Below are positions 1 through 56,197 of a stretch of DNA of 56,197 nt, one piece after another; the stretch's first letter is position 1, and every line of letters begins with the position of its first letter. The notes under the pieces are model-generated. The model made no database searches, was not told the origin of the DNA, and was given only the letters and a program-made list of their open reading frames with translations. The DNA lies in the IMG/VR virus record IMGVR_UViG_3300041809_000302, positions 1 to 56,197 of that record; one strand, 5' to 3'. This DNA is from a virus. The position numbers and the translations under genes are program-made.

Positions 1-180
1 CCCGGACCCGAACCCGTACCCGGACCCGGACCCGTACCCGGACCCGGACCCGTACCCGGACCCGTCCCCGTACCCGGACTCGAACCCGTCCCCGTACCCG
101 GACCCGAACCCGTACCCGGACTCGAACCCGTCCCCGTACCCGGACCCGAACCCGGACCCGAACCCGTACCCGGACTCGAA
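1..180. repeat. Coding minisatellite, left window end
   Basis: On the minus strand this is an array of hexamers GGG-NNC, where NNC is TCC, TAC, TTC or GAC, with occasional TTCGAG. Glycine is always GGG, and variation is confined to the first two bases of the other codon. Bases 1-15 are identical to bases 56183-56197. The array makes assembly length unreliable here. Confidence 0.95.
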
Positions 181-222
181 CAAATTCTGTGGTACTTCAC
201 CGTAGATTACGTGACTTTCCAT
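1..222 (-). CDS. Gly-rich repeat protein, N-terminal part (gene crosses the window ends)
   Basis: The minus-strand ATG at 222-220 has a perfect Shine-Dalgarno AGGAGGA five bases upstream. The product starts MESHVIYGEVPQNLFESGYG and then becomes a Gly-X array, where X is Ser, Tyr, Phe or Asp, with a few Phe-Glu units. It has no stop and exits at base 1 exactly on a codon boundary (74 codons). The right end of the window carries the same repeat in the same frame, followed by a folded C-terminal domain (55691-56197). I read the two as one gene of about 237 residues if the 15-base terminal overlap is merged; the true repeat number is unknown. It is the last gene before the 55.7-kb region of the leftward block. 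No function is known to me beyond a recurring phage protein type of Gly-repeat plus C-terminal domain. Confidence 0.8.
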   Translation of the reverse strand, partial: MESHVIYGEVPQNLFESGYGFGSGFGSGYGDGFESGYGFGSGYGDGFESGYGDGSGYGSGSGYGSGSGYGFGSG

Positions 223-264
223 GTGACTCCTCCTAGCGCGAATTGGGAAAAGGTATGCATAGTT

Positions 265-555
265 TTACGCCCAGAAACCTGCTTCCCACTTCTCAGAAGC
301 CGCCGGGGTTACGGTAATTACCGCTGTGACTTTATTCAACGTGATGCTAGGCACGGCAGGGCCAATCTTGCAATCTTTTGATGGCCCAGTTGCAGCCAGC
401 CCCATGAATCCCTTCACGTCGGCTGACCAGTAAACACAGTTCCGCGCTCGCTTGATTGTTATGGAGCCATTCACGGGCGGCTCGCTCATGTACCCGAAAA
501 ATACGCCTCGAAACTCGGTTGTCACCATTACGGCCTGGTCTGTTTTTTTGGTCAT
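265..555 (-). CDS. Small conserved phage protein, DUF6948-like
   Basis: 96 residues, starting MTKKTDQAVMVTTEFRGVFF. The core pattern of FRGVFFGY, then ARNCVYWSADVKGFMGLA, then a GP-C-IGP-VP motif matches, from memory, a small family seen in many phages and prophages and annotated DUF6948. Its function is unknown. The start ATG at 555 follows AAGGAGATCAGGT, a good ribosome site. It lies between the 71-aa gene and the Gly-rich gene in the leftward block. The family assignment is recall, not a search. Confidence 0.8.
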   Translation of the reverse strand: MTKKTDQAVMVTTEFRGVFFGYMSEPPVNGSITIKRARNCVYWSADVKGFMGLAATGPSKDCKIGPAVPSITLNKVTAVITVTPAASEKWEAGFWA

Positions 556-583
556 ACCTGATCTCCTTCGTCAATCTTAATTT

Positions 584-799
584 TTACCAAAGCAACCCAC
601 GAATCCCTTGCGGGATGGAATTAAGCAGTCCGCCTCGCTTCTGGTGCAGTTTGCAGATGCGGTGCCCGTTTACCAGTTCCCCGGCATTTTGGCAACGAAT
701 CGGATGTTTCAAGTAGTACGGCATCTTCATCACCTCACAGCGCACGTCAGGCTCAAGTGTGCGGTCAATCACGTAGCTGAGATACCGTTTCCTGCTCAT
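584..799 (-). CDS. Hypothetical small protein with two Cys and a basic tail
   Basis: 71 residues with the central segment PYYLKHPIRCQNAGELVNGH and then CKLHQKRGG. The Cys/His spacing could bind a metal, but this is weak. The start ATG shares one base with the ERF stop codon (TAATG), which suggests translational coupling to erf. An internal ATG (MKMPYY) is an alternative start. I do not recognise a family. Confidence 0.55.
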   Translation of the reverse strand: MSRKRYLSYVIDRTLEPDVRCEVMKMPYYLKHPIRCQNAGELVNGHRICKLHQKRGGLLNSIPQGIRGLLW

Positions 800-1917
800 T
801 AGGAGCTCGCTGGTGGCGTCATTACCGCATCATAATCAAGCACCGGTTGGTTGTTTTTGTATCGAATACCGGAAATCTCCTCAATCCCTGCCAGTTTTGG
901 GTACTTCGGGTCTGGCTGAATGTTGAAGATGCACAATTTTGTCCGAACATTTTCCTTCGCCAAGACTTCGTTTACTTTCGCGTCAAAGCTGTAAATGTCG
1001 TAATTCTTAGGGTGGTTGTCGTCAAAAATCTCCAAAATTGCATAGGTTCCCTTCTTCGGAGGTCTTTGCTGTTTCCAAACCAGTTCGTTTACCCGGCAGG
1101 CAATACGTTCGTGTGGTTTTGCGGCCTCTGGGTCGGGAATGAGCTTAGAAGCGCCTTGTACCCCTGTTTCCGGCCCCGCAATGGCCGCTTTAACGGAGGT
1201 TTCGAGCGTCTGTTGTAGAGGTTCCTTACTGGCAGCCCACTTGACCAACTCTCCTAGCTCGTCTCGCGTCAGATCAGCAGGCGCTCCGGCGCTCCAACGA
1301 GTCCTCAAGATGGTTGCCAGTTGCTCGGGAGTTTTCCCCGATCTCTTAAACATCGCATCGAATGCAGCGATTAGATTAGCCGGAGCCTTACCGCCGGATT
1401 TCTCGGCAAAAGCGCCTTCAGCTTCGGCTATGTCCTTTGGTTTTTTCCCTGATGCTGCATTGCCGTCATCGTCGTCGTCTCCAGCAACGTTCAGAACTCC
1501 TTGATAAGAGTAGCGTTTGGCGTAAGTGATGGCTGAGCCGGCCCCTTGGGCGTCGGCCTTGGCGATCGGCAGCGTCAAGTCGCCTTCCATCCATTCCCCG
1601 GAACTGTGGGCAATCATCGTAGTGGCGCCTGCTCTGGTGCCGTTCATTAGGGGGAATTGGGTAACGATCAGGCCATTCTTTGCCAAGTACGGCCGCGTGG
1701 CCTTAATCAGTGCTGCCAAGTCAGCGTACTTGCTCTTATAGAACGGGTTGGTAGTGTCTTTCGAGATTTCCTCGAACTCGCTGCTAGCTTTGGCGAGAGC
1801 TTCCGCCAGTTTCGCAATGCTTGCACTTCTGCGTACTGGGCTAGTGTTAGGATTTTCAATGACGTACGCACTTTCGTACTTGTTGCTCACGTCGTTTCCT
1901 TCGTATTCGTCAGACAT
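799..1917 (-). CDS. erf: ERF-family single-strand annealing protein
   Basis: 372 residues. The N-terminal region (about 30-165) has the ERF pattern: EISKDTTNPFYKSKYADLAA, then HSSGEWMEGDL, then AQGAGSAITYAKRYSYQG, followed by a run of Asp (GDDDDDG). ERF proteins are phage recombinases that anneal complementary single strands. A middle helical region (about 180-250) resembles the usual C-terminal extension. The last 120 residues (about 265-372) form an extra domain rich in beta prediction (GTYAILEIFDD, IYSFDAKVNEVL) that could be an OB-like DNA-binding fold; that part is inference. It is coupled to the 71-aa gene downstream. It would be the agent for any recombination between repeats in this genome. 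Confidence 0.9.
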   Translation of the reverse strand: MSDEYEGNDVSNKYESAYVIENPNTSPVRRSASIAKLAEALAKASSEFEEISKDTTNPFYKSKYADLAALIKATRPYLAKNGLIVTQFPLMNGTRAGATTMIAHSSGEWMEGDLTLPIAKADAQGAGSAITYAKRYSYQGVLNVAGDDDDDGNAASGKKPKDIAEAEGAFAEKSGGKAPANLIAAFDAMFKRSGKTPEQLATILRTRWSAGAPADLTRDELGELVKWAASKEPLQQTLETSVKAAIAGPETGVQGASKLIPDPEAAKPHERIACRVNELVWKQQRPPKKGTYAILEIFDDNHPKNYDIYSFDAKVNEVLAKENVRTKLCIFNIQPDPKYPKLAGIEEISGIRYKNNQPVLDYDAVMTPPASS

Positions 1918-1938
1918 TGTTTCCTTCGCTTTTCTCCG

Positions 1939-2193
1939 CTACTCGCACGGGTGGTAATGGTATTTGTACTCAAAGTCTGTGAAAGTTCCCCGACAGATGG
2001 AGCAATCGTTACGTTTGGCAAAAAACTGCTCGAAATCTTTTTTCGCTTCGGATTCGGCAAATGTTCGGGAATGCCCTTTATATTCAAGTATTTGCTGCAT
2101 TTCCTTGATGGTCATTGTTCGCAGGTGTGGACATCGCTCCAAGACTGCCCAGCGTTCCCGATCACTCATTTCATCGTCAAATGGCATTTCCAA
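1939..2193 (-). CDS. Hypothetical small protein with C-terminal Cys/His cluster
   Basis: 84 residues. The charged helical N-terminus (MPFDDEMSDRERWAVLERCP) is followed by a C-terminal CSICRGTF and HYHPCE that could hold a zinc ion (Cys-x2-Cys, His, Cys). It overlaps the NinG-like gene upstream by 17 bases, typical of tight early phage operons. No family recognised. It could serve as an accessory to recombination given its neighbours, but that is only context. Confidence 0.65.
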   Translation of the reverse strand: MEMPFDDEMSDRERWAVLERCPHLRTMTIKEMQQILEYKGHSRTFAESEAKKDFEQFFAKRNDCSICRGTFTDFEYKYHYHPCE

Positions 2194-2539
2194 TCCTCAT
2201 TCCAATCAGAAGTTCCTTCAAATCGACTGTGATCTTCATGCGCCGTACTTCCAGCAAATGCTTTGCTCGCTCAGGGAACTTATCCTCAAACCAGCCCACA
2301 GCCTCCAGCGGATGTTTATGCCAAAAAAGATGGCAACCGGCACAGCCGCAGAACGAATTGTCCATGTCCCAGCGCAGCGACAAAATGCCTCGTGTGATGA
2401 CGTGGCACCATTGCAGATGCGAGGTACTGCCGCAGCGAATACATTTGTAGCCGTCGCGCTCAAACGTTCGTTCCCGAGCGAGCGCATCTAGTTCTTTTAT
2501 CAGGACGTTACGCGCCTTAACTTTGGATGATTGCTTCAT
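2177..2539 (-). CDS. NinG/Rap-like HNH-type recombination protein
   Basis: 120 residues. Zinc and HNH-like signature: CIRCGSTSHLQWCHVITRG, then LRWDMDNSFCGCAGCHLFWH, followed by WFEDKFPERAKHLLE. This order (Cys pair, HH-like 'WCHV', 'D-N--C--C') is that of lambda NinG/Rap and related HNH endonucleases, which act on recombination intermediates. The basic N-terminus (MKQSSKVKARNVLIKELDAL) may contact DNA. It lies two genes upstream of erf in the same block, consistent with a recombination module. NinG versus generic HNH nuclease cannot be settled by eye. Confidence 0.75.
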   Translation of the reverse strand: MKQSSKVKARNVLIKELDALARERTFERDGYKCIRCGSTSHLQWCHVITRGILSLRWDMDNSFCGCAGCHLFWHKHPLEAVGWFEDKFPERAKHLLEVRRMKITVDLKELLIGMRIGNAI

Positions 2540-2547
2540 ATCAAACC

Positions 2548-2712
2548 TTACTTAAGTAGCCACACAAACAAGTGAACCACTGCCCACCAGAAAGCGGAAA
2601 AGACAAGCAGCGATCCGGTGATTCCCACCCACTTCCAGGCGCGGTTAAACTCCACCCGCTCTCGGGGTTCAATCTCAATTACTTTGACTCTCGTTACCCA
2701 AGTGAGCGACAT
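2548..2712 (-). CDS. 54-aa single-pass membrane protein
   Basis: The minus-strand ATG at 2712 has GGAGAA six bases upstream. It encodes MSLTWVTRVKVIEIEPRERV, then a single hydrophobic helix (VGITGSLLVFSAFWWAVV, then HLFVWLLK) and a stop at 2548. It fills the gap between the Ala-rich gene and the NinG-like gene on the same strand. Too short for routine gene callers. Function unknown; small early membrane proteins in phages often affect host physiology or exclusion. Confidence 0.7.
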   Translation of the reverse strand: MSLTWVTRVKVIEIEPRERVEFNRAWKWVGITGSLLVFSAFWWAVVHLFVWLLK

Positions 2713-2754
2713 ATCAGTTCTCCAATTCTTCCGTTTGGCTTACGCAGATGTAAT

Positions 2755-3423
2755 TTATTGCTCCCTAGTCGGGATTTGGCCCCAGTCCTCGGTTACTTCA
2801 TCGTTGAGATAGGCAGCCAGGCGCTCGGTCTGCCACTTTTGTTCTGCCTCCGCATCCACCGCCGCCTCCCCGTAATCCGTCGCCGCCGCCCGCGCCGCCG
2901 CCTCCACCGCCGTCGCCGCCGCCCACGCCGCCTCCTCTGCCGTCGCCGCCGCCCGCGCCGCCGCCTCCATCGCCTTCGCCGCCGCCCGCGCCGCGGCCTC
3001 TACCAGCGCGGCCTCCACCGCCTTCGCCGCCGCCCGCGCCGCCGCCTCCACCGCCGCCGACCGCGCCCGTGACGCCGCCTCCACCGCCGCCTCCACCGCC
3101 GCCGCCGTTATTTGACCGCGAGCGTATGCGCGAGCAGCTTTGATAGCTTCTGCGGGGCGCGTATTCTTGGGATAGTATTTCAGCCAAATGTGCTGCACGT
3201 GCTCAGCACAATCGGCGACAAACAATCTGCAAATCTTGTCGCCGCCATCGACTGCATGATCCATCGCCCACAGGCAATCATCTAGGCCGTTCGTTGCCAA
3301 GATTCGTGCCAAAGGTAGGTTTGTTGACATGCCAAAGCTCTTTCCGACAGCTTTTCGTAGGTGCTTGTAACGGTCCACGCAAGCGCCTGCATCCTTCAGT
3401 TTTTGTAATGTAGTAGTGAGCAT
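2755..3423 (-). CDS. Ala-rich repeat protein, 'putative immunity protein' (Imm-5-like) type
   Basis: 222 residues from ATG 3423, which I prefer to GTG 3426 because the site GAGGAGG sits four bases from the ATG but only one from the GTG. The folded N-terminal half (about 1-110) contains NGLDDCLWAMDHAVDGGDKI, CRLFVADCAEHV and RPAEAIKAARAYARG, typical of proteins annotated as Imm-5-like putative immunity proteins. The second half is an Ala-rich helical repeat (AAVEAAARAAAKA units) encoded by GCC/GCG runs, ending in a charged tail. The start overlaps the upstream stop (TGATG). Role in the phage unknown; the immunity label is historical. Confidence 0.75.
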   Translation of the reverse strand: MLTTTLQKLKDAGACVDRYKHLRKAVGKSFGMSTNLPLARILATNGLDDCLWAMDHAVDGGDKICRLFVADCAEHVQHIWLKYYPKNTRPAEAIKAARAYARGQITAAAVEAAVEAASRARSAAVEAAARAAAKAVEAALVEAAARAAAKAMEAAARAAATAEEAAWAAATAVEAAARAAATDYGEAAVDAEAEQKWQTERLAAYLNDEVTEDWGQIPTREQ

Positions 3424-3821
3424 CACGCCTCCTCAAAACCGGTGCTTTCTTCTCCCAGCATCGTATTCCAGCAGTCTTTATCCCAACAGTCCTTATCATT
3501 GACAACCGCATCCAGATCGGCGCTGCTGGGTTTGCCTTCTGCCCTTGACACCGCAGCCTCAGCCGCAGCAATGTTCCGGTCTAAGTAGCCAGAAAGTCCG
3601 CGTACCGCTTCTTCTGCCGCCGGCACTAGCTTAATTACCCGCATATCTCCGGTATCTTTCTCGTCTCTGGTGGCATCTGACAGCCCATACAAGGCGCCCT
3701 TATACCCTAGATGTATTTCCCAACCACGGAATATTCCCTTCGAGTCGGACGATTCGCTGACCACCCCCAGAATCGTCAGTCCCTTGCAGCCGATCGTGTA
3801 AAATTCACCTTTTTGCATCAT
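3423..3821 (-). CDS. Hypothetical protein, 132 aa
   Basis: Starts MMQKGEFYTIGCKGLTILGV, preceded by AAGGAG seven bases upstream. The N-terminal half looks like a small beta barrel (GCKGLTILGVV, WEIHLGYKGALYG). The C-terminal half is helical and acidic (AAAEAAVSRAEGKPSSADLD) and ends in a Cys-Trp repeat (DKDCWDKDCWNTM). No family recognised. Translation is coupled to the Ala-rich gene through TGATG. Confidence 0.65.
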   Translation of the reverse strand: MMQKGEFYTIGCKGLTILGVVSESSDSKGIFRGWEIHLGYKGALYGLSDATRDEKDTGDMRVIKLVPAAEEAVRGLSGYLDRNIAAAEAAVSRAEGKPSSADLDAVVNDKDCWDKDCWNTMLGEESTGFEEA

Positions 3822-3894
3822 ATTGGCTCTCCTTCGGTCACTTTGAATGCTTCCTGAACCAGAGTATTAAACTGATCTTCATTCTCACGTTTTC

Positions 3895-4245
3895 CTAACT
3901 GTTCAGATAATGCCAGTCGTTGCCATAGGTTGCGAGATGATAGCGTGTGTATTCAGGTGCAAATTTGCGCCCCGTTTCCGTGATGTGCGAACTGATGCGA
4001 CTGTGGAGTGCATCTAAGAAATCCCGCTGCCATCGGCGTGCCTCGAGAGTTTGATTGCCAGTCCTGATAGCCTCGAGACGAGGCCTAATCCAAGCAATGT
4101 AGCTATGCCGTGCTTCGGTCGGTACATCGGCGTGCGAGAATGCCTTGTGCTGCGCGTGCCATCGTGAGTTATCAGCGCGGCATTCTGGACAGTTATTGTG
4201 ACTCATCCGCGAGTCAATGTGCTGCTGATGTTCTGACGTTCGCAT
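3895..4245 (-). CDS. Hypothetical protein, 116 aa, Cys/His-rich N-terminus
   Basis: Start ATG 4245 has GAGGAG upstream with a six-base spacer. The segment SHNNCPECRADNSRWHAQH carries a CPEC pair with nearby His and may bind zinc. The rest is helical (RPRLEAIRTGNQTLEARRWQ). A 73-base gap follows. In it a frame reads well up to the next gene's ATG, but it has no usable start codon, so I do not call it. Function unknown. Confidence 0.55.
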   Translation of the reverse strand: MRTSEHQQHIDSRMSHNNCPECRADNSRWHAQHKAFSHADVPTEARHSYIAWIRPRLEAIRTGNQTLEARRWQRDFLDALHSRISSHITETGRKFAPEYTRYHLATYGNDWHYLNS

Positions 4246-4291
4246 ACTGTGCTCCTCGTCTCAGCAGTAGGATGCCAGCCGAATCCTCGCT

Positions 4292-4510
4292 TTATAGTAA
4301 GTGTATTCCCGCGTGCATTCTGACCAGAAAGTTCATGTAGGCCATGATCAGAACCTGTTCAAGTGTGAGAGCGCATCGCGTTGTCTTGATTCGCCACATA
4401 ACGGCCTCATCAGTGACCGCTCTTACGGTCAGACACGCACGATACGTTGTGCGTGTTTCGGCCTTACGCTTTGGCTTGCGAGGCTGACGGCGGTAAGGCC
4501 GAATCCTCAA
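4292..4510 (-). CDS. Doubtful basic ORF, up to 72 aa
   Basis: Open from a TTG at 4510, it would overlap the end of the upstream gene by 46 bases. A shorter form from an internal ATG (MWRIKTTRCALTLEQVLIMA) is about 34 residues. Arg-rich at the start, hydrophobic at the end. No convincing ribosome site. I list it because it would otherwise leave a 218-base gap in a tightly packed block. Confidence 0.25.
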   Translation of the reverse strand: MRIRPYRRQPRKPKRKAETRTTYRACLTVRAVTDEAVMWRIKTTRCALTLEQVLIMAYMNFLVRMHAGIHLL

Positions 4511-5060
4511 CTAATGTGTCATCCGATACGCGATAGACTGGATACGGTGCTTTCTCGTCTTCAAACCAATCACCGTCTAGGCAATAGGTTTTTGGACCGT
4601 CTGCACACGGATGATTGATGTTTCCCGCACCAGGAGCACACGGAGAACAGAACTGTGCGTGAGTGTAGTACGGTGATTTCGTAATGAATATCTCGGTGTT
4701 GTCGAACGCGGAGGATAGCTCGTATCCGTCCTTGTTGTAGCTCATGCCAAGCATTTCCTCGCTATACACGTCACTGGAATCAAGCAGTAGTTTGCAATCA
4801 ACACAGACGAAATCATCGCATCCGTGTCCCATGTAGCTTTCCAGTTCCATTTCTCGCCATCCGTCTGGCAGTTCATCGGTGACTGTGTTGCCACATTTCG
4901 GACACGTGGGCTTACCATAGTCTTCGTCAAACGAACCATCGTAAACACAGTCAAGGTTGAGAGAATTGATGGATACCACGCCATAGCGAATGCCAGTCTT
5001 CTGGTCAACGTTCGACTGGCCTAATCCGTAGTCAATGCCTTTGTAGCTAGTCTGTGTCAT
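4464..5060 (-). CDS. Conserved phage protein with zinc-ribbon motifs; first gene of the leftward block
   Basis: 198 residues. It starts MTQTSYKGIDYGLGQSNVDQ and continues TGIRYGVV, an N-terminus I recall from many phage hypothetical proteins that share 'YKGIDYG-G--N-D--TGIRYGVI'. It contains CPKC and CVDC pairs (zinc ribbon) and a later CSPC and CADG segment. The C-terminus CLDGDWFEDEKAPYPVYRV also recurs in this group. The start ATG has GAGG six bases upstream. A near-consensus promoter lies directly upstream on the same strand (5093-5121), making this the leading early gene. Molecular function is unknown. Confidence 0.8.
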   Translation of the reverse strand: MTQTSYKGIDYGLGQSNVDQKTGIRYGVVSINSLNLDCVYDGSFDEDYGKPTCPKCGNTVTDELPDGWREMELESYMGHGCDDFVCVDCKLLLDSSDVYSEEMLGMSYNKDGYELSSAFDNTEIFITKSPYYTHAQFCSPCAPGAGNINHPCADGPKTYCLDGDWFEDEKAPYPVYRVSDDTLVEDSALPPSASQAKA

Positions 5061-5092
5061 ATTCAGCCTCGCAGATTGAATTTACTGTGAGG

Positions 5093-5121
5093 ATTATGGC
5101 ATACATACCAAAACCTGTCAA
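5093..5121 (-). promoter_or_regulatory. Leftward sigma70 promoter
   Basis: Read on the minus strand: -35 TTGACA (plus 5121-5116), 17-base spacer, -10 CATAAT (plus 5098-5093). The predicted start is near 5086, giving a leader of about 26 bases before ATG 5060. This is the only strong leftward promoter I see and would drive the whole minus-strand block across the ring. Confidence 0.75.
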
Positions 5122-5153
5122 GCAAATTCGGTTGACAAACCAAAATTATTTTG
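5116..5153. promoter_or_regulatory. Possible operators in the divergent control region
   Basis: The two outward-facing -35 boxes form an inverted repeat, TGTCAA-N10-TTGACA (5116-5137). A perfect 13-base palindrome CAAAATTATTTTG (5141-5153) sits inside the spacer of the rightward promoter. A direct repeat ACCAAAA occurs at 5107-5113 and 5139-5145, about three helical turns apart. These could be binding sites for a switch protein; no protein is shown to bind them. Confidence 0.45.
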
Positions 5154-5160
5154 CTATGCT
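5132..5160 (+). promoter_or_regulatory. Rightward sigma70 promoter
   Basis: -35 TTGACA (5132-5137), 17-base spacer, -10 TATGCT (5155-5160). The expected transcription start falls at about 5167, the first base of the GTG that starts the next gene, so the first message may be leaderless. Confidence 0.75.
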
Positions 5161-5166
5161 CAGTAT

Positions 5167-5598
5167 GTGATTGAGAAGATTGGCAATCAAACGATTGGCA
5201 GGTATCAGTGTTCATGCGGACATGTAATGAGTTCTCGCAATTTCCCCGTGCGCTGCTCAAGATGCAGGCATGGAGCTGATTACGTCAAAGGCACAACAAA
5301 ACGTGGCCCAAAGCCTAAACTAGACTCAAAGCGTTCTCCTAAGCCTTCAGAACAGCCGCAAACAGCATTCATGACACTCGGTGAACTAAAACAGAAACTA
5401 GCTCTCGACAAGCTTCAGGAGACTGGCATTGGCTTTGTCTCTCCGAAAACTTATGACGACATCGCGGTTATATGCACGCCCGAGCAGCTGGTGGCAGCAA
5501 CGGCATGGCCGCCTGAGATTTGTTTCCACGGTATTCGGTTAATCAAAAATCCGTTCATTCCAGACGGAGAAATTTATCCGTTTGAAAAATGGGACTAA
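5167..5598 (+). CDS. Zinc-ribbon protein, first rightward early gene (candidate regulator)
   Basis: 143 residues from GTG 5167: MIEKIGNQTIGRYQCSCGHV. An N-terminal Cys-x-Cys followed by CSRC (residues about 15-35) forms a probable zinc ribbon. It is followed by a basic linker (TTKRGPKPKLDSKRSPKP) and a C-terminal alpha/beta domain. The next in-frame ATG would cut the first Cys pair, so the upstream GTG is preferred. There is no ribosome site; the promoter -10 ends six bases before the GTG. The position at the divergent switch and the basic linker suggest DNA or RNA binding, but the family is unknown to me. Confidence 0.65.
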   Translation: MIEKIGNQTIGRYQCSCGHVMSSRNFPVRCSRCRHGADYVKGTTKRGPKPKLDSKRSPKPSEQPQTAFMTLGELKQKLALDKLQETGIGFVSPKTYDDIAVICTPEQLVAATAWPPEICFHGIRLIKNPFIPDGEIYPFEKWD

Positions 5599-5619
5599 TG
5601 AGGGGGACTGGAGGAGAGC

Positions 5620-5934
5620 GTGAGCGAACTTAGAGGCTTGGACAATTGGATTACCGGTCATTACGGAGAAGATCAGTACCGTAACGATCCGCCTGAGATT
5701 GAAGACGAAGGATTGAGCGTTCTTCAGTCAGCGATGGATTACTTACAACCTCGTGCTGACGCTGACGAGGATGAACAGTTCGTCGGAGACTACGAGGCCT
5801 TTTCAATCTTGACAATTGCTTACAACGACATCCTTCAAGAATACACCTGTCACTTCTGCGGAAAGCCAATCGCTCGCCGGAAAGACAAGTTCTGTTCACA
5901 TGGTTGCTATCGCGCAGATCACGAGGGACTTTGA
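5620..5934 (+). CDS. Small acidic phage protein with C-terminal zinc finger
   Basis: 104 residues from GTG 5620, two bases after GGAGGAGA. The N-terminus (LRGLDNWITGHYGEDQY) resembles short phage proteins that begin with an 'LD-W-T' motif. The middle is acidic. The end, CHFCGKPIARRKDKFCSHGC, is a Cys4-type zinc finger. A role in regulation or in a DNA-bound complex is possible but not shown. Confidence 0.7.
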   Translation: MSELRGLDNWITGHYGEDQYRNDPPEIEDEGLSVLQSAMDYLQPRADADEDEQFVGDYEAFSILTIAYNDILQEYTCHFCGKPIARRKDKFCSHGCYRADHEGL

Positions 5935-6008
5935 ATCTAATCCTCACCCGCGACGGCTTAGAAGTGGATGGGATAAACGCACGAATGAAGGTTTTGCTGG
6001 ACAAAAAA

Positions 6009-6028
6009 GGCCGCTTATCGGAGCGGCC
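6009..6028. other. GC hairpin next to an A6 run (terminator-like on the minus strand)
   Basis: Perfect arms GGCCGC and GCGGCC around an 8-base loop. Read on the minus strand the hairpin is followed by TTTTTT, the form of a rho-independent terminator. No minus-strand gene lies upstream of it, so it may stop antisense transcription or act as an RNA structure in the plus message just ahead of ATG 6056. The stretch 5935-6055 holds no other confident feature. Confidence 0.4.
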
Positions 6029-6055
6029 CAAAACAAAGTCGAAAGGAAAGTTTAT

Positions 6056-6235
6056 ATGGCAAAGCATATCACGAAGTCTCTCGTTGCGAAACGAGAATAC
6101 TACGACGGAAGACTCTCCGCTATTCCCATCGAGGTACAGTTTTGGACAAAAGTCTTTCTGAACGAACCGAAGAAGATCATTACGAAAACGCTGAAGATTA
6201 GGGGAAAACATGACAAGAGCCGAGAGAGAATATGA
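6056..6235 (+). CDS. Basic hypothetical protein, 59 aa
   Basis: ATG 6056 is preceded by AAAGGAAAG. The product starts MAKHITKSLVAKREYYDGRL, is Lys/Arg-rich and ends KIRGKHDKSRERI. The frame is open further upstream, but the ribosome site supports this start. It overlaps the next small ORF by 26 bases. No family recognised. Confidence 0.55.
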   Translation: MAKHITKSLVAKREYYDGRLSAIPIEVQFWTKVFLNEPKKIITKTLKIRGKHDKSRERI

Positions 6236-6314
6236 GCGATCTATAGCGGAATCAGTTGAACGCCCCCGTCAGAATCAGTTTGAAAACAAGCAGCCCCTCG
6301 CGCTAAACTCCTAA
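6210..6314 (+). CDS. 34-aa hypothetical protein
   Basis: ATG 6210 follows AGGGG with a five-base spacer and lies inside the end of the preceding gene. It encodes MTRAEREYERSIAESVERPR and ends QPLALNS. Charged and probably helical. Size makes the call tentative. Confidence 0.4.
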   Translation: MTRAEREYERSIAESVERPRQNQFENKQPLALNS

Positions 6315-6315
6315 C

Positions 6316-6555
6316 GTGCCATCACAGACTGCGAAGGGCAAACCACACCGAATTACCACGCGTGAGCAAGCGCTTCGATACTTATGGATCAAGGGCGCCA
6401 GGCACGCGCATCGCGCTATCTTGTTGTCGGGCAGGCAGTTATGCGTCGAGGCAACAGCAGCGCACAAGCGAAACGCAGCTGCCAGGCGCCAGCAGCGCGA
6501 AACGCTCGCGAAGCTAGGCAAGCAAGGCAGGACCGGCAACACATTCAATAACTAG
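6316..6555 (+). CDS. Basic hypothetical ORF, 79 aa
   Basis: GTG 6316 lies one base after the preceding TAA (TAACGTG), the same arrangement seen at the credible start 34114. The product is helical and rich in Arg, Lys and Ala (HAHRAILLSGRQLCVEATAA). No clear ribosome site, and the opposite strand is also open, so coding status is uncertain. Confidence 0.4.
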   Translation: MPSQTAKGKPHRITTREQALRYLWIKGARHAHRAILLSGRQLCVEATAAHKRNAAARRQQRETLAKLGKQGRTGNTFNN

Positions 6556-6846
6556 GCATGGCGGAGAGGACGGTCTTCTCCTCTGCAGCCAGGCAACTGC
6601 GGCAAACAAAGGTCTTACGCTGGACTGATACCGTTGTACCTCGCCTAGCAGTGGTATCAGTGCCTTCGAAGTACACACCTGATCGTCCCTAAGACAATGA
6701 AAGCAGGCAAGTTCCCCACGGCCGGCCTTCGCGGGTACCCTTAGCCGAAACCGCAAGCCCCCCCGGTCGCTCAGCGGGATAGGGGTGAAGTGCATTTGCG
6801 AGCCCCCACGTATTTTTCTGGTGTTTTTTAGTGTCGTTTTTTGCCC
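6556..6846. other. Non-coding stretch with an inverted repeat
   Basis: No credible gene. It holds a perfect 9-base inverted repeat ACTGATACC / GGTATCAGT (6624-6632 and 6653-6661, 20-base gap), a shorter hairpin AGAGGA...TCCTCT near 6562-6582, and a C7/G4 run near 6760-6785. It ends in the promoter at 6847. It may carry operators or an untranslated RNA; no tRNA fold is apparent. Confidence 0.4.
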
Positions 6847-6874
6847 TTGACGTGCATGTTGTGCATGGTATACA
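6847..6874 (+). promoter_or_regulatory. Promoter of the ribbon-helix-helix gene
   Basis: -35 TTGACG (6847-6852), 16-base spacer, -10 TATACA (6869-6874). Copies of TGCATG overlap the spacer (TGCATGTTGTGCATGG), the type of closely spaced repeat that ribbon-helix-helix repressors bind. The expected RNA start at 6881-6883 nearly coincides with ATG 6883. Confidence 0.6.
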
Positions 6875-6882
6875 CATCGTAC

Positions 6883-7062
6883 ATGCCAGATATAGTGGTG
6901 AGGGAGTTGGAGGGGGAGTTGGTGCGGAAGGTGAGGGCGGATGCTGCCATGCGAGGGGAGAGTTTGAAGGAGTGGGTAGTGAGGGTGTGTGAGGAGGCAA
7001 CGAAACCTAAAGTTGAGGGTCGGCGGCAGGATAAGGCCAGGGGTGAAGGGAGGTTCTCGTGA
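6883..7062 (+). CDS. Ribbon-helix-helix DNA-binding protein (Arc/FitA type)
   Basis: 59 residues from ATG 6883: MPDIVVRELEGELVRKVRAD, then AAMRGESLKEWVVRVCEEA. The pattern of short beta strand, helix, 'RG-S--EWV' and second helix is that of Arc/MetJ/FitA-like ribbon-helix-helix proteins, which dimerise and bind DNA through the strand. The tail is basic. I choose this ATG over upstream starts because the promoter occupies that DNA. Codon use is strikingly rich in G (GTG, GAG, AGG), unlike most neighbours. No toxin partner is evident, so a stand-alone early repressor that may bind its own promoter is the simplest reading. Confidence 0.7.
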   Translation: MPDIVVRELEGELVRKVRADAAMRGESLKEWVVRVCEEATKPKVEGRRQDKARGEGRFS

Positions 7063-7172
7063 TTCCGCTACTCTTATTTTTCGCTGGGGTTGGGTTGCAC
7101 ATTACGGGGCACTGGGGATGGGGGACGGTGTGTTTTGTCGGGGTAGCGGTGGTACTGGTAGGCAGCTTGTGA
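7059..7172 (+). CDS. 37-aa membrane protein
   Basis: GTG 7059 overlaps the preceding stop by four bases (GTGA) and has GGGAGG five bases upstream. The product MIPLLLFFAGVGLHITGHWG, then WGTVCFVGVAVVLVGSL, is one or two hydrophobic segments with almost no charge. Function unknown. Confidence 0.6.
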   Translation: MIPLLLFFAGVGLHITGHWGWGTVCFVGVAVVLVGSL

Positions 7173-7363
7173 TCGTTAAGATTGTGACCGAGGCATGGAT
7201 GTGCACGATCTGCGGGGGTAAGTGGTTGCCGCGGAAGGATGAAGTCAAGAGGTGTGTAAAAAAGGGATGCCGCAAACTGGACAGCTATTCAGGAGCGCCA
7301 AGTGGGAAAAACAAAGAAGCATTACGACGACTTGATGAATCAAGAAGTATCGAAATTCTCTGA
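7169..7363 (+). CDS. Zinc-ribbon protein, 64 aa
   Basis: GTG 7169 overlaps the preceding stop. MCTICGGKWLPRKDEVKRCV then KKGCRKLDSYSG gives a Cys-x2-Cys ... Cys-x4-Cys ribbon of the type 'W-C--C-G-W-PR', common in small phage and bacterial zinc proteins. The ribosome site is weak, suggesting coupling to the upstream gene. Confidence 0.6.
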   Translation: MIVKIVTEAWMCTICGGKWLPRKDEVKRCVKKGCRKLDSYSGAPSGKNKEALRRLDESRSIEIL

Positions 7364-7550
7364 GCAGGATGTGGATTACCGCCGGTCTGGGGAGGATGAG
7401 GATTGCGGCAACTGCATTCATTTTATGGTTCGGAATATCGACCATCTCGGTGTCTGTGAGATAGTTAGGCCGGAAGAGGACGGCATCGATCCAGACTGGG
7501 TCTGCGATTTCTGGACTTCAAATGGAAGGGATTTTCCTTTACTGAAATGA
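7302..7550 (+). CDS. Small four-Cys protein, 82 aa
   Basis: GTG 7302 has AGGAG six bases upstream. The core DCGNCIHFMVRNIDHLGVCE, then DPDWVCDFW, gives four Cys spaced like small phage proteins sometimes labelled high-potential-iron-sulfur-like or rubredoxin-like. Metal type cannot be told. It overlaps the previous gene by 62 bases. Confidence 0.65.
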   Translation: MGKTKKHYDDLMNQEVSKFSEQDVDYRRSGEDEDCGNCIHFMVRNIDHLGVCEIVRPEEDGIDPDWVCDFWTSNGRDFPLLK

Positions 7551-7798
7551 ATTTGCCAACTTGCCCGAACCATAAGCAATCCGTATCTCTCTGTGCACAA
7601 AGCCGGTTGCGCCTGGTCAGCGAAGGACCGCAAGCCTTTTGCTTCATGTGCAACTGTTGTAAGGTGGTCTGGATGGTCACCAAGCCAAAAGTCAAGGAAG
7701 AGTCACGCTGGACCAACCAGTGCCGCAGGATCCAGCAGGCTACGGAAAGGGAGCGCGAGATGGCCCGGAAACGGGCATTCTCGTTTGCCAGGGTATGA
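7547..7798 (+). CDS. Cys-rich hypothetical protein, 83 aa
   Basis: ATG overlaps the preceding stop (ATGA). MNLPTCPNHKQSVSLCAQSR, then CFMCNCCKVVW, suggests a treble-clef or ribbon zinc site. The second half is a basic helix (QQATEREREMARKRA). Possibly nucleic-acid binding. Confidence 0.6.
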   Translation: MNLPTCPNHKQSVSLCAQSRLRLVSEGPQAFCFMCNCCKVVWMVTKPKVKEESRWTNQCRRIQQATEREREMARKRAFSFARV

Positions 7799-7887
7799 AT
7801 CACTGGTTTTTGTGTGACGTGCTCGAAGGGCTGTTCATATTTTTCATGGTATATCTCTGGATCCGTATCAGCGGAAGGAGGAAGTGA
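7795..7887 (+). CDS. 30-aa membrane peptide
   Basis: ATGA overlap with the gene before. MNHWFLCDVLEGLFIFFMVY then LWIRISGRRK: one hydrophobic helix with a positive C-terminus, as in a single-pass inner-membrane peptide. Confidence 0.5.
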   Translation: MNHWFLCDVLEGLFIFFMVYLWIRISGRRK

Positions 7888-7995
7888 ATGTCCAAATCAA
7901 GGCACAAACGCCGTAAAGTAGTCCGTAAACGCAGGGAGCGGGAGCGCCAGAAGGAGCATCAGCAGCCACCGCCTCCGCCAAAGGAGAAGCCATGA
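7888..7995 (+). CDS. 35-aa very basic peptide
   Basis: ATG 7888 directly follows the preceding TGA; AAGGAGGAAG lies upstream. MSKSRHKRRKVVRKRRERER then a poly-proline stretch and KEKP. About half the residues are basic. It resembles the other micro-basic proteins near 18339, 18507, 36697 and 36825 in charge only. Probable nucleic-acid contact. Confidence 0.5.
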   Translation: MSKSRHKRRKVVRKRRERERQKEHQQPPPPPKEKP

Positions 7996-8168
7996 GTCAA
8001 ATCGGAGCACCACAAAGAGTCATCATCGTTGATCCGGTGTTCGAGCCGGTGCCGGTCAGAGAGGAGCCGAATCGTGAGCCTGTTCCGCAAGAACCCGCCC
8101 AAGAACCAGACACTCACCCCGCAAGGACAAGCGGGTTCTGGCGCAATTACATCAGCATTTATCAATAA
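7992..8168 (+). CDS. Pro/Glu-rich 58-aa protein
   Basis: ATGA overlap with the previous stop and AAGGAGAAGCC upstream. MSQIGAPQRVIIVDPVFEPV is followed by EEPNREPVPQEPAQEP, a low-complexity acidic-proline segment that is probably unstructured. It overlaps the next gene by 95 bases in another frame. Confidence 0.45.
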   Translation: MSQIGAPQRVIIVDPVFEPVPVREEPNREPVPQEPAQEPDTHPARTSGFWRNYISIYQ

Positions 8169-8646
8169 CTTGAATGCAGTTGCCGCAGCACATGCCATTG
8201 CCAATCTGAATGCAACTCAGGGCTACGCTCCGGATGATGATCTGGTACAGGAGATTGAGCTCGGTCCAGAGGAAATGTGTGTTCAGGCGATCGTAGGATG
8301 GCGCCGGTGGTCAGTAACCATGTTTGGGGACGAATTATTCTCGAATAACGGTACAAAATGGCCGCATTTTGAAAAACTTACAGCCAACTGCCAACTTCGT
8401 AATCAATGCCATGGTATCGCCTGCGGATGCGGTATCTACGCTTACAAAGATAGGGTGAGCGCTGCAACGCTGGACAACCGGCCGGAGAAAATCACCCATG
8501 TTTGGGGAGAAGTATCATTGTGGGGTATGGTTATTGAGCATAAGGATGGATATCGCGCTCAGTTCGCTTATCCCAAGTCGTTTGTATACACCGGTGGAAT
8601 TGCGCAACGGATGGCTAATCTCTATGGGGTAAAAGTGATTCCATGA
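8074..8646 (+). CDS. Conserved phage protein, 190 aa
   Basis: GTG 8074 is preceded by GAGGAG, supporting this start over the open frame further up. The folded part begins near residue 60: QAIVGWRRWSV, then CHGIACGCGIYAYKDR, then VWGEVSLWGMVIEHKDGYRA, then QFAYPKSF. The 'CGIYA-K ... GEV-LWG-V-E---GYRA--AYP' pattern recurs in actinobacterial and phage proteins of unknown function. It overlaps the glycosyltransferase fusion gene by four bases. Confidence 0.7.
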   Translation: MSLFRKNPPKNQTLTPQGQAGSGAITSAFINNLNAVAAAHAIANLNATQGYAPDDDLVQEIELGPEEMCVQAIVGWRRWSVTMFGDELFSNNGTKWPHFEKLTANCQLRNQCHGIACGCGIYAYKDRVSAATLDNRPEKITHVWGEVSLWGMVIEHKDGYRAQFAYPKSFVYTGGIAQRMANLYGVKVIP

Positions 8647-10001
8647 TTGTATTTGCAACAACATGCAAAGGTAGAACTGAGCATGTCCAGCGCACCCTTC
8701 CCGCCAACCTGAAGAACAACCGACGGCCGGATTCAAAGTTCCTTTTGCTCAACTACAACTCCACCGACGGCCTCATGGATTACATTAACTCCTGTCACAA
8801 AGCTGATATAGACAGTGGCCGTCTCGTCGTCTACTCCCACCCTGCTCCGGGGCCTTTTCACGTAGCTCACGCCAAAAACATGGCTGCCCGCCTTGGGGTT
8901 CGGGAAGGCGCCGATCTTCTGGTTACCGTCGATGCCGACAATTTTACCGGAGAGAATTTTGATCAGTTCATCGTCGAGAAGTTCAAGGAACCGAATATCT
9001 TCTTGTGTCCCAACCACATGGAGATAAAAAGGACTCCCTTCGGCATGGATCGTCCTGCCCGCGGCTACGCCGGACGTTTAGCCGTCCGCTCCCAGGAGTT
9101 TATCAAAGCCGGAGGCTACAACGAGACTTACGACGTGTGGAGGGGAGAGGACATCGACTTCAACTTCCGCGCCATCCGTCTTGGCTACCACATGCGCTAC
9201 ATCGACAAACGGTTCCTTGAAACCATCCCGCACAGCTCTGCCGTTCGCTTCAAGGAGTACCCGCATGCCCGCCAGTACGAGTTCCCCGACGCTTGGAAGA
9301 TTCCTACCTGGGAGACGGATACAGTCGTAAACTACGGGCGATTTGGCCTGGGAGTGGCTACCCGGAACTTCGATACTACCCCGATCGATCTTACGCCAGT
9401 GCCCACCCGCATCTTTGGCATCGGCCTACATAAGACCGCCACTACCTCCCTGCACTCAGCCTTCCGTATCCTGGGCTACGACTCCCTGCACTGGGGACAA
9501 GGCGAGGCGCCGAAGATCTGGGAAGAAATGAACGTCTCAAACCGGTCTAAGACCTTAGAACGATGGTATGCCGCCTGCGACCTCCCCATTCCCTTGCTTT
9601 ACAAACAATTAGACAAGGCTTACCCCGGATCGAAGTTCATCCTTACCATCCGGGACGAAACAAAGTGGCTGAGAAGCGTCGAAAGGCTCTGGGATCCAAA
9701 GTACAACCCCACCCGCTGGCAATGGGACGTATGGCCGATCTCAAACAAGCTCCACTACGCTCTCTACGGTCGCAAGGACTTTGATTCTCTGACCATGCTC
9801 CAGCGCTACCGCCAGCATAACGCCGAAGTCCAGGAATACTTTAAGGACCGCCCGAACGACCTTTTGGTCCTGCATGTTGAAGAAGGTATCGGGTGGGAAA
9901 GCCTCTGCCCGTTCCTGGATATACCATTTCCTGTCTCTAACTTCCCCAAGGAAAACGTGACTGCAGAAGTGCCGCATCCATCAGGCTATGATTCGAACTG
10001 A
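8643..10001 (+). CDS. Glycosyltransferase-sulfotransferase fusion protein
   Basis: 452 residues in two domains. Residues 1-215 form a GT-A glycosyltransferase: N-terminal strand MIVFATTCKGR, a DxD motif VDAD (97-99), and GGYNE (157-161) followed by WRGEDID (167-172), the GT2/GT7-type acceptor motif. Residues about 255-440 form a P-loop sulfotransferase: the PAPS 5'-phosphosulfate loop GLHKTATTSL (261-270) and the 3'-phosphate motif FILTIRDETKWLRS (332-345). A short Pro/Thr linker joins them. Predicted role: adding a sugar and then a sulfate to the same glycan, in the cytoplasm, with nucleotide-sugar and PAPS as donors. It overlaps the methyltransferase gene by 14 bases. Substrate (host envelope, virion protein or DNA) is unknown. 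Confidence 0.85.
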   Translation: MIVFATTCKGRTEHVQRTLPANLKNNRRPDSKFLLLNYNSTDGLMDYINSCHKADIDSGRLVVYSHPAPGPFHVAHAKNMAARLGVREGADLLVTVDADNFTGENFDQFIVEKFKEPNIFLCPNHMEIKRTPFGMDRPARGYAGRLAVRSQEFIKAGGYNETYDVWRGEDIDFNFRAIRLGYHMRYIDKRFLETIPHSSAVRFKEYPHARQYEFPDAWKIPTWETDTVVNYGRFGLGVATRNFDTTPIDLTPVPTRIFGIGLHKTATTSLHSAFRILGYDSLHWGQGEAPKIWEEMNVSNRSKTLERWYAACDLPIPLLYKQLDKAYPGSKFILTIRDETKWLRSVERLWDPKYNPTRWQWDVWPISNKLHYALYGRKDFDSLTMLQRYRQHNAEVQEYFKDRPNDLLVLHVEEGIGWESLCPFLDIPFPVSNFPKENVTAEVPHPSGYDSN

Positions 10002-10617
10002 CCGAGCGCTCGCTATCGACGGCTACATGCACGCCGGGGAAATCGACTGGCTGGCCGAGCAAGCCTCTTGCCACAAGCGCATTGTCGAGATCGGATCATG
10101 GACTGGACGCTCTACCCGCGTTCTAGTCGACAACACTCCCGGAACCGTCAGAGCCGTAGACACCTGGCTCGGCTCCCCCGGCGACTTGGACGATGTGGTT
10201 GCCAAGAATGGCAGGTGGTGGGCATTTGACCAGTTCCGGCATAACCTCGATGATGCCTTTGAATGGAACGGCGGGAACTTATCCGTTACCTGCGCCGATT
10301 CTCTTAAGGCTGCCGCCGATTTTCTCTTATATCAGCCACCCTTCGACATGATTTTCATTGACGCCTGCCATGCTTATCCAGCGGTGTGCGAAGACATCAA
10401 GGCATGGTCAAAGCTGCTTGCTCCAGAAGGTCTGCTCTGCGGTCACGACTTTACCCCTCGCTGGTCCGGGGTCATGCAGGCAGTCAAAGAACTTGTCCCC
10501 GACTATTGCACCATGGAGAATTGGAACGCGGAGCGGACGATATGGTGGAAACCATCACCGACGCCGGCGCTGATCCTGGCACAGGAGCCGCCGCCGGGGA
10601 TGGAGGAGGGGGAATGA
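9988..10617 (+). CDS. Class I SAM-dependent methyltransferase (Methyltransf_24-like)
   Basis: 209 residues. Motif I VEIGSWTGRST (33-43) binds SAM. FDMIFIDACHAYPAVCEDIK (119-138) matches the 'D--H-YE-V--D---W' segment of the Methyltransf_24 family, often a sugar or small-molecule O-methyltransferase. GLLCGHDF follows, as is usual. Sandwiched between two glycosyltransferase genes, it most likely modifies a sugar. Start ATG 9988 lies within the end of the fusion gene. The Pro-rich tail ends just at the next start. Confidence 0.8.
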   Translation: MIRTDRALAIDGYMHAGEIDWLAEQASCHKRIVEIGSWTGRSTRVLVDNTPGTVRAVDTWLGSPGDLDDVVAKNGRWWAFDQFRHNLDDAFEWNGGNLSVTCADSLKAAADFLLYQPPFDMIFIDACHAYPAVCEDIKAWSKLLAPEGLLCGHDFTPRWSGVMQAVKELVPDYCTMENWNAERTIWWKPSPTPALILAQEPPPGMEEGE

Positions 10618-10886
10618 TTACACAGTGGGGATGGGATAGCGACTACGAATGTGATGAGTACCCAGACATCAAGTTTTACTTCGACGGCACGAAGTTAATC
10701 GCTCGAAATCTCCATCCACGATTCTTTGTCTATTCTGAGGTAGACTGTCCAGACCTACTCAACAAGAACCTTCTGGAAGTTCACCTCTATAGGGCGGCGC
10801 TGAACATAATGCGCCACAAAGACCAGTGGATCAAAGAGTGTGAGGAACGGAACGGGCAACCACCTCCGGAGATGCCATCATCGTAG
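10614..10886 (+). CDS. Hypothetical protein, 90 aa
   Basis: ATG 10614 overlaps the methyltransferase stop (ATGA) and follows GGAGGAGGGGG, so this start is preferred over the longer open frame. MITQWGWDSDYECDEYPDIK has alternating hydrophobic residues; the second half is helical (LEVHLYRAALNIMRHKDQWI). No family recognised. Confidence 0.65.
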   Translation: MITQWGWDSDYECDEYPDIKFYFDGTKLIARNLHPRFFVYSEVDCPDLLNKNLLEVHLYRAALNIMRHKDQWIKECEERNGQPPPEMPSS

Positions 10887-10969
10887 AAATCCATCCCGGC
10901 AAATTCGTCCGCTTTCATATTCTATGTCTTGAATGCGGTAAGGAGTTGGCAGTCGTTCAGTCTGTACTG

Positions 10970-11083
10970 ATGGCTTATCAGAGAACCGGAGAGTACTCAA
11001 AGCATGTCTGCGAGTGCGAGATCGAGTATTGTCATTATGAGGCAATCAAGGGAAGGAGATGCGGACTGCACATCAATGAATGA
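10970..11083 (+). CDS. Possible zinc-ribbon ORF with unclear start
   Basis: From ATG 10970 it encodes MAYQRTGEYSKHVCECEIEY, and it ends at 11083 overlapping the next start (AATGA context). The same frame is open upstream to about 10859 and reads well there (FHILCLECGKELAVV), giving a CLEC pair, but no ATG, GTG or well-placed TTG begins it. Either an unusual start codon is used or the gene is a remnant. 10887-11075 otherwise holds nothing. Confidence 0.35.
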   Translation: MAYQRTGEYSKHVCECEIEYCHYEAIKGRRCGLHINE

Positions 11084-12518
11084 TTTGATCGTCATCTTAT
11101 GCTGCACTTCCCAGCAGGGCACGATGAAGACCTATCTCCGTCAACTGAATGATGCCGGCATCGAAACCCACGTTGAGCCCATCCATGACTTCGAAGCCGC
11201 CAACACTCTCGGTGGCCAAGTCAGAGGCCAGAGGGAACTAGCCAAGAGATTCTTCCGCTACCAGAACATCATCTTCACCGATGCTTTCGACGTTGCCTTT
11301 CACGGCACAAAGCAGGACGTACTCTCTAAGATCCCGGAGAATCACGTCCTGCAGGCAGCGGAGCGTAATTGCTGGCCTGACCCGAAGTTAGAAGACGGAA
11401 TGCAAGGCGATACTCCATGGAAGTTTGTAAACGGTGGAATGCTGGCAGGAAAGCCTCACATCATCCTGCGCTGGCTCGACAACATCGAAAAACACAAGTT
11501 CTACAATCACAAGCTATGCAATCAGGGGTTCTTCAACTTCCTGCGATACAACCGCGATCCCTTGATCCACATCGACGAAACGACAGAGTTGTTCTACTGC
11601 TTGTTCAAAGAAAATCGGGAACTGCAATTCGAGGATGGCTTGCCGATAAACACCGTCTGCAAAACCCGTCCCAACTTCATCCACGCCAACGGCCACTGGT
11701 CTACCCAGGCAACCGACCTGCGCCGCGCCAAGAGCATCAAAAATCCACCCCCTAAGGAACCAACAATGACTGACTCAAAAATGCTGTCCGCGGTCGGAAT
11801 AACCATCGGGCTACCCTTCTGCGGCCGTCCCATCACCCCTCACTGGGCCGTGTCTTTAGCCTGCATGAACTGGCCCTTGAACACCAAGCGCGTCATGCAC
11901 ACCACTCTCGGCCATGAAATCGGGGAAGCACGCTGCGCAACCGTCGAACTGGCAAAGAACCTCCATTCCAAGTACGTTTACTTCCAGGACGACGACGTGG
12001 TTACTCCCGCCTTCGCAGTCCGTTCCTTACTGTCAACTCTGGAGAATGCCGACATAAAAACCATGGTTGCCGCCGGGATTTATTGTTCGAAGACTTTACC
12101 AACCGAGCCAGTCGTATTCCGTGGAGAGGGACTCGGAGCGTTCTGGAAATGGAAGATGGGAGACATCTTCGAAGTGACAAGCATCGGCACGGGGTGCATG
12201 ATGATCAACATGGAAGTCTTCGAACATCTGGAAAAGCCGTACTTCAAGACGGTCGACGATGTCGTCAACGCCCAAGAATACACTCAGCAGAACGACGACA
12301 TGTACTTCTGCGGCAAGGTTCTCGGCGCTGGGTACAAAGTCCTGGCCGACGCTAATGTCCTTTGCACGCATTTCAACTGGGATCCGGAAACACAGGTATT
12401 TACTCCCTTCACTCTGCCGGATGATTCTTACCCCATGCGCCCGGTGTCAGACGATGAGCCGCGGGCTAAACGAGCGATGACGCAAGTTGTCTCGATCGAA
12501 ACAAGAAAGGAAGGATAG
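11076..12518 (+). CDS. Double glycosyltransferase (two GT-A domains)
   Basis: 480 residues from ATG 11076; upstream in-frame starts exist but lack ribosome sites. Domain 1 (1-220) resembles the PLOD-type glucosyltransferase fold: NIIFTDAFDVAFHG (64-77) holds the metal-binding acidic residues, with KFVNGGMLAGK (116-126) later. A Pro-rich linker (NPPPKEPT) leads to domain 2 (231-455), another GT-A enzyme with YFQDDDVV (302-309), GTGCMMINMEVF and NDDMYFCGKV. A good ribosome site (AAGGA) and ATG at 11766 lie exactly at the domain 2 border, so domain 2 may also be made alone. Predicted to extend the glycan that the neighbouring enzymes sulfate and methylate. Confidence 0.8.
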   Translation: MNDLIVILCCTSQQGTMKTYLRQLNDAGIETHVEPIHDFEAANTLGGQVRGQRELAKRFFRYQNIIFTDAFDVAFHGTKQDVLSKIPENHVLQAAERNCWPDPKLEDGMQGDTPWKFVNGGMLAGKPHIILRWLDNIEKHKFYNHKLCNQGFFNFLRYNRDPLIHIDETTELFYCLFKENRELQFEDGLPINTVCKTRPNFIHANGHWSTQATDLRRAKSIKNPPPKEPTMTDSKMLSAVGITIGLPFCGRPITPHWAVSLACMNWPLNTKRVMHTTLGHEIGEARCATVELAKNLHSKYVYFQDDDVVTPAFAVRSLLSTLENADIKTMVAAGIYCSKTLPTEPVVFRGEGLGAFWKWKMGDIFEVTSIGTGCMMINMEVFEHLEKPYFKTVDDVVNAQEYTQQNDDMYFCGKVLGAGYKVLADANVLCTHFNWDPETQVFTPFTLPDDSYPMRPVSDDEPRAKRAMTQVVSIETRKEG

Positions 12519-12519
12519 T

Positions 12520-13053
12520 ATGCCGATGGTCTGGACTCCGGAACTGAAAGCTAAGGCAGCGGCTACCCGCGCCGAAACAAAACGCAAGAAGGAAGAACGT
12601 TTAGCTAAGAAAGAAGCCAACAATGGGAACTCACATGTTGCAACTGTGCCTGATCCTGTTTCTACTGGGAGCGTGGTTCGGGTCGAAGAGAATCCAGTCC
12701 CGGTCAGTGCGTTTAATTGGGAAACTGCTTCCCTTCAGGAAATCATCGAACGGCAAGCCTCGATGAAAAACGAGTATGACCGTATCTCGGAAATTGTTTT
12801 GCGACGTGCCAACCCTCCGGGAACCACATGGGTTTGTTGGACGGAGGAGCAGAGACGCCTCAAGAACGGAATCGAGATTCCGAAAGCGGTAGCAACCAAC
12901 TGTGCCCGTACCGGAGCCGACGGCAAGTGGAAGTTCCGGGACGATGGACGCTTCGAAGTCATTAACGGAGTGAGAACACTGCGTCCGGCCTTCTGCTGCA
13001 ACTCGGCCTGCTTCAGCCTGTATCAAATGTACCGTGGTTTCCGAGCGAGATAG
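12520..13053 (+). CDS. Hypothetical protein, 177 aa, upstream of terminase
   Basis: ATG 12520 follows AAGGAAGGA. The N-terminal 40 residues form a basic helix (KAAATRAETKRKKEERLAKK). A middle helix (ASLQEIIERQASMKNEYDRI) is followed by a compact C-terminal domain with several Cys (TTWVCW, NCARTG, FCCNSACFSLY) that may bind zinc. Its position suggests a packaging or structural accessory role, possibly in place of a small terminase, but there is no sequence proof. Confidence 0.6.
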   Translation: MPMVWTPELKAKAAATRAETKRKKEERLAKKEANNGNSHVATVPDPVSTGSVVRVEENPVPVSAFNWETASLQEIIERQASMKNEYDRISEIVLRRANPPGTTWVCWTEEQRRLKNGIEIPKAVATNCARTGADGKWKFRDDGRFEVINGVRTLRPAFCCNSACFSLYQMYRGFRAR

Positions 13054-13055
13054 AT

Positions 13056-13262
13056 ATGCTATATTCCCGATGTTCATGCGGTAGAAAATTCGAGGAAGAG
13101 ACTAGAGCGGAAGAAGTTGTTGCACTTTTGCTCCACACACAGAGAATTCATCCAGAGAGATTTTTTTGGCTGTTAAGGAAACTAGGAAATATGTATGGGG
13201 AAGATGGACTTCCAACCAGCAGTCATTTGGAAATGTTGTACGATATCCAAGAATCCGTTTGA
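13056..13262 (+). CDS. Hypothetical protein, 68 aa
   Basis: MLYSRCSCGRKFEEETRAEE begins with a CSCG element and continues as a helical segment (VVALLLHTQRIHPERFFWLL). Weak ribosome site. The placement before terminase would fit a small terminase subunit, but the size and motifs do not argue for it. Confidence 0.5.
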   Translation: MLYSRCSCGRKFEEETRAEEVVALLLHTQRIHPERFFWLLRKLGNMYGEDGLPTSSHLEMLYDIQESV

Positions 13263-13310
13263 TGTTCAATGGTTGTGCGCTTGTTGCCATGGCAATGAGA
13301 GGAGGCGACA

Positions 13311-15071
13311 TTGAATTTGGATAGAGTTCGCATCTTGATGTCTCGACTTGAAATTAAACATAGGGACGAAGGCATCTCTGTTCCATTTGTGTTCAATCCC
13401 AATCAATTAAAAGCGCACAACATAGTCAAGGAGCATTATGCCAAATATGGATCGGTGAGGGTGGTAATTTTGAAAGCCAGAAGGGTAGGCATGAGCAGTT
13501 ATGTAGATGGTCTTGCCTTAGCTCATTGTTTAGCCCGACCGCAAGCCCACGCCTTGATCGTCGCTCACTTAAAAGACGTTGCCGACAAGGGATTATTTCG
13601 CGTGCCTCGTGATCTTGCCGTCTCCCTGAATGACCGGATGCCGGGAGCGTGCGATGTGAGAACCCGTAGTATCGTGTTCCCGCACACCAAGGGAAACTCC
13701 AATCTCGACATCGCCACTGCCGGAAGCGTAGGCGCCGGTCGCGGCCTGACCTTATCGTTCTTGCATCTCTCGGAAGCCGCCAGTTACCCCGGCCAGAAAT
13801 CATTCTTGGCCATTTTACCCAGCGTCTCAAAAGCCCCGGACACGGTAATCGCCCTTGAATCCACCGCGCAAGGCCGTACCGGAATCGGTGAAACCTTTTA
13901 CAATTACTGGAACGGCGCGAATACTTCCGGATCCAAATGGAACGGCTTTACTCCCATCTTCCTCTCCTGGCTGGATGATCCGACCTGCCACCGACCCGAG
14001 CATGAAGCGGAAGATGCTCCCGCCACCGAATTTGAACGGGAACTAATGGCAAAGCCCTACAACGCTTCACTCTCCCAAGTCGCATGGATGAGAATGGTCC
14101 TTGAAGGCGAATGCGAAGGCTCGGAACTAATGTTCGACCAAGAGTACCCAATTTCCCCCGAGCGTGCATTCATTGCTACCGGCGACCCGGCATTCACCGC
14201 CGGCGAAATTCGCTATGCCATGCAGACCAAGGAGAAACCCCTTAAGCGCGGGAACTTCGAGCGTTCCGGAAAGGGAGCGCAGTTTGTTCTTAACCCTCGC
14301 GGAAAGTGCCTGCTCTACGAGGAAGTGAAAGCGAACTGCACTTACTACGTAGGCGTAGACTGCGCCCGCGGCATCGAGATCGATTCCGGTAAAGCTACCG
14401 GTGACTTCGCTTCTTACATGGTGTTGAACGGCACGACCGGAGATATGGCCATGCAGTTCTCCGACTGGGTAAACCCGGTTGAGATGGCAAAGCAGATTGA
14501 TGCCGCCGGCCGTTACTACAACCAGGCCATGATGAATATAGAGTTGACCGGAAACCTGGGTCTGTGGTGCCAGCAGGTTTTGCGCGACGAGTATCAATAC
14601 CCCAACTGGTACATGTGGAAAGGCAAGGACGATAAAATCTGGGGCAAGCGCAAGCCGCAAGCGATGGGCTGGGAAACAACTTCTCGCACCAGAGACTTGC
14701 TGCTCTCAACTTTCCGAGCGAAGTTGCATGACGGAATGAAGAACATTCCCGGTGGCCTTCGGGTAAAGGATGAAGAATTCTGCCGCCAGATGGACCTGAT
14801 GACCATGGCCACGGGAATGCGCTGGGAGATGCAGCACGGTCACGACGACGTGTTCGTAGCCGGATGCCTTGCGGTAATCGCTTGCTCGCAGTATCCTCCA
14901 GCCAACATTCTGCACTTCAAGGCAAGTACATTAGACAAGGACAAATCCGGTCATCCCGCCATTAATAAGCTGAAACCCCAACAGGACTTGGCGCACGCTC
15001 TCTGGATGGATCAGCGCATGATCTTGAAACCACAAAAGAAATTCTGCCGCAGTGTTATGTTGCCTTTATGA
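13311..15071 (+). CDS. terL: Terminase large subunit
   Basis: 586 residues from TTG 13311, which has GAGGAGG five bases upstream; no ATG is well placed. The ATPase has a Walker A-like VILKARRVGMSS (52-63), a Walker B LSFLHLSEA (148-156) with Glu155, and a coupling motif ALESTAQG (181-188). The nuclease part has Asp350 in YYVGVDCARG, Asp365, Glu411 in NIELTGNLG and the final GHDD (510-513). Cuts concatemers and drives DNA into the prohead through the portal. The packaging strategy cannot be told, though a circularly assembled genome would fit headful packaging. Confidence 0.93.
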   Translation: MNLDRVRILMSRLEIKHRDEGISVPFVFNPNQLKAHNIVKEHYAKYGSVRVVILKARRVGMSSYVDGLALAHCLARPQAHALIVAHLKDVADKGLFRVPRDLAVSLNDRMPGACDVRTRSIVFPHTKGNSNLDIATAGSVGAGRGLTLSFLHLSEAASYPGQKSFLAILPSVSKAPDTVIALESTAQGRTGIGETFYNYWNGANTSGSKWNGFTPIFLSWLDDPTCHRPEHEAEDAPATEFERELMAKPYNASLSQVAWMRMVLEGECEGSELMFDQEYPISPERAFIATGDPAFTAGEIRYAMQTKEKPLKRGNFERSGKGAQFVLNPRGKCLLYEEVKANCTYYVGVDCARGIEIDSGKATGDFASYMVLNGTTGDMAMQFSDWVNPVEMAKQIDAAGRYYNQAMMNIELTGNLGLWCQQVLRDEYQYPNWYMWKGKDDKIWGKRKPQAMGWETTSRTRDLLLSTFRAKLHDGMKNIPGGLRVKDEEFCRQMDLMTMATGMRWEMQHGHDDVFVAGCLAVIACSQYPPANILHFKASTLDKDKSGHPAINKLKPQQDLAHALWMDQRMILKPQKKFCRSVMLPL

Positions 15072-15436
15072 GTAAACCACAAAGAAATACGATTCCACAT
15101 TCCACCCTGAAAAGTACATCGATTCGTGGTCGCCCAGACAAAGTAAAAATTGGCCCATACATGTACACGATAAGATGGATCACTGGGAAAGAAATGCATG
15201 AATTCGGCCACCATGACAATCATTTGCTTATCATGGATATTCGTGAAGATGTAGCGCCGGGACAACTGAGAGTATCATTGCTACATGAAATCATGCACGC
15301 CATCTGCGCTTTGGTGTACGCTTCCGATGAAGACGTGGATGTCTCGGAGGAAGTCTGGATTTCCAGATGCTCCCCAAATCTCTTTGCTGTACTCCAAGAC
15401 AACCCTATGGTTCGAAGATTTCTGTTTGGAAAGTGA
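15068..15436 (+). CDS. Small zinc metallopeptidase-like protein (HExxH)
   Basis: 122 residues. LLHEIMHAIC (71-80) contains HExxH in a helix, as in ImmA/IrrE and SprT-like peptidases, followed by an acidic stretch with EEVW that could give the third ligand. Starts at the terL stop (ATGA). Similar small HExxH proteins occur beside terminases in some phages; their target is not known. It may be a maturation or host-directed protease. Confidence 0.7.
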   Translation: MSKPQRNTIPHSTLKSTSIRGRPDKVKIGPYMYTIRWITGKEMHEFGHHDNHLLIMDIREDVAPGQLRVSLLHEIMHAICALVYASDEDVDVSEEVWISRCSPNLFAVLQDNPMVRRFLFGK

Positions 15437-15441
15437 TACTT

Positions 15442-15888
15442 ATGCCCCCTACTGACACCACCCCACAATCAGTCAACCGCTACTTCAAGCGCCTGCTTGC
15501 CGCACTCACCTTACTGGCTGGAGGGGAACTTCATATCCCCCTGAAAGCGCTTCGACAAGTGGAAGCAGAGGATCATCCGCAAGCGTTATTTGAGGACACC
15601 GATGGGGAATCGGACGAACTCGTGATAAGATTTGGGTCAAGAAACTCCGCGATCTATACGGTGGAGCCTGAACCATGCCTCGATTCAGCGAAACCCCGGT
15701 CAGCGAGCTCGCAAACAATCCCATCACCCGACCCCTCACAGCCACTGAGGGGTCGCCCTCCTCTCACAGTCGAACAACTGAACCAGATGGAGAGAATCAT
15801 CCGGCAAAAGAAAGCGGTGGCGAATCTAAGGCGTTCAGCCGAGCAGAAGAACTCATCCGATCAATCGGAACCGAATTTTCCCGTCTGA
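15442..15888 (+). CDS. Hypothetical protein, 148 aa, overlapping the next gene
   Basis: ATG 15442: MPPTDTTPQSVNRYFKRLLA, a helical beginning, then a middle acidic strand-rich part and a C-terminal basic helix (VEQLNQMERIIRQKKAVANL). The last 214 bases overlap the following gene in another frame, with both readings looking protein-like. Function unknown. Confidence 0.55.
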   Translation: MPPTDTTPQSVNRYFKRLLAALTLLAGGELHIPLKALRQVEAEDHPQALFEDTDGESDELVIRFGSRNSAIYTVEPEPCLDSAKPRSASSQTIPSPDPSQPLRGRPPLTVEQLNQMERIIRQKKAVANLRRSAEQKNSSDQSEPNFPV

Positions 15889-16121
15889 GGAAAGAGAACC
15901 GGTCGGGAGCGTGGGCTGACTTGGAAGACAAGATTGCAAAATCCGGGGACGTGCTGATCGCAAGCGGCATGATTTCCTCGAAGGATTGGGTGGGAATGCT
16001 GATCGACATCGAACAGTTCCGTAAGGCAGAAGGCGGCACCGCCGAGTCTCCCGGCGATGCGATTGCAAAATGGCTCTCAGAAAAAGAGCCCAAGAAAGCT
16101 AAGAAGGCGAAGGTCCAATAA
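15675..16121 (+). CDS. Hypothetical protein, 148 aa, upstream of portal
   Basis: ATG 15675. The Ser/Pro-rich N-terminal 50 residues coincide with the overlap and may be dispensable. The rest is helical (FSRAEELIRSIGTEFSRLRK; KDWVGMLIDIEQFRKAEG) and ends in a Lys-rich tail. The stop overlaps the portal ATG (TAATG). A later internal start is possible. Could be a small head-assembly factor. Confidence 0.6.
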   Translation: MPRFSETPVSELANNPITRPLTATEGSPSSHSRTTEPDGENHPAKESGGESKAFSRAEELIRSIGTEFSRLRKENRSGAWADLEDKIAKSGDVLIASGMISSKDWVGMLIDIEQFRKAEGGTAESPGDAIAKWLSEKEPKKAKKAKVQ

Positions 16122-17857
16122 TGCCGAGATTCGTTGGCTACGATGTAGTGACGGAAAAGAAGTCCTCCGCTGCTTATCAGAATCCCGATAAATCCATCTC
16201 CCGCCAACTGGACGAACTGGAACGCATCTCCCGCACGGAACGAGACAAGCATCTTGGGAAAGACTACTTTGACGAGATCAAGTCTTTCTACGATCTTGAT
16301 GACACCCGCGGCGGCATCATCAACACCTTCCGTCCCCAGGTAATGATTCCACAGCTTCAAACCCTGGTCTTAAACGAAGCTACCGACATCACCGACGCCT
16401 CCATCAAGGTCTACATCACCAACCAAGGCAAACGGGACGAAGCGAGAGAAAAGTATTACCAAGCAAACTGGAGCCAGGGATGTTACAACAACCGGGTCCT
16501 CGAATCGATCATCTGGGCCATGTTGACTAACCTCGGCTACCTCCAAGTAGGTTTCTCGCCATCGGCTCGCCGCGGCAAAGGAGTGACGTGGCTTGAATCA
16601 CGCGATCCCGAGACGGTGAATCCCGATCCCTTCTGCAAATCCGATTCCGACTGGTCCTGGGTACAGTGGTGGGATTGGATCTATATCGATGAAGTCCGCA
16701 GACGATGGCCGGAAACCGGAAAGCTGGTCAGGCCCCGCTATTACTCCGGAAGCGCCGATCCTTACGGCCAAGTCGATACCACTCTCGACTACCCGGAATA
16801 CTCTCCACTCTCCAATCAGGGAAACGAGCCGGAGAAGAAAATCTTCCGCGACAATCGCGTTCGAGTCCGAACTACATTCTTATTTGACAACACGAGAGAG
16901 AAAATTGCGTCCTTTGCTGGTAGTGATGCTGAAGCTCTGCGTCTGGTTCATCCTCGTTTTGGGTATAAGTACCCGGACGGGCGCTGGATAACCGACTGCA
17001 ACGACATTATCCTGTCCGACGGAAACAATTGGTGTCCGCAGTTGCCGGATGACGAACGTGGAACCTTCCCGTTGGTCCGGGTTGCAGCCATGCCCACAAT
17101 CGCTAATTTCTGGGGACCAGCTCCCATAGACCTGTCGCGCAGTCTGCAGAATCTAGGGGAACGAATTTACACGCAGTTGTTTGAGAATATAGTCCGACTC
17201 AATAACGGCGTGATCGTATTTCGGGAAAATACGGGGATTGATCCGAACTCTATAGGCTGGCTCCCCGGAGAAATTGTGGTCATCAAAAACAACTCTGATC
17301 CGCCGGTAGTCATCAACCCGCAACCTTTACCCCAGCACATGATTACCGTACCTGCTTCGCTATTCTCCCTGCAAAAAGAGTTGCAGGGATTTTCCGAGTC
17401 GAGGCAAGGTCAGTCAGGCGGCGGCAACGTTTCTCCGGACTTGTTCGATGCAACCCTCTGGCAAAGCCATTATATGACCCGTCTCCGCGGACGACTGCTC
17501 TCGGAATCCTTGCAGCGTCTCGCACAGATCGTGTGGTACGTGGATGCCCGCTACAAGAGCATTGCAGACCGCGTGTTTGTTCCGAACGCTGGAAAGAACG
17601 AGCCGCAGTCAGCCGAGTGGGAACCGATCAATAGCGATTCGCTCGATGATTACGACGCGCATCTTGACCCAGGTAGCCTGCAAGTCGTGAGCGCAGGCGC
17701 AATGCGGTCGGTGATTATGGCACTATCAAAGACTGGCATGATTCCGACCAAGACCGTACTCGAAACATTCTCCATTCCACAAGCAGGGGAACTTGCAGAT
17801 GAGAACTACCAGGAAAAGGCTCTTGCTGCGATGGGGAAATTACGTAAACCACGCTAG
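16121..17857 (+). CDS. Portal protein
   Basis: 578 residues. The size, position after terL and features fit a podovirus-type portal: helical wing region, SVQWW-like strand (SWVQWWDWIYIDEVRRRWPE), a glycine/proline-rich core (FPLVRVAAMPTIANFWGPAP, then IDLSRSLQNLGERIYTQLFE), and a C-terminal helical segment with long 'crown-like' helices (MTRLRGRLLSESLQRLAQIV). Forms the dodecameric DNA channel at one head vertex. Assigned from context and overall pattern rather than a single diagnostic motif. Confidence 0.8.
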   Translation: MPRFVGYDVVTEKKSSAAYQNPDKSISRQLDELERISRTERDKHLGKDYFDEIKSFYDLDDTRGGIINTFRPQVMIPQLQTLVLNEATDITDASIKVYITNQGKRDEAREKYYQANWSQGCYNNRVLESIIWAMLTNLGYLQVGFSPSARRGKGVTWLESRDPETVNPDPFCKSDSDWSWVQWWDWIYIDEVRRRWPETGKLVRPRYYSGSADPYGQVDTTLDYPEYSPLSNQGNEPEKKIFRDNRVRVRTTFLFDNTREKIASFAGSDAEALRLVHPRFGYKYPDGRWITDCNDIILSDGNNWCPQLPDDERGTFPLVRVAAMPTIANFWGPAPIDLSRSLQNLGERIYTQLFENIVRLNNGVIVFRENTGIDPNSIGWLPGEIVVIKNNSDPPVVINPQPLPQHMITVPASLFSLQKELQGFSESRQGQSGGGNVSPDLFDATLWQSHYMTRLRGRLLSESLQRLAQIVWYVDARYKSIADRVFVPNAGKNEPQSAEWEPINSDSLDDYDAHLDPGSLQVVSAGAMRSVIMALSKTGMIPTKTVLETFSIPQAGELADENYQEKALAAMGKLRKPR

Positions 17858-17872
17858 ATTGCAGGTAAGATT

Positions 17873-18097
17873 ATGAACGATCTTGTATGGGTTCCACTTT
17901 CGGTGATTGCCACTGAGTACCATCGGGATGTTGAAACTATCCGACGGTGGGTTCATAGCGGCCTACTTGTACAGGTCGGGTTTGTCGTTCGCAAGGACTT
18001 AACCGGCTATTGGAGCGTCGGAATCCCTCCAGAGATCTATTCCACATTCTCCACACGCGCCACTCCTGTTGTTGTAAACATGCATCAATCTATGTAG
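17873..18097 (+). CDS. Small helix-turn-helix protein (MerR/excisionase-like)
   Basis: 74 residues. VPLSVIATEYHRDVETIRRW followed by VHSGLLVQ fits a winged HTH in which the first helix pair reads DNA, as in excisionase and MerR N-terminal domains. It sits inside the head gene cluster, an odd place for a regulator. It might instead act in packaging. Confidence 0.55.
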   Translation: MNDLVWVPLSVIATEYHRDVETIRRWVHSGLLVQVGFVVRKDLTGYWSVGIPPEIYSTFSTRATPVVVNMHQSM

Positions 18098-18108
18098 TTA
18101 ATCAAACT

Positions 18109-18342
18109 GTGGAACTACACGGCTACCCTGAACTTGCCGGCCATCAGTTCGAGATTCTACGTCTTGAATCGATGGGCGAGCAGTGGTTCGCTCAATTCGC
18201 GGTAGACGGCAAGCCGTATCCGGCTTTTTTCGAACCGAAATCCAATGTCCATCACATGCTGGAGGATGAATTTCTGGCATACATGAAGTGTCAATCGCTC
18301 ACGATGATGGCTTACGTCGAGCAGAGAATGGGGCACGCATGA
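18109..18342 (+). CDS. Hypothetical protein, 77 aa
   Basis: GTG 18109: MELHGYPELAGHQFEILRLE, then HHMLEDEFLAYMKCQ. A small alpha/beta protein. The open frame extends upstream without a better start, and the ribosome site is poor. The stop overlaps the next ATG (ATGA). Confidence 0.5.
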   Translation: MELHGYPELAGHQFEILRLESMGEQWFAQFAVDGKPYPAFFEPKSNVHHMLEDEFLAYMKCQSLTMMAYVEQRMGHA

Positions 18343-18440
18343 AACGATCTACCGGCGGCAAACTGAAACGCTTCCCTCCACACAAAATGGGCGGGAAAAA
18401 GCCCGCGACTCTCATGTCTAGACGCGTGAAACGACATTAG
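18339..18440 (+). CDS. 33-aa very basic peptide
   Basis: ATGA overlap with the previous gene. MKRSTGGKLKRFPPHKMGGK then KPATLMSRRVKRH: about 40 percent Lys/Arg/His. Could be a DNA- or RNA-binding peptide packaged with DNA or acting in head assembly. See related micro-basic genes at 18507, 36697 and 36825. Confidence 0.55.
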   Translation: MKRSTGGKLKRFPPHKMGGKKPATLMSRRVKRH

Positions 18441-18450
18441 TTTTTACCGG

Positions 18451-18490
18451 AGTTGCATTGCTCTGTAGCCGCAAGGCTATCGTGGCAACT
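18451..18490 (+). other. RNA hairpin with GNRA tetraloop ahead of a nano-gene
   Basis: Outer stem AGTTGC (18451-18456) / GCAACT (18485-18490) and inner stem TAGCC (18466-18470) / GGCTA (18475-18479) capped by GCAA, a GNRA tetraloop. It ends 16 bases before ATG 18507. A structured leader that could modulate access to the ribosome site is plausible. Confidence 0.5.
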
Positions 18491-18506
18491 TCAGAAAGGA
18501 GCTGAA

Positions 18507-18569
18507 ATGATTCCCACTAACGGTGAGATGAAATTCAAGCGCGGTGGCCGTCGCCACAAGCGGAAGTAG
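18507..18569 (+). CDS. 20-aa basic peptide
   Basis: ATG 18507 follows AAAGGAG with a six-base spacer, a very strong ribosome site for so small a frame. MIPTNGEMKFKRGGRRHKRK ends at TAG. It lies between two RNA hairpins. Confidence 0.5.
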   Translation: MIPTNGEMKFKRGGRRHKRK

Positions 18570-18587
18570 TCAAGGCAAGACCAACTG

Positions 18588-18628
18588 AGTGTGGGCGGTT
18601 AATCCGGGGTGGTGCAACCGCCCTCACT
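18588..18628 (+). other. Long RNA hairpin between nano-gene and next gene
   Basis: Arms AGTGTGGGCGGTT (18588-18600) and AACCGCCCTCACT (18616-18628) pair over 13 positions with one mismatch around a 15-base loop. No T-run follows, so it is not a standard terminator. It may stabilise or process the message; ATG 18642 with GAGG follows. Confidence 0.5.
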
Positions 18629-18641
18629 TATTCGAGGAAAT

Positions 18642-18863
18642 ATGGCAAAGAGCGACATCTGGAAGAATATTGAGGGCCTGCACAACAACAGTCCATTCGA
18701 GGACAAGTCCGAGACTGACCGCTTTACCACGCTCAGCCCAGCCCTCGAAAGTTTCGAAGGCACCAACCTTGCCGACCCACCGCCCTTTAACGGCTCGGTT
18801 CCCCCGAACACGATCAATTTGCTTCCCCCGATGGAAAAACCGGGGAAGAGAGGATGGAGGTAA
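18642..18863 (+). CDS. Hypothetical protein, 73 aa
   Basis: ATG 18642 has GAGGAAAT just upstream. MAKSDIWKNIEGLHNNSPFE is helical; the rest is Pro-rich and probably extended (NGSVPPNTINLLPPMEKPGK). No family recognised. Next to scaffold and capsid genes. Confidence 0.55.
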   Translation: MAKSDIWKNIEGLHNNSPFEDKSETDRFTTLSPALESFEGTNLADPPPFNGSVPPNTINLLPPMEKPGKRGWR

Positions 18864-18866
18864 ATC

Positions 18867-19061
18867 ATGGCTAAGAAATCTGGTCAGTATCCGGATCTCT
18901 ACGGTTCGCCAACGAAGGCATTGCCGGACATTCTAGGTCCGCTGAACATTGACGAGGAGGGCGACAAGTGTGTCCCTCGCAATGACATGAATGAATTCCC
19001 GAGGGCGGATGGCACTATAGGGCCTGACCCGATCGGCCTGTTCATCAAAGGCGGTAAATAA
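18867..19061 (+). CDS. Hypothetical protein, 64 aa
   Basis: ATG 18867 follows GGAGGTAAATC. MAKKSGQYPDLYGSPTKALP with Pro/Gly/Asp turns; little regular structure expected. It ends immediately before the GTG of the next gene. Confidence 0.55.
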   Translation: MAKKSGQYPDLYGSPTKALPDILGPLNIDEEGDKCVPRNDMNEFPRADGTIGPDPIGLFIKGGK

Positions 19062-19484
19062 GTGGGAAGTCCCGGCGGAATCGGCCCAATGATTATGGCA
19101 GCGTTGCAGGCTAGAACTGCCGCAGGTGGTGGACCGTCGGGACCGCCCGGAATGCCGGGTGGAGGGGGTGATCCGAGTGGAGGTGACCCCGGAGCACAGT
19201 ACGCGCAGCAGGTAGCGCAGTTGAAAGGCGCCGATCCAGGAATGCTGCTGCAAGAGATGAAGGCAATGAAGCAGAAATGCGCCGTGCTCATGGTCCAGAA
19301 TCTAGAAAGACTTCCGAACGTCAGCGGCCAACTCTCGAAGTTGATTCCGATGTTTGACCGCGTAGTCAAAGAAATCAGCCAGGCCCAGAACGTGAATTCA
19401 GCAGTCCGCCAACCGCTCGGCATCGGGGCAGCACAGCCTCAGCCGGAATCCCCTAACGCTACAGCACCCCCGGGAGGTATGTGA
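19062..19484 (+). CDS. Hypothetical head-region protein, 140 aa
   Basis: GTG 19062 abuts the previous stop. A Gly/Pro-rich segment (SGPPGMPGGGGDPSGGDPG) near residues 28-46 is followed by helices with Met and Lys (DPGMLLQEMKAMKQKCAVLM). Could be a small scaffold helper. No family recognised. Confidence 0.55.
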   Translation: MGSPGGIGPMIMAALQARTAAGGGPSGPPGMPGGGGDPSGGDPGAQYAQQVAQLKGADPGMLLQEMKAMKQKCAVLMVQNLERLPNVSGQLSKLIPMFDRVVKEISQAQNVNSAVRQPLGIGAAQPQPESPNATAPPGGM

Positions 19485-20284
19485 TGAATTTAGAGCAGAT
19501 TTTGCAGGACAAAAGTACGTTCACCGACAACATCGAGTTGACTATTGGGACCGAGAAGGTAACCCTCGGCCAGTTGCGCGATCTTTCCTCAAAGCAGCAA
19601 AAAGAAATCTCGGACAAGATTGCCGGGGCCGACCGGCGCGAGGCTGAAGCCCGCGATACCGCAATGAAAGCCGCCAATCTTCTCTCGGAACTCGAAAAAG
19701 CCCGCGAGACGCTGACCGCGAAACGAGAACAGCCGCCCACTCCCGACGACTTCGAGAAAGAAGAGTTTTGGAGTCCGGTACGCGCCCGTCTTGCTACGGA
19801 GCAGAAAGAACGCGAAGAATTGAAAAAGTCGCTTGACGGTATTTCCAAGAGCTTGGAGCGGGCAGCGACCATCTGGGCTCAGGAACGCTGGCAGGGCCAG
19901 TACAAAGAAGTCGCTCCCCGCCTCAAGAAAGTCGAGCAGTACAAAGACTGGGACTACAAGAAAGTCCTCGACTACGCAACCGAGCACAGAGTCATGGACG
20001 AATACGGCTTCCCATCCATCGAGAAAACGGTCATGGAATTGACCAAGGCAAACGACATTGAGACGATCCGTAAAGAAGCATACGAAAAAGGGAAAAACGA
20101 TGCCGCCAAGCGCAACCGTCTCGACAGCCAGCCGCGTCCCTCGTCCGCGAGCGGAGGACGACAGCCAGCCGACAAGAGCGCGGTACAGGAAGTTGGGCTT
20201 GAGGGGTTGGGAGACGATGCGATGAACGATCCCGAACTTATGGAGATGTTTGCGCAGATTCAGAACGGCGGTGAGGTCCAATGA
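19484..20284 (+). CDS. Probable scaffolding protein
   Basis: 266 residues; ATG 19484 lies eight bases after GGGAGG (GTG 19481 is an alternative). Long charged coiled-coil helices (ADRREAEARDTAMKAANLLS; TEQKEREELKKSLDGISKSL) and a disordered polar tail (SQPRPSSASGGRQP) immediately upstream of the capsid gene are typical of phage scaffolds, which guide coat assembly and then leave. Assigned from composition and position. Confidence 0.7.
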   Translation: MNLEQILQDKSTFTDNIELTIGTEKVTLGQLRDLSSKQQKEISDKIAGADRREAEARDTAMKAANLLSELEKARETLTAKREQPPTPDDFEKEEFWSPVRARLATEQKEREELKKSLDGISKSLERAATIWAQERWQGQYKEVAPRLKKVEQYKDWDYKKVLDYATEHRVMDEYGFPSIEKTVMELTKANDIETIRKEAYEKGKNDAAKRNRLDSQPRPSSASGGRQPADKSAVQEVGLEGLGDDAMNDPELMEMFAQIQNGGEVQ

Positions 20285-20553
20285 GCATCCGGGGTTTACT
20301 TGATCGGGCTTTACGCTCGCACGGAATCACGCTCAACGCGGTTGAACTGAATGGCGTTAGCGCTGACCTCGATGCCTATGTCACGAGTCTTAATTTGGGA
20401 CAGCCGACTGTGACACAACCGGGGTTGATTCCAGTAGTTGGTCCTCCCCCACCGGTTCAAGTGCTTGCAGAAGCAGCAGGAGTGCAGTGGAAGAAACGAC
20501 GGTGGCAATGGAAGCAAGATGCAACGCCAACTGCCGAGACAAAGAAAGTTTAA
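20281..20553 (+). CDS. Hypothetical protein, 90 aa
   Basis: ATGA overlap with the scaffold-like gene. The N-terminal helical part (MSIRGLLDRALRSHGITLNA) leads to a Pro-rich middle (VVGPPPPVQVL) and a Trp/Lys tail (VQWKKRRWQWKQ). Possibly a minor head component. Confidence 0.55.
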   Translation: MSIRGLLDRALRSHGITLNAVELNGVSADLDAYVTSLNLGQPTVTQPGLIPVVGPPPPVQVLAEAAGVQWKKRRWQWKQDATPTAETKKV

Positions 20554-20562
20554 GGAGACAAT

Positions 20563-21630
20563 ATGTATTCAGTGCTACGGTGGTTAGTTCAATTCTGGGT
20601 TAACCAGATCATCAATGCTATAGCGCCGCAGATGGCAGGAGTTACAGGTACCGGTATTCAGTCGCCGCCAGCACTGATGCAAAACACGCTGGACGCCCTT
20701 GTTCAGAAGAAAATTGCGCCATTCATGGCCGACATCGTGAACAAGCCATCGCCCACGCACTGGGCGCTGCAGCGTTCCGGCAAGCACGTTACCGGAGGCG
20801 CCCTGATCTTCCCGCTGTTGACGGCGGAAGATCCCGCAGGCGGCGCGTTCTATGGTGACCAGAACCTGAACACCAGCGTGTTCGATCCGGTCATCCCGGC
20901 AGAACAGCAATGGCGCTTCTACTACCAGAACGTAGCCATTGCCACGACTGACATCATCCTCGGCTCGGGCGGGGCATCGGCCATCGACATCGTGAAGGCC
21001 AAGATGCAGATCTGCGCGGCATCTCTGCTGCCGAAACTGGCCAGAGCGAACTGGGGCATTTATCCGCAGAACACCTCGATCGACATTGACAACATTCCCA
21101 ACTGGATTGGCACGCAGGGCAACACCATTGCCGGCGTCAACCGGGCTACTTATACGGCATGGAACCCGGCAGCCGCGGTAGCAAACGGCGGCGGCGCCCT
21201 GACCATTGCCAACTACGAGAACTTGTATCAGTCGGTAACCTACGGCTATGACGAGCCGGATACCTTGGCACTGAACAACTACGATTACGGGAAGTTTAAG
21301 ACTCAGTTCATCCAGGTAGCGGCGGCGCCGGGATCGGTCATCCGCATGAACGACAACATTACCGACAAGGAACCCGCTCAGCTTGGCTTGCGGTATCACT
21401 TCCGGGTGGATAACGCGGTGGTGTTGGCCGATCAGTACATAACGGCCGGAGTCGGATGGTTGTGGAACTCGAAGTACATGTGGATGAACTACCACAAGAA
21501 CGGCTACTACATCATCCGTCCGTGGCTGATGTCGAGTTCGCAGGAAGTCATTGCCAGCCGTGTCGTAGTGGCTGAGAACTTGACCAACGTTCGCCCGCTT
21601 AGTGCGGGAACTGTAACAGGATTGTCGTAG
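20563..21630 (+). CDS. Major capsid protein
   Basis: 355 residues, start after AAGGAGACAAT. It has the organisation of an HK97-fold coat: a helical N-arm, ALQRSGKHVTGGALIFPLL (an 'R-G--V-GG--I--P' element common near the E-loop), a long helix with SAIDIVKAKMQICAASLLPK, and a strand-rich C-terminal half ending in Val-rich strands. Located after the scaffold-like gene. The hydrophobic first 15 residues (MYSVLRWLVQFWVN) are unusual and may be removed or buried. Confidence 0.8.
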   Translation: MYSVLRWLVQFWVNQIINAIAPQMAGVTGTGIQSPPALMQNTLDALVQKKIAPFMADIVNKPSPTHWALQRSGKHVTGGALIFPLLTAEDPAGGAFYGDQNLNTSVFDPVIPAEQQWRFYYQNVAIATTDIILGSGGASAIDIVKAKMQICAASLLPKLARANWGIYPQNTSIDIDNIPNWIGTQGNTIAGVNRATYTAWNPAAAVANGGGALTIANYENLYQSVTYGYDEPDTLALNNYDYGKFKTQFIQVAAAPGSVIRMNDNITDKEPAQLGLRYHFRVDNAVVLADQYITAGVGWLWNSKYMWMNYHKNGYYIIRPWLMSSSQEVIASRVVVAENLTNVRPLSAGTVTGLS

Positions 21631-21648
21631 CACAAAGGAGAAGGAATT

Positions 21649-22326
21649 ATGAGCTGGGTTAACAGACTTCAAAGCATGGTCAACGGTCCTGGGATTCCTT
21701 TCCAGAACGACACTCTGTTTCAGTCAGTGGCAAACGCTCTGGCCAGTGGATCGAATACCGTCACTCTCAGCGGCTTGACGCCTACCATTTCGAAGGGCTT
21801 GATCCGCATGAAGATTTACGGCGCGGCGACCAGTCCCAGCATGACTATGCTGCAAGCCACTCTGTCCGATGGCCTGGAATTTGTTACCGTCTACTACAAC
21901 TGGCCGGGAACGGCCCTGACTTTGGCAACAGCCGCTGGCGGCACTTCGGTTGCCACTGATGGCGCCATGACTTCGGGAACCAAGGTTCTGACTTCGGCTT
22001 CGGCAAAGTTTACGTCTGCCATGGTCGGACAGAACATTTACATTCCTTCCGCGGGCGGCACAAGCGGAGCGATTGCCCTGTTGACCACGGTTGCCAGTTT
22101 CCAGAGTGCCGGCACAATCACTCTGGCGGCAGCGGCTACGAGCACGGTCACGGGCGCAACCATTACCTTGGTCGAGTCCTACTACACGGCCGGATCCGCT
22201 ACTGCTCCTGCTGGGTTTGACGTGGTAGTCCCGTTCGAAGTGGACATCAACGTTACCCGACTGGATGTGACCGAAGTCGGGGTCGGCAGCGCGATCATGG
22301 ACTTGGAGATTAGCGGCACTACGTAG
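21649..22326 (+). CDS. Probable capsid decoration or head protein
   Basis: 225 residues, ATG after AAAGGAG. Almost all beta with Thr/Ser/Ala/Gly (SGLTPTISKGLIRMKIYGAA; TSVATDGAMTSGTKVLTSAS), ending in conserved-looking VVVPFEVDINVTRLDVTEV. Directly after the coat gene and just before a strong terminator, it fits a trimeric decoration or head-fibre protein made in large amounts. Confidence 0.65.
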   Translation: MSWVNRLQSMVNGPGIPFQNDTLFQSVANALASGSNTVTLSGLTPTISKGLIRMKIYGAATSPSMTMLQATLSDGLEFVTVYYNWPGTALTLATAAGGTSVATDGAMTSGTKVLTSASAKFTSAMVGQNIYIPSAGGTSGAIALLTTVASFQSAGTITLAAAATSTVTGATITLVESYYTAGSATAPAGFDVVVPFEVDINVTRLDVTEVGVGSAIMDLEISGTT

Positions 22327-22351
22327 ACTGTAGCCATGTTGGTGAACCTCT

Positions 22352-22385
22352 GGCGGGCTTGGGCTTCGGCTCACCCGCCATTTTT
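22352..22385 (+). terminator. Rho-independent terminator after the capsid operon
   Basis: Stem GGCGGG/CCCGCC with a second stacked stem GGGC/GCTC closed by a TTCG tetraloop, followed by A-TTTTT. A textbook terminator 25 bases after the decoration gene stop. It would separate high-level head expression from the tail genes; some read-through or a new promoter is needed for what follows. Confidence 0.85.
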
Positions 22386-22413
22386 ACAAGGAGTGAAATA
22401 GGGGGGTTTCTGG

Positions 22414-24729
22414 TTGATCGAAATCGTCCAAAGCGATAACTGGGGATTCGCTAGCGATTTTGGTGTGCTGACCCCACTTCAGACGACAGCTAACTATGCT
22501 GCGACAACTCTGGCTGGCGATCTGCTGGTCGCTATCGTTGGTATCACTACCTTCGGACCAGGCGATGTTACCCCAGCCGTGAATAGTATCTCGACGCCGG
22601 GATTTACTTGGACGTTGGCGGCAAGTGCGATTTGCCCAACCACGACAATCGGTCCCAATTCCAGCCAGACTCTAATAGCAATCTATTACATCGAAAGCGC
22701 AGCTTCGATGTCTTCTGTCGTGGTCACGACCGTAGTCAGCAACTTGACAGGAACAGCAACAAGCGATGATTCAATCACAATTGACTTGATCGAGGTGAGC
22801 GGAGCGGAAGCGTCTGGAGTGGTGGATACTGAGCAGACAGCAACTGGCAATAGTCCGACCCAAGATGCCGGGAACTTAACCACTTCACAAAGTGATTTCA
22901 TCCTAGTGGTTGGTTCAACCGGTCAAGATTGGCCTAATGCGACAAATGCGGCTGGGTCTGGGTATACGTCGCTTGATTTCACAATCGCGGATAATAATTT
23001 CATCGATACTCTGCAATACCAGATCACCTCTTCCCTGGGAACATTTCCTACCGCTTTCGCTGCCGGGAGCACGGATGGCAATTGGGCGGCTGTAGCGGTC
23101 GCATTCAAAGGTAGCGCAGGAACTCTTCCGCCCACTGTCATCAGTGTTGTTCCACCAAGCGGACCAATTGCAGGCGGGACGGCGGTTACCATCACTGGAA
23201 CGAACTTCGTTTCTCCAGTAACCGTTTCGTTCGGAGGAAATGCTCCGACAAGCGTCGTTGTCGTTTCCGGTTCCAGCATCACATGCGTCACCCCGGCGCA
23301 CGCGGCGGGGCCAGTCACGGTCAGCGTTACTAGCCCATTCGGGATAGGGAGCCTTGCAAATGGCTATACCTACATTGCTCCAGAACTAGAAGTCTCGCCA
23401 TTAACGCTAAGTTTTTCGGTTTTGCAAGGTAGTTCTAACCCGGCATCTCAGAATGTTGCGGTATCTAACGGGACAGTTGGTGTCCTGAATTGGGCAGTCA
23501 CTTCCGATTCGGCTTGGCTAACGGCGTCTCCGACAAGCGGCAGTGGAGCAACGAGCGTAGCCGCGAATGTTTCGATTGCTGGGATGACATTTGGCACCTA
23601 TACCGGGCATCTGACATTCACCGCTTCAGGCAGCGCGACTAACACCCCGAACACCGTGACGGTGACGTTGGTCATCACATCCCCGATTCTCGACGTGACT
23701 CCACTGGCTTTGAGTTTCAGCGCAACGGAATACGGATCGAATCCGGCTTCGCAAAATGTCAGCGTCTCTAATGCTGGGCCGGGAACCTTGATCTGGTCAG
23801 TGAGTTCCGATTCCGCATGGCTCACACCATCACCCACCAGTGGAACAAATACGGGGACCGTAGCGGCTAACGTCTCAATTACAGGGTTGGCGGTCGGAGG
23901 ATACACGGGTCGTCTGACATTCACGGCACCCGCTCAGGAAGATTCTCCGCAAATCGTAGTAGTGACTCTTACTGTAACGGCTCCAAGTCCTGCCATTCTG
24001 GATGTCAGTCCCTTGGCATTGTTCTATTCGACAACGGAAAGTGCCGGAAATCCGACTTCGGAAACGGTTAGCGTATCAAATGGCGGGCCTCCACAGCCCA
24101 TGCCGTTCACCGTCAGTGGGATGTCTTCATGGATTACAGTTTCTCCGAATTCTAGTGACGCAGGTTTTTCGGCTGTTTCGCTCACAGTCAGCGTGAACAT
24201 TGCTGGGCTCGGCATCGGAGTTTACTACGGGAGTTTCATCGTAACCGCGTCCGGGGCAGAAGATTCTCCGCAAATCGTAGTAGTTACTCTTACTGTAATG
24301 GCTCCAAGTCCTCCGCAACCGTATCAATCAACGTGTTCCGATACTTTCAGCCAAACGGTTCCGCCGTTATGTGCGGATTATGTGCAAACAATTCAACCTA
24401 ATCTGCTTACTCCACCTAATCTGCTTACTCCAACTTATCTCGTTGACACCTCCGGCCAGCAGTGGCAGCTTGCTTGCCAGGACAATGGGCAGATAACGAC
24501 ATCCAAAGTGTCGGGGCAGGTTGCCGTCCCCTCTATCCTACTAGAAGACCAGAACGGGATGGAGGCATGGCAGTTGGCCATTATTCCAAACCCGCCTCCG
24601 TTTGGATATTGGGGGGAGCCATATCTTACGCTGGCCGTCAGTCCGTACAGCGGATTCGAATTAGAAGACGGTTCGGGTGTCATTCTGTTGGAAAGCGGAG
24701 ACGTACTCATACTAGAAAGTAGTACCTAA
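22414..24729 (+). CDS. Tail or fibre protein with IPT/TIG and three BACON domains
   Basis: 771 residues from TTG 22414 (GGGGGG seven bases upstream). Residues about 1-235 form a beta-rich domain. An IPT/TIG immunoglobulin-like domain follows (PPSGPIAGGTAVTITGTNF, about 245-325). Then come three tandem BACON-type repeats (about 328-635), each with 'PL-LSFS ... NP-SQNV-VSN ... W-SDSAWL--SPTSG ... G-YTG-LTFTA'. BACON domains are linked to carbohydrate or mucin binding. The last 135 residues contain the 62-bp repeat segment and a Leu/Asp-rich end. Probable receptor-binding or adhesion fibre. The stop overlaps the next ATG (TAATG). Confidence 0.8.
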   Translation: MIEIVQSDNWGFASDFGVLTPLQTTANYAATTLAGDLLVAIVGITTFGPGDVTPAVNSISTPGFTWTLAASAICPTTTIGPNSSQTLIAIYYIESAASMSSVVVTTVVSNLTGTATSDDSITIDLIEVSGAEASGVVDTEQTATGNSPTQDAGNLTTSQSDFILVVGSTGQDWPNATNAAGSGYTSLDFTIADNNFIDTLQYQITSSLGTFPTAFAAGSTDGNWAAVAVAFKGSAGTLPPTVISVVPPSGPIAGGTAVTITGTNFVSPVTVSFGGNAPTSVVVVSGSSITCVTPAHAAGPVTVSVTSPFGIGSLANGYTYIAPELEVSPLTLSFSVLQGSSNPASQNVAVSNGTVGVLNWAVTSDSAWLTASPTSGSGATSVAANVSIAGMTFGTYTGHLTFTASGSATNTPNTVTVTLVITSPILDVTPLALSFSATEYGSNPASQNVSVSNAGPGTLIWSVSSDSAWLTPSPTSGTNTGTVAANVSITGLAVGGYTGRLTFTAPAQEDSPQIVVVTLTVTAPSPAILDVSPLALFYSTTESAGNPTSETVSVSNGGPPQPMPFTVSGMSSWITVSPNSSDAGFSAVSLTVSVNIAGLGIGVYYGSFIVTASGAEDSPQIVVVTLTVMAPSPPQPYQSTCSDTFSQTVPPLCADYVQTIQPNLLTPPNLLTPTYLVDTSGQQWQLACQDNGQITTSKVSGQVAVPSILLEDQNGMEAWQLAIIPNPPPFGYWGEPYLTLAVSPYSGFELEDGSGVILLESGDVLILESST
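24313..24374 (+). repeat. 62-bp perfect direct repeat, copy A
   Basis: Identical to 28301-28362 and read in the same protein frame (PQPYQSTCSDTF...) in both places. The copies are 3,988 bp apart and flank the pectate-lyase-fold fibre gene. It lies inside the BACON fibre gene, just after the third BACON domain. Confidence 0.95.
24397..24432 (+). repeat. 18-bp tandem duplication
   Basis: CCTAATCTGCTTACTCCA occurs twice in tandem and encodes PNLLTP twice. Exact identity points to a recent slippage event next to repeat copy A. Confidence 0.9.
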
Positions 24730-27700
24730 TGGCAAATACAAAAATCTCAGCACTAACATTAGGCAATCCGGCGCAATCGGGCGACCTGCTCCCTATCGAC
24801 AGGTCAGGCGCGAACTTCTCTATTACCGCAGGCAGTGTTGCGTCTCTCGCCGGGGCGATACTCTCGATCGAGTACATCGTAACCAATTACGGTTGTGTAG
24901 GCAACGGCAGTACGGACAACACCGTTGCTATGAAAGCACTGCTAACCACGATTGGTAGCACCGTGGCAACCATCTGCTTCCCCCAAGGCACGTTTGTACT
25001 GGGTACATCAGGCTCGCCCGCAACTGGTGTCACGTTCCCAGCCAACATCACGTTGGACTTCACGGCGGGTGGTTCAATCAAAGTCACCACCGGAGATACG
25101 GTGACAATCGCTGGACCGGTTATCGCCGAAAGGCAACAGATATTCAATAATGCCACCGCTACTTTGGGCACCATCTCGTTCGCAGGCAACTACAAGACCA
25201 GCACATTCTTTCCCGAATGGTGGGGAGCGCTTGCAAACGGAAGTAATAACGATCTCGCAGCATTGCAAGCGTGCTCGAATGCGATACTTACCATCCAATC
25301 TATCAGTTGTGGTATCGTGTCACTCAGTTCCGGTAACTACCTCCTAGGTAGTGGAACTTGGGAGATAGGCAATGCAGGTAACCCTCAGAACCACATCGCC
25401 ATCATGGGCACGGCAGGCGGCGCAGGTGGCACCCAACTCATCAGTTATAATACGGGTACCACCCCAGTTATCTACCTCAATAACACAACCAACTGCCAGA
25501 TTAAGGATTTCACTCTTCAAGGTCTCAGCATCACTGACGGCATTGGTTTCGCCATGGGCGGTGGAGCAAGCACGGGATTAAACACCGCCAACATCGAGTT
25601 CACCAACGTCGGTGTTGTTGATTTTAACCACGGCTGGGACTGTTCTGGCGGCCTAGGAACCTCTGCGTCAATCACGCTGTCTACATGCATCATGTACTAC
25701 TGCACGGCTGGCGTCTTCGTTGACAACGACAATGCTCTGGCGATAACACTCATCAACCCCACGATATACTTTTGTACCGTGGGCGTTGATTGCGGCACTT
25801 CTGGTGTATCTATATACGGCGGTGCAGGTTCCCACAACGGGACGGACATCTCCATCACCAATTTCGGTGTAAACGTCATCAGTCAGTTCTACAGCGAAGT
25901 GGCTGGGATGTTCCTGAACCACACAGGCAGTGCAGCGTGCATGACGACCGTGGAGAACTGTCAAGTCGATGCATTAACTGGCGGGAATACTACCCCAGCC
26001 ATCAGCATCTTCCAAGGCTCGGTCACTGTAAGTAACTGCCTCTTGATGGGCACAGTTGTAATGAGTGGCCCAGGCGTCATCCTGAACTTGGTCAACAACC
26101 AAATATGCGACGCGAGCAACACGTACACAGCCACGGCTACGCCTGCGGGCATGGGACCAGGTTTCCGATGTTCTGAAGCAGGTGGAGTGTTCAACTCCAC
26201 CAACAACATGAACATCACCACCCCCGGCTTCAACCCTGTGGTTAATAGTCAGGCGGACCTAAGTATATGGCCGTCGGGCAGAGGGCTTATTACCGTTGGC
26301 AACATTGCCAGCATGACAGGCTACGGCCAAGGTGCAGCACTGACCGTCTCGTCCAATACTATCTCACCGACATCATATGCTCATCACGTCGGTAGCGGGC
26401 TGATTAAGACCATTGCACTACCGGCTGACTCCTATACAAGCGTCCAACCTAACCAGTGGTTCGTCGCTATAGCAGACGGCACGTTCTCTACGGATACGAC
26501 TAGTAACATCGCACTCGCCATCAACGCAACGGTTGGTCAAGTTGTCCTGTTCGCCTATGACCCCGGCACAGGGCTGTGGTATCCGTCATACGTCAATCCG
26601 AATTTTGCCTCTATGGGGCTAAGTCGTACATCGCCCGCACTGGTAGCACATACAGGGGCGGCAATGAGCAGTTCCGTGGCGTCCCTAACCACATCAGCCA
26701 TCAACACCACGGGCTCAAACCTGCTTGTCGTGGCGGGAAACTGCCTCTACAACACTAACCTTGTCGTGACCGACAGTTTTAATAACACATGGCAGGCACT
26801 TATATTGTATGGGAACACGGGAACTGGGACATACTTTACCCAGATATCCTATTGCTACAGCCCTACGGTTGGTGCTGGTCACACGTTCACCCTGACACCT
26901 GCTGCTGGTGCTGGCTACTACAGCGACATGGAAGTGCTTGCCTTCAGTAACATGACTGCTGGCAGCACCGTCTATCAAGCATCATCGACCGCAGGGAACC
27001 ATAACACCTCGTCCGCAACACTCCAACCGGGCAGTGTGACACCCGCTAATACCGGCGATTTAATCATCACCGCTCTATCTACGAACGAGTACTATACGAA
27101 CATCAGCATCAATGACGGCTTCATCATCACCGACCGCCCAGAAGCAACAAGCCAATGGGTAGCGGGTGCAGCAGCGTATCTGGTCACCACAAGCACAAAC
27201 GCAGTCAACCCTACGTGGTCTACCGGCCAATCGGGGGGTAGCCAATCAGCGGCCATAGCGGTGTTCAAGTCTGCTCCCTCTCTACCGACCTTCACAGGTT
27301 CTCTGGGGAATGGCACAACTGCGGCTACACAGGCGGCACTTGATGACTCCGCACTGGTCGCAACCACTGCATATACGGACTCTGCCGTAGGTGTCGAAAC
27401 TTCACGAGCGGAAGCAGCGGAAGCGTTGAAACTCCCCCTCGCGGGCGGCACGATGACTGGTGCGATAGAAATGACCAGCGGGCTCGCCATCAATTGGAAT
27501 GCGGACTCTGGCATCTCCCGCCTCGGTGCGGCATCTCTTGCTATCGGCAACGGGACTGCTGGGGATTACTCGGGCAGTCTGAGACTCACTGACGTTTCGG
27601 TGTTGACCAACAATGCATCTAGCCCAGCAATGTTGAATGTACAGAATACCAACAGCGCTGCCGAGACATACATCGGTGTTCTGAACGACTTAGGCTCCGG

Positions 27701-28172
27701 CATATATGTGGGCATTTGTGGGTCTACCTATGCCATCTCTACGTTCAGAAACGCAGCGTTGTTTGGCGTGGACGCTGGCACAAGCGCAGCCACGTCTTTC
27801 ATCATCAGCACGAATACTAACCTATCAAGTGGCGGGACTGCACCAATCTCTTTCGTTGCTGGCGGCTTCTCAGTAACCCCGCAACTCACAATCCAGCCGA
27901 GTGGGGCAATCCAAATCGGCGGGTCAGACACCTGCATCTCTCGCCTCGGTGCTGCTTCTATAGCAGTCGGCAACGGGACTGCTTCTGATGTTTCTGGAAG
28001 TTTGTCGCTGAAGACTATCCTGATGACAGCATCCGCTGGTGCTCCAACGTCCGCAGGGACAGCAGGAACCGCTGGACAGATTATCTACTATAGCGGGCTT
28101 GCCTACCTCTGCACGGTGACAGGTTCAGCAGGTTCTGCGACATGGAACAAGTTGAATCTAACAGCGGTATAG
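24729..28172 (+). CDS. Tail fibre/spike with pectate-lyase-type beta-helix
   Basis: 1147 residues. The N-terminus (MANTKISALTLGNPAQSGDL, then LPIDRSG) is a short fibre-attachment type. Residues about 55-130 (YGCVGNGSTDNTVAMKALL ... FPQGTFVLG) match the opening of the pectate-lyase-superfamily right-handed beta-helix common in phage tail spikes, followed by rung-like repeats to about 540. The C-terminal third is a fibre shaft with LKLPLAGGTMTGAIEM and two copies of a SRLGAAS-A-GNGTA unit. Predicted receptor-binding depolymerase or adhesin. The whole gene is bracketed by the 62-bp repeat, so it may be exchangeable. Confidence 0.8.
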   Translation: MANTKISALTLGNPAQSGDLLPIDRSGANFSITAGSVASLAGAILSIEYIVTNYGCVGNGSTDNTVAMKALLTTIGSTVATICFPQGTFVLGTSGSPATGVTFPANITLDFTAGGSIKVTTGDTVTIAGPVIAERQQIFNNATATLGTISFAGNYKTSTFFPEWWGALANGSNNDLAALQACSNAILTIQSISCGIVSLSSGNYLLGSGTWEIGNAGNPQNHIAIMGTAGGAGGTQLISYNTGTTPVIYLNNTTNCQIKDFTLQGLSITDGIGFAMGGGASTGLNTANIEFTNVGVVDFNHGWDCSGGLGTSASITLSTCIMYYCTAGVFVDNDNALAITLINPTIYFCTVGVDCGTSGVSIYGGAGSHNGTDISITNFGVNVISQFYSEVAGMFLNHTGSAACMTTVENCQVDALTGGNTTPAISIFQGSVTVSNCLLMGTVVMSGPGVILNLVNNQICDASNTYTATATPAGMGPGFRCSEAGGVFNSTNNMNITTPGFNPVVNSQADLSIWPSGRGLITVGNIASMTGYGQGAALTVSSNTISPTSYAHHVGSGLIKTIALPADSYTSVQPNQWFVAIADGTFSTDTTSNIALAINATVGQVVLFAYDPGTGLWYPSYVNPNFASMGLSRTSPALVAHTGAAMSSSVASLTTSAINTTGSNLLVVAGNCLYNTNLVVTDSFNNTWQALILYGNTGTGTYFTQISYCYSPTVGAGHTFTLTPAAGAGYYSDMEVLAFSNMTAGSTVYQASSTAGNHNTSSATLQPGSVTPANTGDLIITALSTNEYYTNISINDGFIITDRPEATSQWVAGAAAYLVTTSTNAVNPTWSTGQSGGSQSAAIAVFKSAPSLPTFTGSLGNGTTAATQAALDDSALVATTAYTDSAVGVETSRAEAAEALKLPLAGGTMTGAIEMTSGLAINWNADSGISRLGAASLAIGNGTAGDYSGSLRLTDVSVLTNNASSPAMLNVQNTNSAAETYIGVLNDLGSGIYVGICGSTYAISTFRNAALFGVDAGTSAATSFIISTNTNLSSGGTAPISFVAGGFSVTPQLTIQPSGAIQIGGSDTCISRLGAASIAVGNGTASDVSGSLSLKTILMTASAGAPTSAGTAGTAGQIIYYSGLAYLCTVTGSAGSATWNKLNLTAV

Positions 28173-28183
28173 GAGAATCATGC

Positions 28184-28369
28184 ATGATTAAACTCGATGC
28201 AGATTACGTCACACAGATCTTGGTCAACTCTCCCAATGGGAGCACGTTCTCAATCTTTGTGCTGAACGGCAGGCTTCAATCGATGCAGCTTACGTCACCG
28301 CCGCAACCGTATCAATCAACGTGTTCCGATACTTTCAGCCAAACGGTTCCGCCGTTATGTGCAGGATAA
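28184..28369 (+). CDS. 61-aa ORF ending in the duplicated segment
   Basis: ATG 28184 with AGGAG upstream. MIKLDADYVTQILVNSPNGS then FSIFVLNGRLQSMQLTSP, followed by the 20-residue repeat shared with the BACON fibre, and a stop. The repeat is in the same frame in both proteins, so it is either a used peptide (perhaps a docking tag) or the scar of a cassette exchange. Confidence 0.5.
   Translation: MIKLDADYVTQILVNSPNGSTFSIFVLNGRLQSMQLTSPPQPYQSTCSDTFSQTVPPLCAG
28301..28362 (+). repeat. 62-bp perfect direct repeat, copy B
   Basis: Second copy of the sequence at 24313-24374, ending seven bases before the stop of the 61-aa ORF and ten before the next gene. Confidence 0.95.
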
Positions 28370-28372
28370 ATT

Positions 28373-29608
28373 ATGCCAACTGTTGGTGACATCTTATTTG
28401 CGGTGCGGTCGAAGATTCCAGACATGCCTCCCGCTTTGCCTGCTGCGACGTTAGGCCTGAATGCGGCTATTTCTGCGCCAGCGACAATCACTCCGGGAAC
28501 TTACTTTTTTGTTGTGACTCAGAGAAATCCCTGGGGTGAAACTCTACCTTCAGCCGAGGGAACAGCGACAATAACATCAGGGAATGGATGGAATATTGAA
28601 TCTCCAATCCTACCCTCAACGAGCATTTTACGAGTTTACTTGACGCTTCCAGGCGGAGTTTCGGGAAGCGAGATCCAGTATTTTGAAACAAACATTGTTT
28701 CTGGATCAAACTGGTTTGGAACCATTCAGTCACCGTGCACTGGATTTGGCTTGCCTCCCACTCGTTCAACCGCATGGCTGATGGATTCCGACGGCCCGCA
28801 GTTTGGAGTTTCTACCGTCTATCAATGGCTGAACGAAGCGCTTGCCAAGTTCTCCCGGGCAGTTGGCGGGATGCAAGACTATTGCGGAGTCCCTACGCAG
28901 GCCGGCCAGCCCATGTATGTGGTTCCCGGACAGTGGGCAGAAATCTCGGATGTCTGGTATGGAGGTTACTGGGTTCAAGGCGGGAAACTGGCAGAATATT
29001 TCCGCCGGAACACGATCACTTCTTCCGTGCTGAATAAAGTTCAGATCTCCGTGAGAACCCAGCAACAGGTGATCGAAGTCTATCCACAACCGGATCGTAA
29101 TGCCGGGGTAACAACCACGGCACAGAACATGCTGGCAACCGACACCGCGGTAGCCGTTTATAATCCCGGCGCCTTTTATCTGCCCTTCGGATTCTGCCAG
29201 ATAGGGACAGAGATTTGCGCGTACGCCACTACGTCCTTGACTGGCCTGATCCGTGGCCTGGGATCAACTTACGCCCAGGCATGGCCCGCCGGTACGACTG
29301 TAACCGAACTGAGTCTTTTCTGGGATGGAAAACGATTGACTCTTAACAAGTATTGTCCCGGCAGTGCTTTGATGAACCTTGCCGCTCCCCAAGGCTGGGT
29401 CGCATGTCTGCCAAATTACATGCTGGCGCAAGCAAAGAAATCAGAACTGGATCTAGAAGCGGCGGACAAACTGGAAAAGACGTTCTTTGAGGAAGCAAAA
29501 GCGTGGATGGAGGCAAATCGTCCAGTCAACCGCTTCGTTCAGGTTGGCGGGCAGAGAGGAACCATGGCGTTTGACACGGTTTTAGATCAAGGTGTCATAG
29601 TACCTTAG
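28373..29608 (+). CDS. Head-to-tail adaptor/connector-like protein with Fn3-like insert
   Basis: 411 residues. The start MPTVGDILFAVRSKIPDMPP and the segment STVYQWLNEALAKFSRAVGG resemble podoviral gp4-like or tubular adaptor proteins that begin with helices docking on the portal; later WAEISDVWYGGY and VQISVRTQQQVIEVYPQPDR are beta strands. Residues about 30-120 look like an immunoglobulin/Fn3 insert (GTYFFVVTQRNPWGETLPSA). The C-terminal helix is acidic. Assigned from order and pattern. Confidence 0.6.
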   Translation: MPTVGDILFAVRSKIPDMPPALPAATLGLNAAISAPATITPGTYFFVVTQRNPWGETLPSAEGTATITSGNGWNIESPILPSTSILRVYLTLPGGVSGSEIQYFETNIVSGSNWFGTIQSPCTGFGLPPTRSTAWLMDSDGPQFGVSTVYQWLNEALAKFSRAVGGMQDYCGVPTQAGQPMYVVPGQWAEISDVWYGGYWVQGGKLAEYFRRNTITSSVLNKVQISVRTQQQVIEVYPQPDRNAGVTTTAQNMLATDTAVAVYNPGAFYLPFGFCQIGTEICAYATTSLTGLIRGLGSTYAQAWPAGTTVTELSLFWDGKRLTLNKYCPGSALMNLAAPQGWVACLPNYMLAQAKKSELDLEAADKLEKTFFEEAKAWMEANRPVNRFVQVGGQRGTMAFDTVLDQGVIVP

Positions 29609-29620
29609 AATGAACAACTT

Positions 29621-32600
29621 ATGGGCGTTAAACCAGTAACGATGGGTCCGTGGATCAAGGGAGTCGATGCCTCGACCGGCACTCTCACGCAGCCAAAAGG
29701 CTCAATCCCTCGTGGATCAAATTTGCTGCTCTCGAAAAGAGGAAGTTTGCGGACGGCAGACGGAACCACAATCGTCGATGCCTATAACGGCGTACCAACT
29801 TCCGGCCGTGGCCGGGCCATGGCTGAGTTCTTCTTCCAACCGACTGGAGTAGCCGGATACTACCTCCGCATCATGCAGGTCTTGGATCAGCCTCTCGGAT
29901 CTCCCAAGAGCCTTGCGGGAACATTAACCGCAGGCGGAAGCCTGACAAGCGGGACCGCTTATTACTGGAGGGTCACAGCTATAGATGGCGCTGGTGGAGA
30001 GACGACGGCATCGAATGAAATCACGCTGACTCCATCGGGAGGGAACCTTTCCGTTACCCTCACGTGGAATCAGGTTCCGAACGCAGCGGGGTATCACATC
30101 TACCGCGGGACGAGTCCGGGAGCGGAAACCTTGCTGCAGACTGTTCCGGTTACCACAAATTCTTATTTGGATAGCGGTGCGCCGAGCGCAACCTTTGGGA
30201 GCTTGGCGGTAGTCTCGGTTGCCGCTCACGGAAGCACGCAGGCTTACATCACCATGGCATCCTCGTATTTTGCCATTATCGGGAGCACTGTAAATTACAC
30301 GCCGGGATCGATTCCTTCGTTTGCCGGAAACTATACGGTTGCATCCCGCATTACGCCCGCTGTGTTCTTGGTTGACGTGACTACGCAATCCCTTCTTCCG
30401 GGTACTTCTACTGGAGGGACGCTGGCATTCAGTCAGTCTCCTCCAACCAGCGACACGACCCAGCAAACCGCTCTTTATGCCATGCCTCCCGCGGCAAACG
30501 GTATCGACTACACGGATGCCAATATCGTTGCCTTGTTTCCCGCCGCTCAGGCAGGGGGAACCGCAGCGCAAGGGTACAGTCCTTCCGGGGGGATTCTAGG
30601 ATGCGTTCAGTTGTGCCCTCAGATGGCACAGTTCACGAATCAAGCCGTACTTGCCCTTGGCAACGGGTTCCGCCCTCAAGTCTATTCCGACCCAAATGGA
30701 ACACCGACCAACCCAGCAACCCAGGTTGCCATCACCGCAATCAGCGTGGATGCGAACGGAGTAGTAACGATTACGACCGCAGCCCCACATAACATCAATC
30801 CCGTAATCGCCTCCCAGAATTACCCGAAGTGGCTGGCAAATACCACTTATGCTATCGGAGATGAAGTCGTTCCGAGTCCTCCGAATGGATACTTTTACGC
30901 CGCGCAACTGCTCGGACAAAGCGGAGGGACCGAACCAAATTTCAACGAGACAGTCGGCAGCATCACTCTTGATTACTTTACCGAGTGGAAGAATATGGGA
31001 ACCCTGCCACCTCCCGCTTCGAATGAAGGAGTGGGGGCAAATGTGGTTCTCGCCGGGATCACGAATGCTGCCTACAACACGAATGGAAACGGAGTAAGCG
31101 CATTTGTCACGATTGCGATTCCCTCTGCAACCTCGGTACAAATCGTGAATCCCAACGCAATCGGCCAAGGAGCATCAAGCGGCGGAACGCTTACAGTCAG
31201 CACAATTCCGGTTGTGTCAACCTTTGTTCCATCGTATCCGGTCTGGACTGCAAGTGTCGCTTATGCCATCAACTCCATAATCGCTCCGACAGCTCCGAAT
31301 ACTTACTACTACAAGGCAATCCAAGGGGGGACGAGCGGGTCTACGGAACCGACTTTCCCAACTACCGTAGGAGCTACTGTAACCGATGGCACCGTGACTT
31401 GGCAGAATGCAGGCACGTTGCTCAGTGCCGCTCCGCCACCTCCCGGATGCGGTCATCTCGCCGTGTATTCGGGATCGCTCTGGATGTTCGACACCTACGT
31501 CACCGATACCGGCCCCAGCACCAACACAGGAACCGGGACTGTTCCGATTGCTCCAAATACCAATATCGGATTAGACGGGCCTTGTAGCCTACGAATGTCA
31601 GACGTGAATAACTTGCAGTCCTGGAATCCGATCAACCAGGCGTTTCTCGATAAAGACGATGGTACTGAAGGCATGGGACTCGGCAGTTTCACGATCGCCG
31701 CGCAGGGCATCCCGCCGGAGGGTAGTTTATGCGCCTTCAAGCGTCGTGCCGTGTATCAGATCATCGGAGTCTTTGGGGCTTCTAACTTTGCCATCCAGAG
31801 AGTCCAGAGCGACATGGGAATTCTTGCTCCGAGAACGCTGCAGTTCGTTCCCGGATTCGGATTGGTTCGACTGACCTATCTTGGTGTAGCGGTATTCGAC
31901 AGCGTGAATGACCGTATCATAAGCACGCAGGTTGCTCCGTACCTGATCGGGTCAAACGATCCCGACAATGCGGACATCATTCCACTGGATCCGCAGTGGC
32001 AGACGGTATGCCAGTCGGCTCTGACGGCTACTCCCCCGATGTACTGCTGTGCTATCCCGGTTGGTCCGCAGGGGTCATCGTTTGGGTCGCTGACAACAAT
32101 CTTGTGTTTCGATCTCGTTCTCAAAGGTTGGGGGATAGTAAATCTACCATTTCCCATATCCACCATGTTCGGGTCGGTCACGTTCTCAACCGTTGCCCAG
32201 ACAGTGTTTGGGTCTTTTAACGATGGAACGCTTCAGCAATGGCAAGAGGAAGCCGTGACTTGGGCAACCTCGGTCAGCGGATCGAGTATTCCGGGACAGA
32301 TTGCCTGGTCCATGCGGACCCCGACCAACGCTTCAAAGAACGCTACCGAGCGACTTTACCTACGCAGAGTAGCGATTTTGGGTCAGCAGACTCCGGCCGC
32401 ACCATCAACCATGACTATCCAGTTGAGGAACGGAGGAATTGTCTTTACGACACAATCTCCCACGCTCCCGGCTAGCGGAGACTTTCAGGTACAGAGCGGT
32501 ACAGGGGAAAACGGTGTTGCCGGCAGGCGGTTCGATGCGATCATCAGCGGTACGGGAATGATCACGATCGACAGCGTTGAATATCACTTGGAACCAAGGC

Positions 32601-32632
32601 CGGTCGGCGTTATGGTAGGCAGTATATCCTAA
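29621..32632 (+). CDS. Tail hub/stabilisation protein (P22 gp10-like), beta-propeller type
   Basis: 1003 residues. MGPWIKGVDASTGTLTQPKG then SIPRGSNLLLSKRGSLRTADG is the usual beginning of podoviral tail-completion proteins ('G-------P-G-----N-----G-L--R-G'). An Fn3-like module (SGTAYYWRVTAIDGAGGETT) follows, then two Trp-rich carbohydrate-binding-like repeats (WLANTTYAIGDEVVPSPPNG; YPVWTASVAYAINSIIAPT). The last third is propeller-like (VYQIIGVFGASNFAIQRVQS; GVAVFDSVNDRI). Closes the portal after DNA filling. Function by analogy. Confidence 0.7.
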   Translation: MGVKPVTMGPWIKGVDASTGTLTQPKGSIPRGSNLLLSKRGSLRTADGTTIVDAYNGVPTSGRGRAMAEFFFQPTGVAGYYLRIMQVLDQPLGSPKSLAGTLTAGGSLTSGTAYYWRVTAIDGAGGETTASNEITLTPSGGNLSVTLTWNQVPNAAGYHIYRGTSPGAETLLQTVPVTTNSYLDSGAPSATFGSLAVVSVAAHGSTQAYITMASSYFAIIGSTVNYTPGSIPSFAGNYTVASRITPAVFLVDVTTQSLLPGTSTGGTLAFSQSPPTSDTTQQTALYAMPPAANGIDYTDANIVALFPAAQAGGTAAQGYSPSGGILGCVQLCPQMAQFTNQAVLALGNGFRPQVYSDPNGTPTNPATQVAITAISVDANGVVTITTAAPHNINPVIASQNYPKWLANTTYAIGDEVVPSPPNGYFYAAQLLGQSGGTEPNFNETVGSITLDYFTEWKNMGTLPPPASNEGVGANVVLAGITNAAYNTNGNGVSAFVTIAIPSATSVQIVNPNAIGQGASSGGTLTVSTIPVVSTFVPSYPVWTASVAYAINSIIAPTAPNTYYYKAIQGGTSGSTEPTFPTTVGATVTDGTVTWQNAGTLLSAAPPPPGCGHLAVYSGSLWMFDTYVTDTGPSTNTGTGTVPIAPNTNIGLDGPCSLRMSDVNNLQSWNPINQAFLDKDDGTEGMGLGSFTIAAQGIPPEGSLCAFKRRAVYQIIGVFGASNFAIQRVQSDMGILAPRTLQFVPGFGLVRLTYLGVAVFDSVNDRIISTQVAPYLIGSNDPDNADIIPLDPQWQTVCQSALTATPPMYCCAIPVGPQGSSFGSLTTILCFDLVLKGWGIVNLPFPISTMFGSVTFSTVAQTVFGSFNDGTLQQWQEEAVTWATSVSGSSIPGQIAWSMRTPTNASKNATERLYLRRVAILGQQTPAAPSTMTIQLRNGGIVFTTQSPTLPASGDFQVQSGTGENGVAGRRFDAIISGTGMITIDSVEYHLEPRPVGVMVGSIS

Positions 32633-33078
32633 TGAGCGCATATCCCAATTTCGATCACGGCATCATGTCTTACTTGCTTCCACAGGACCAGGCTCGTCTG
32701 ATCGGCCCCACAGAACAGATCCCTGCCGCGCTAGAAGTGGGATTTGAGCAGCTTGGACATCTGGATAGGGAGTGGGTGTGGGTAGTCGAGAACGGAGGAG
32801 TCATTCACGGTGTTCTGCTCGCCTGCCCTTGCCATGGATGTGCAGTGATCTGGCGAATCTCTTTAGATCCATCTTTGAACAATATCGCCATTATCAGGCT
32901 TCTGAGGCGTTTCCTGAGGGACGTAAGAGAAAGGGGGATGGTGGGCCTATTGACTCTGATCGACCCGTTTAAACCCTCCCAGGCTCGTTTCCAGGGCATG
33001 CTGGAGAAGGTTGGCGGGAAACCGTTTGGAACGACCTATACTTTGATGGCGGCTCCCATACCTAAGGAGGGAATCTGA
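32632..33078 (+). CDS. GNAT-like acyltransferase-fold protein
   Basis: 148 residues. VWVVENGGVIHGVLLACPCH, then ISLDPSLNNIAIIRLLRRFL and a final beta segment FGTTYTLMAAP follow the strand-helix order of GNAT N-acetyltransferases. Similar genes occur within tail modules of many podoviruses, role unknown. The acetyl-CoA pyrophosphate loop is not clear, so activity is uncertain. Start overlaps the previous stop (TAATG). Confidence 0.55.
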   Translation: MSAYPNFDHGIMSYLLPQDQARLIGPTEQIPAALEVGFEQLGHLDREWVWVVENGGVIHGVLLACPCHGCAVIWRISLDPSLNNIAIIRLLRRFLRDVRERGMVGLLTLIDPFKPSQARFQGMLEKVGGKPFGTTYTLMAAPIPKEGI

Positions 33079-33590
33079 TGCCTGATATTGGATTGCCTCT
33101 CATTGTCTCGCTCATCAGCGCCGGGGTAGGCGGAGTCAGCACAGGCGTCGGCCTGTATGAGCAGAGTCAGGCACCAAGAACTCCTCAAGCAGGGTTTGCC
33201 CCTCCGGCAGCCCCGCTGACAGCAGGACAGAATGCCGGTCAGTCCGCGGCAGTGGGACAGCAACTTCCTAATTTGCAAGCTCTTACCGGAGGTTCGTTGT
33301 CTCCGGAATATGCAGCCCAGTTCGGAGCGGGTGGCGCCGGAGTATCGAACAATCCCCAAGCAACTGGCAACATTCAACAGGCAATCAACAGTTTCTTTGG
33401 CTTAGCTCCGGTTGGATCATCTGGTTTAACCCAGAATTCGATAGCCCAGCCAAGTGGCGGGCCGGGGATACTCGATCTGTTGCAGAGGCCTAATTCCGGG
33501 TCGTCTCCGCTAGCGTCCGGGGGAGGCTTGCCAAGCTGGGTACAATCAGTATTAGGCGGGAACAATTTTCAGGGGCTTCAACAGGGGTAA
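33078..33590 (+). CDS. Small ejection-type protein with N-terminal hydrophobic segment
   Basis: 170 residues. MPDIGLPLIVSLISAGVGGV then STGVGLYEQ is a glycine-rich hydrophobic segment that could insert in a membrane; the rest is Gly/Ala/Gln/Pro-rich. First of four genes (33078-36700) that look like internal virion proteins released into the host during DNA entry. Confidence 0.6.
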   Translation: MPDIGLPLIVSLISAGVGGVSTGVGLYEQSQAPRTPQAGFAPPAAPLTAGQNAGQSAAVGQQLPNLQALTGGSLSPEYAAQFGAGGAGVSNNPQATGNIQQAINSFFGLAPVGSSGLTQNSIAQPSGGPGILDLLQRPNSGSSPLASGGGLPSWVQSVLGGNNFQGLQQG

Positions 33591-33593
33591 CTT

Positions 33594-34112
33594 ATGGACG
33601 GACTTGGCAGTTTAGTTCCACTGATCACAGGCGCTTCGGCAGGGGCGGGCACGTTGGGGAATATACTGACCGATGAAAAGCGGAATGCATACACGAACTT
33701 TGTGATGAATTTGCTTAAAAATCCGCAGCAACTGGCTGCCGCCATCTCCAAAATCCAGCAGCCGCTGAATCAGGGCTTGACGCAGGCAGTAGGAAACCAA
33801 GTTCAGGGCAGTCTCGCAGAACGCGGGCTCGCGCAAGCGCCGGGAACCTTTGCCGCCAGTCTCTCCCAAGGTCTTGCCCCGTTCTACCAACAGAATCAGC
33901 AGGTAGCGGAAAATGCGTTGCTCAGTTCTCTCGGTTTACCGGCGGGAGCGTTCGGACAGCCGCAGAACACGTCAGGCAGTATGCAAATGTTCCTTAACTC
34001 ATTGAAGAAACCAAGCACCGGAACCTGGTGGAATAACGTGCCGGATTACAGTAGCAGCAGCGGCGGTTTAATAAATGACCCGTCTACTGGCGGGGATTTC
34101 GGGAGCGTATAA
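33594..34112 (+). CDS. Ejection-type internal virion protein, 172 aa
   Basis: ATG 33594 follows AGGGGTAACTT. An Ala/Gln-rich helical protein (NPQQLAAAISKIQQPLNQGL; LAQAPGTFAASLSQGLAPFY) with a Ser/Gly tail. Composition is typical of podovirus ejection proteins. Ends at TAA one base before the GTG of the next gene. Confidence 0.6.
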   Translation: MDGLGSLVPLITGASAGAGTLGNILTDEKRNAYTNFVMNLLKNPQQLAAAISKIQQPLNQGLTQAVGNQVQGSLAERGLAQAPGTFAASLSQGLAPFYQQNQQVAENALLSSLGLPAGAFGQPQNTSGSMQMFLNSLKKPSTGTWWNNVPDYSSSSGGLINDPSTGGDFGSV

Positions 34113-34113
34113 C

Positions 34114-35403
34114 GTGGGCGCTTGGCTTCAATCCGTGTTGTCCAATATTGGACGCGCCGGCAGCGACGTGCAGGAAGCGAAAGAGCGCAACCTCGCCCAG
34201 AAGAATCAGCAAGCGCAACAGCAGTTGAAACTACAGGAGTTCCAGTCGCAGTTGCAGGAATTGCAACAGCGCCTCCAGACCGGTAAGGCTCCCCAATTAA
34301 CAGGATCTTATACCGGAGCCGACGGCAAGCGCTACGATGCCATGCGTGATCCATTATCCGGGAAGATCACGTATCAGGTGTCCGAAGCTCCTCCGGAACA
34401 GAAGGGAGTCTTCAAGCCACTGCTCACAGAAAAAGGAGACTACGTTCTCTATAACGATGTAACCAAAGAGACAAAGCCGTTAGAAGTAAACGGACAGCAG
34501 GTTAAGGGATTCCCGAAGGGAAAGAATGGCCCACTCATCATCGATACCAAACCGGCCGGAGTCATTCGGAATGGACAGCCCGTAGTCCCAACTGATCCCG
34601 ATTGGACTGATGCAGATGCAGTGAAATTGGCAAGCTATCTCAAGACCTATGGGGAGGCAGAGGAGCAAAAGAACGCCCGCATCAAGCTGGCTTCTACGTC
34701 CCGAGTCGAAGCCTACATGAAGACTAGGATGTATGGTGCCATGGATGCTGGAACTGGAGCACTCGTCTACGTTACTCCCAGCCAGATCGTACAAAGTCCG
34801 GGGAAGTACGCTCCTGCTGGAGCAGCTGTTTCAGCCAAGACACGCACCGGCATCTTCCAAGATATGGATGTAGCCCAAGGCTTCCTGAATGAAGCAATCG
34901 CCAAACTTCCGGACAAGGCATTCGATCCAGGCGCTCGCGCCCAGATCGCCGGAGCTTTGCGATCGTCTGATCCGTCTTCTGCGTGGCACGAGTTCCTGAG
35001 TTCGAGCATAGCAACCACCTTGGACGATTCCCAAGTGGAATACGTGACCGCGCTCATTAACATGCAGGAATCAGCCCTTGCTCTCAGAAGCATCGCTGGC
35101 ATGGGTCAAGGGTCTGACAAGATGCGGGATGCAATCACGAAAATGCTTCCCGGCGGCGGTACTCCATCAAAGTCTTATGCTATCCGCCAGATGAAGCTGT
35201 TCAAGGCGGAAGTGGACGCTCTCAGAACGACAGTTCCGATGATTGGAGAGCCGGGACAAGGTGGAGGTGTGACTGCACCACAACCAGGGACGGGAACGCC
35301 TCCACCAGATGGCAAAGTTCATTTCACTGAAGGAAGTAAAAGTTGGGATATACCACAAAGTATGGTGAACGATTTTAAGAAAGAACATCCAAATGCCCGA
35401 TAA
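34114..35403 (+). CDS. Internal virion/ejection-type protein, 429 aa
   Basis: GTG 34114 is preceded by GGGAG with an eight-base spacer and sits one base after the previous stop; an upstream ATG at 34075 has no ribosome site. The N-terminal coiled coil is Gln-rich (KNQQAQQQLKLQEFQSQLQE). A middle beta domain (LTEKGDYVLYNDVTKETKPL) and a long helical region follow. The C-terminal tail is Pro/Gly-rich then charged. Probably part of the DNA-ejection apparatus. Confidence 0.65.
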   Translation: MGAWLQSVLSNIGRAGSDVQEAKERNLAQKNQQAQQQLKLQEFQSQLQELQQRLQTGKAPQLTGSYTGADGKRYDAMRDPLSGKITYQVSEAPPEQKGVFKPLLTEKGDYVLYNDVTKETKPLEVNGQQVKGFPKGKNGPLIIDTKPAGVIRNGQPVVPTDPDWTDADAVKLASYLKTYGEAEEQKNARIKLASTSRVEAYMKTRMYGAMDAGTGALVYVTPSQIVQSPGKYAPAGAAVSAKTRTGIFQDMDVAQGFLNEAIAKLPDKAFDPGARAQIAGALRSSDPSSAWHEFLSSSIATTLDDSQVEYVTALINMQESALALRSIAGMGQGSDKMRDAITKMLPGGGTPSKSYAIRQMKLFKAEVDALRTTVPMIGEPGQGGGVTAPQPGTGTPPPDGKVHFTEGSKSWDIPQSMVNDFKKEHPNAR

Positions 35404-36700
35404 ATGGGATAGGTTTGCAACGAAGCCGACAAAGACTGACGCAGACAAGTGGGATAGGTTTGCCTCTCAGCCGGAACTCCCGTTTTCTACGCGACGTGCT
35501 CCCGGTATGCCTCTGACTGCATCGGTTCCGAAGCCGTATATGGACCGTTTGCTGGACTACCTCAGTGAAGGCGTGGAAGGGATGACGAAAGCACCGGGGC
35601 AGTTATCAGCGAGAACGCGAGAACTCTATGAGGCAGGCGGAAAAAAAGGCGGAGTAACTGGTGCTCTAAAGAGTGCAACCGCCCCCTATTTTGCAGAAGG
35701 TGAAGCGTTGAAAGGTTTGCTCATGTCTGCGCTCGGTGTTTCAACTGTTGGCGATTTGTTTGGACGGGGACTTGGTTCCCGACTGGCGAGACATGAAGAC
35801 CCGGCCAAGGTCGAAAGTGACGCTGCTTTGGCGCTTGGCGGGTATATGGCTGGTGGCCCAAAAGAGACGAGTGCTGGGGAAGTATCGGTCGGGGACGCAG
35901 CACGACAGATTACCGATGCCGTGAATCCGCTTCCAAAGCAGATGGCCTCATTCCAGAGAAGCCTTGGGGAGCATTTGGACAAGATCATCACATTCGCAAA
36001 GTCGAATGGCATTGATCTCGATTCGATTGAAGGGATCGGAAAAGCGATGAAAGGTAGCGGAGACTGGATCAGGAACCACTACTACAACGACATGCTCGGT
36101 CCAGTGAAAAATCGACAGGTTTCTATCGCCGGAACGATTAAAGGCTACTCCGGTGAGACAGCTACTCCGTCCACTGCAACTCTTGGGCAGTTGGATGCTC
36201 GGTTGTCGCAGGTTAATGCAGAACTTGACCCCGCCTATTCCAAGGGTGGGAGGGCAGGAGAAGCGGCAGTTAAGTCAAAAACCGAACTGAACGCCGAAGC
36301 CGCTGGCCTTCGTACGCAACTCTATAAAGGGATTGCGGACGCAACCGGCCTGAGTCCAGAAGAAGTGGCGAAGACTCGTGGATCGTTTGGAGCACTCGAT
36401 TCTCTAGCTGAGAAAACAAACATGGCCGCTGCCAAGGAACGGTTCTCCGCTAATCGGGCAGCTCGGGCACCAGTGACAGTAAACCCGTTGTCGATGTCTG
36501 GGAATAAGCAGTTCATTGCCGATCAAGCGGTTAACAAGTTGCGCGGCGATGTCGTTGGGAAGCAGCTTCGAAACGCGACATCGAAGGTTAAAGTGAAACC
36601 ATACCAGTTGCCGCGAGCCAAGAATCTTGTGCCGCCGCCGCAAAGCGCAAGTCACCCGTTCTGGCAAGACCCACGCGAATCATTTGAGAGGAACCCATGA
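35393..36700 (+). CDS. Internal virion/ejection-type protein, 435 aa
   Basis: Overlaps the previous gene by 11 bases. The N-terminus repeats a short motif, DKWDRFA, twice (MPDKWDRFATKPTKTDADKW), a pattern of short linear motifs often seen at the start of phage internal proteins. Then come a glycine-rich hydrophobic stretch (ALKGLLMSALGVSTVGDLFG) and long helices. The end is basic and Pro-rich. Membrane interaction during infection is plausible. Confidence 0.6.
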   Translation: MPDKWDRFATKPTKTDADKWDRFASQPELPFSTRRAPGMPLTASVPKPYMDRLLDYLSEGVEGMTKAPGQLSARTRELYEAGGKKGGVTGALKSATAPYFAEGEALKGLLMSALGVSTVGDLFGRGLGSRLARHEDPAKVESDAALALGGYMAGGPKETSAGEVSVGDAARQITDAVNPLPKQMASFQRSLGEHLDKIITFAKSNGIDLDSIEGIGKAMKGSGDWIRNHYYNDMLGPVKNRQVSIAGTIKGYSGETATPSTATLGQLDARLSQVNAELDPAYSKGGRAGEAAVKSKTELNAEAAGLRTQLYKGIADATGLSPEEVAKTRGSFGALDSLAEKTNMAAAKERFSANRAARAPVTVNPLSMSGNKQFIADQAVNKLRGDVVGKQLRNATSKVKVKPYQLPRAKNLVPPPQSASHPFWQDPRESFERNP

Positions 36701-36828
36701 AGAAACCAACAAAAGTCAGCCGCAAGGTTCAGGTGCTCAACAACGACATGATCTTTCCTGATTCAAAGACGGCCAGCACGCTTGGCAGTAGAACTACGAA
36801 GCGCGGCAAAAGGAAGGCAAGCCGATGA
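36697..36828 (+). CDS. 43-aa basic peptide, paralog 1
   Basis: ATGA overlap and GAGAGGAACCC upstream. MKKPTKVSRKVQVLNNDMIF, then a basic tail (KRGKRKASR). Its first 14 residues align with those of the next gene (MKK-x-x-basic-VS-basic-K, then alternating aliphatic residues ending in Leu). Likely nucleic-acid binding; may be packaged or act late. Confidence 0.6.
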   Translation: MKKPTKVSRKVQVLNNDMIFPDSKTASTLGSRTTKRGKRKASR

Positions 36829-36983
36829 AAAAGAAATCTCGTGTCAGCAAAAAGATTTCCATATTGAGGCATGAATCGGTCCCGCAAAAGCAGGCCGTGG
36901 CAGAGGCTTTGTCGATGAAAAGAGCGGGACGACTGACAAAATCAGGCGGATACCGCAGAGTACGAAAGAGCAGGAGGAAATAA
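36825..36983 (+). CDS. 52-aa basic peptide, paralog 2
   Basis: ATGA overlap with paralog 1. MKKKSRVSKKISILRHESVP, then an Ala/Met helix and a basic tail (GGYRRVRKSRRK). The adjacent position, shared N-terminus and overlap indicate a tandem duplication that diverged. Confidence 0.6.
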   Translation: MKKKSRVSKKISILRHESVPQKQAVAEALSMKRAGRLTKSGGYRRVRKSRRK

Positions 36984-36984
36984 G

Positions 36985-37278
36985 ATGCCCTGGAATTTAT
37001 TGCAGACCACGCTCGGTTCGGCGGCAACTCAACTGGCCCCGCCGGCAAACGCAACCTCCCAAGTCCTGTGCAGGCAGGTCATTATCCAGAATAATGCCAC
37101 CCATACGATGCGTCTCGGAGACTCTTCGGTAACGTCGTCCAAGGGAATCTACCTTGCAGTAGGTCCGGGCGGAGGATCATTTAACACGGGACCGTCAACG
37201 GTCTACAACAGTTATTTAAGTGACTTCTGGGTAGTTGGAACCAGTGGAGATACAGTCGATATTTTTTACAATACATGA
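36985..37278 (+). CDS. Small structural-type beta protein, 97 aa
   Basis: ATG 36985 after AGGAGGAAATAAG, a very strong ribosome site. MPWNLLQTTLGSAATQLAPP then CRQVIIQNNATHTMRLGDSS: a beta sandwich with turns, like small trimeric fibre or tail decoration proteins that present 'N--T--MRLGD'. Function unknown. Confidence 0.6.
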   Translation: MPWNLLQTTLGSAATQLAPPANATSQVLCRQVIIQNNATHTMRLGDSSVTSSKGIYLAVGPGGGSFNTGPSTVYNSYLSDFWVVGTSGDTVDIFYNT

Positions 37279-37312
37279 TAGTGAATTTTTGTAGTACGTA
37301 AAGTCGTTTCTA

Positions 37313-39538
37313 ATGGCTAACAACACCATACTCGCGTCAGACAACTTTGCCTCCGGCTCTCTCGCTGCCGGATGGTCACTCGCGGGATACGCTACGGCGA
37401 TGACTGCCATAACGGCGAGTGCTCCATATTACGCGGAGCCAGTAGCCGTTAACACTAACTTTTACGGACAGATTTGGACCGGCCTAACGTGGCCAAACGA
37501 CCAAACTTCTGAGGTTACTCTAGGCAATTTTGATACCACCCACGCACAGTGTTATATGTGGTTACGTCAGACCGGTACCGCCGCCTCACCTTCGGGGTAC
37601 ATTTTATTGCTATTCAACACTCAAGCCGTCGTGTACAAAGTTACGGCTGCTGCCACAACGGCTATATCTACCACCACTGGCCTTACATTCGCTGCCGGCG
37701 ATGTATGGGCGTTCTCCGCAGCCGGTTCATGCCTAACAGCAACACAAAACGGCAACCGAGTTGCGTGCATAGGTGACGCTACCTACACAAGTGGTACACC
37801 CGGTTTTATTTTGGGGATAGATTCCCTAGCGGTGACCAATTGCCAGATTGCATCCTGGCGGGGTTACAGCGCCGTACAGCAAGACGGCATCTGGCAGAAG
37901 CAGGGAATAGTTCTAGCACCTAATGCAACTGATTTAAGTGGGATCGGGGCGTACGAAGGATGTTGCATTTACGACGGCAACCCGCAACTACTAGCTGGCC
38001 CCAATGTTTACAAGCTGTGGTTCAGCGGAGGGGCTTCAGGCAGTTACAATACGTTCTATGCCGAATCGCCCGACTTGGTAAACTGGACACGCCAAGCAAC
38101 GGCGGTCCTATCTGGGTACGTCACACCGGGCATCATCAAAAACGGCAGCACGTACTATATGTACTGCCAAGCACAAAACCAGCAAGGAGGGGGCAACATT
38201 GCGTACTACACGTCCCCGGATGGGGTAACATGGACGCAACAGAGCGCGAACGTCTTATCTCTAGGGGGTTCTGGCGCATGGGATGCAGGCTCTATCTACC
38301 CCCTAAAGCCGGTGGCAATCATCAATGGCACTTGGTACGCGCTCTACGGGGCGTGCTCGGCTGCCGAACTGAGTGCGGGCTACCCCTTTAAAATAGGTCT
38401 TGCAACATCGACAGACGGCGCGGGGGCAGTATGGACAAAATATGCTAGTAACCCGGTGCTCAAAAGTCCCAATCCAACGGGGCAAGCAATATACATTTTC
38501 CCTTGCGTGGCTCAGGTAAACGGCACCTACTATATTTGGTTTGTGAGCGGCCCCAGCGCACCGCAGAATACGGCGACCTCCAGGGCTCTCGATCCGGACG
38601 AAACCGTTCGATACTCTACCACCGATTTCGTGCACTGGGCTGGACCGGTTGGAAGCATACACCACAGCCAAGTATTTGAAGCTGTTAACACCCCAATTAA
38701 CAACACCGAGCAAGTAGGAGGCAACGGGGCGATTGCTATATTCAACATAAACGGTAACGCCACCATGCTTTACTGTTTGTCCCAAGGTGACGGGGTAACA
38801 CCGGCTATTGCACAGTACGCCATCGCCGTTGCACCGGCACCAATCGCAGCTATTGTCACTGCGAACGAAGATGCGGTACAGCAGACCAAAACAGATGGGT
38901 TCACAAGCGGAGTCGGGCCACTTAGTGCTAACTGGACAACGCTCTCAGAGAACAATGCCCCAAAGATAGTTTCTGGCAACCTCGCGGAACCCTCCAGCAC
39001 CGACGGTGGGACCTCAGCAGCGGTGTTTACCGGAGCCTCTTTCACCACGAGTCAGTACGCGGAAATCACTTTGTCCGCGCTAGCGAGTGGTGGTAAAGCC
39101 TCCCCCATGGTTCTAGCTACGGTCGGAACAGGAACAAACTACCACTGCACATTGGCGGGTGCAGCCGGTTCGCAGAGCTTTCAAGCACAACTCATACGCA
39201 CGTCTACGGCAATTGGTCCGGTTCTGGGTATCACCCCCGAAGTGGGGGATGTAATTCGTCTGTCAGTAGTGCAAGGTACGTCAGGCCCGGTACTGTCGAT
39301 GTTCCAAAATGGGGCGATGATCTTTCAGTACGTGGACGAGAGTGCGAGCGCGCTGACCACAGGAAGTCCCGGTATCATCCAGAGCGAAACAAGCGGGGCA
39401 GGTTCGCAAATCAGCCTCTTTGCTGCCGGCAACGCAAACGTAATTCCTACGTACGGCGGAAGCGGGAACAGTGGTCCGGGCGTTGAGTATGGCGTCAACT
39501 CATTGGGAAGCGTGGGGACTTATGTCATCAATGGCTAA
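37313..39538 (+). CDS. Tail spike with GH43/GH32-like beta-propeller between two lectin-like domains
   Basis: 741 residues. Residues 1-190: jelly-roll (LamG-like) domain beginning DNFASGSLAAGWS. Residues about 195-520: beta-propeller resembling glycoside hydrolase clan F/J folds, with blade signatures YKLWFSGGASGSYNTFYAES, PDLVNWTRQ, NGSTYYMYCQAQNQ, YYTSPDGVTWTQ and VNGTYYIWFVSG. Residues 530-720: second jelly-roll domain (DGFTSGVGPLSANWTTL). The short Gly-rich end overlaps the next gene. Predicted to bind and perhaps cut an envelope polysaccharide. Catalytic acids cannot be fixed by eye. Confidence 0.7.
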   Translation: MANNTILASDNFASGSLAAGWSLAGYATAMTAITASAPYYAEPVAVNTNFYGQIWTGLTWPNDQTSEVTLGNFDTTHAQCYMWLRQTGTAASPSGYILLLFNTQAVVYKVTAAATTAISTTTGLTFAAGDVWAFSAAGSCLTATQNGNRVACIGDATYTSGTPGFILGIDSLAVTNCQIASWRGYSAVQQDGIWQKQGIVLAPNATDLSGIGAYEGCCIYDGNPQLLAGPNVYKLWFSGGASGSYNTFYAESPDLVNWTRQATAVLSGYVTPGIIKNGSTYYMYCQAQNQQGGGNIAYYTSPDGVTWTQQSANVLSLGGSGAWDAGSIYPLKPVAIINGTWYALYGACSAAELSAGYPFKIGLATSTDGAGAVWTKYASNPVLKSPNPTGQAIYIFPCVAQVNGTYYIWFVSGPSAPQNTATSRALDPDETVRYSTTDFVHWAGPVGSIHHSQVFEAVNTPINNTEQVGGNGAIAIFNINGNATMLYCLSQGDGVTPAIAQYAIAVAPAPIAAIVTANEDAVQQTKTDGFTSGVGPLSANWTTLSENNAPKIVSGNLAEPSSTDGGTSAAVFTGASFTTSQYAEITLSALASGGKASPMVLATVGTGTNYHCTLAGAAGSQSFQAQLIRTSTAIGPVLGITPEVGDVIRLSVVQGTSGPVLSMFQNGAMIFQYVDESASALTTGSPGIIQSETSGAGSQISLFAAGNANVIPTYGGSGNSGPGVEYGVNSLGSVGTYVING

Positions 39539-42500
39539 ATGGCTGGCACTCTCGATACTGCTTACAGTTTCAATCGCTTGGGGTCAGTCCATCATCGTAA
39601 CTGGGACCGTGGTTTCGCCATCAAATCAGCCATACTCCGGCGGCAGCGGAGTGGTACAACTGGTTCCAGGGAATGTCCAGTGGCTCGTCAACAACACAAA
39701 CCCGGTTCCAACCCCGATCACGATTTCAAGCCTTGACTCTGCCGGCCACTTCTCGGTTACGCTTACCAATACGGCCCTAATCCAGCCAGCGCAACTTGAT
39801 CCTGAATGGCAGTTCAGTTTTTGCAGCCAGTCGATTCTTGGGCAGTCTCCTGTCTGTTTCACGATGACTCCGCTGTCTCTGACCTCATCTCAGGACATCA
39901 GTTCCATAATCGTTACTCAATCCCTGCCTCTTCCTACGTCTGGAGGCGGAACATCGGTTGCCTTGCAAACCAATAGCATTCCAAACGCTTCACAAGTTCT
40001 GTTGAACCTGATTGCCGGAACGGGTATTTCCCTGTTTAACACTGGCGGAAGTGTAACGGTTGATGCGGCAGTTTCGGGCATTACTACAGGTGGTTTCCTG
40101 TCGTTTACCGGGACTACTCTAGGACTGAGCACGAGTTGCACCAACGGTCAGGCTCCGATATGGAATAGCTTGACTTCATCATGGGCTTGCGGGAACGTCG
40201 GCGGAGTGGGGACGCTGACCGGAATCACCACGGGAAACGGATCGGGATTGTCCGGCGGAGGCACCAGTGGCAGCCTGAATCTCTCTCTCATCACCAGTTG
40301 CGCGGTGACTCAAGGGCTTCTGTGGAACGGAAGCGCATGGGCTTGCGGGAACGCCGGCGGAGGACTAGCTGATCCCGGAGCAAACGGAATTATCAAGCGC
40401 ACCGCGCTCAACGTGACCGCTCCCGCTGGCTATGCGGACGTGGTTGCTTTGTGGGCTTCCTGCACGTCTGGGTTTCTGGAATTCAACGGAACATGCTCAA
40501 GCGGCACGGGAGCGATCCAAGTAAACGGCGCGCCGCTCATTTCTACGGCCACAGTCAACTTCGAGAATAGCGCGGCAACGAACGGCTTGACCTTGACTTT
40601 CACCAACCCGACAGTCGGCAATGTGCAGTTAGGCTTTACCGGCACCCTGGCGAATGCTGGCTTGGCAAATTCCGCCATAACGATCGGTGGTACGTCGGTC
40701 GCTCTCGGGGGAACGACCGTATCTTTTCCAAGTCCAGGTCCAATCGGCGGGACAACGCCGGCATCTGGTTCATTCACGACGATCAACGCCTCGGGAAACA
40801 TCACCGGGAACCTGATCGGCAACGCCTCGACTGCGACGACAGCGACGAACGCGGGTGGTCTTTCAAACTGCACCACTTCCACGCCCGGTTCTCTGTGTTA
40901 CTGGAATGGTACACAGTGGCAGGTACTGCCAGGGAACACGTCTAGTTCATTATTTCTCAATGAGACTTCCGCTGGTGTTCCATCATGGGCGACTCCTTCA
41001 GGCGCAGGCAACGTCTCAACCGGAGGGACGAATACGTCCGGGTATCTGGCTACTTGGACGAGCAATACAACGTTAACCTCAGTTCTCTCTTTACCTGCTG
41101 CCAACTTCCCGACTCTTACCGGGGATGTTTCAAACACTGGTCTTGCGACTACGGTTGTAGCCGTTAACGGAGGGTCGGTTCCGGCATCTGCTAAACTGCT
41201 TGGATCAAACAGCAGTTCCCAGCCGATTGCTGCAGCACTTCCAAGCGCTGATCTTTATGTTGGCAATGGTTCCAATCTTCCAGCGGCTGTGGCGGCATCA
41301 GGGGATGTGTCTTTAGCGAATACGGGAGCGTTCACGGTTACGGGAGCACAAGGAAAAGCGCTTCCTGCTTTGAGTTCTTTCACGAGCAATCCATACCTTA
41401 CCTATACTGGAAGCGCATGGGCAGCGGCAAACCCGTTTGCCAACCCGACATTCACCGGCACAATTACCATCGCAGGATTTGGAGGCGTAATTCAGTGCAT
41501 GCAGGCGACTGCTTCCAACCAAGTTGTCGGGACAGGCTCGCCTTGCGGCAGCGGTGGAGGCGGCGGCAACGTTACAGGGCCGGGATCATCTGTCGTCGGA
41601 GACGTTGCTTACTTCAACAACACTGGAGGGTCACTATTGGCCGATGCTGGATACCCCTATAACGCGATCCCAAACGCGGATTTAGCTCACTCTACTGTTG
41701 GAGTAGCAGGCACGAGCAATCAGATTACGAGCAGCGGTTCTCCTGTCTCGCTTGGCGGTTCGACAACTCTTGCTTTCGCCAACCCGATGACGTTGACCCC
41801 GGCGATCCTAACTGCGGGGACTACTTCCGTGGCGTCACTCTCCATGCCAAGCGGCGTAGCGCCTACTTCTCCGGCTAGTGGCAATATATGGAATTTATCT
41901 GGCATCCTGCAATTCTACGATGGCACTAATACCAATTCCCTGACTACGATTCAAGCGGCTCCAACCACGCTACATCTGCCGGAATTCAGTGGAACGGCTG
42001 GACTGCTAGCAGATTCCGGCATAGCTGTCGCCAATGTGGTCACAGCCGCAGCGAACTTCACTAGTGGCGATCTTGTAAAGGCCGCAGCCTCTACCAGAGC
42101 GGCCTCAGACTCCGGTATAGCTGCCGGGGACGTTCTGACGTACCACACTCCAGCCACAGGAATTGCACGGACAACAAGTGGCAGTCAGGCAGTGGTTAGC
42201 ACGGAGTTGAGCGGAGACGCGACTACTAGCGGATCAAACGCCGTGACCGTGGTCAAGGTTAATGGGTTGGCGGTTCCAGCCTCTAAGACCATCGTGGGCA
42301 CGAATTCTTCCAGTCAGTTTGTGGATGCTTCAAGCGCCACGCTCGCAAACAACACGACTGGAACGGCGGCTAATCTCTCAGGAACTCCAGCCCTTCCGAA
42401 TGGCACGACGGCAACCACTCAAGTGACCGGAGACAGTTCGACAAAGATAGCGACGGACGCCTTTGTCATCAATGAAGTCGCTGCTGGTGGTCCAGGTTCT

Positions 42501-44225
42501 GGAACAGTGAACGATCTGGCATTCTGGAATACTGGCACTACTCTAGGAAGCATTGGAAGCCAAGTTACCGGTCAGATACTCGTAGCAGTAAATGGATCGT
42601 ATCCGACTTTCTCTTCTTCTAGCATCATCGACAGTGCGAACTCACCAGTAACATCGGCATCCTACACACTTGCCTGCGATACGTCTACGACAGTTGTTGA
42701 CCGCAGCGCAATCGTACGTTTCCAGTCTGGAGCGACCACGCCTGTCGTTCCTCTCTCCACAGCCACTGGATGCTCAGGAATGGTGGTTAAGGTCATTGAC
42801 GAAAGCGCAGGGATTCTTGTGTTCTCTCGCACCTCACCTGACACTTTCAGCGTCTACAACGGCTCTACGGCCACAACCGGAGCAACATCCTTTACTTTGA
42901 CCAACGGAGAATATGCAACTGTGGACCAAGCGGCATCTGGGATTTGGGAGGTCAGTATTGTTCCCAGCGTCGGTGGAACCGGGACGGTCACGAGTGTTGG
43001 CATGACAGTTCCAACTGGATTGGCAATCGGAGGTCAGCCGATCACGACTAGCGGCACGTTAGCCCTAACTTGGAGCGGTACGATTCCAGTGGCTCAGATT
43101 CCCACAGCCATACCAATTGGCAACGTCGGAAGTGCGGGCCTGAGCGGAACGTCACCAGTGACCATCTCGGCAGCGGGAGCCATTGGATGCGCGAACTGTG
43201 CGGTCATCAATGGCGTAAATACATTCACCGCTGCGGGAACTATTGATCTCGCCGCAAGTACGGCAGCGGCAGCGTTGAAGATTCCCTCAGTAGCGAGTTT
43301 CACGTCAAACGGAACGTCCTCGATAGGGTCGGACGCAACGGCAAAGATTACGCATGTACCCACAAACGGTGCGGATTCTAAAGTTCTGGCAACAACTGCC
43401 ACGGACACGACCACAACCCACGCCGTATTTGCGACTGGTACGGCTGGACTGTATACCTCGCGAGCGATTGCGGCAGGCGACCTGCCTAGCGTCCCCTTAA
43501 CCGCCCTTGCCAGCCAAGCTGCGGACACGATGGTTGCCAACATGACGGCCAGCGGTGCGGTGCCTACCGCGGTAGCGATCCCGACAACAGCCCACGGAGT
43601 CTGGTTGGGCGAAGGCACGGCAACTGCTCCAGGGATCACGGCAGCGGGAACGGCAGGCCAGTATTTACGCTCTGGTGGCAGTGGGGCAGACGGTGCTTAC
43701 GCCACCTTCCCCGACACTAAAGTGTTCCCGGCTGCGAATTGCGTTTCAAGCGTTGGCGGATCGGCATGGGATACGACTCTGACAGCCGCTTGCGCAGGAG
43801 AATCCGTGAACGTCGGCGGATGGTTGCCATTCGCGGATGCTTCAGTCGCGCAGTTCAAGTTTCATTTGCCCGCAGATTGGGATACCACCGAGCCGTACAT
43901 CAACCTCGCCTTCGACACAGCAACCAATACCAGCGGGACGATGATCTTCCAAGTCCAAACTGCTTGCATCAAGAATGACGGTTCCACCTCGGACAATCCA
44001 GCGCTTAACACAGCTCAAGTATTCTCTACCGCAACAGCAGCAAACGCCAATCGCATTTTTAGCGAGAACCTGCAATTCAACGCGGTTACCTCTGGCAACA
44101 GTTGCGTAGCGAACGGTACGATGATCGTCAAAATCACGCGCAACACGGACACGGCGGCGGCAGTCGTTGGAGTTACCGAGGCAGATATAACGATTGGTAG
44201 GCTGTTGACATTGCAGGCGAATTAA
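39531..44225 (+). CDS. Giant fibre protein with Sec-type signal peptide
   Basis: 1564 residues from ATG 39531 (ATG 39522, with GGGGA upstream, is an alternative; both keep the leader). MAKWLALSILLTVSIAWGQS is a textbook signal peptide with cleavage after Ala-Trp-Gly. A small beta domain follows (VTGTVVSPSNQPYSGGSG), then a very long repetitive shaft with recurring 'W-S-A-CGN-GG-GT-TGI', 'LTGDVSNTGLATTVV' and 'VPASK-I-GTNSS' units. The C-terminal beta domain of about 160 residues (CVSSVGGSAWDTTLTAACAG) may be the binding tip. The shaft is typical of phage fibres; the leader is not. Confidence 0.75.
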   Translation: MAKWLALSILLTVSIAWGQSIIVTGTVVSPSNQPYSGGSGVVQLVPGNVQWLVNNTNPVPTPITISSLDSAGHFSVTLTNTALIQPAQLDPEWQFSFCSQSILGQSPVCFTMTPLSLTSSQDISSIIVTQSLPLPTSGGGTSVALQTNSIPNASQVLLNLIAGTGISLFNTGGSVTVDAAVSGITTGGFLSFTGTTLGLSTSCTNGQAPIWNSLTSSWACGNVGGVGTLTGITTGNGSGLSGGGTSGSLNLSLITSCAVTQGLLWNGSAWACGNAGGGLADPGANGIIKRTALNVTAPAGYADVVALWASCTSGFLEFNGTCSSGTGAIQVNGAPLISTATVNFENSAATNGLTLTFTNPTVGNVQLGFTGTLANAGLANSAITIGGTSVALGGTTVSFPSPGPIGGTTPASGSFTTINASGNITGNLIGNASTATTATNAGGLSNCTTSTPGSLCYWNGTQWQVLPGNTSSSLFLNETSAGVPSWATPSGAGNVSTGGTNTSGYLATWTSNTTLTSVLSLPAANFPTLTGDVSNTGLATTVVAVNGGSVPASAKLLGSNSSSQPIAAALPSADLYVGNGSNLPAAVAASGDVSLANTGAFTVTGAQGKALPALSSFTSNPYLTYTGSAWAAANPFANPTFTGTITIAGFGGVIQCMQATASNQVVGTGSPCGSGGGGGNVTGPGSSVVGDVAYFNNTGGSLLADAGYPYNAIPNADLAHSTVGVAGTSNQITSSGSPVSLGGSTTLAFANPMTLTPAILTAGTTSVASLSMPSGVAPTSPASGNIWNLSGILQFYDGTNTNSLTTIQAAPTTLHLPEFSGTAGLLADSGIAVANVVTAAANFTSGDLVKAAASTRAASDSGIAAGDVLTYHTPATGIARTTSGSQAVVSTELSGDATTSGSNAVTVVKVNGLAVPASKTIVGTNSSSQFVDASSATLANNTTGTAANLSGTPALPNGTTATTQVTGDSSTKIATDAFVINEVAAGGPGSGTVNDLAFWNTGTTLGSIGSQVTGQILVAVNGSYPTFSSSSIIDSANSPVTSASYTLACDTSTTVVDRSAIVRFQSGATTPVVPLSTATGCSGMVVKVIDESAGILVFSRTSPDTFSVYNGSTATTGATSFTLTNGEYATVDQAASGIWEVSIVPSVGGTGTVTSVGMTVPTGLAIGGQPITTSGTLALTWSGTIPVAQIPTAIPIGNVGSAGLSGTSPVTISAAGAIGCANCAVINGVNTFTAAGTIDLAASTAAAALKIPSVASFTSNGTSSIGSDATAKITHVPTNGADSKVLATTATDTTTTHAVFATGTAGLYTSRAIAAGDLPSVPLTALASQAADTMVANMTASGAVPTAVAIPTTAHGVWLGEGTATAPGITAAGTAGQYLRSGGSGADGAYATFPDTKVFPAANCVSSVGGSAWDTTLTAACAGESVNVGGWLPFADASVAQFKFHLPADWDTTEPYINLAFDTATNTSGTMIFQVQTACIKNDGSTSDNPALNTAQVFSTATAANANRIFSENLQFNAVTSGNSCVANGTMIVKITRNTDTAAAVVGVTEADITIGRLLTLQAN

Positions 44226-44250
44226 TATGAAACGCTTATCCGAGGGTCCA

Positions 44251-45060
44251 ATGAAACACGTCATTATATGGCTTGTGCTATCGGCGTGTTCTTGGGCGAG
44301 TGTTACCCTGGAACAGATTTCATGTCCCGGTAATGCTGATTGCGCTACACCCGTAGCAACTTGTACCGTAGCTTTTACATTGGACACTGTCAATGCCGGT
44401 GATCTTGTGGTGGGCATGGAGGTTGCTCAAGAATCTAGTTTATCGTTCCCGCAAACCTTCCAGATACCTACCGATAGCTACGGCAACACTTACGCTCTTG
44501 CTGGCGGAACCGCTAACCAGATGAATCTTGATTTGGGCGGCGATGGTCCTTACAGTAGCGCAGAATTTTATGGTGTAATCACGACCGGTCATGCGGCAAA
44601 TTTCAATATAACGATGACTGTTAGTGGTGGTAATTTAACTTCAGACTGGAACGTATGCATGTACGACTTCCGGGGAATTTCGCCGGTACTTACAACCACT
44701 AACGTCCTAGATGGCTATAACTCTCATTGCGTTACGAATCCCTGTTCGGGAGCACAAGGAGCAGACGCAGCTTATACCAGTTCTTCTCCCATCACCACAA
44801 CTAAATCTGGGGATATCATGGTGGCCCAGCGAGCGTGGGGAACCTGCACTGCCAATGCGGGAACGGGATGGACCGTAGAGGACACTTTAGGCACTGATTC
44901 CGAATACATTATCCAAGGGGCGGCGGGAACCTATGACGCTCTTTATGCGGATTGTGGAACTACGCCATTCCACGACACCTACAGTGTCGAAGATGTTGCA
45001 TTTCTAACCGTTACTCCGGGTACTCCGGGCATCTCCAATCAATTCCCGAGGGTCAATTGA
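44251..45060 (+). CDS. Secreted Cys-rich beta protein with signal peptide
   Basis: 269 residues from ATG 44251, chosen because GAGGG lies four bases upstream; ATG 44227 lacks a site. MKHVIIWLVLSACSWASVTL is a signal peptide. The mature part is a beta-sandwich type seen also at the start of the BACON fibre (VNAGDLVVGMEVAQESS; SGDIMVAQRAWGTC) with several Cys (CPGNADCATPVATC), suggesting disulfides formed after export. Confidence 0.7.
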   Translation: MKHVIIWLVLSACSWASVTLEQISCPGNADCATPVATCTVAFTLDTVNAGDLVVGMEVAQESSLSFPQTFQIPTDSYGNTYALAGGTANQMNLDLGGDGPYSSAEFYGVITTGHAANFNITMTVSGGNLTSDWNVCMYDFRGISPVLTTTNVLDGYNSHCVTNPCSGAQGADAAYTSSSPITTTKSGDIMVAQRAWGTCTANAGTGWTVEDTLGTDSEYIIQGAAGTYDALYADCGTTPFHDTYSVEDVAFLTVTPGTPGISNQFPRVN

Positions 45061-48000
45061 AGCGCTTTTCCCTGATCGCATTTATGCTCTCCGCAACCAT
45101 GGCCTTTGGGTCTGCGACAACGCTTTACGTCGCGCAGTCAGCGGGAACCTTCAGCGGTGGCTCGGCCTGCAATGGGCAGACAGCAGTTTCGCTCGCAACT
45201 GCCAATGGCAGCGGTTTTTGGGGAAGTGGGAGCACTCAGGCTGGACCGGGAACGACGGTCTATCTCTGCGGAGCGCTCACGGCTTCGGCAGGGGCGGTTG
45301 GCCTCAACATCCAGAACAGCGGCACCAGCGGAAGCCCTCTCATTATTTTGTTTGATACCGGAACGACTTTCAAGTCTCCTAACTTTGCCGGATCGGCGCA
45401 AGGCTCTCCATGCTCTTCGTCTTGCGGCGGAATTGAAATCCTGAATCAGTCCTACGTAATCATCGACGGTGGATCGAACGGCATGATGGAGAATACCGCC
45501 GCAGGAAGTTCCACAATCACCTGCCAGAGCGGAAGCGCCTGTACCTATCATGGCGGGACTGTGGCCGTGTGGGTGAAAGGCGCACACAACATCGTCCGCA
45601 ATCTGACGATCCAGCACGTCTACGACAGTTGCGGGGCAACGAATTGTTCGGATACTTCCGGCAGTGACGTGACCTCCGGTATCACTGTGGATACAGGCGA
45701 AGATAACGATCTGATCTGCAACAACTCGATCAGCGACGTAAGTTATGGGTTCAGTTCAGACGCTTCGGGATCGGCTCCGACGCCATCGTCTACGGTCAAT
45801 TGCCAGTCGAACACAATTCCCACGGGCATCTCGGTTTATTGGAATACCTTCAACGACGCCTGCCATCACATTCAGCCAAACGGCTCCGGCTATATCGACA
45901 TCGGGTTCAACTTCATCGGCACGTTTACGAACTGGATTTGGCCCGGCACTGGCAATGGTTGCCATACAGATGGAATCATTCTCTATGGAGATTCGAGCAA
46001 GTTAGTAGGGTATATCCATCACAATGAGTTCTCCGGAGATCTTGGTCTTGGCAGTCCGACGGGAGAAATATACTGCACATATGGTGGCGGTGAAAGCCAA
46101 TGCTACGTTTATCGCAACCTGTTTATCGGAATCGGCAACGACCCAACCTGCTGCCAGGGAATTTCCTTCGCAGTAGACAGCGCTCCTGGGGCCATGGGGC
46201 CATACGACGAATATAACAACACGCTATCCGGTTATCTTTACATGTTCGAGAAGTACGGCGAACTGACCGCCGACACCTTCGACTTCCGTAATAACATCTT
46301 CGTCACCCCGAGCGGTGGCTACCACTACCAAGAGCAGAACGGTGGAGTCTGCACGCATCAGACCATCAATGGTGACCTCTATAACGGCGGCCGAAGTTCT
46401 CCGTGGGGATTATGCGGAGTATTGGTTGGGAGTCTGTCCACTTGGCAATCGGACTGCACTTCTGGTGGCGGAACCCTATGTGATGCCAAGTCTTCAACGA
46501 CAGCGGCAAATCTCAGCGCTGGCTACGTCCCGAATAGTGGTTCACCTGCGATTACTCTTGGCGATAATCTCACAAGCTTAAGCATCCCAACCCTGAACAT
46601 TGGTGCCCCGCAGACCTTCGGCGCTGGTGGGTCATGCGGAACCGGATGTCTAGCAGCGGCGGCGACAGGAAACTGGGATGCGGGGGCGTATCCGTTTGCA
46701 TCTGCATCAGTGGTTCCTCCGACCGTCACCACCACAACTGTCACCAGCATCACGGCCACGAGCGCATCTTCTGGAGGCACGGTCACATCGAACGGCGGGG
46801 CTAGCGTTACGGCAGAAGGGGTGGCTTATGGCACTTCGCCTAACCCGACATCGCCTTGCACTGGCAGCGGCACCGCTACGCCTTACACAACAACACTTAA
46901 CTCCTTATTGCCAAGCAGACTCTATTACTATCGCGCTTGTGCCACGAACTCAGCGGGAACCGGATACGGCAGTGATCTGTCGTTCACAACCTTGGCCGCT
47001 ACGAGCTGTGCTAATCTTGGGCACACAGCGCAAGGCGGAAGTCTCGGACCTCCTAACTATGGTCAGCTTTGCACTGATTTGAATCTCGACACGCTCGGTT
47101 ACCTTCCCGTACTTCAAACAAATTATGCGGCGGATTACGGGGCCACCGGAGCGGGGATGTGCGATTACAATTCCTTCGGGCAAAAGGTTTGCCGCCTCAC
47201 TGACGCTCTCACGGACCCGAATTATGTCGGAGCAATCTATGCCAACAACAACACAGGAGCGGATCAGGACAATCATATCGCCGGTGACCATTCGAGCGTT
47301 ATCGTGCAGTCAAACTCGGCGGAACGAACCTTCATCATCCTGTACAACACTGCGACAAACACGTGGACCGGATCGCTTGGCTCCCCAGGCGGATGGCCTT
47401 CTGCTACGGGATACAATCCGTACTACATATTATCGAGGAACGTCGCCTACAATCCGCTCAACTCTAAGCAGGTTTATGCACTCTACGTCAACAAAAGCAC
47501 GCCTTCCGCCATCTTGGACTTGATCGACTTCACTAGCTGTGTGTCGAATGGTGCTCCCGCTGCTACCTGCTCTCCCACTGTTACTCAGATAACCGACTTT
47601 GCTCAGGATACCTGCGGAACCGGGACGAAGCTTGTAAACCAATCCCCAACGCAAAGCAACGGCTTTGGCTTCTACCCGACCTACACAACGACGATTCAAA
47701 TCGACAACGCTGGTCAGAACATCACTTGGGGCATGTCGAACAACCAGCCGGCGGTTCCGGGATCTGGTCAAGGTGCTCAGAATACGGGAACGATCATGCT
47801 CTCATGGAGTATTCCTGCCCATGGATGCCGGTACTACAACATCGGCGGAGCGACCTACTGGGGAGTGGGAGCGCAACAGGTTGCTGGCGATTGGGGTCCA
47901 ACCGGGCCAGTGACCATGCAGTATTACACGCCATGGTCTGGGTCAAATAGCTATGCGCTGAACACCTTGATGCAGCCGACCAGCAATAATCCCACGCACC

Positions 48001-49313
48001 TCTACTTCAAAGTCACGACTGCGGGCACGTCTGGATCAAGTCAGCCGAACTGGAGTAGCTCTTGCGCCACTACTTGCACGGACAGTGGGGTGACATGGAC
48101 AAACCAAGGCGCACCTTATTGCAGCACGGATGGTACATACTCAGACGAATGGACGCTGCACTCCATGTTTGTAACACCGAGCAATTGGACGGAGATCGCC
48201 AATGGCGCGGGACAGGGAGCTTGCACCACAGCGGAACTTCAGGGACCCTATAGTTGGCAATCCACCACACTGAACGTTGCGGCTAATACGTTCACCAGCG
48301 GCGGCCACTTTTCCGGTGGCTACTCGCACGTCATGCAGGGCACGAACAGCCCGCAAGGGCAGACCGCGGTCGCTTCTTTCGTTCCGACCCAAATCGGACC
48401 CGCCTACAACACGCTTCAGTCAAGCTACGTCGGCATCTCCAACAGCACCTACCTCGACATGCATTTCACCTGTAACGGGGAGAACATCTACGATTCTATG
48501 CCCTGTTATGTTACGAACACGTCTTACACGACAGGGCACGGTAGCTTGAACCCAGCAACGGTGGGGAATCCGGGATACGATTACGCGAACAACGGCTGCG
48601 GACTCCGCGATCCCATGTCAGCGTGGTCCGGTCCTCCATTCAACTGCGGCAACTTGAATCCCTTCAGCGGTTACGGCGTGAACGAAGTACGTCTCTATCC
48701 GATGGCTGTTCCGATGGGAGGCACGACATCTTGCACTTCAGCTCCATGCGCTGGCACGCAGGCTCCGTTGCGCGTCAGCCCGAATTATCTCGGAGCTAAC
48801 GGCTGGAGCTTTAACTCGCAGAACGCGACGATTGATTCAGGAATCGATAACGCAATGGTTACCGTCACCACTGACATGCTAGGAACGTTTGGGACAATCT
48901 GGAATTCGCAAGTGACCGGATGCGGCGGCAATACTTGCTATCGTCCAGTGCAGGGTGGTCCACCGTGGCAAGCGGGTCACGTTTACAACGCTGGAGACGT
49001 GATTACCTCGCAGACAGTAGCGGTGTCAGCTACCGTTTCAACCGGAACACAAGCATTATATTGCACGTTCTACACCGTGGCTGGAGGAACCAGCGGAACC
49101 CCTACAGAGCCCACTTGGACGAATGGAGGGCACACGGCTTGTTTGGCGAGCGTGACAGACAATGGGGTTACGTGGGTTCCGGTCACCAGCACCAACTATG
49201 GGGCCACGACCTACGCTGGGCTGACGAATGCGCGTACCGACGTGATTGCTATATTTACTGGCAACCCAGCCACAATTAGCGCTCCCTCTGCTCTGATGAT
49301 TGGTGTACCTTAA
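45057..49313 (+). CDS. Giant secreted beta-helix/Fn3/propeller protein with signal peptide
   Basis: 1418 residues from TTG 45057, which overlaps the preceding stop and has GAGGG upstream, in a sequence context very similar to the previous gene's start. MKRFSLIAFMLSATMAFGSA is a signal peptide. Residues about 20-560: right-handed beta-helix (IEILNQSYVIIDGGSNGMME; NLTIQHVYDSCG). Residues about 570-650: Fn3-like (SRLYYYRACATNSAGTGYGS). The rest: a propeller-like or lectin-like region with many Trp and Cys. Predicted extracellular adhesin or carbohydrate-active protein. Confidence 0.7.
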   Translation: MKRFSLIAFMLSATMAFGSATTLYVAQSAGTFSGGSACNGQTAVSLATANGSGFWGSGSTQAGPGTTVYLCGALTASAGAVGLNIQNSGTSGSPLIILFDTGTTFKSPNFAGSAQGSPCSSSCGGIEILNQSYVIIDGGSNGMMENTAAGSSTITCQSGSACTYHGGTVAVWVKGAHNIVRNLTIQHVYDSCGATNCSDTSGSDVTSGITVDTGEDNDLICNNSISDVSYGFSSDASGSAPTPSSTVNCQSNTIPTGISVYWNTFNDACHHIQPNGSGYIDIGFNFIGTFTNWIWPGTGNGCHTDGIILYGDSSKLVGYIHHNEFSGDLGLGSPTGEIYCTYGGGESQCYVYRNLFIGIGNDPTCCQGISFAVDSAPGAMGPYDEYNNTLSGYLYMFEKYGELTADTFDFRNNIFVTPSGGYHYQEQNGGVCTHQTINGDLYNGGRSSPWGLCGVLVGSLSTWQSDCTSGGGTLCDAKSSTTAANLSAGYVPNSGSPAITLGDNLTSLSIPTLNIGAPQTFGAGGSCGTGCLAAAATGNWDAGAYPFASASVVPPTVTTTTVTSITATSASSGGTVTSNGGASVTAEGVAYGTSPNPTSPCTGSGTATPYTTTLNSLLPSRLYYYRACATNSAGTGYGSDLSFTTLAATSCANLGHTAQGGSLGPPNYGQLCTDLNLDTLGYLPVLQTNYAADYGATGAGMCDYNSFGQKVCRLTDALTDPNYVGAIYANNNTGADQDNHIAGDHSSVIVQSNSAERTFIILYNTATNTWTGSLGSPGGWPSATGYNPYYILSRNVAYNPLNSKQVYALYVNKSTPSAILDLIDFTSCVSNGAPAATCSPTVTQITDFAQDTCGTGTKLVNQSPTQSNGFGFYPTYTTTIQIDNAGQNITWGMSNNQPAVPGSGQGAQNTGTIMLSWSIPAHGCRYYNIGGATYWGVGAQQVAGDWGPTGPVTMQYYTPWSGSNSYALNTLMQPTSNNPTHLYFKVTTAGTSGSSQPNWSSSCATTCTDSGVTWTNQGAPYCSTDGTYSDEWTLHSMFVTPSNWTEIANGAGQGACTTAELQGPYSWQSTTLNVAANTFTSGGHFSGGYSHVMQGTNSPQGQTAVASFVPTQIGPAYNTLQSSYVGISNSTYLDMHFTCNGENIYDSMPCYVTNTSYTTGHGSLNPATVGNPGYDYANNGCGLRDPMSAWSGPPFNCGNLNPFSGYGVNEVRLYPMAVPMGGTTSCTSAPCAGTQAPLRVSPNYLGANGWSFNSQNATIDSGIDNAMVTVTTDMLGTFGTIWNSQVTGCGGNTCYRPVQGGPPWQAGHVYNAGDVITSQTVAVSATVSTGTQALYCTFYTVAGGTSGTPTEPTWTNGGHTACLASVTDNGVTWVPVTSTNYGATTYAGLTNARTDVIAIFTGNPATISAPSALMIGVP

Positions 49314-49330
49314 AGCATAAAGGAGACTGT

Positions 49331-50005
49331 ATGCGGAAAATTGCAGTGATTTTAGTCCTGTTAGCCAGTTTCGCTTTTTCGCAGTCGCACCAACCGCTTA
49401 AAGCTAAGATCGTCAGATCAGCTAGTGGCGCGAGCGTGTCACTGACTTGCACTTCTCCGGGAAGCGTGGCTGTTGCTTTCAACTTCTATCGCGGTACGGT
49501 TTCAGGTGGTCCGTACACGATACTCGGAACTAGTCCCATGGTAGCAACGTGCGCCTATACGGATGCTACGGTTTCTCCGGGGACAACGTACTACTACGTG
49601 GCGACGGCGCTTGATATTGCCGTAGGCGCGACCTGTCCAACTGGGCAGACGTGCGAAAGTGGCTATTCCAATCAGGCGACTGCTGTTGTACCATTCCCGC
49701 CTCCTCCTAATCCTCCGACTGGATTGACCGTTGGGACAATCGTGGGAACGAGTGTTCCCCTGGAGTGGGTCCCGCCCGTCCCTCAAACTGGGGTATATGT
49801 TGATTACTATGCAGTCTTTACCTGTAGCGGGAAGTTATGCCCTAATCCCGTTTGGATTTCAAGCGTAAGCATACCGGGATACACCGATACTAGCTGCACC
49901 CCGCGTCCGCGAGTCTGTCGTTATTTCGTAAGGGCACATGACACAGTTGCTGGCCTAAAGGTAGTAACGGCACGCAGCAACATTGCTACGGCGGTTGTCC
50001 AGTAG
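49331..50005 (+). CDS. Secreted two-domain Fn3 protein with signal peptide
   Basis: 224 residues; AAAGGAG six bases before ATG. MRKIAVILVLLASFAFSQSH is a signal peptide. Two Fn3 domains follow (YTDATVSPGTTYYYVATALD; a second from PPTGLTVGTIVGTSVPLEW). Five or more Cys may form disulfides. Small companion of the giant secreted genes. Confidence 0.75.
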   Translation: MRKIAVILVLLASFAFSQSHQPLKAKIVRSASGASVSLTCTSPGSVAVAFNFYRGTVSGGPYTILGTSPMVATCAYTDATVSPGTTYYYVATALDIAVGATCPTGQTCESGYSNQATAVVPFPPPPNPPTGLTVGTIVGTSVPLEWVPPVPQTGVYVDYYAVFTCSGKLCPNPVWISSVSIPGYTDTSCTPRPRVCRYFVRAHDTVAGLKVVTARSNIATAVVQ

Positions 50006-50042
50006 AACGGGTTCTGATTGGGTAGGGAAATGTGGTGATCCA

Positions 50043-50294
50043 GTGATCTATGAGAAATTACATCCTTCGGAGATTCGGGCTGCTGATACACTGTGCATGC
50101 TGGCAAAGTATGGCATGAACTGCAAAAGTCAGGACGTTGCCAACGTTTTGGGTATCTCAAAAGCTACTGTCAAGCAGCACTTGAGCCAAGCGATGGAAAA
50201 GACGGGTTTCTTTGATCGAATTAACTTCATACTGGCTTGGCGATGCGAGATCTTTCAGATTGGATTACGGCATTTGGGCATGATACCGAAATAA
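50043..50294 (+). CDS. LuxR/GerE-type helix-turn-helix protein
   Basis: 83 residues from GTG 50043. KSQDVANVLGISKATVKQHL then SQAMEKTGFFDRINFILAW matches the LuxR-type HTH ('-A--L-IS--TVK-HL----K-G---R'). It has no N-terminal signal-binding or receiver domain, like GerE. Located at the border of the fibre and lysis genes, it could time late expression or respond to the host. Upstream bases 50006-50042 hold a small GAAC-like palindrome only. Confidence 0.7.
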   Translation: MIYEKLHPSEIRAADTLCMLAKYGMNCKSQDVANVLGISKATVKQHLSQAMEKTGFFDRINFILAWRCEIFQIGLRHLGMIPK

Positions 50295-50313
50295 CGACCT
50301 GAAAGGGGTACAG

Positions 50314-50514
50314 GTGTTTGAATCAGAGTCTTCAGAACATCATGCGATTCTCGTTGCGGTGTTGGCACTTATCGGGAAGGTGATATGGGATTGGCTCACC
50401 AGCGGGAGATCGAAGCAAACGAAAGACGACGTGAGCGAACTAAGGACCCTGCTGCACGAAATGAATGATCGGCAGAAGAAGATGTGGGAATACATGTTAG
50501 GGAGGCACAAATGA
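50314..50514 (+). CDS. Holin-like or XhlA-like membrane protein, 66 aa
   Basis: GTG 50314 after AAAGGGG. MFESESSEHHAILVAVLALI then GKVIWDWL is one membrane helix, followed by a charged helix (VSELRTLLHEMNDRQKKMWE). Reminiscent of the XhlA/BhlA type of phage lysis accessory proteins, though those usually place the membrane helix last. Confidence 0.55.
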   Translation: MFESESSEHHAILVAVLALIGKVIWDWLTSGRSKQTKDDVSELRTLLHEMNDRQKKMWEYMLGRHK

Positions 50515-50711
50515 TTACGTTATTGCTTTACCTTGTTGTTGCAGTGCTCATACTGTCATTCGCGGTGTGGGTGATTCGTACCTTTTGTCCGCCGGAGTTC
50601 CAGAAGTACGCGTTTCTTCTGGTCGGGCTGGTGGTGCTCATCTTCGTGTGCTATACGCTGCTGGGGATGGGCAATGGAGGCGGGATAAGCATTCCTCGCA
50701 CGTTGCGATGA
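50511..50711 (+). CDS. Two-helix membrane protein, holin candidate
   Basis: 66 residues; ATGA overlap. MITLLLYLVVAVLILSFAVW (helix 1), the loop TFCPPEFQKYAF, then LLVGLVVLIFVCYTLLGMG (helix 2). The pattern resembles small bacterial and phage membrane proteins with a conserved 'PP-FQ' loop. It could be a holin or antiholin. Confidence 0.6.
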   Translation: MITLLLYLVVAVLILSFAVWVIRTFCPPEFQKYAFLLVGLVVLIFVCYTLLGMGNGGGISIPRTLR

Positions 50712-50902
50712 CCAACGACGGGGCGCAGTGGCTGGCAAATCACCTCAACGGGCCGAATGGGGAGAAGAAGCCGTTCGGATGCTTCTGGTGCGGCGGGACG
50801 GTTATCAGTCACCGATCATCATGTCCCGGCTACGACGCGGTGCACCAGTTGGACGAAGGCAGTAGCGGTGAAGGGAATCCAGGACAAACAGGAGGCAACT
50901 AA
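50708..50902 (+). CDS. Zinc-ribbon-like protein, 64 aa
   Basis: ATGA overlap with the membrane protein. FGCFWCGGTVISHRSSCPGY gives Cys-x2-Cys and a later His/Cys, a plausible zinc site. Gly/Glu-rich tail. Stop overlaps the next ATG (TAATG). No family recognised. Confidence 0.55.
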   Translation: MTNDGAQWLANHLNGPNGEKKPFGCFWCGGTVISHRSSCPGYDAVHQLDEGSSGEGNPGQTGGN

Positions 50903-51216
50903 TGAACGGGTTAATGACGAAGTTGCTTGGAAGTTCATGGCGCACGACTATTGGAGGCGCGATGGTTGGCGTTCCGCCTTTAGTGTTCGCAGCAGCACAG
51001 GCAGCCAATATCACCTTTGGTCACTGGACGTTGTTCGCTCTTACCTTAACTACAGGATTAGGTGCCTTGATTCTCGGCGGAAACGCAAAGGATCAGCAGG
51101 TCCATTCTACCGCCGCGCAAGTTCAAGTGGCGACCATTGACGCTGGGCCGCAACCTGATCCGGCGACGGTCGCAGCAGCACAGGCGGCACTCGATGCCGC
51201 CAAGAAGGGACTATGA
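50902..51216 (+). CDS. Holin-like membrane protein, 104 aa
   Basis: Two hydrophobic segments (TTIGGAMVGVPPLVFAAAQA and WTLFALTLTTGLGALILGG) are followed by a soluble Ala-rich tail (PATVAAAQAALDAAKKGL). Size and topology fit a class II type holin, which would permeabilise the inner membrane at lysis. The longest of the three small membrane proteins in this cluster and the best holin candidate. Confidence 0.6.
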   Translation: MNGLMTKLLGSSWRTTIGGAMVGVPPLVFAAAQAANITFGHWTLFALTLTTGLGALILGGNAKDQQVHSTAAQVQVATIDAGPQPDPATVAAAQAALDAAKKGL

Positions 51217-51806
51217 CCATGCAAACTCGAAGGGGATTCATCCAGCGTGTATCCATGCTGTTCGGTGCGCTCGCCGTATCCGGTGGAACCATGTTTATGT
51301 CTGCTTGTGGGGTTGTAAACAATCTTCTCACCGCATTCCAGACTATCCTGAATATCCTGTCCGCGGCCGGCTTGGTTCCCGGGGGAGCTTTAGTCACAAC
51401 GGCTCTATCCGCGGTCATTTCCGAATTGCAGGCATACGAATCAGCGCCAGCAGCCGACAAGGATTCGATTGGTATGGATCTGTCTCTGGCCATTCAGTTG
51501 GCTCAGGCACGTCTGCAGTCATGGTTCTCTGGTCTGAACTTGACGGGACCGCTGGCGGTTGTGATCGAGAGTTTGGTGAGCGTCATCCTTTCGACGCTGG
51601 CTGGGCTACTGCCAACATTACCTGTACCCCCACAATCCAGATATGCAGCTATCAGCTCTGAACTCAAGGCAGTTCCGCATCCGGTCATCTATCGTCCGGT
51701 TGGAACGATCATCATCAACAAGAAGGGTCTGCGGAGAGCTTATGAGCAGTTCCGGACCAGTTTCAATGCAGTTTTAGTCGCCTACGGCTACCAGAAGGCA
51801 TTCTGA
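51213..51806 (+). CDS. Tat-type lipoprotein in the lysis block
   Basis: 197 residues. MTMQTRRGFIQRVSMLFGAL then AVSGGTMFMSAC: a twin-arginine motif T-R-R-G-F-I-Q (Arg6-Arg7), a hydrophobic stretch and a lipobox ending at Cys32. This is a Tat-routed lipoprotein leader as used in diderm bacteria. The mature part is helical and hydrophobic (NLTGPLAVVIESLVSVILST). ATGA and TGATG overlaps tie it to the holin-like and peptidase-like genes. It might act like an outer spanin or exclude superinfection; neither is shown. Confidence 0.7.
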   Translation: MTMQTRRGFIQRVSMLFGALAVSGGTMFMSACGVVNNLLTAFQTILNILSAAGLVPGGALVTTALSAVISELQAYESAPAADKDSIGMDLSLAIQLAQARLQSWFSGLNLTGPLAVVIESLVSVILSTLAGLLPTLPVPPQSRYAAISSELKAVPHPVIYRPVGTIIINKKGLRRAYEQFRTSFNAVLVAYGYQKAF

Positions 51807-52492
51807 TGCCATTACCTAGACCGAGAGGAGCTACGCCATCACCGAGACATGAACTAGCAGCGGCTAGTCCGCATGTCATTGAAGGCGTGGCTCCTGCCCA
51901 ATTTCTTCGCCTTCCGTCAAAGCTATCCATGTGGCTGAACGACGTTGATGGAGACTGTGTTACCGCGGAAGAAGCCTTTAAGGTCGCCTGCATGAATCCG
52001 GAAGTGTTTATCACCGATTCAACCGTCCAGGCGTGGGCCTCGGCTCGCGGAGTGCTGAATGGTGCCGTTATCTCCGGAGTGCTGTACATGATGCACAAGT
52101 GGGGATTCGAGCAGGGCGGCGTGAATTACGGAGATGGCGACAAGCATGGCATCGACTGGACAAATGCCCCGCTTCTCCAGAATGCAATTTGGAAAAGCCC
52201 GGTAAAATTCGGAGTGGCCGGCGATCAGTTGGAGTATGCCGTGCCCAGCCCTCCGAGCAATGGTTGGCTCGCTACCGGATTCCAACAGGATACGAACGAA
52301 GATCACTGTGTGTCTCTTAGCGGATATGGGCCAATCTCGTGGCTGGCCAGCCAGCTCGGCACCCAGATCGACAGCAATGCTCCAGGATATGCGTTATTCA
52401 CATGGTCATCGGTTGGAATCATTGATGTGCCCTCAATGCTGGCGATAACCGGGGAAGCGTGGATTCGCTCCCCAGGTACGGTAATCAGATGA
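51806..52492 (+). CDS. Cysteine-peptidase-like protein, candidate lytic enzyme
   Basis: 228 residues. GDCVTAEEAFKV (Cys51 at a helix start), NEDHCVSLSGYG (His167 at a strand start) and ALFTWSSVGIID (Trp200) give the Cys-His order of papain-like folds. Proteins of this type are known to me from soil bacterial genomes with no assigned role. No muramidase, amidase or other endolysin is seen in the window, so this gene, next to holin-like genes, is the best candidate for cell-wall or protein cleavage at lysis. No signal peptide. Confidence 0.6.
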   Translation: MPLPRPRGATPSPRHELAAASPHVIEGVAPAQFLRLPSKLSMWLNDVDGDCVTAEEAFKVACMNPEVFITDSTVQAWASARGVLNGAVISGVLYMMHKWGFEQGGVNYGDGDKHGIDWTNAPLLQNAIWKSPVKFGVAGDQLEYAVPSPPSNGWLATGFQQDTNEDHCVSLSGYGPISWLASQLGTQIDSNAPGYALFTWSSVGIIDVPSMLAITGEAWIRSPGTVIR

Positions 52493-52534
52493 ACGGCGTT
52501 AGACGAGCGCAACTACGGAAGAGGGGAGAGCCAA

Positions 52535-52753
52535 GTGATTCAGCATCAACTAAAACTTCGACCTTGCAAGAAACAAGAACAGACCTGCGAACAGTTTCTC
52601 TATCACTTGTCCTCTGTCTGGAACTGGGCGGGGAGGGCAGGAAGTGAGCCGTGCCTGCCACTCGGGTTTTTGAAACTCGCTTTCGAGGAGACTTTGGGCG
52701 ACCGTTTCGATATTTGGAGGATTAGTCATGCCATTAAATCTGGAGCTAGCTAA
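52535..52753 (+). pseudogene. TnpB-like N-terminal fragment
   Basis: 72 residues from GTG 52535 with GGGGAG upstream. IQHQLKLRPCKKQEQTCEQF then LYHLSSVWNWAGR resembles the start of IS605-type TnpB/OrfB proteins ('--KLRPTK-QE-----L---V-N-A--'). Nothing after residue 36 fits the family and no RuvC-like domain follows. Probably a remnant, or a small gene that captured this helix-turn-helix. It overlaps another short frame and the next gene by 26 bases. Confidence 0.45.
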
Positions 52754-53102
52754 CCAACTGAACAACTTTCTGAGCGGAAGTCTGGACCTGTCGGCCTACC
52801 GAGAGGCAATGATGCGAGTTCGTGTCGAAAAGCTAGAATCACTGTTGCTCCGGGACAAAAATTTCGTGTATGAATTTGAAACCCGCTATGCCCAACTTAA
52901 AGCGGAGGCGTTAACGGAGTATCAATTCAAAGAGCTGTTGACGTATGCCGCTATCTCCGACTCTGCGGCGACGACTTCGCAGCCAAAGGTCTGGTTCTAC
53001 CCCGATCCACAAGAGGAAAAAGCCAGAGTGGACACGAAAGCGGAAGGGCAGACAGCGAATTATTCCGAACTAGTCCGCGAGGAGCCCATCGACGGTGGTT
53101 AA
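52728..53102 (+). CDS. Hypothetical protein, 124 aa, last full rightward gene
   Basis: ATG 52728 has GGAGG seven bases upstream. Helical N-terminal two thirds (MPLNLELANQLNNFLSGSLD; REAMMRVRVEKLESLLLRDK), Pro/Glu-rich end. No family recognised. Confidence 0.6.
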   Translation: MPLNLELANQLNNFLSGSLDLSAYREAMMRVRVEKLESLLLRDKNFVYEFETRYAQLKAEALTEYQFKELLTYAAISDSAATTSQPKVWFYPDPQEEKARVDTKAEGQTANYSELVREEPIDGG

Positions 53103-53105
53103 ATA

Positions 53106-53174
53106 ATGAAAATAATGGAGTTGGCGCTCATCATCGCTCTGCTCAACCTGCCTGCTCCCGCTTATATCTGCTGA
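53106..53174 (+). CDS. 22-aa hydrophobic peptide at the convergence point
   Basis: ATG 53106 with GGTGG upstream. MKIMELALIIALLNLPAPAY then Ile-Cys. It resembles a bare signal or membrane segment. It overlaps the end of the convergent minus-strand gene. Weak call. No clear terminator is visible where the two directions meet. Confidence 0.3.
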   Translation: MKIMELALIIALLNLPAPAYIC

Positions 53175-53397
53175 TAGAATCATATAGTCTACTTCCCCAG
53201 ATAAGTGCGAATCCCAAAGGTATACAGCATCCCAGGAAAGGAGAATAATCAAGGACGTGTTCAAAGCGGCTGTTCATTAGACCTAGAGCTTCGACAGCTT
53301 TTTGCGCGTTGTAGCATACAAACGATAAATGCAGCAATACGAAGAAGCCCATTACGAACACCGACAAGCACAGTGCACAGATGATAATGCGAATCAT
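53143..53397 (-). CDS. Two-helix membrane protein, last leftward gene
   Basis: 84 residues. MIRIIICALCLSVFVMGFFV then LLHLSFVCY (helix 1), and SPFLGCCIPLGFALIWGSRL (helix 2), with a charged tail (YDSISRYKREQAG). Start overlaps the preceding stop (ATGA). Unknown role; candidate exclusion or host-envelope factor. Confidence 0.65.
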   Translation of the reverse strand: MIRIIICALCLSVFVMGFFVLLHLSFVCYNAQKAVEALGLMNSRFEHVLDYSPFLGCCIPLGFALIWGSRLYDSISRYKREQAG

Positions 53398-53510
53398 TTT
53401 TCTCCCTCCGGGTTGCGGTCCTCGGCCAGAGATAAAGACAAACGGCGCATTCGCTCATTCAAACCCTCACGTAAATCTTCCTGATATTCGGTCCTAACGC
53501 CCCTCTCCAT
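53394..53510 (-). CDS. Short charged ORF, 38 aa
   Basis: From ATG 53510: MERGVRTEYQEDLREGLNER, then MRRLSLSLAEDRNPEGEK. It ends in an ATGA overlap with the membrane protein gene, which argues for translation, but the upstream half overlaps the zinc protein gene and there is no ribosome site. The frame is open further upstream without good character. Confidence 0.4.
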   Translation of the reverse strand: MERGVRTEYQEDLREGLNERMRRLSLSLAEDRNPEGEK

Positions 53511-53662
53511 GTGCAGTGGGGACAGTATATCTCCGTTGCTATGCAGACATGCTTCGTGTACTGGTTGGCCGGGGCTAGGGTTAGCAGGCCCTCGCCACAA
53601 GCCGGACACCGTGGGCACCAGTTCTCGTCACTTGGACTCGTCGGCGGAGGTGCGGTACTCAT
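53459..53662 (-). CDS. Zinc-ribbon protein, 67 aa
   Basis: ATG 53662 lies eight bases after GGAGG. NWCPRCPACGEGLLTL then CIATEIYCPHCTWRG gives two Cys pairs, a standard zinc ribbon. Small nucleic-acid or protein adaptor likely. Confidence 0.65.
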   Translation of the reverse strand: MSTAPPPTSPSDENWCPRCPACGEGLLTLAPANQYTKHVCIATEIYCPHCTWRGALGPNIRKIYVRV

Positions 53663-53886
53663 GCCAATTTCCTCCACTTCTCATTCCCTGTATTCCGTGG
53701 TTCCTTCTTATCCAAACGAAGAACGGATAGAGTCTCACATCGTTGCACTGCTGCTCTTGCTGCCTCATTAAACATCACCTGTCTAGCCAGGGGAGTTGCA
53801 TGAATCCGAATCTGCTCAGTCAGCCGCAAGGCCCGCATATAGCCTAGTCTGTAAGCCTTAACCGCTACTGGATCGCTCCAATTCAC
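53659..53886 (-). CDS. Hypothetical helical protein, 75 aa
   Basis: GTG 53886 overlaps the preceding stop (GTGA), and the end overlaps the zinc protein start (ATGA). MNWSDPVAVKAYRLGYMRAL, RLTEQIRIHATPLARQVMFN: basic helices. No family recognised. Confidence 0.6.
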   Translation of the reverse strand: MNWSDPVAVKAYRLGYMRALRLTEQIRIHATPLARQVMFNEAARAAVQRCETLSVLRLDKKEPRNTGNEKWRKLA

Positions 53887-54221
53887 AAAGCCAGCCTAAT
53901 CTGCTTTTGCCGTTGCCAGAAATCCCTTGCCTGTTTTACTTCCTGCCCGCGAACACAGGTACAAGGCAGCCCAGATTCGGCGAGCGTTCCGGCATCCATA
54001 CAAGCTCGGCAAGAGATGGCACAAGTGTTTAACTGTGCCTTCTTTCCATTCACTTCTCGCATCCGATCCCAATTCGCTATTCCGGCTTTCCAGTTTTTCA
54101 TTGGAACCTTGCCAACCATCCAGCCGTTCGTTTCGTAGTGCAAGAAAAACGCCACCGGATCGACAGAGGGGTGACGGCTTTCACAGTAGGCGAAAATTTC
54201 TTCGTAGGATGGCTTTGTCAT
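53883..54221 (-). CDS. Replication-organiser-like protein (DnaT/replisome C-terminal motif)
   Basis: 112 residues. PSYEEIFAYCESRHPSVDPV, AFFLHYETNGWMVGK, then MKNWKAGIANWDRM matches the C-terminal motif of many phage replication initiators and DnaT-like proteins ('V--YC-------D---F---Y---GW--GK--MK-W-----W'), which recruits the host helicase system. The usual DNA-binding N-terminal domain is absent. The C-terminal third is Cys-rich (CAISCRACMDAG; PCTCVRG), probably a zinc site. The best replication candidate in the window. Confidence 0.7.
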   Translation of the reverse strand: MTKPSYEEIFAYCESRHPSVDPVAFFLHYETNGWMVGKVPMKNWKAGIANWDRMREVNGKKAQLNTCAISCRACMDAGTLAESGLPCTCVRGQEVKQARDFWQRQKQIRLAL

Positions 54222-54442
54222 TTTTCGTAAAAGCAGCGCAAAAAAGGCTGGCCCTCGAACGGCTCAATGAAACCAACGCAGAAGCATATACAAAATTTGC
54301 AGTTATAGCAGCAAGTTCTTGCCGTGATGATGTACTTGTGAGCATTACCAGAAGACGCGCCGGTTTTTGCGATGTCATCACTCGTGGGAGGATTATGGTA
54401 CTTCCTCTGGCACCCACATCGACCACATGGGTCAGTCGGCAT
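54218..54442 (-). CDS. Cys-rich zinc-binding protein, 74 aa
   Basis: From ATG 54442: MPTDPCGRCGCQRKYHNPPT, then ARTCCYNCKFCICFCVGF. Ten Cys, likely two zinc sites. It overlaps the next gene by four bases and the previous by 11. The same frame is open upstream to ATG 54724, giving 168 residues, but that extension crosses a better-looking gene in another frame and is Ser/Lys/Pro-rich, so I prefer the short form. Confidence 0.55.
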   Translation of the reverse strand: MPTDPCGRCGCQRKYHNPPTSDDIAKTGASSGNAHKYIITARTCCYNCKFCICFCVGFIEPFEGQPFLRCFYEK

Positions 54443-54653
54443 TTTTTCGCTTTGGGAATTTTCGCATGACGAGGATTTCTTCGAGAGCAGTTCTGAGTTT
54501 GTCGTCGGGTGCGGTTTCAATGTTGAGATAAATCCAGTGGGCGATGGTTCGGACGGCGGTGAGGTCTTGCTCGACAACTGTCCAAGTTCGCTGGCCGCGT
54601 TGCTGCGCTTTTTTGAAACAGGTTGCGTCTCTGGTTTCGTCAATTGTGTACAT
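54432..54653 (-). CDS. Hypothetical protein, 73 aa
   Basis: ATG 54653 with AAAGGG eight bases upstream. QRTWTVVEQDLTAVRTIAHW, then IYLNIETAPDDKLRTALEEI and LVMRKFPKR looks like a compact folded phage protein ('TIL-W---NIETAPD-KLR-A---'), a pattern I recall from other phages without a function. Confidence 0.6.
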   Translation of the reverse strand: MYTIDETRDATCFKKAQQRGQRTWTVVEQDLTAVRTIAHWIYLNIETAPDDKLRTALEEILVMRKFPKRKNAD

Positions 54654-54743
54654 GCTTTTTCCCTTTCTTCGATGTAATCATCGAAGTCGATTGCGTTTTG
54701 AAGTTCTTGATCTAAGATGTTCATAAAGTCAATGCCTTAGATT

Positions 54744-54839
54744 CTAGATCGGACGCAGCAAAGGCTGCAATTGCGGCAGCACTTCTCTGCAATCTCCGTG
54801 GTAGATCGTGATCCCCGCGTGCTCGTAGTATGGTTTCAT
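54744..54839 (-). pseudogene. Truncated DNA methyltransferase (N-terminal 31 aa)
   Basis: ATG 54839 is preceded by AGGAG and overlaps the VRR-NUC stop (ATGA). It encodes MKPYYEHAGITIYHGDCREV then LPQLQPLLRPI and stops. 'YY-----I-I-HGDC-E-LP-L' is the standard opening of phage and restriction-type DNA methyltransferases; the catalytic (D/N)PPY motif and all later parts are missing. It keeps its ribosome site but not its body. 54655-54743 shows no continuation in any frame. Confidence 0.65.
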
Positions 54840-55306
54840 TTCGTGTTGCTCCTAAACCCTTTTCCGAGGTCTCGGTCGAGAAGCAATGGATCGTAGATGT
54901 ACTTCCACGACTTCAGGTGTTCGGTAATATTGTTCTCCGTCACGCCGTTGCGCTGAACATTAGCGCATTTTTTTTGATGGAAAGCACGCGCAACCGCCCG
55001 CGCATGTTCTTTTTTCTGGCCTTTCCGATTGATCTTTACTTGGCGGATGAATTGGTCTGGGTTGCCCCGGACTTTCGTAAATCCCCGTTGAGGAGACCAC
55101 CGGAAACATGGTATTCCAAACGATGCAAGGGCGGTCAAAATAATCCGCTGCGTCCTTTTCAACTCTGAATCGCCGTGATCCGGCTTTACTTCCACGATCA
55201 CGATGCGCCCATCTTTCCAACAAAAGAAGTCAGGCCATCCCAACTTTGTCACTTCCCAATGACTGTCTTTTGCTAAGTCTTTGAACTTTTCTTCTGCGTT
55301 GTTCAT
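54836..55306 (-). CDS. VRR-NUC domain nuclease
   Basis: 156 residues from ATG 55306 (AGGA eight bases upstream). WPDFFCWKDGRIVIVEVKPD (24-43) gives the PD-(D/E)xK core with Asp26, Glu39 and Lys41; LKRTQRIILTALASFGIPCF follows, where Gln53 and the 'GIP--RW' strand are typical of VRR-NUC. The C-terminal 80 residues are basic. VRR-NUC proteins process branched DNA. Partner of ERF and the NinG-like protein on the ring. The upstream in-frame extension lacks coding character. Confidence 0.8.
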   Translation of the reverse strand: MNNAEEKFKDLAKDSHWEVTKLGWPDFFCWKDGRIVIVEVKPDHGDSELKRTQRIILTALASFGIPCFRWSPQRGFTKVRGNPDQFIRQVKINRKGQKKEHARAVARAFHQKKCANVQRNGVTENNITEHLKSWKYIYDPLLLDRDLGKGFRSNTK

Positions 55307-55690
55307 AAGGTCATTCCTAAACGGTGAAGGGCACGCGAAAACCAAAGGCTGAAATTTTCCAGCACAAAAGAATTCGCGCATTCCCGAACGGAGCCAGGGC
55401 TTTCGCGTGCGTTCTTCCTCTCCAGTATGTACGCCAGCAAAGGCGTAGCCTTAACGAGTCGGAGAGAGGCTCATCGCAGCCCCAAAGCACCCGCCGCCCG
55501 TTTCCAGACGGAGAAATTCGGCGCGGAATTCAAGGTCGATATTTTGTCGAGAGAATTCAAGCGCCGTCACTTCGTCAAAGAATGGGGAGGTGGATGTAGG
55601 CGGAAGCAACGGCGAAGAAGTTACGCCAAAGCATCCACCCGCCCGGCTCTTTGAAACTGTTGAAATTTTATCCATAACGAACCACCAAAG
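55307..55690 (-). other. Gene-poor stretch
   Basis: No confident gene. One minus-strand frame (55451-55675, 74 residues, MDKISTVSKSRAGGCFGVTS) has a weak ribosome site and repeats a GGCFG element encoded by two similar segments (GGGTGGATGCTTTGG and GGCGGGTGCTTTGG). Other frames look random. It could be decayed coding DNA between the Gly-rich gene and the nuclease gene. Confidence 0.4.
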
Positions 55691-56197
55691 TCAAGCGTAA
55701 AAATTTGGAATTATCTCCGCGATGATCTCCCGCTTCAAGCTGGCGAACTTATTGTCGTCAACTTTTACAACGGGCGGATAAAGAGCGACAACCCAGAGAC
55801 GTTCCCCCTTCCAGTCTTGAGGTTTCATGGTAGCGTGCAAGGCTCCCGCTTGGCACGGCTTTAGCGGGCCTTTTTCCTCTTCGATCATGCCAACTGTTCG
55901 CGCTGGACCTGAACCACCATTTCGCGGCTTACCGTTTTTATCTGAGCGCCAGAAAGCCAAAACAGCACCAGCCGTTTTCAACTGTTCGGCTCTGTCGCTA
56001 GCCGCGACGTCTGCGACGGCTTGTAGATAACCATCCTCAATAGACCCGGACCCGTACCCGAACCCGTCCCCGGACCCGAACCCGTACCCGTCCCCGGACC
56101 CGAACCCGTACCCGTCCCCGGACCCGAACCCGTACCCGTCCCCGGACCCGAACCCGTACCCGGACTCGAACCCGTCCCCGTACCCGGACCCGAACCC
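55691..56197 (-). CDS. Gly-rich repeat protein, C-terminal part (continues across the ends)
   Basis: The frame enters at 56197 as Gly-X repeats (units of about GFGSGDGY), leaves the array at GSGSIEDGYLQAVADVAASD, and ends in a folded domain of about 115 residues: AGAVLAFWRSDKNGKPRNGG, then EEKGPLKPCQAGALHATMKP, then WKGERLWVVALYPPVV and DDNKFASLKREIIAEI. The 'GPL-LC--G-LHA---P--W-G-R-W-VAL-G-V' pattern recurs, in my memory, at the end of phage proteins preceded by Gly or pentapeptide-like repeats (DUF7666-like). Exactly 169 codons including the stop lie before the window end, matching the frame at base 1. Confidence 0.8.
   Translation of the reverse strand, partial: GFGSGYGDGFESGYGFGSGDGYGFGSGDGYGFGSGDGYGFGSGDGFGYGSGSIEDGYLQAVADVAASDRAEQLKTAGAVLAFWRSDKNGKPRNGGSGPARTVGMIEEEKGPLKPCQAGALHATMKPQDWKGERLWVVALYPPVVKVDDNKFASLKREIIAEIIPNFYA
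56044..56197. repeat. Coding minisatellite, right window end
   Basis: Same GGG-NNC hexamer array as the left end, here with a 24-base higher-order unit (Phe-Gly-Ser-Gly-Asp-Gly-Tyr-Gly) repeated several times almost exactly. The last 15 bases equal bases 1-15. Confidence 0.95.

Follow-up and report, generated by a model that had tools for sequence, protein, structure and literature searches.

To our knowledge, every part of a tailed-phage virion, the fibres included, is assembled in the cytoplasm, which makes an export signal on fibre-like proteins surprising. The lambda side tail fibre Stf and the neck and tail fibres of cyanophage A-1(L) are encoded at a late tail-gene location and combine a small N-terminal beta-sandwich with a long variable body, beginning directly with the domain and carrying no Sec leader. 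T7 gp17, itself leaderless, is encoded behind the tail and internal-protein genes and ahead of the lysis genes. Known depolymerase tailspikes are also leaderless virion parts made in the cytoplasm. Sec signal peptides do occur on virion coat proteins of filamentous phages, pIII and pVIII, with virion completion outside the cytoplasm, but these phages are an unrelated, membrane-assembled class and not dsDNA tailed phages. Among phage proteins that leave by the host Sec system, the endolysin Lys44 of phage fOg44 has its signal peptide cleaved and serves in lysis (PMC6116005). In the open-access literature, we found no published precedent for leader-bearing tail fibres.

Here we describe a run of four genes at 39531-50005 in an uncultured virus of bacteria; the window analysed is an entire IMG/VR virus record, 56,197 bases long. 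The first protein, gp39531, is arranged like Stf and the A-1(L) fibres, except that a leader precedes the domain. The run occupies the place of T7 gp17 in the gene order, while the gp17 N-terminus shows no sequence similarity to a run protein (E 0.71). Large size, beta-richness and possible polysaccharide-active domains are shared with depolymerase tailspikes. Exit by host Sec would be shared with Lys44, a lysis enzyme, whereas no endolysin or lytic domain was matched in the four run proteins with Pfam, PHROG or NCBIfam. The sequence gives good support for Sec export of the run proteins from the infected cell, and fold, gene order and architecture suggest that the mature proteins are most likely virion fibres or spikes attached outside the cytoplasm.

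Leader genes in the late region

Terminase (13311), portal (16121) and capsid (20563) genes are recognisable in the window. Conserved late proteins at 28373 and 29621 are followed by four or five small or medium genes up to 36700. Next come a gene of 97 aa and, at 37313, a spike-type gene without a leader; the four leader genes follow, and behind them lie lysis-type genes. This order resembles that of T7 (portal, scaffold, capsid, tail tube, internal proteins, fibre, lysis). Because profile comparison gave no sequence match to T7 gp11, gp12 or gp17 in the window, T7-type names are positional labels only, and the T7 tail-tube naming was dropped. The phage is probably short-tailed, the short-tail and tail-tube assignments coming from gene order.

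The 1003-aa protein at 29621..32632 (plus strand, as are all window features given below as ranges with two dots) is a conserved tail or hub candidate, and was used as the lineage marker. Two leaderless spike-type genes at 22414..28172 (22414-24729 and 24729-28172) were not seen at that place in near relatives; the former carries viral BACON and TIG domains and sits between capsid and tail genes. The leaderless fibre/spike-type protein at 37313..39538, directly upstream of the leader run, has a weak GH32-like match, and its domain family also has a leader-bearing member in a relative (L069:19269). Beyond the run, papain-like Cys/His motifs were seen by eye at 51806-52492 and in another relative (L040:17056), with no family match.

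A preliminary description had assigned Sec-type leaders to the ORFs starting at 39531, 44251, 45057 and 49331, and both the ORF coordinates and a leader rule bear this out. The rule, a rule-based prediction, looks for a basic n-region ahead of a hydrophobic core that is free of charges, with small residues at -3/-1 of the cut. Among the 52 window ORFs of at least 90 aa, it passes the four run genes and 51213, which is Tat-like, and no others (Fisher P about 2e-5). Shuffled N-termini satisfy it in 1.8% of cases. Calibration on an annotated segment from E. coli gave passes for 8 of 9 Sec proteins, 3 of 13 membrane proteins and none of the 23 cytoplasmic ones.

The predicted exported, fibre-like gp39531 (39531..44225, 1564 aa) consists of a leader, a beta-sandwich N-domain and a long variable shaft. 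Its leader, MAKWLALSILLTVSIAWG (39531..39584), is predicted to be cut before Q19, and AlphaFold places a helix at residues 3-15 and the domain from residue 20. The Cys-rich gp44251 (44251..45060, 269 aa) is predicted to be exported with a leader at aa 1-16; a start at 44227 is also possible, and its LSAC is a possible lipobox. For gp45057 (45057..49313, 1418 aa), a TTG start overlaps the upstream stop and the leader spans about aa 1-18. The protein resembles a pectate lyase/beta-helix by eye only, its AlphaFold model (pLDDT 33) being unusable. The Fn3-like gp49331 (49331..50005, 224 aa) is predicted to be exported with a leader at about aa 1-17. Cysteines number 20 in gp39531 (1.3%), 9 in gp44251 (3.3%), 46 in gp45057 (3.2%) and 8 in gp49331 (3.6%), so that three of the four are Cys-rich, as had been noted.

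At 51213..51806, a Tat-like (RRGFIQ) leader is accompanied by a lipobox-like SAC. This family, unusual for a phage, adjoins lysis-type genes and is conserved in relatives (L040:15770, L052, L097, L098, L101, L105 and L091).

The starts at 44251 and 45057 had been described as sharing an almost identical context, taken as a duplicated export signal. A 16-nt match (CCGAGGGTC plus start) is indeed present, but it covers the Shine-Dalgarno and start region only, and 8 of the 741 other pairs of starts agree equally well. With only that region shared and the leader-coding parts of the two genes not aligning, a duplicated export signal was rejected.

Leaders and cysteines across the lineage

Relatives were collected with the 29621 protein as query, giving 13 and later about 40 viral-collection records, several of them 54-56 kb long. 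Twenty-seven records, a few of which are near-duplicates, reach 10 kb beyond the marker gene. Large leader-bearing genes lie right after the internal-protein-like genes in 26 of the 27; three of these pass only if a weaker ribosome-binding site is allowed. Record L083, the twenty-seventh, had been a candidate exception, which was rejected when four leader-bearing genes were found immediately upstream of its marker block. Among genes upstream of the marker, 3 of 172 pass the leader test. The leader run is thus not peculiar to one genome, and the relatives, whose lack of leaders the preliminary description had named as contrary evidence, retain them. In two records the marker gene is broken into two overlapping ORFs (L008:10001-12792 and L015:9986-12798). 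Late-block ORFs with the look of a GIY-YIG homing endonuclease, by eye, were seen in L067 (224 aa, after the first leader gene) and at L082:8089-8910.

The 26 genomes yielded 80 leader proteins, with 2-6 large ones per phage. Q stands at +1 after the predicted cut in about 72 of the 80, with A-x-A/G/S before it, the cut-placing script having favoured Q. Wider scans with other leader-bearing N-domains return essentially the same lineage. Leaders are also fused to a fibre-start-like motif (L058:8313) and to a collar-like motif (L077:22240).

Host-like leaders could mean that ordinary bacterial secreted-protein genes were picked up by the phage or by chimeric assembly. We consider this very improbable, since 27 records, drawn from many metagenome sets, share the arrangement and the N-domain of gp39531 has no match in prokaryote genome contigs. 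Scans of prokaryote genomes with the marker and N-domain profiles found no relative. Searches for isolate relatives with the exported proteins, with the capsid protein and with 24 kb of genome sequence found none, and the terminase match to isolates is only about 26%. The host may, very tentatively, be a member of the Acidobacteriota.

Cysteine makes up 2.2% of leader proteins versus 0.76% of other late proteins, about a threefold difference (Mann-Whitney P about 1e-21, which overstates independence because the sequences are related). Homologues without leaders serve as natural controls. A single leaderless homologue of the N-domain (L079:6316) starts Met-Ala exactly at the mature-domain N-terminus, although other proteins of its phage do bear leaders; it has no Cys in the domain, versus two to four in the aligned stretch of leader-bearing homologues. 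A module at aa 957-1018 of gp45057 (47925..48110) is common to the non-exported 29621 protein. All 5 exported copies of the module contain Cys, 3 of them two, whereas among the 38 other copies Cys occurs in 10 and no copy has two. A small gene heads the run (window 36985-37278; L036:11229-11612, L042:7822-8223, L061:17913-18308 and L041:11340-11630); a second family found at this position has two Cys in its three leader-bearing members and none in its one leaderless member. Leaderless homologous domains thus mostly lack the Cys pairs, while the leader proteins have them, as is characteristic of an oxidising compartment. It is this combination of lineage-wide leaders, Cys enrichment and leaderless homologues without Cys pairs that makes export well supported.

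The leaders could instead be uncleaved hydrophobic N-termini for membrane anchoring or virion packing, as the anchor-like look of some long leaders (L079:20800) and the purely rule-based prediction would allow. The consistent A-x-A/G/S-Q cut region, the gain of paired Cys and the start of the leaderless homologue at the mature N-terminus make this improbable. The ORF with the long leader just cited (L079:20800-21629) has a long basic n-region and a hydrophobic segment followed by VANGGTG tail-fibre-type repeats, and may be an anchored or exported fibre.

Fibre likeness of the predicted exported proteins

The N-domain of gp39531 (aa 20-135, 39588..39935) is predicted to be a transthyretin/CnaB-like sandwich, in which C98 and C109 are invariant in the five closest aligned sequences. 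AlphaFold models it with pLDDT about 96 from residue 20 to about 135, directly behind the leader helix. Across residues 1-141, which include the leader, identity to relatives is 65% and 54%, but the remainder is largely unrelated, and the N-domain is seen once or twice in most relatives. A conserved N-terminus with a variable body is characteristic of tail fibres, as is the position of the leader genes in the late structural block. The leader itself is what sets these proteins apart from tail fibres.

Structural matches to the N-domain by VIA-align include carboxypeptidase regulatory domains and pilin CnaB domains. Phage matches are to the A-1(L) neck fibre (Z 8.3, 8keg) and tail fibre (7.4, 8kec), the Ur-lambda tail tip (7.3, 9e7m), the Bxb1 tail tip (6.9) and the XM1 neck (6.5), values of 6.5-8.3 being moderate scores for a common sandwich fold. 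All five matches lie at the N-terminus of the phage chain, the first three covering residues 1 to about 95. The N-domain also matches the tail fibre of a podovirus in BFVD (E 3.6e-4). Profile comparison with the N-terminus of the lambda side tail fibre aligned 89 columns at E 0.012, versus 0.33-0.75 for three controls.

Family matches are sparse, most of the 77 members matching none. Those found are to GDSL lipase, CBM_5_12, Malectin and the K1-lyase C-terminal domain, and inside the run of one relative lies a leader-bearing GH18 protein with Hydin-like Ig domains (L037:5367-7262). Such matches, with the beta-helix-like look of gp45057, could mean that the proteins are secreted and never on the virion, acting as depolymerases, lyases or chitinase-like enzymes. 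Their role would be to remove matrix or capsule from around the host and so let progeny leave and spread. We regard this as unlikely, because enzyme domains are rare among the members, the recurring N-domain looks like fibre anchors, and tailspikes too are enzymes.

In seven relatives, read over nearly their whole length, no fibre- or spike-like gene without a leader was seen beyond the run. This bears on another use of export, in which the proteins would coat the cell's own surface or released debris, their fibre modules serving as decoys that mask receptors against superinfection and progeny loss. Identical domain families occur with and without leaders, turnover is fast and the Tat-like lipoprotein family adjoins the run, all of which would suit decoys. 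Such decoys would require several very large proteins, no outer-membrane anchor was identified, and the relatives would be left without an evident virion fibre; we therefore rate this possibility marginally below that of secreted enzymes. The argument by elimination for virion fibres is suggestive only, because the 29621 marker protein, which carries carbohydrate-binding-like and Fn3-like modules, could itself be a receptor binder. The window, with its three leaderless spike-type genes (22414, 24729 and 37313), may not depend on exported fibres.

Proposed completion of virions outside the cytoplasm

We propose that the products of the run are tail-fibre and spike-type proteins, each synthesised with a cleavable Sec signal peptide. 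They would leave the cytoplasm of an infected, probably diderm, host, fold and form disulfides outside it, and attach to progeny virions at or after lysis. In gp39531, attachment would be through the N-domain, exposed at the mature N-terminus by leader peptidase. That the proteins are Sec-exported fibres or spikes, disulfide-bonded outside the cytoplasm and joining virions at or after lysis, we judge to stand at about even chances. A more tentative, somewhat less probable extension is that a whole lineage of tailed dsDNA phages makes fibreless virions, to which such receptor-binding fibres are added in the periplasm or medium, the attachment domain being exposed by signal peptidase. Two points count against fibres: 2-6 large exported proteins per phage are many for that purpose, and the exported GH18 protein suits an enzyme role.

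The preliminary description is thus upheld on export by the infected cell, though not on the duplicated signal. Among the uses of export that it listed, gain of the proteins by the virion outside the cell fits best, ahead of decoys, adhesins or spreading enzymes, because of the fibre-like N-domain, the late structural position and the lack of another visible fibre gene in the relatives.

If fibres are made for export, virion assembly would be divided between compartments, disulfides would become usable in receptor-binding proteins, and infectivity would become tied to the Sec and oxidation machinery of the host. Should the virions lack these proteins, they would still constitute a large, fast-evolving phage secretome, liable to be mislabelled as ordinary tail fibres in late-gene annotation.
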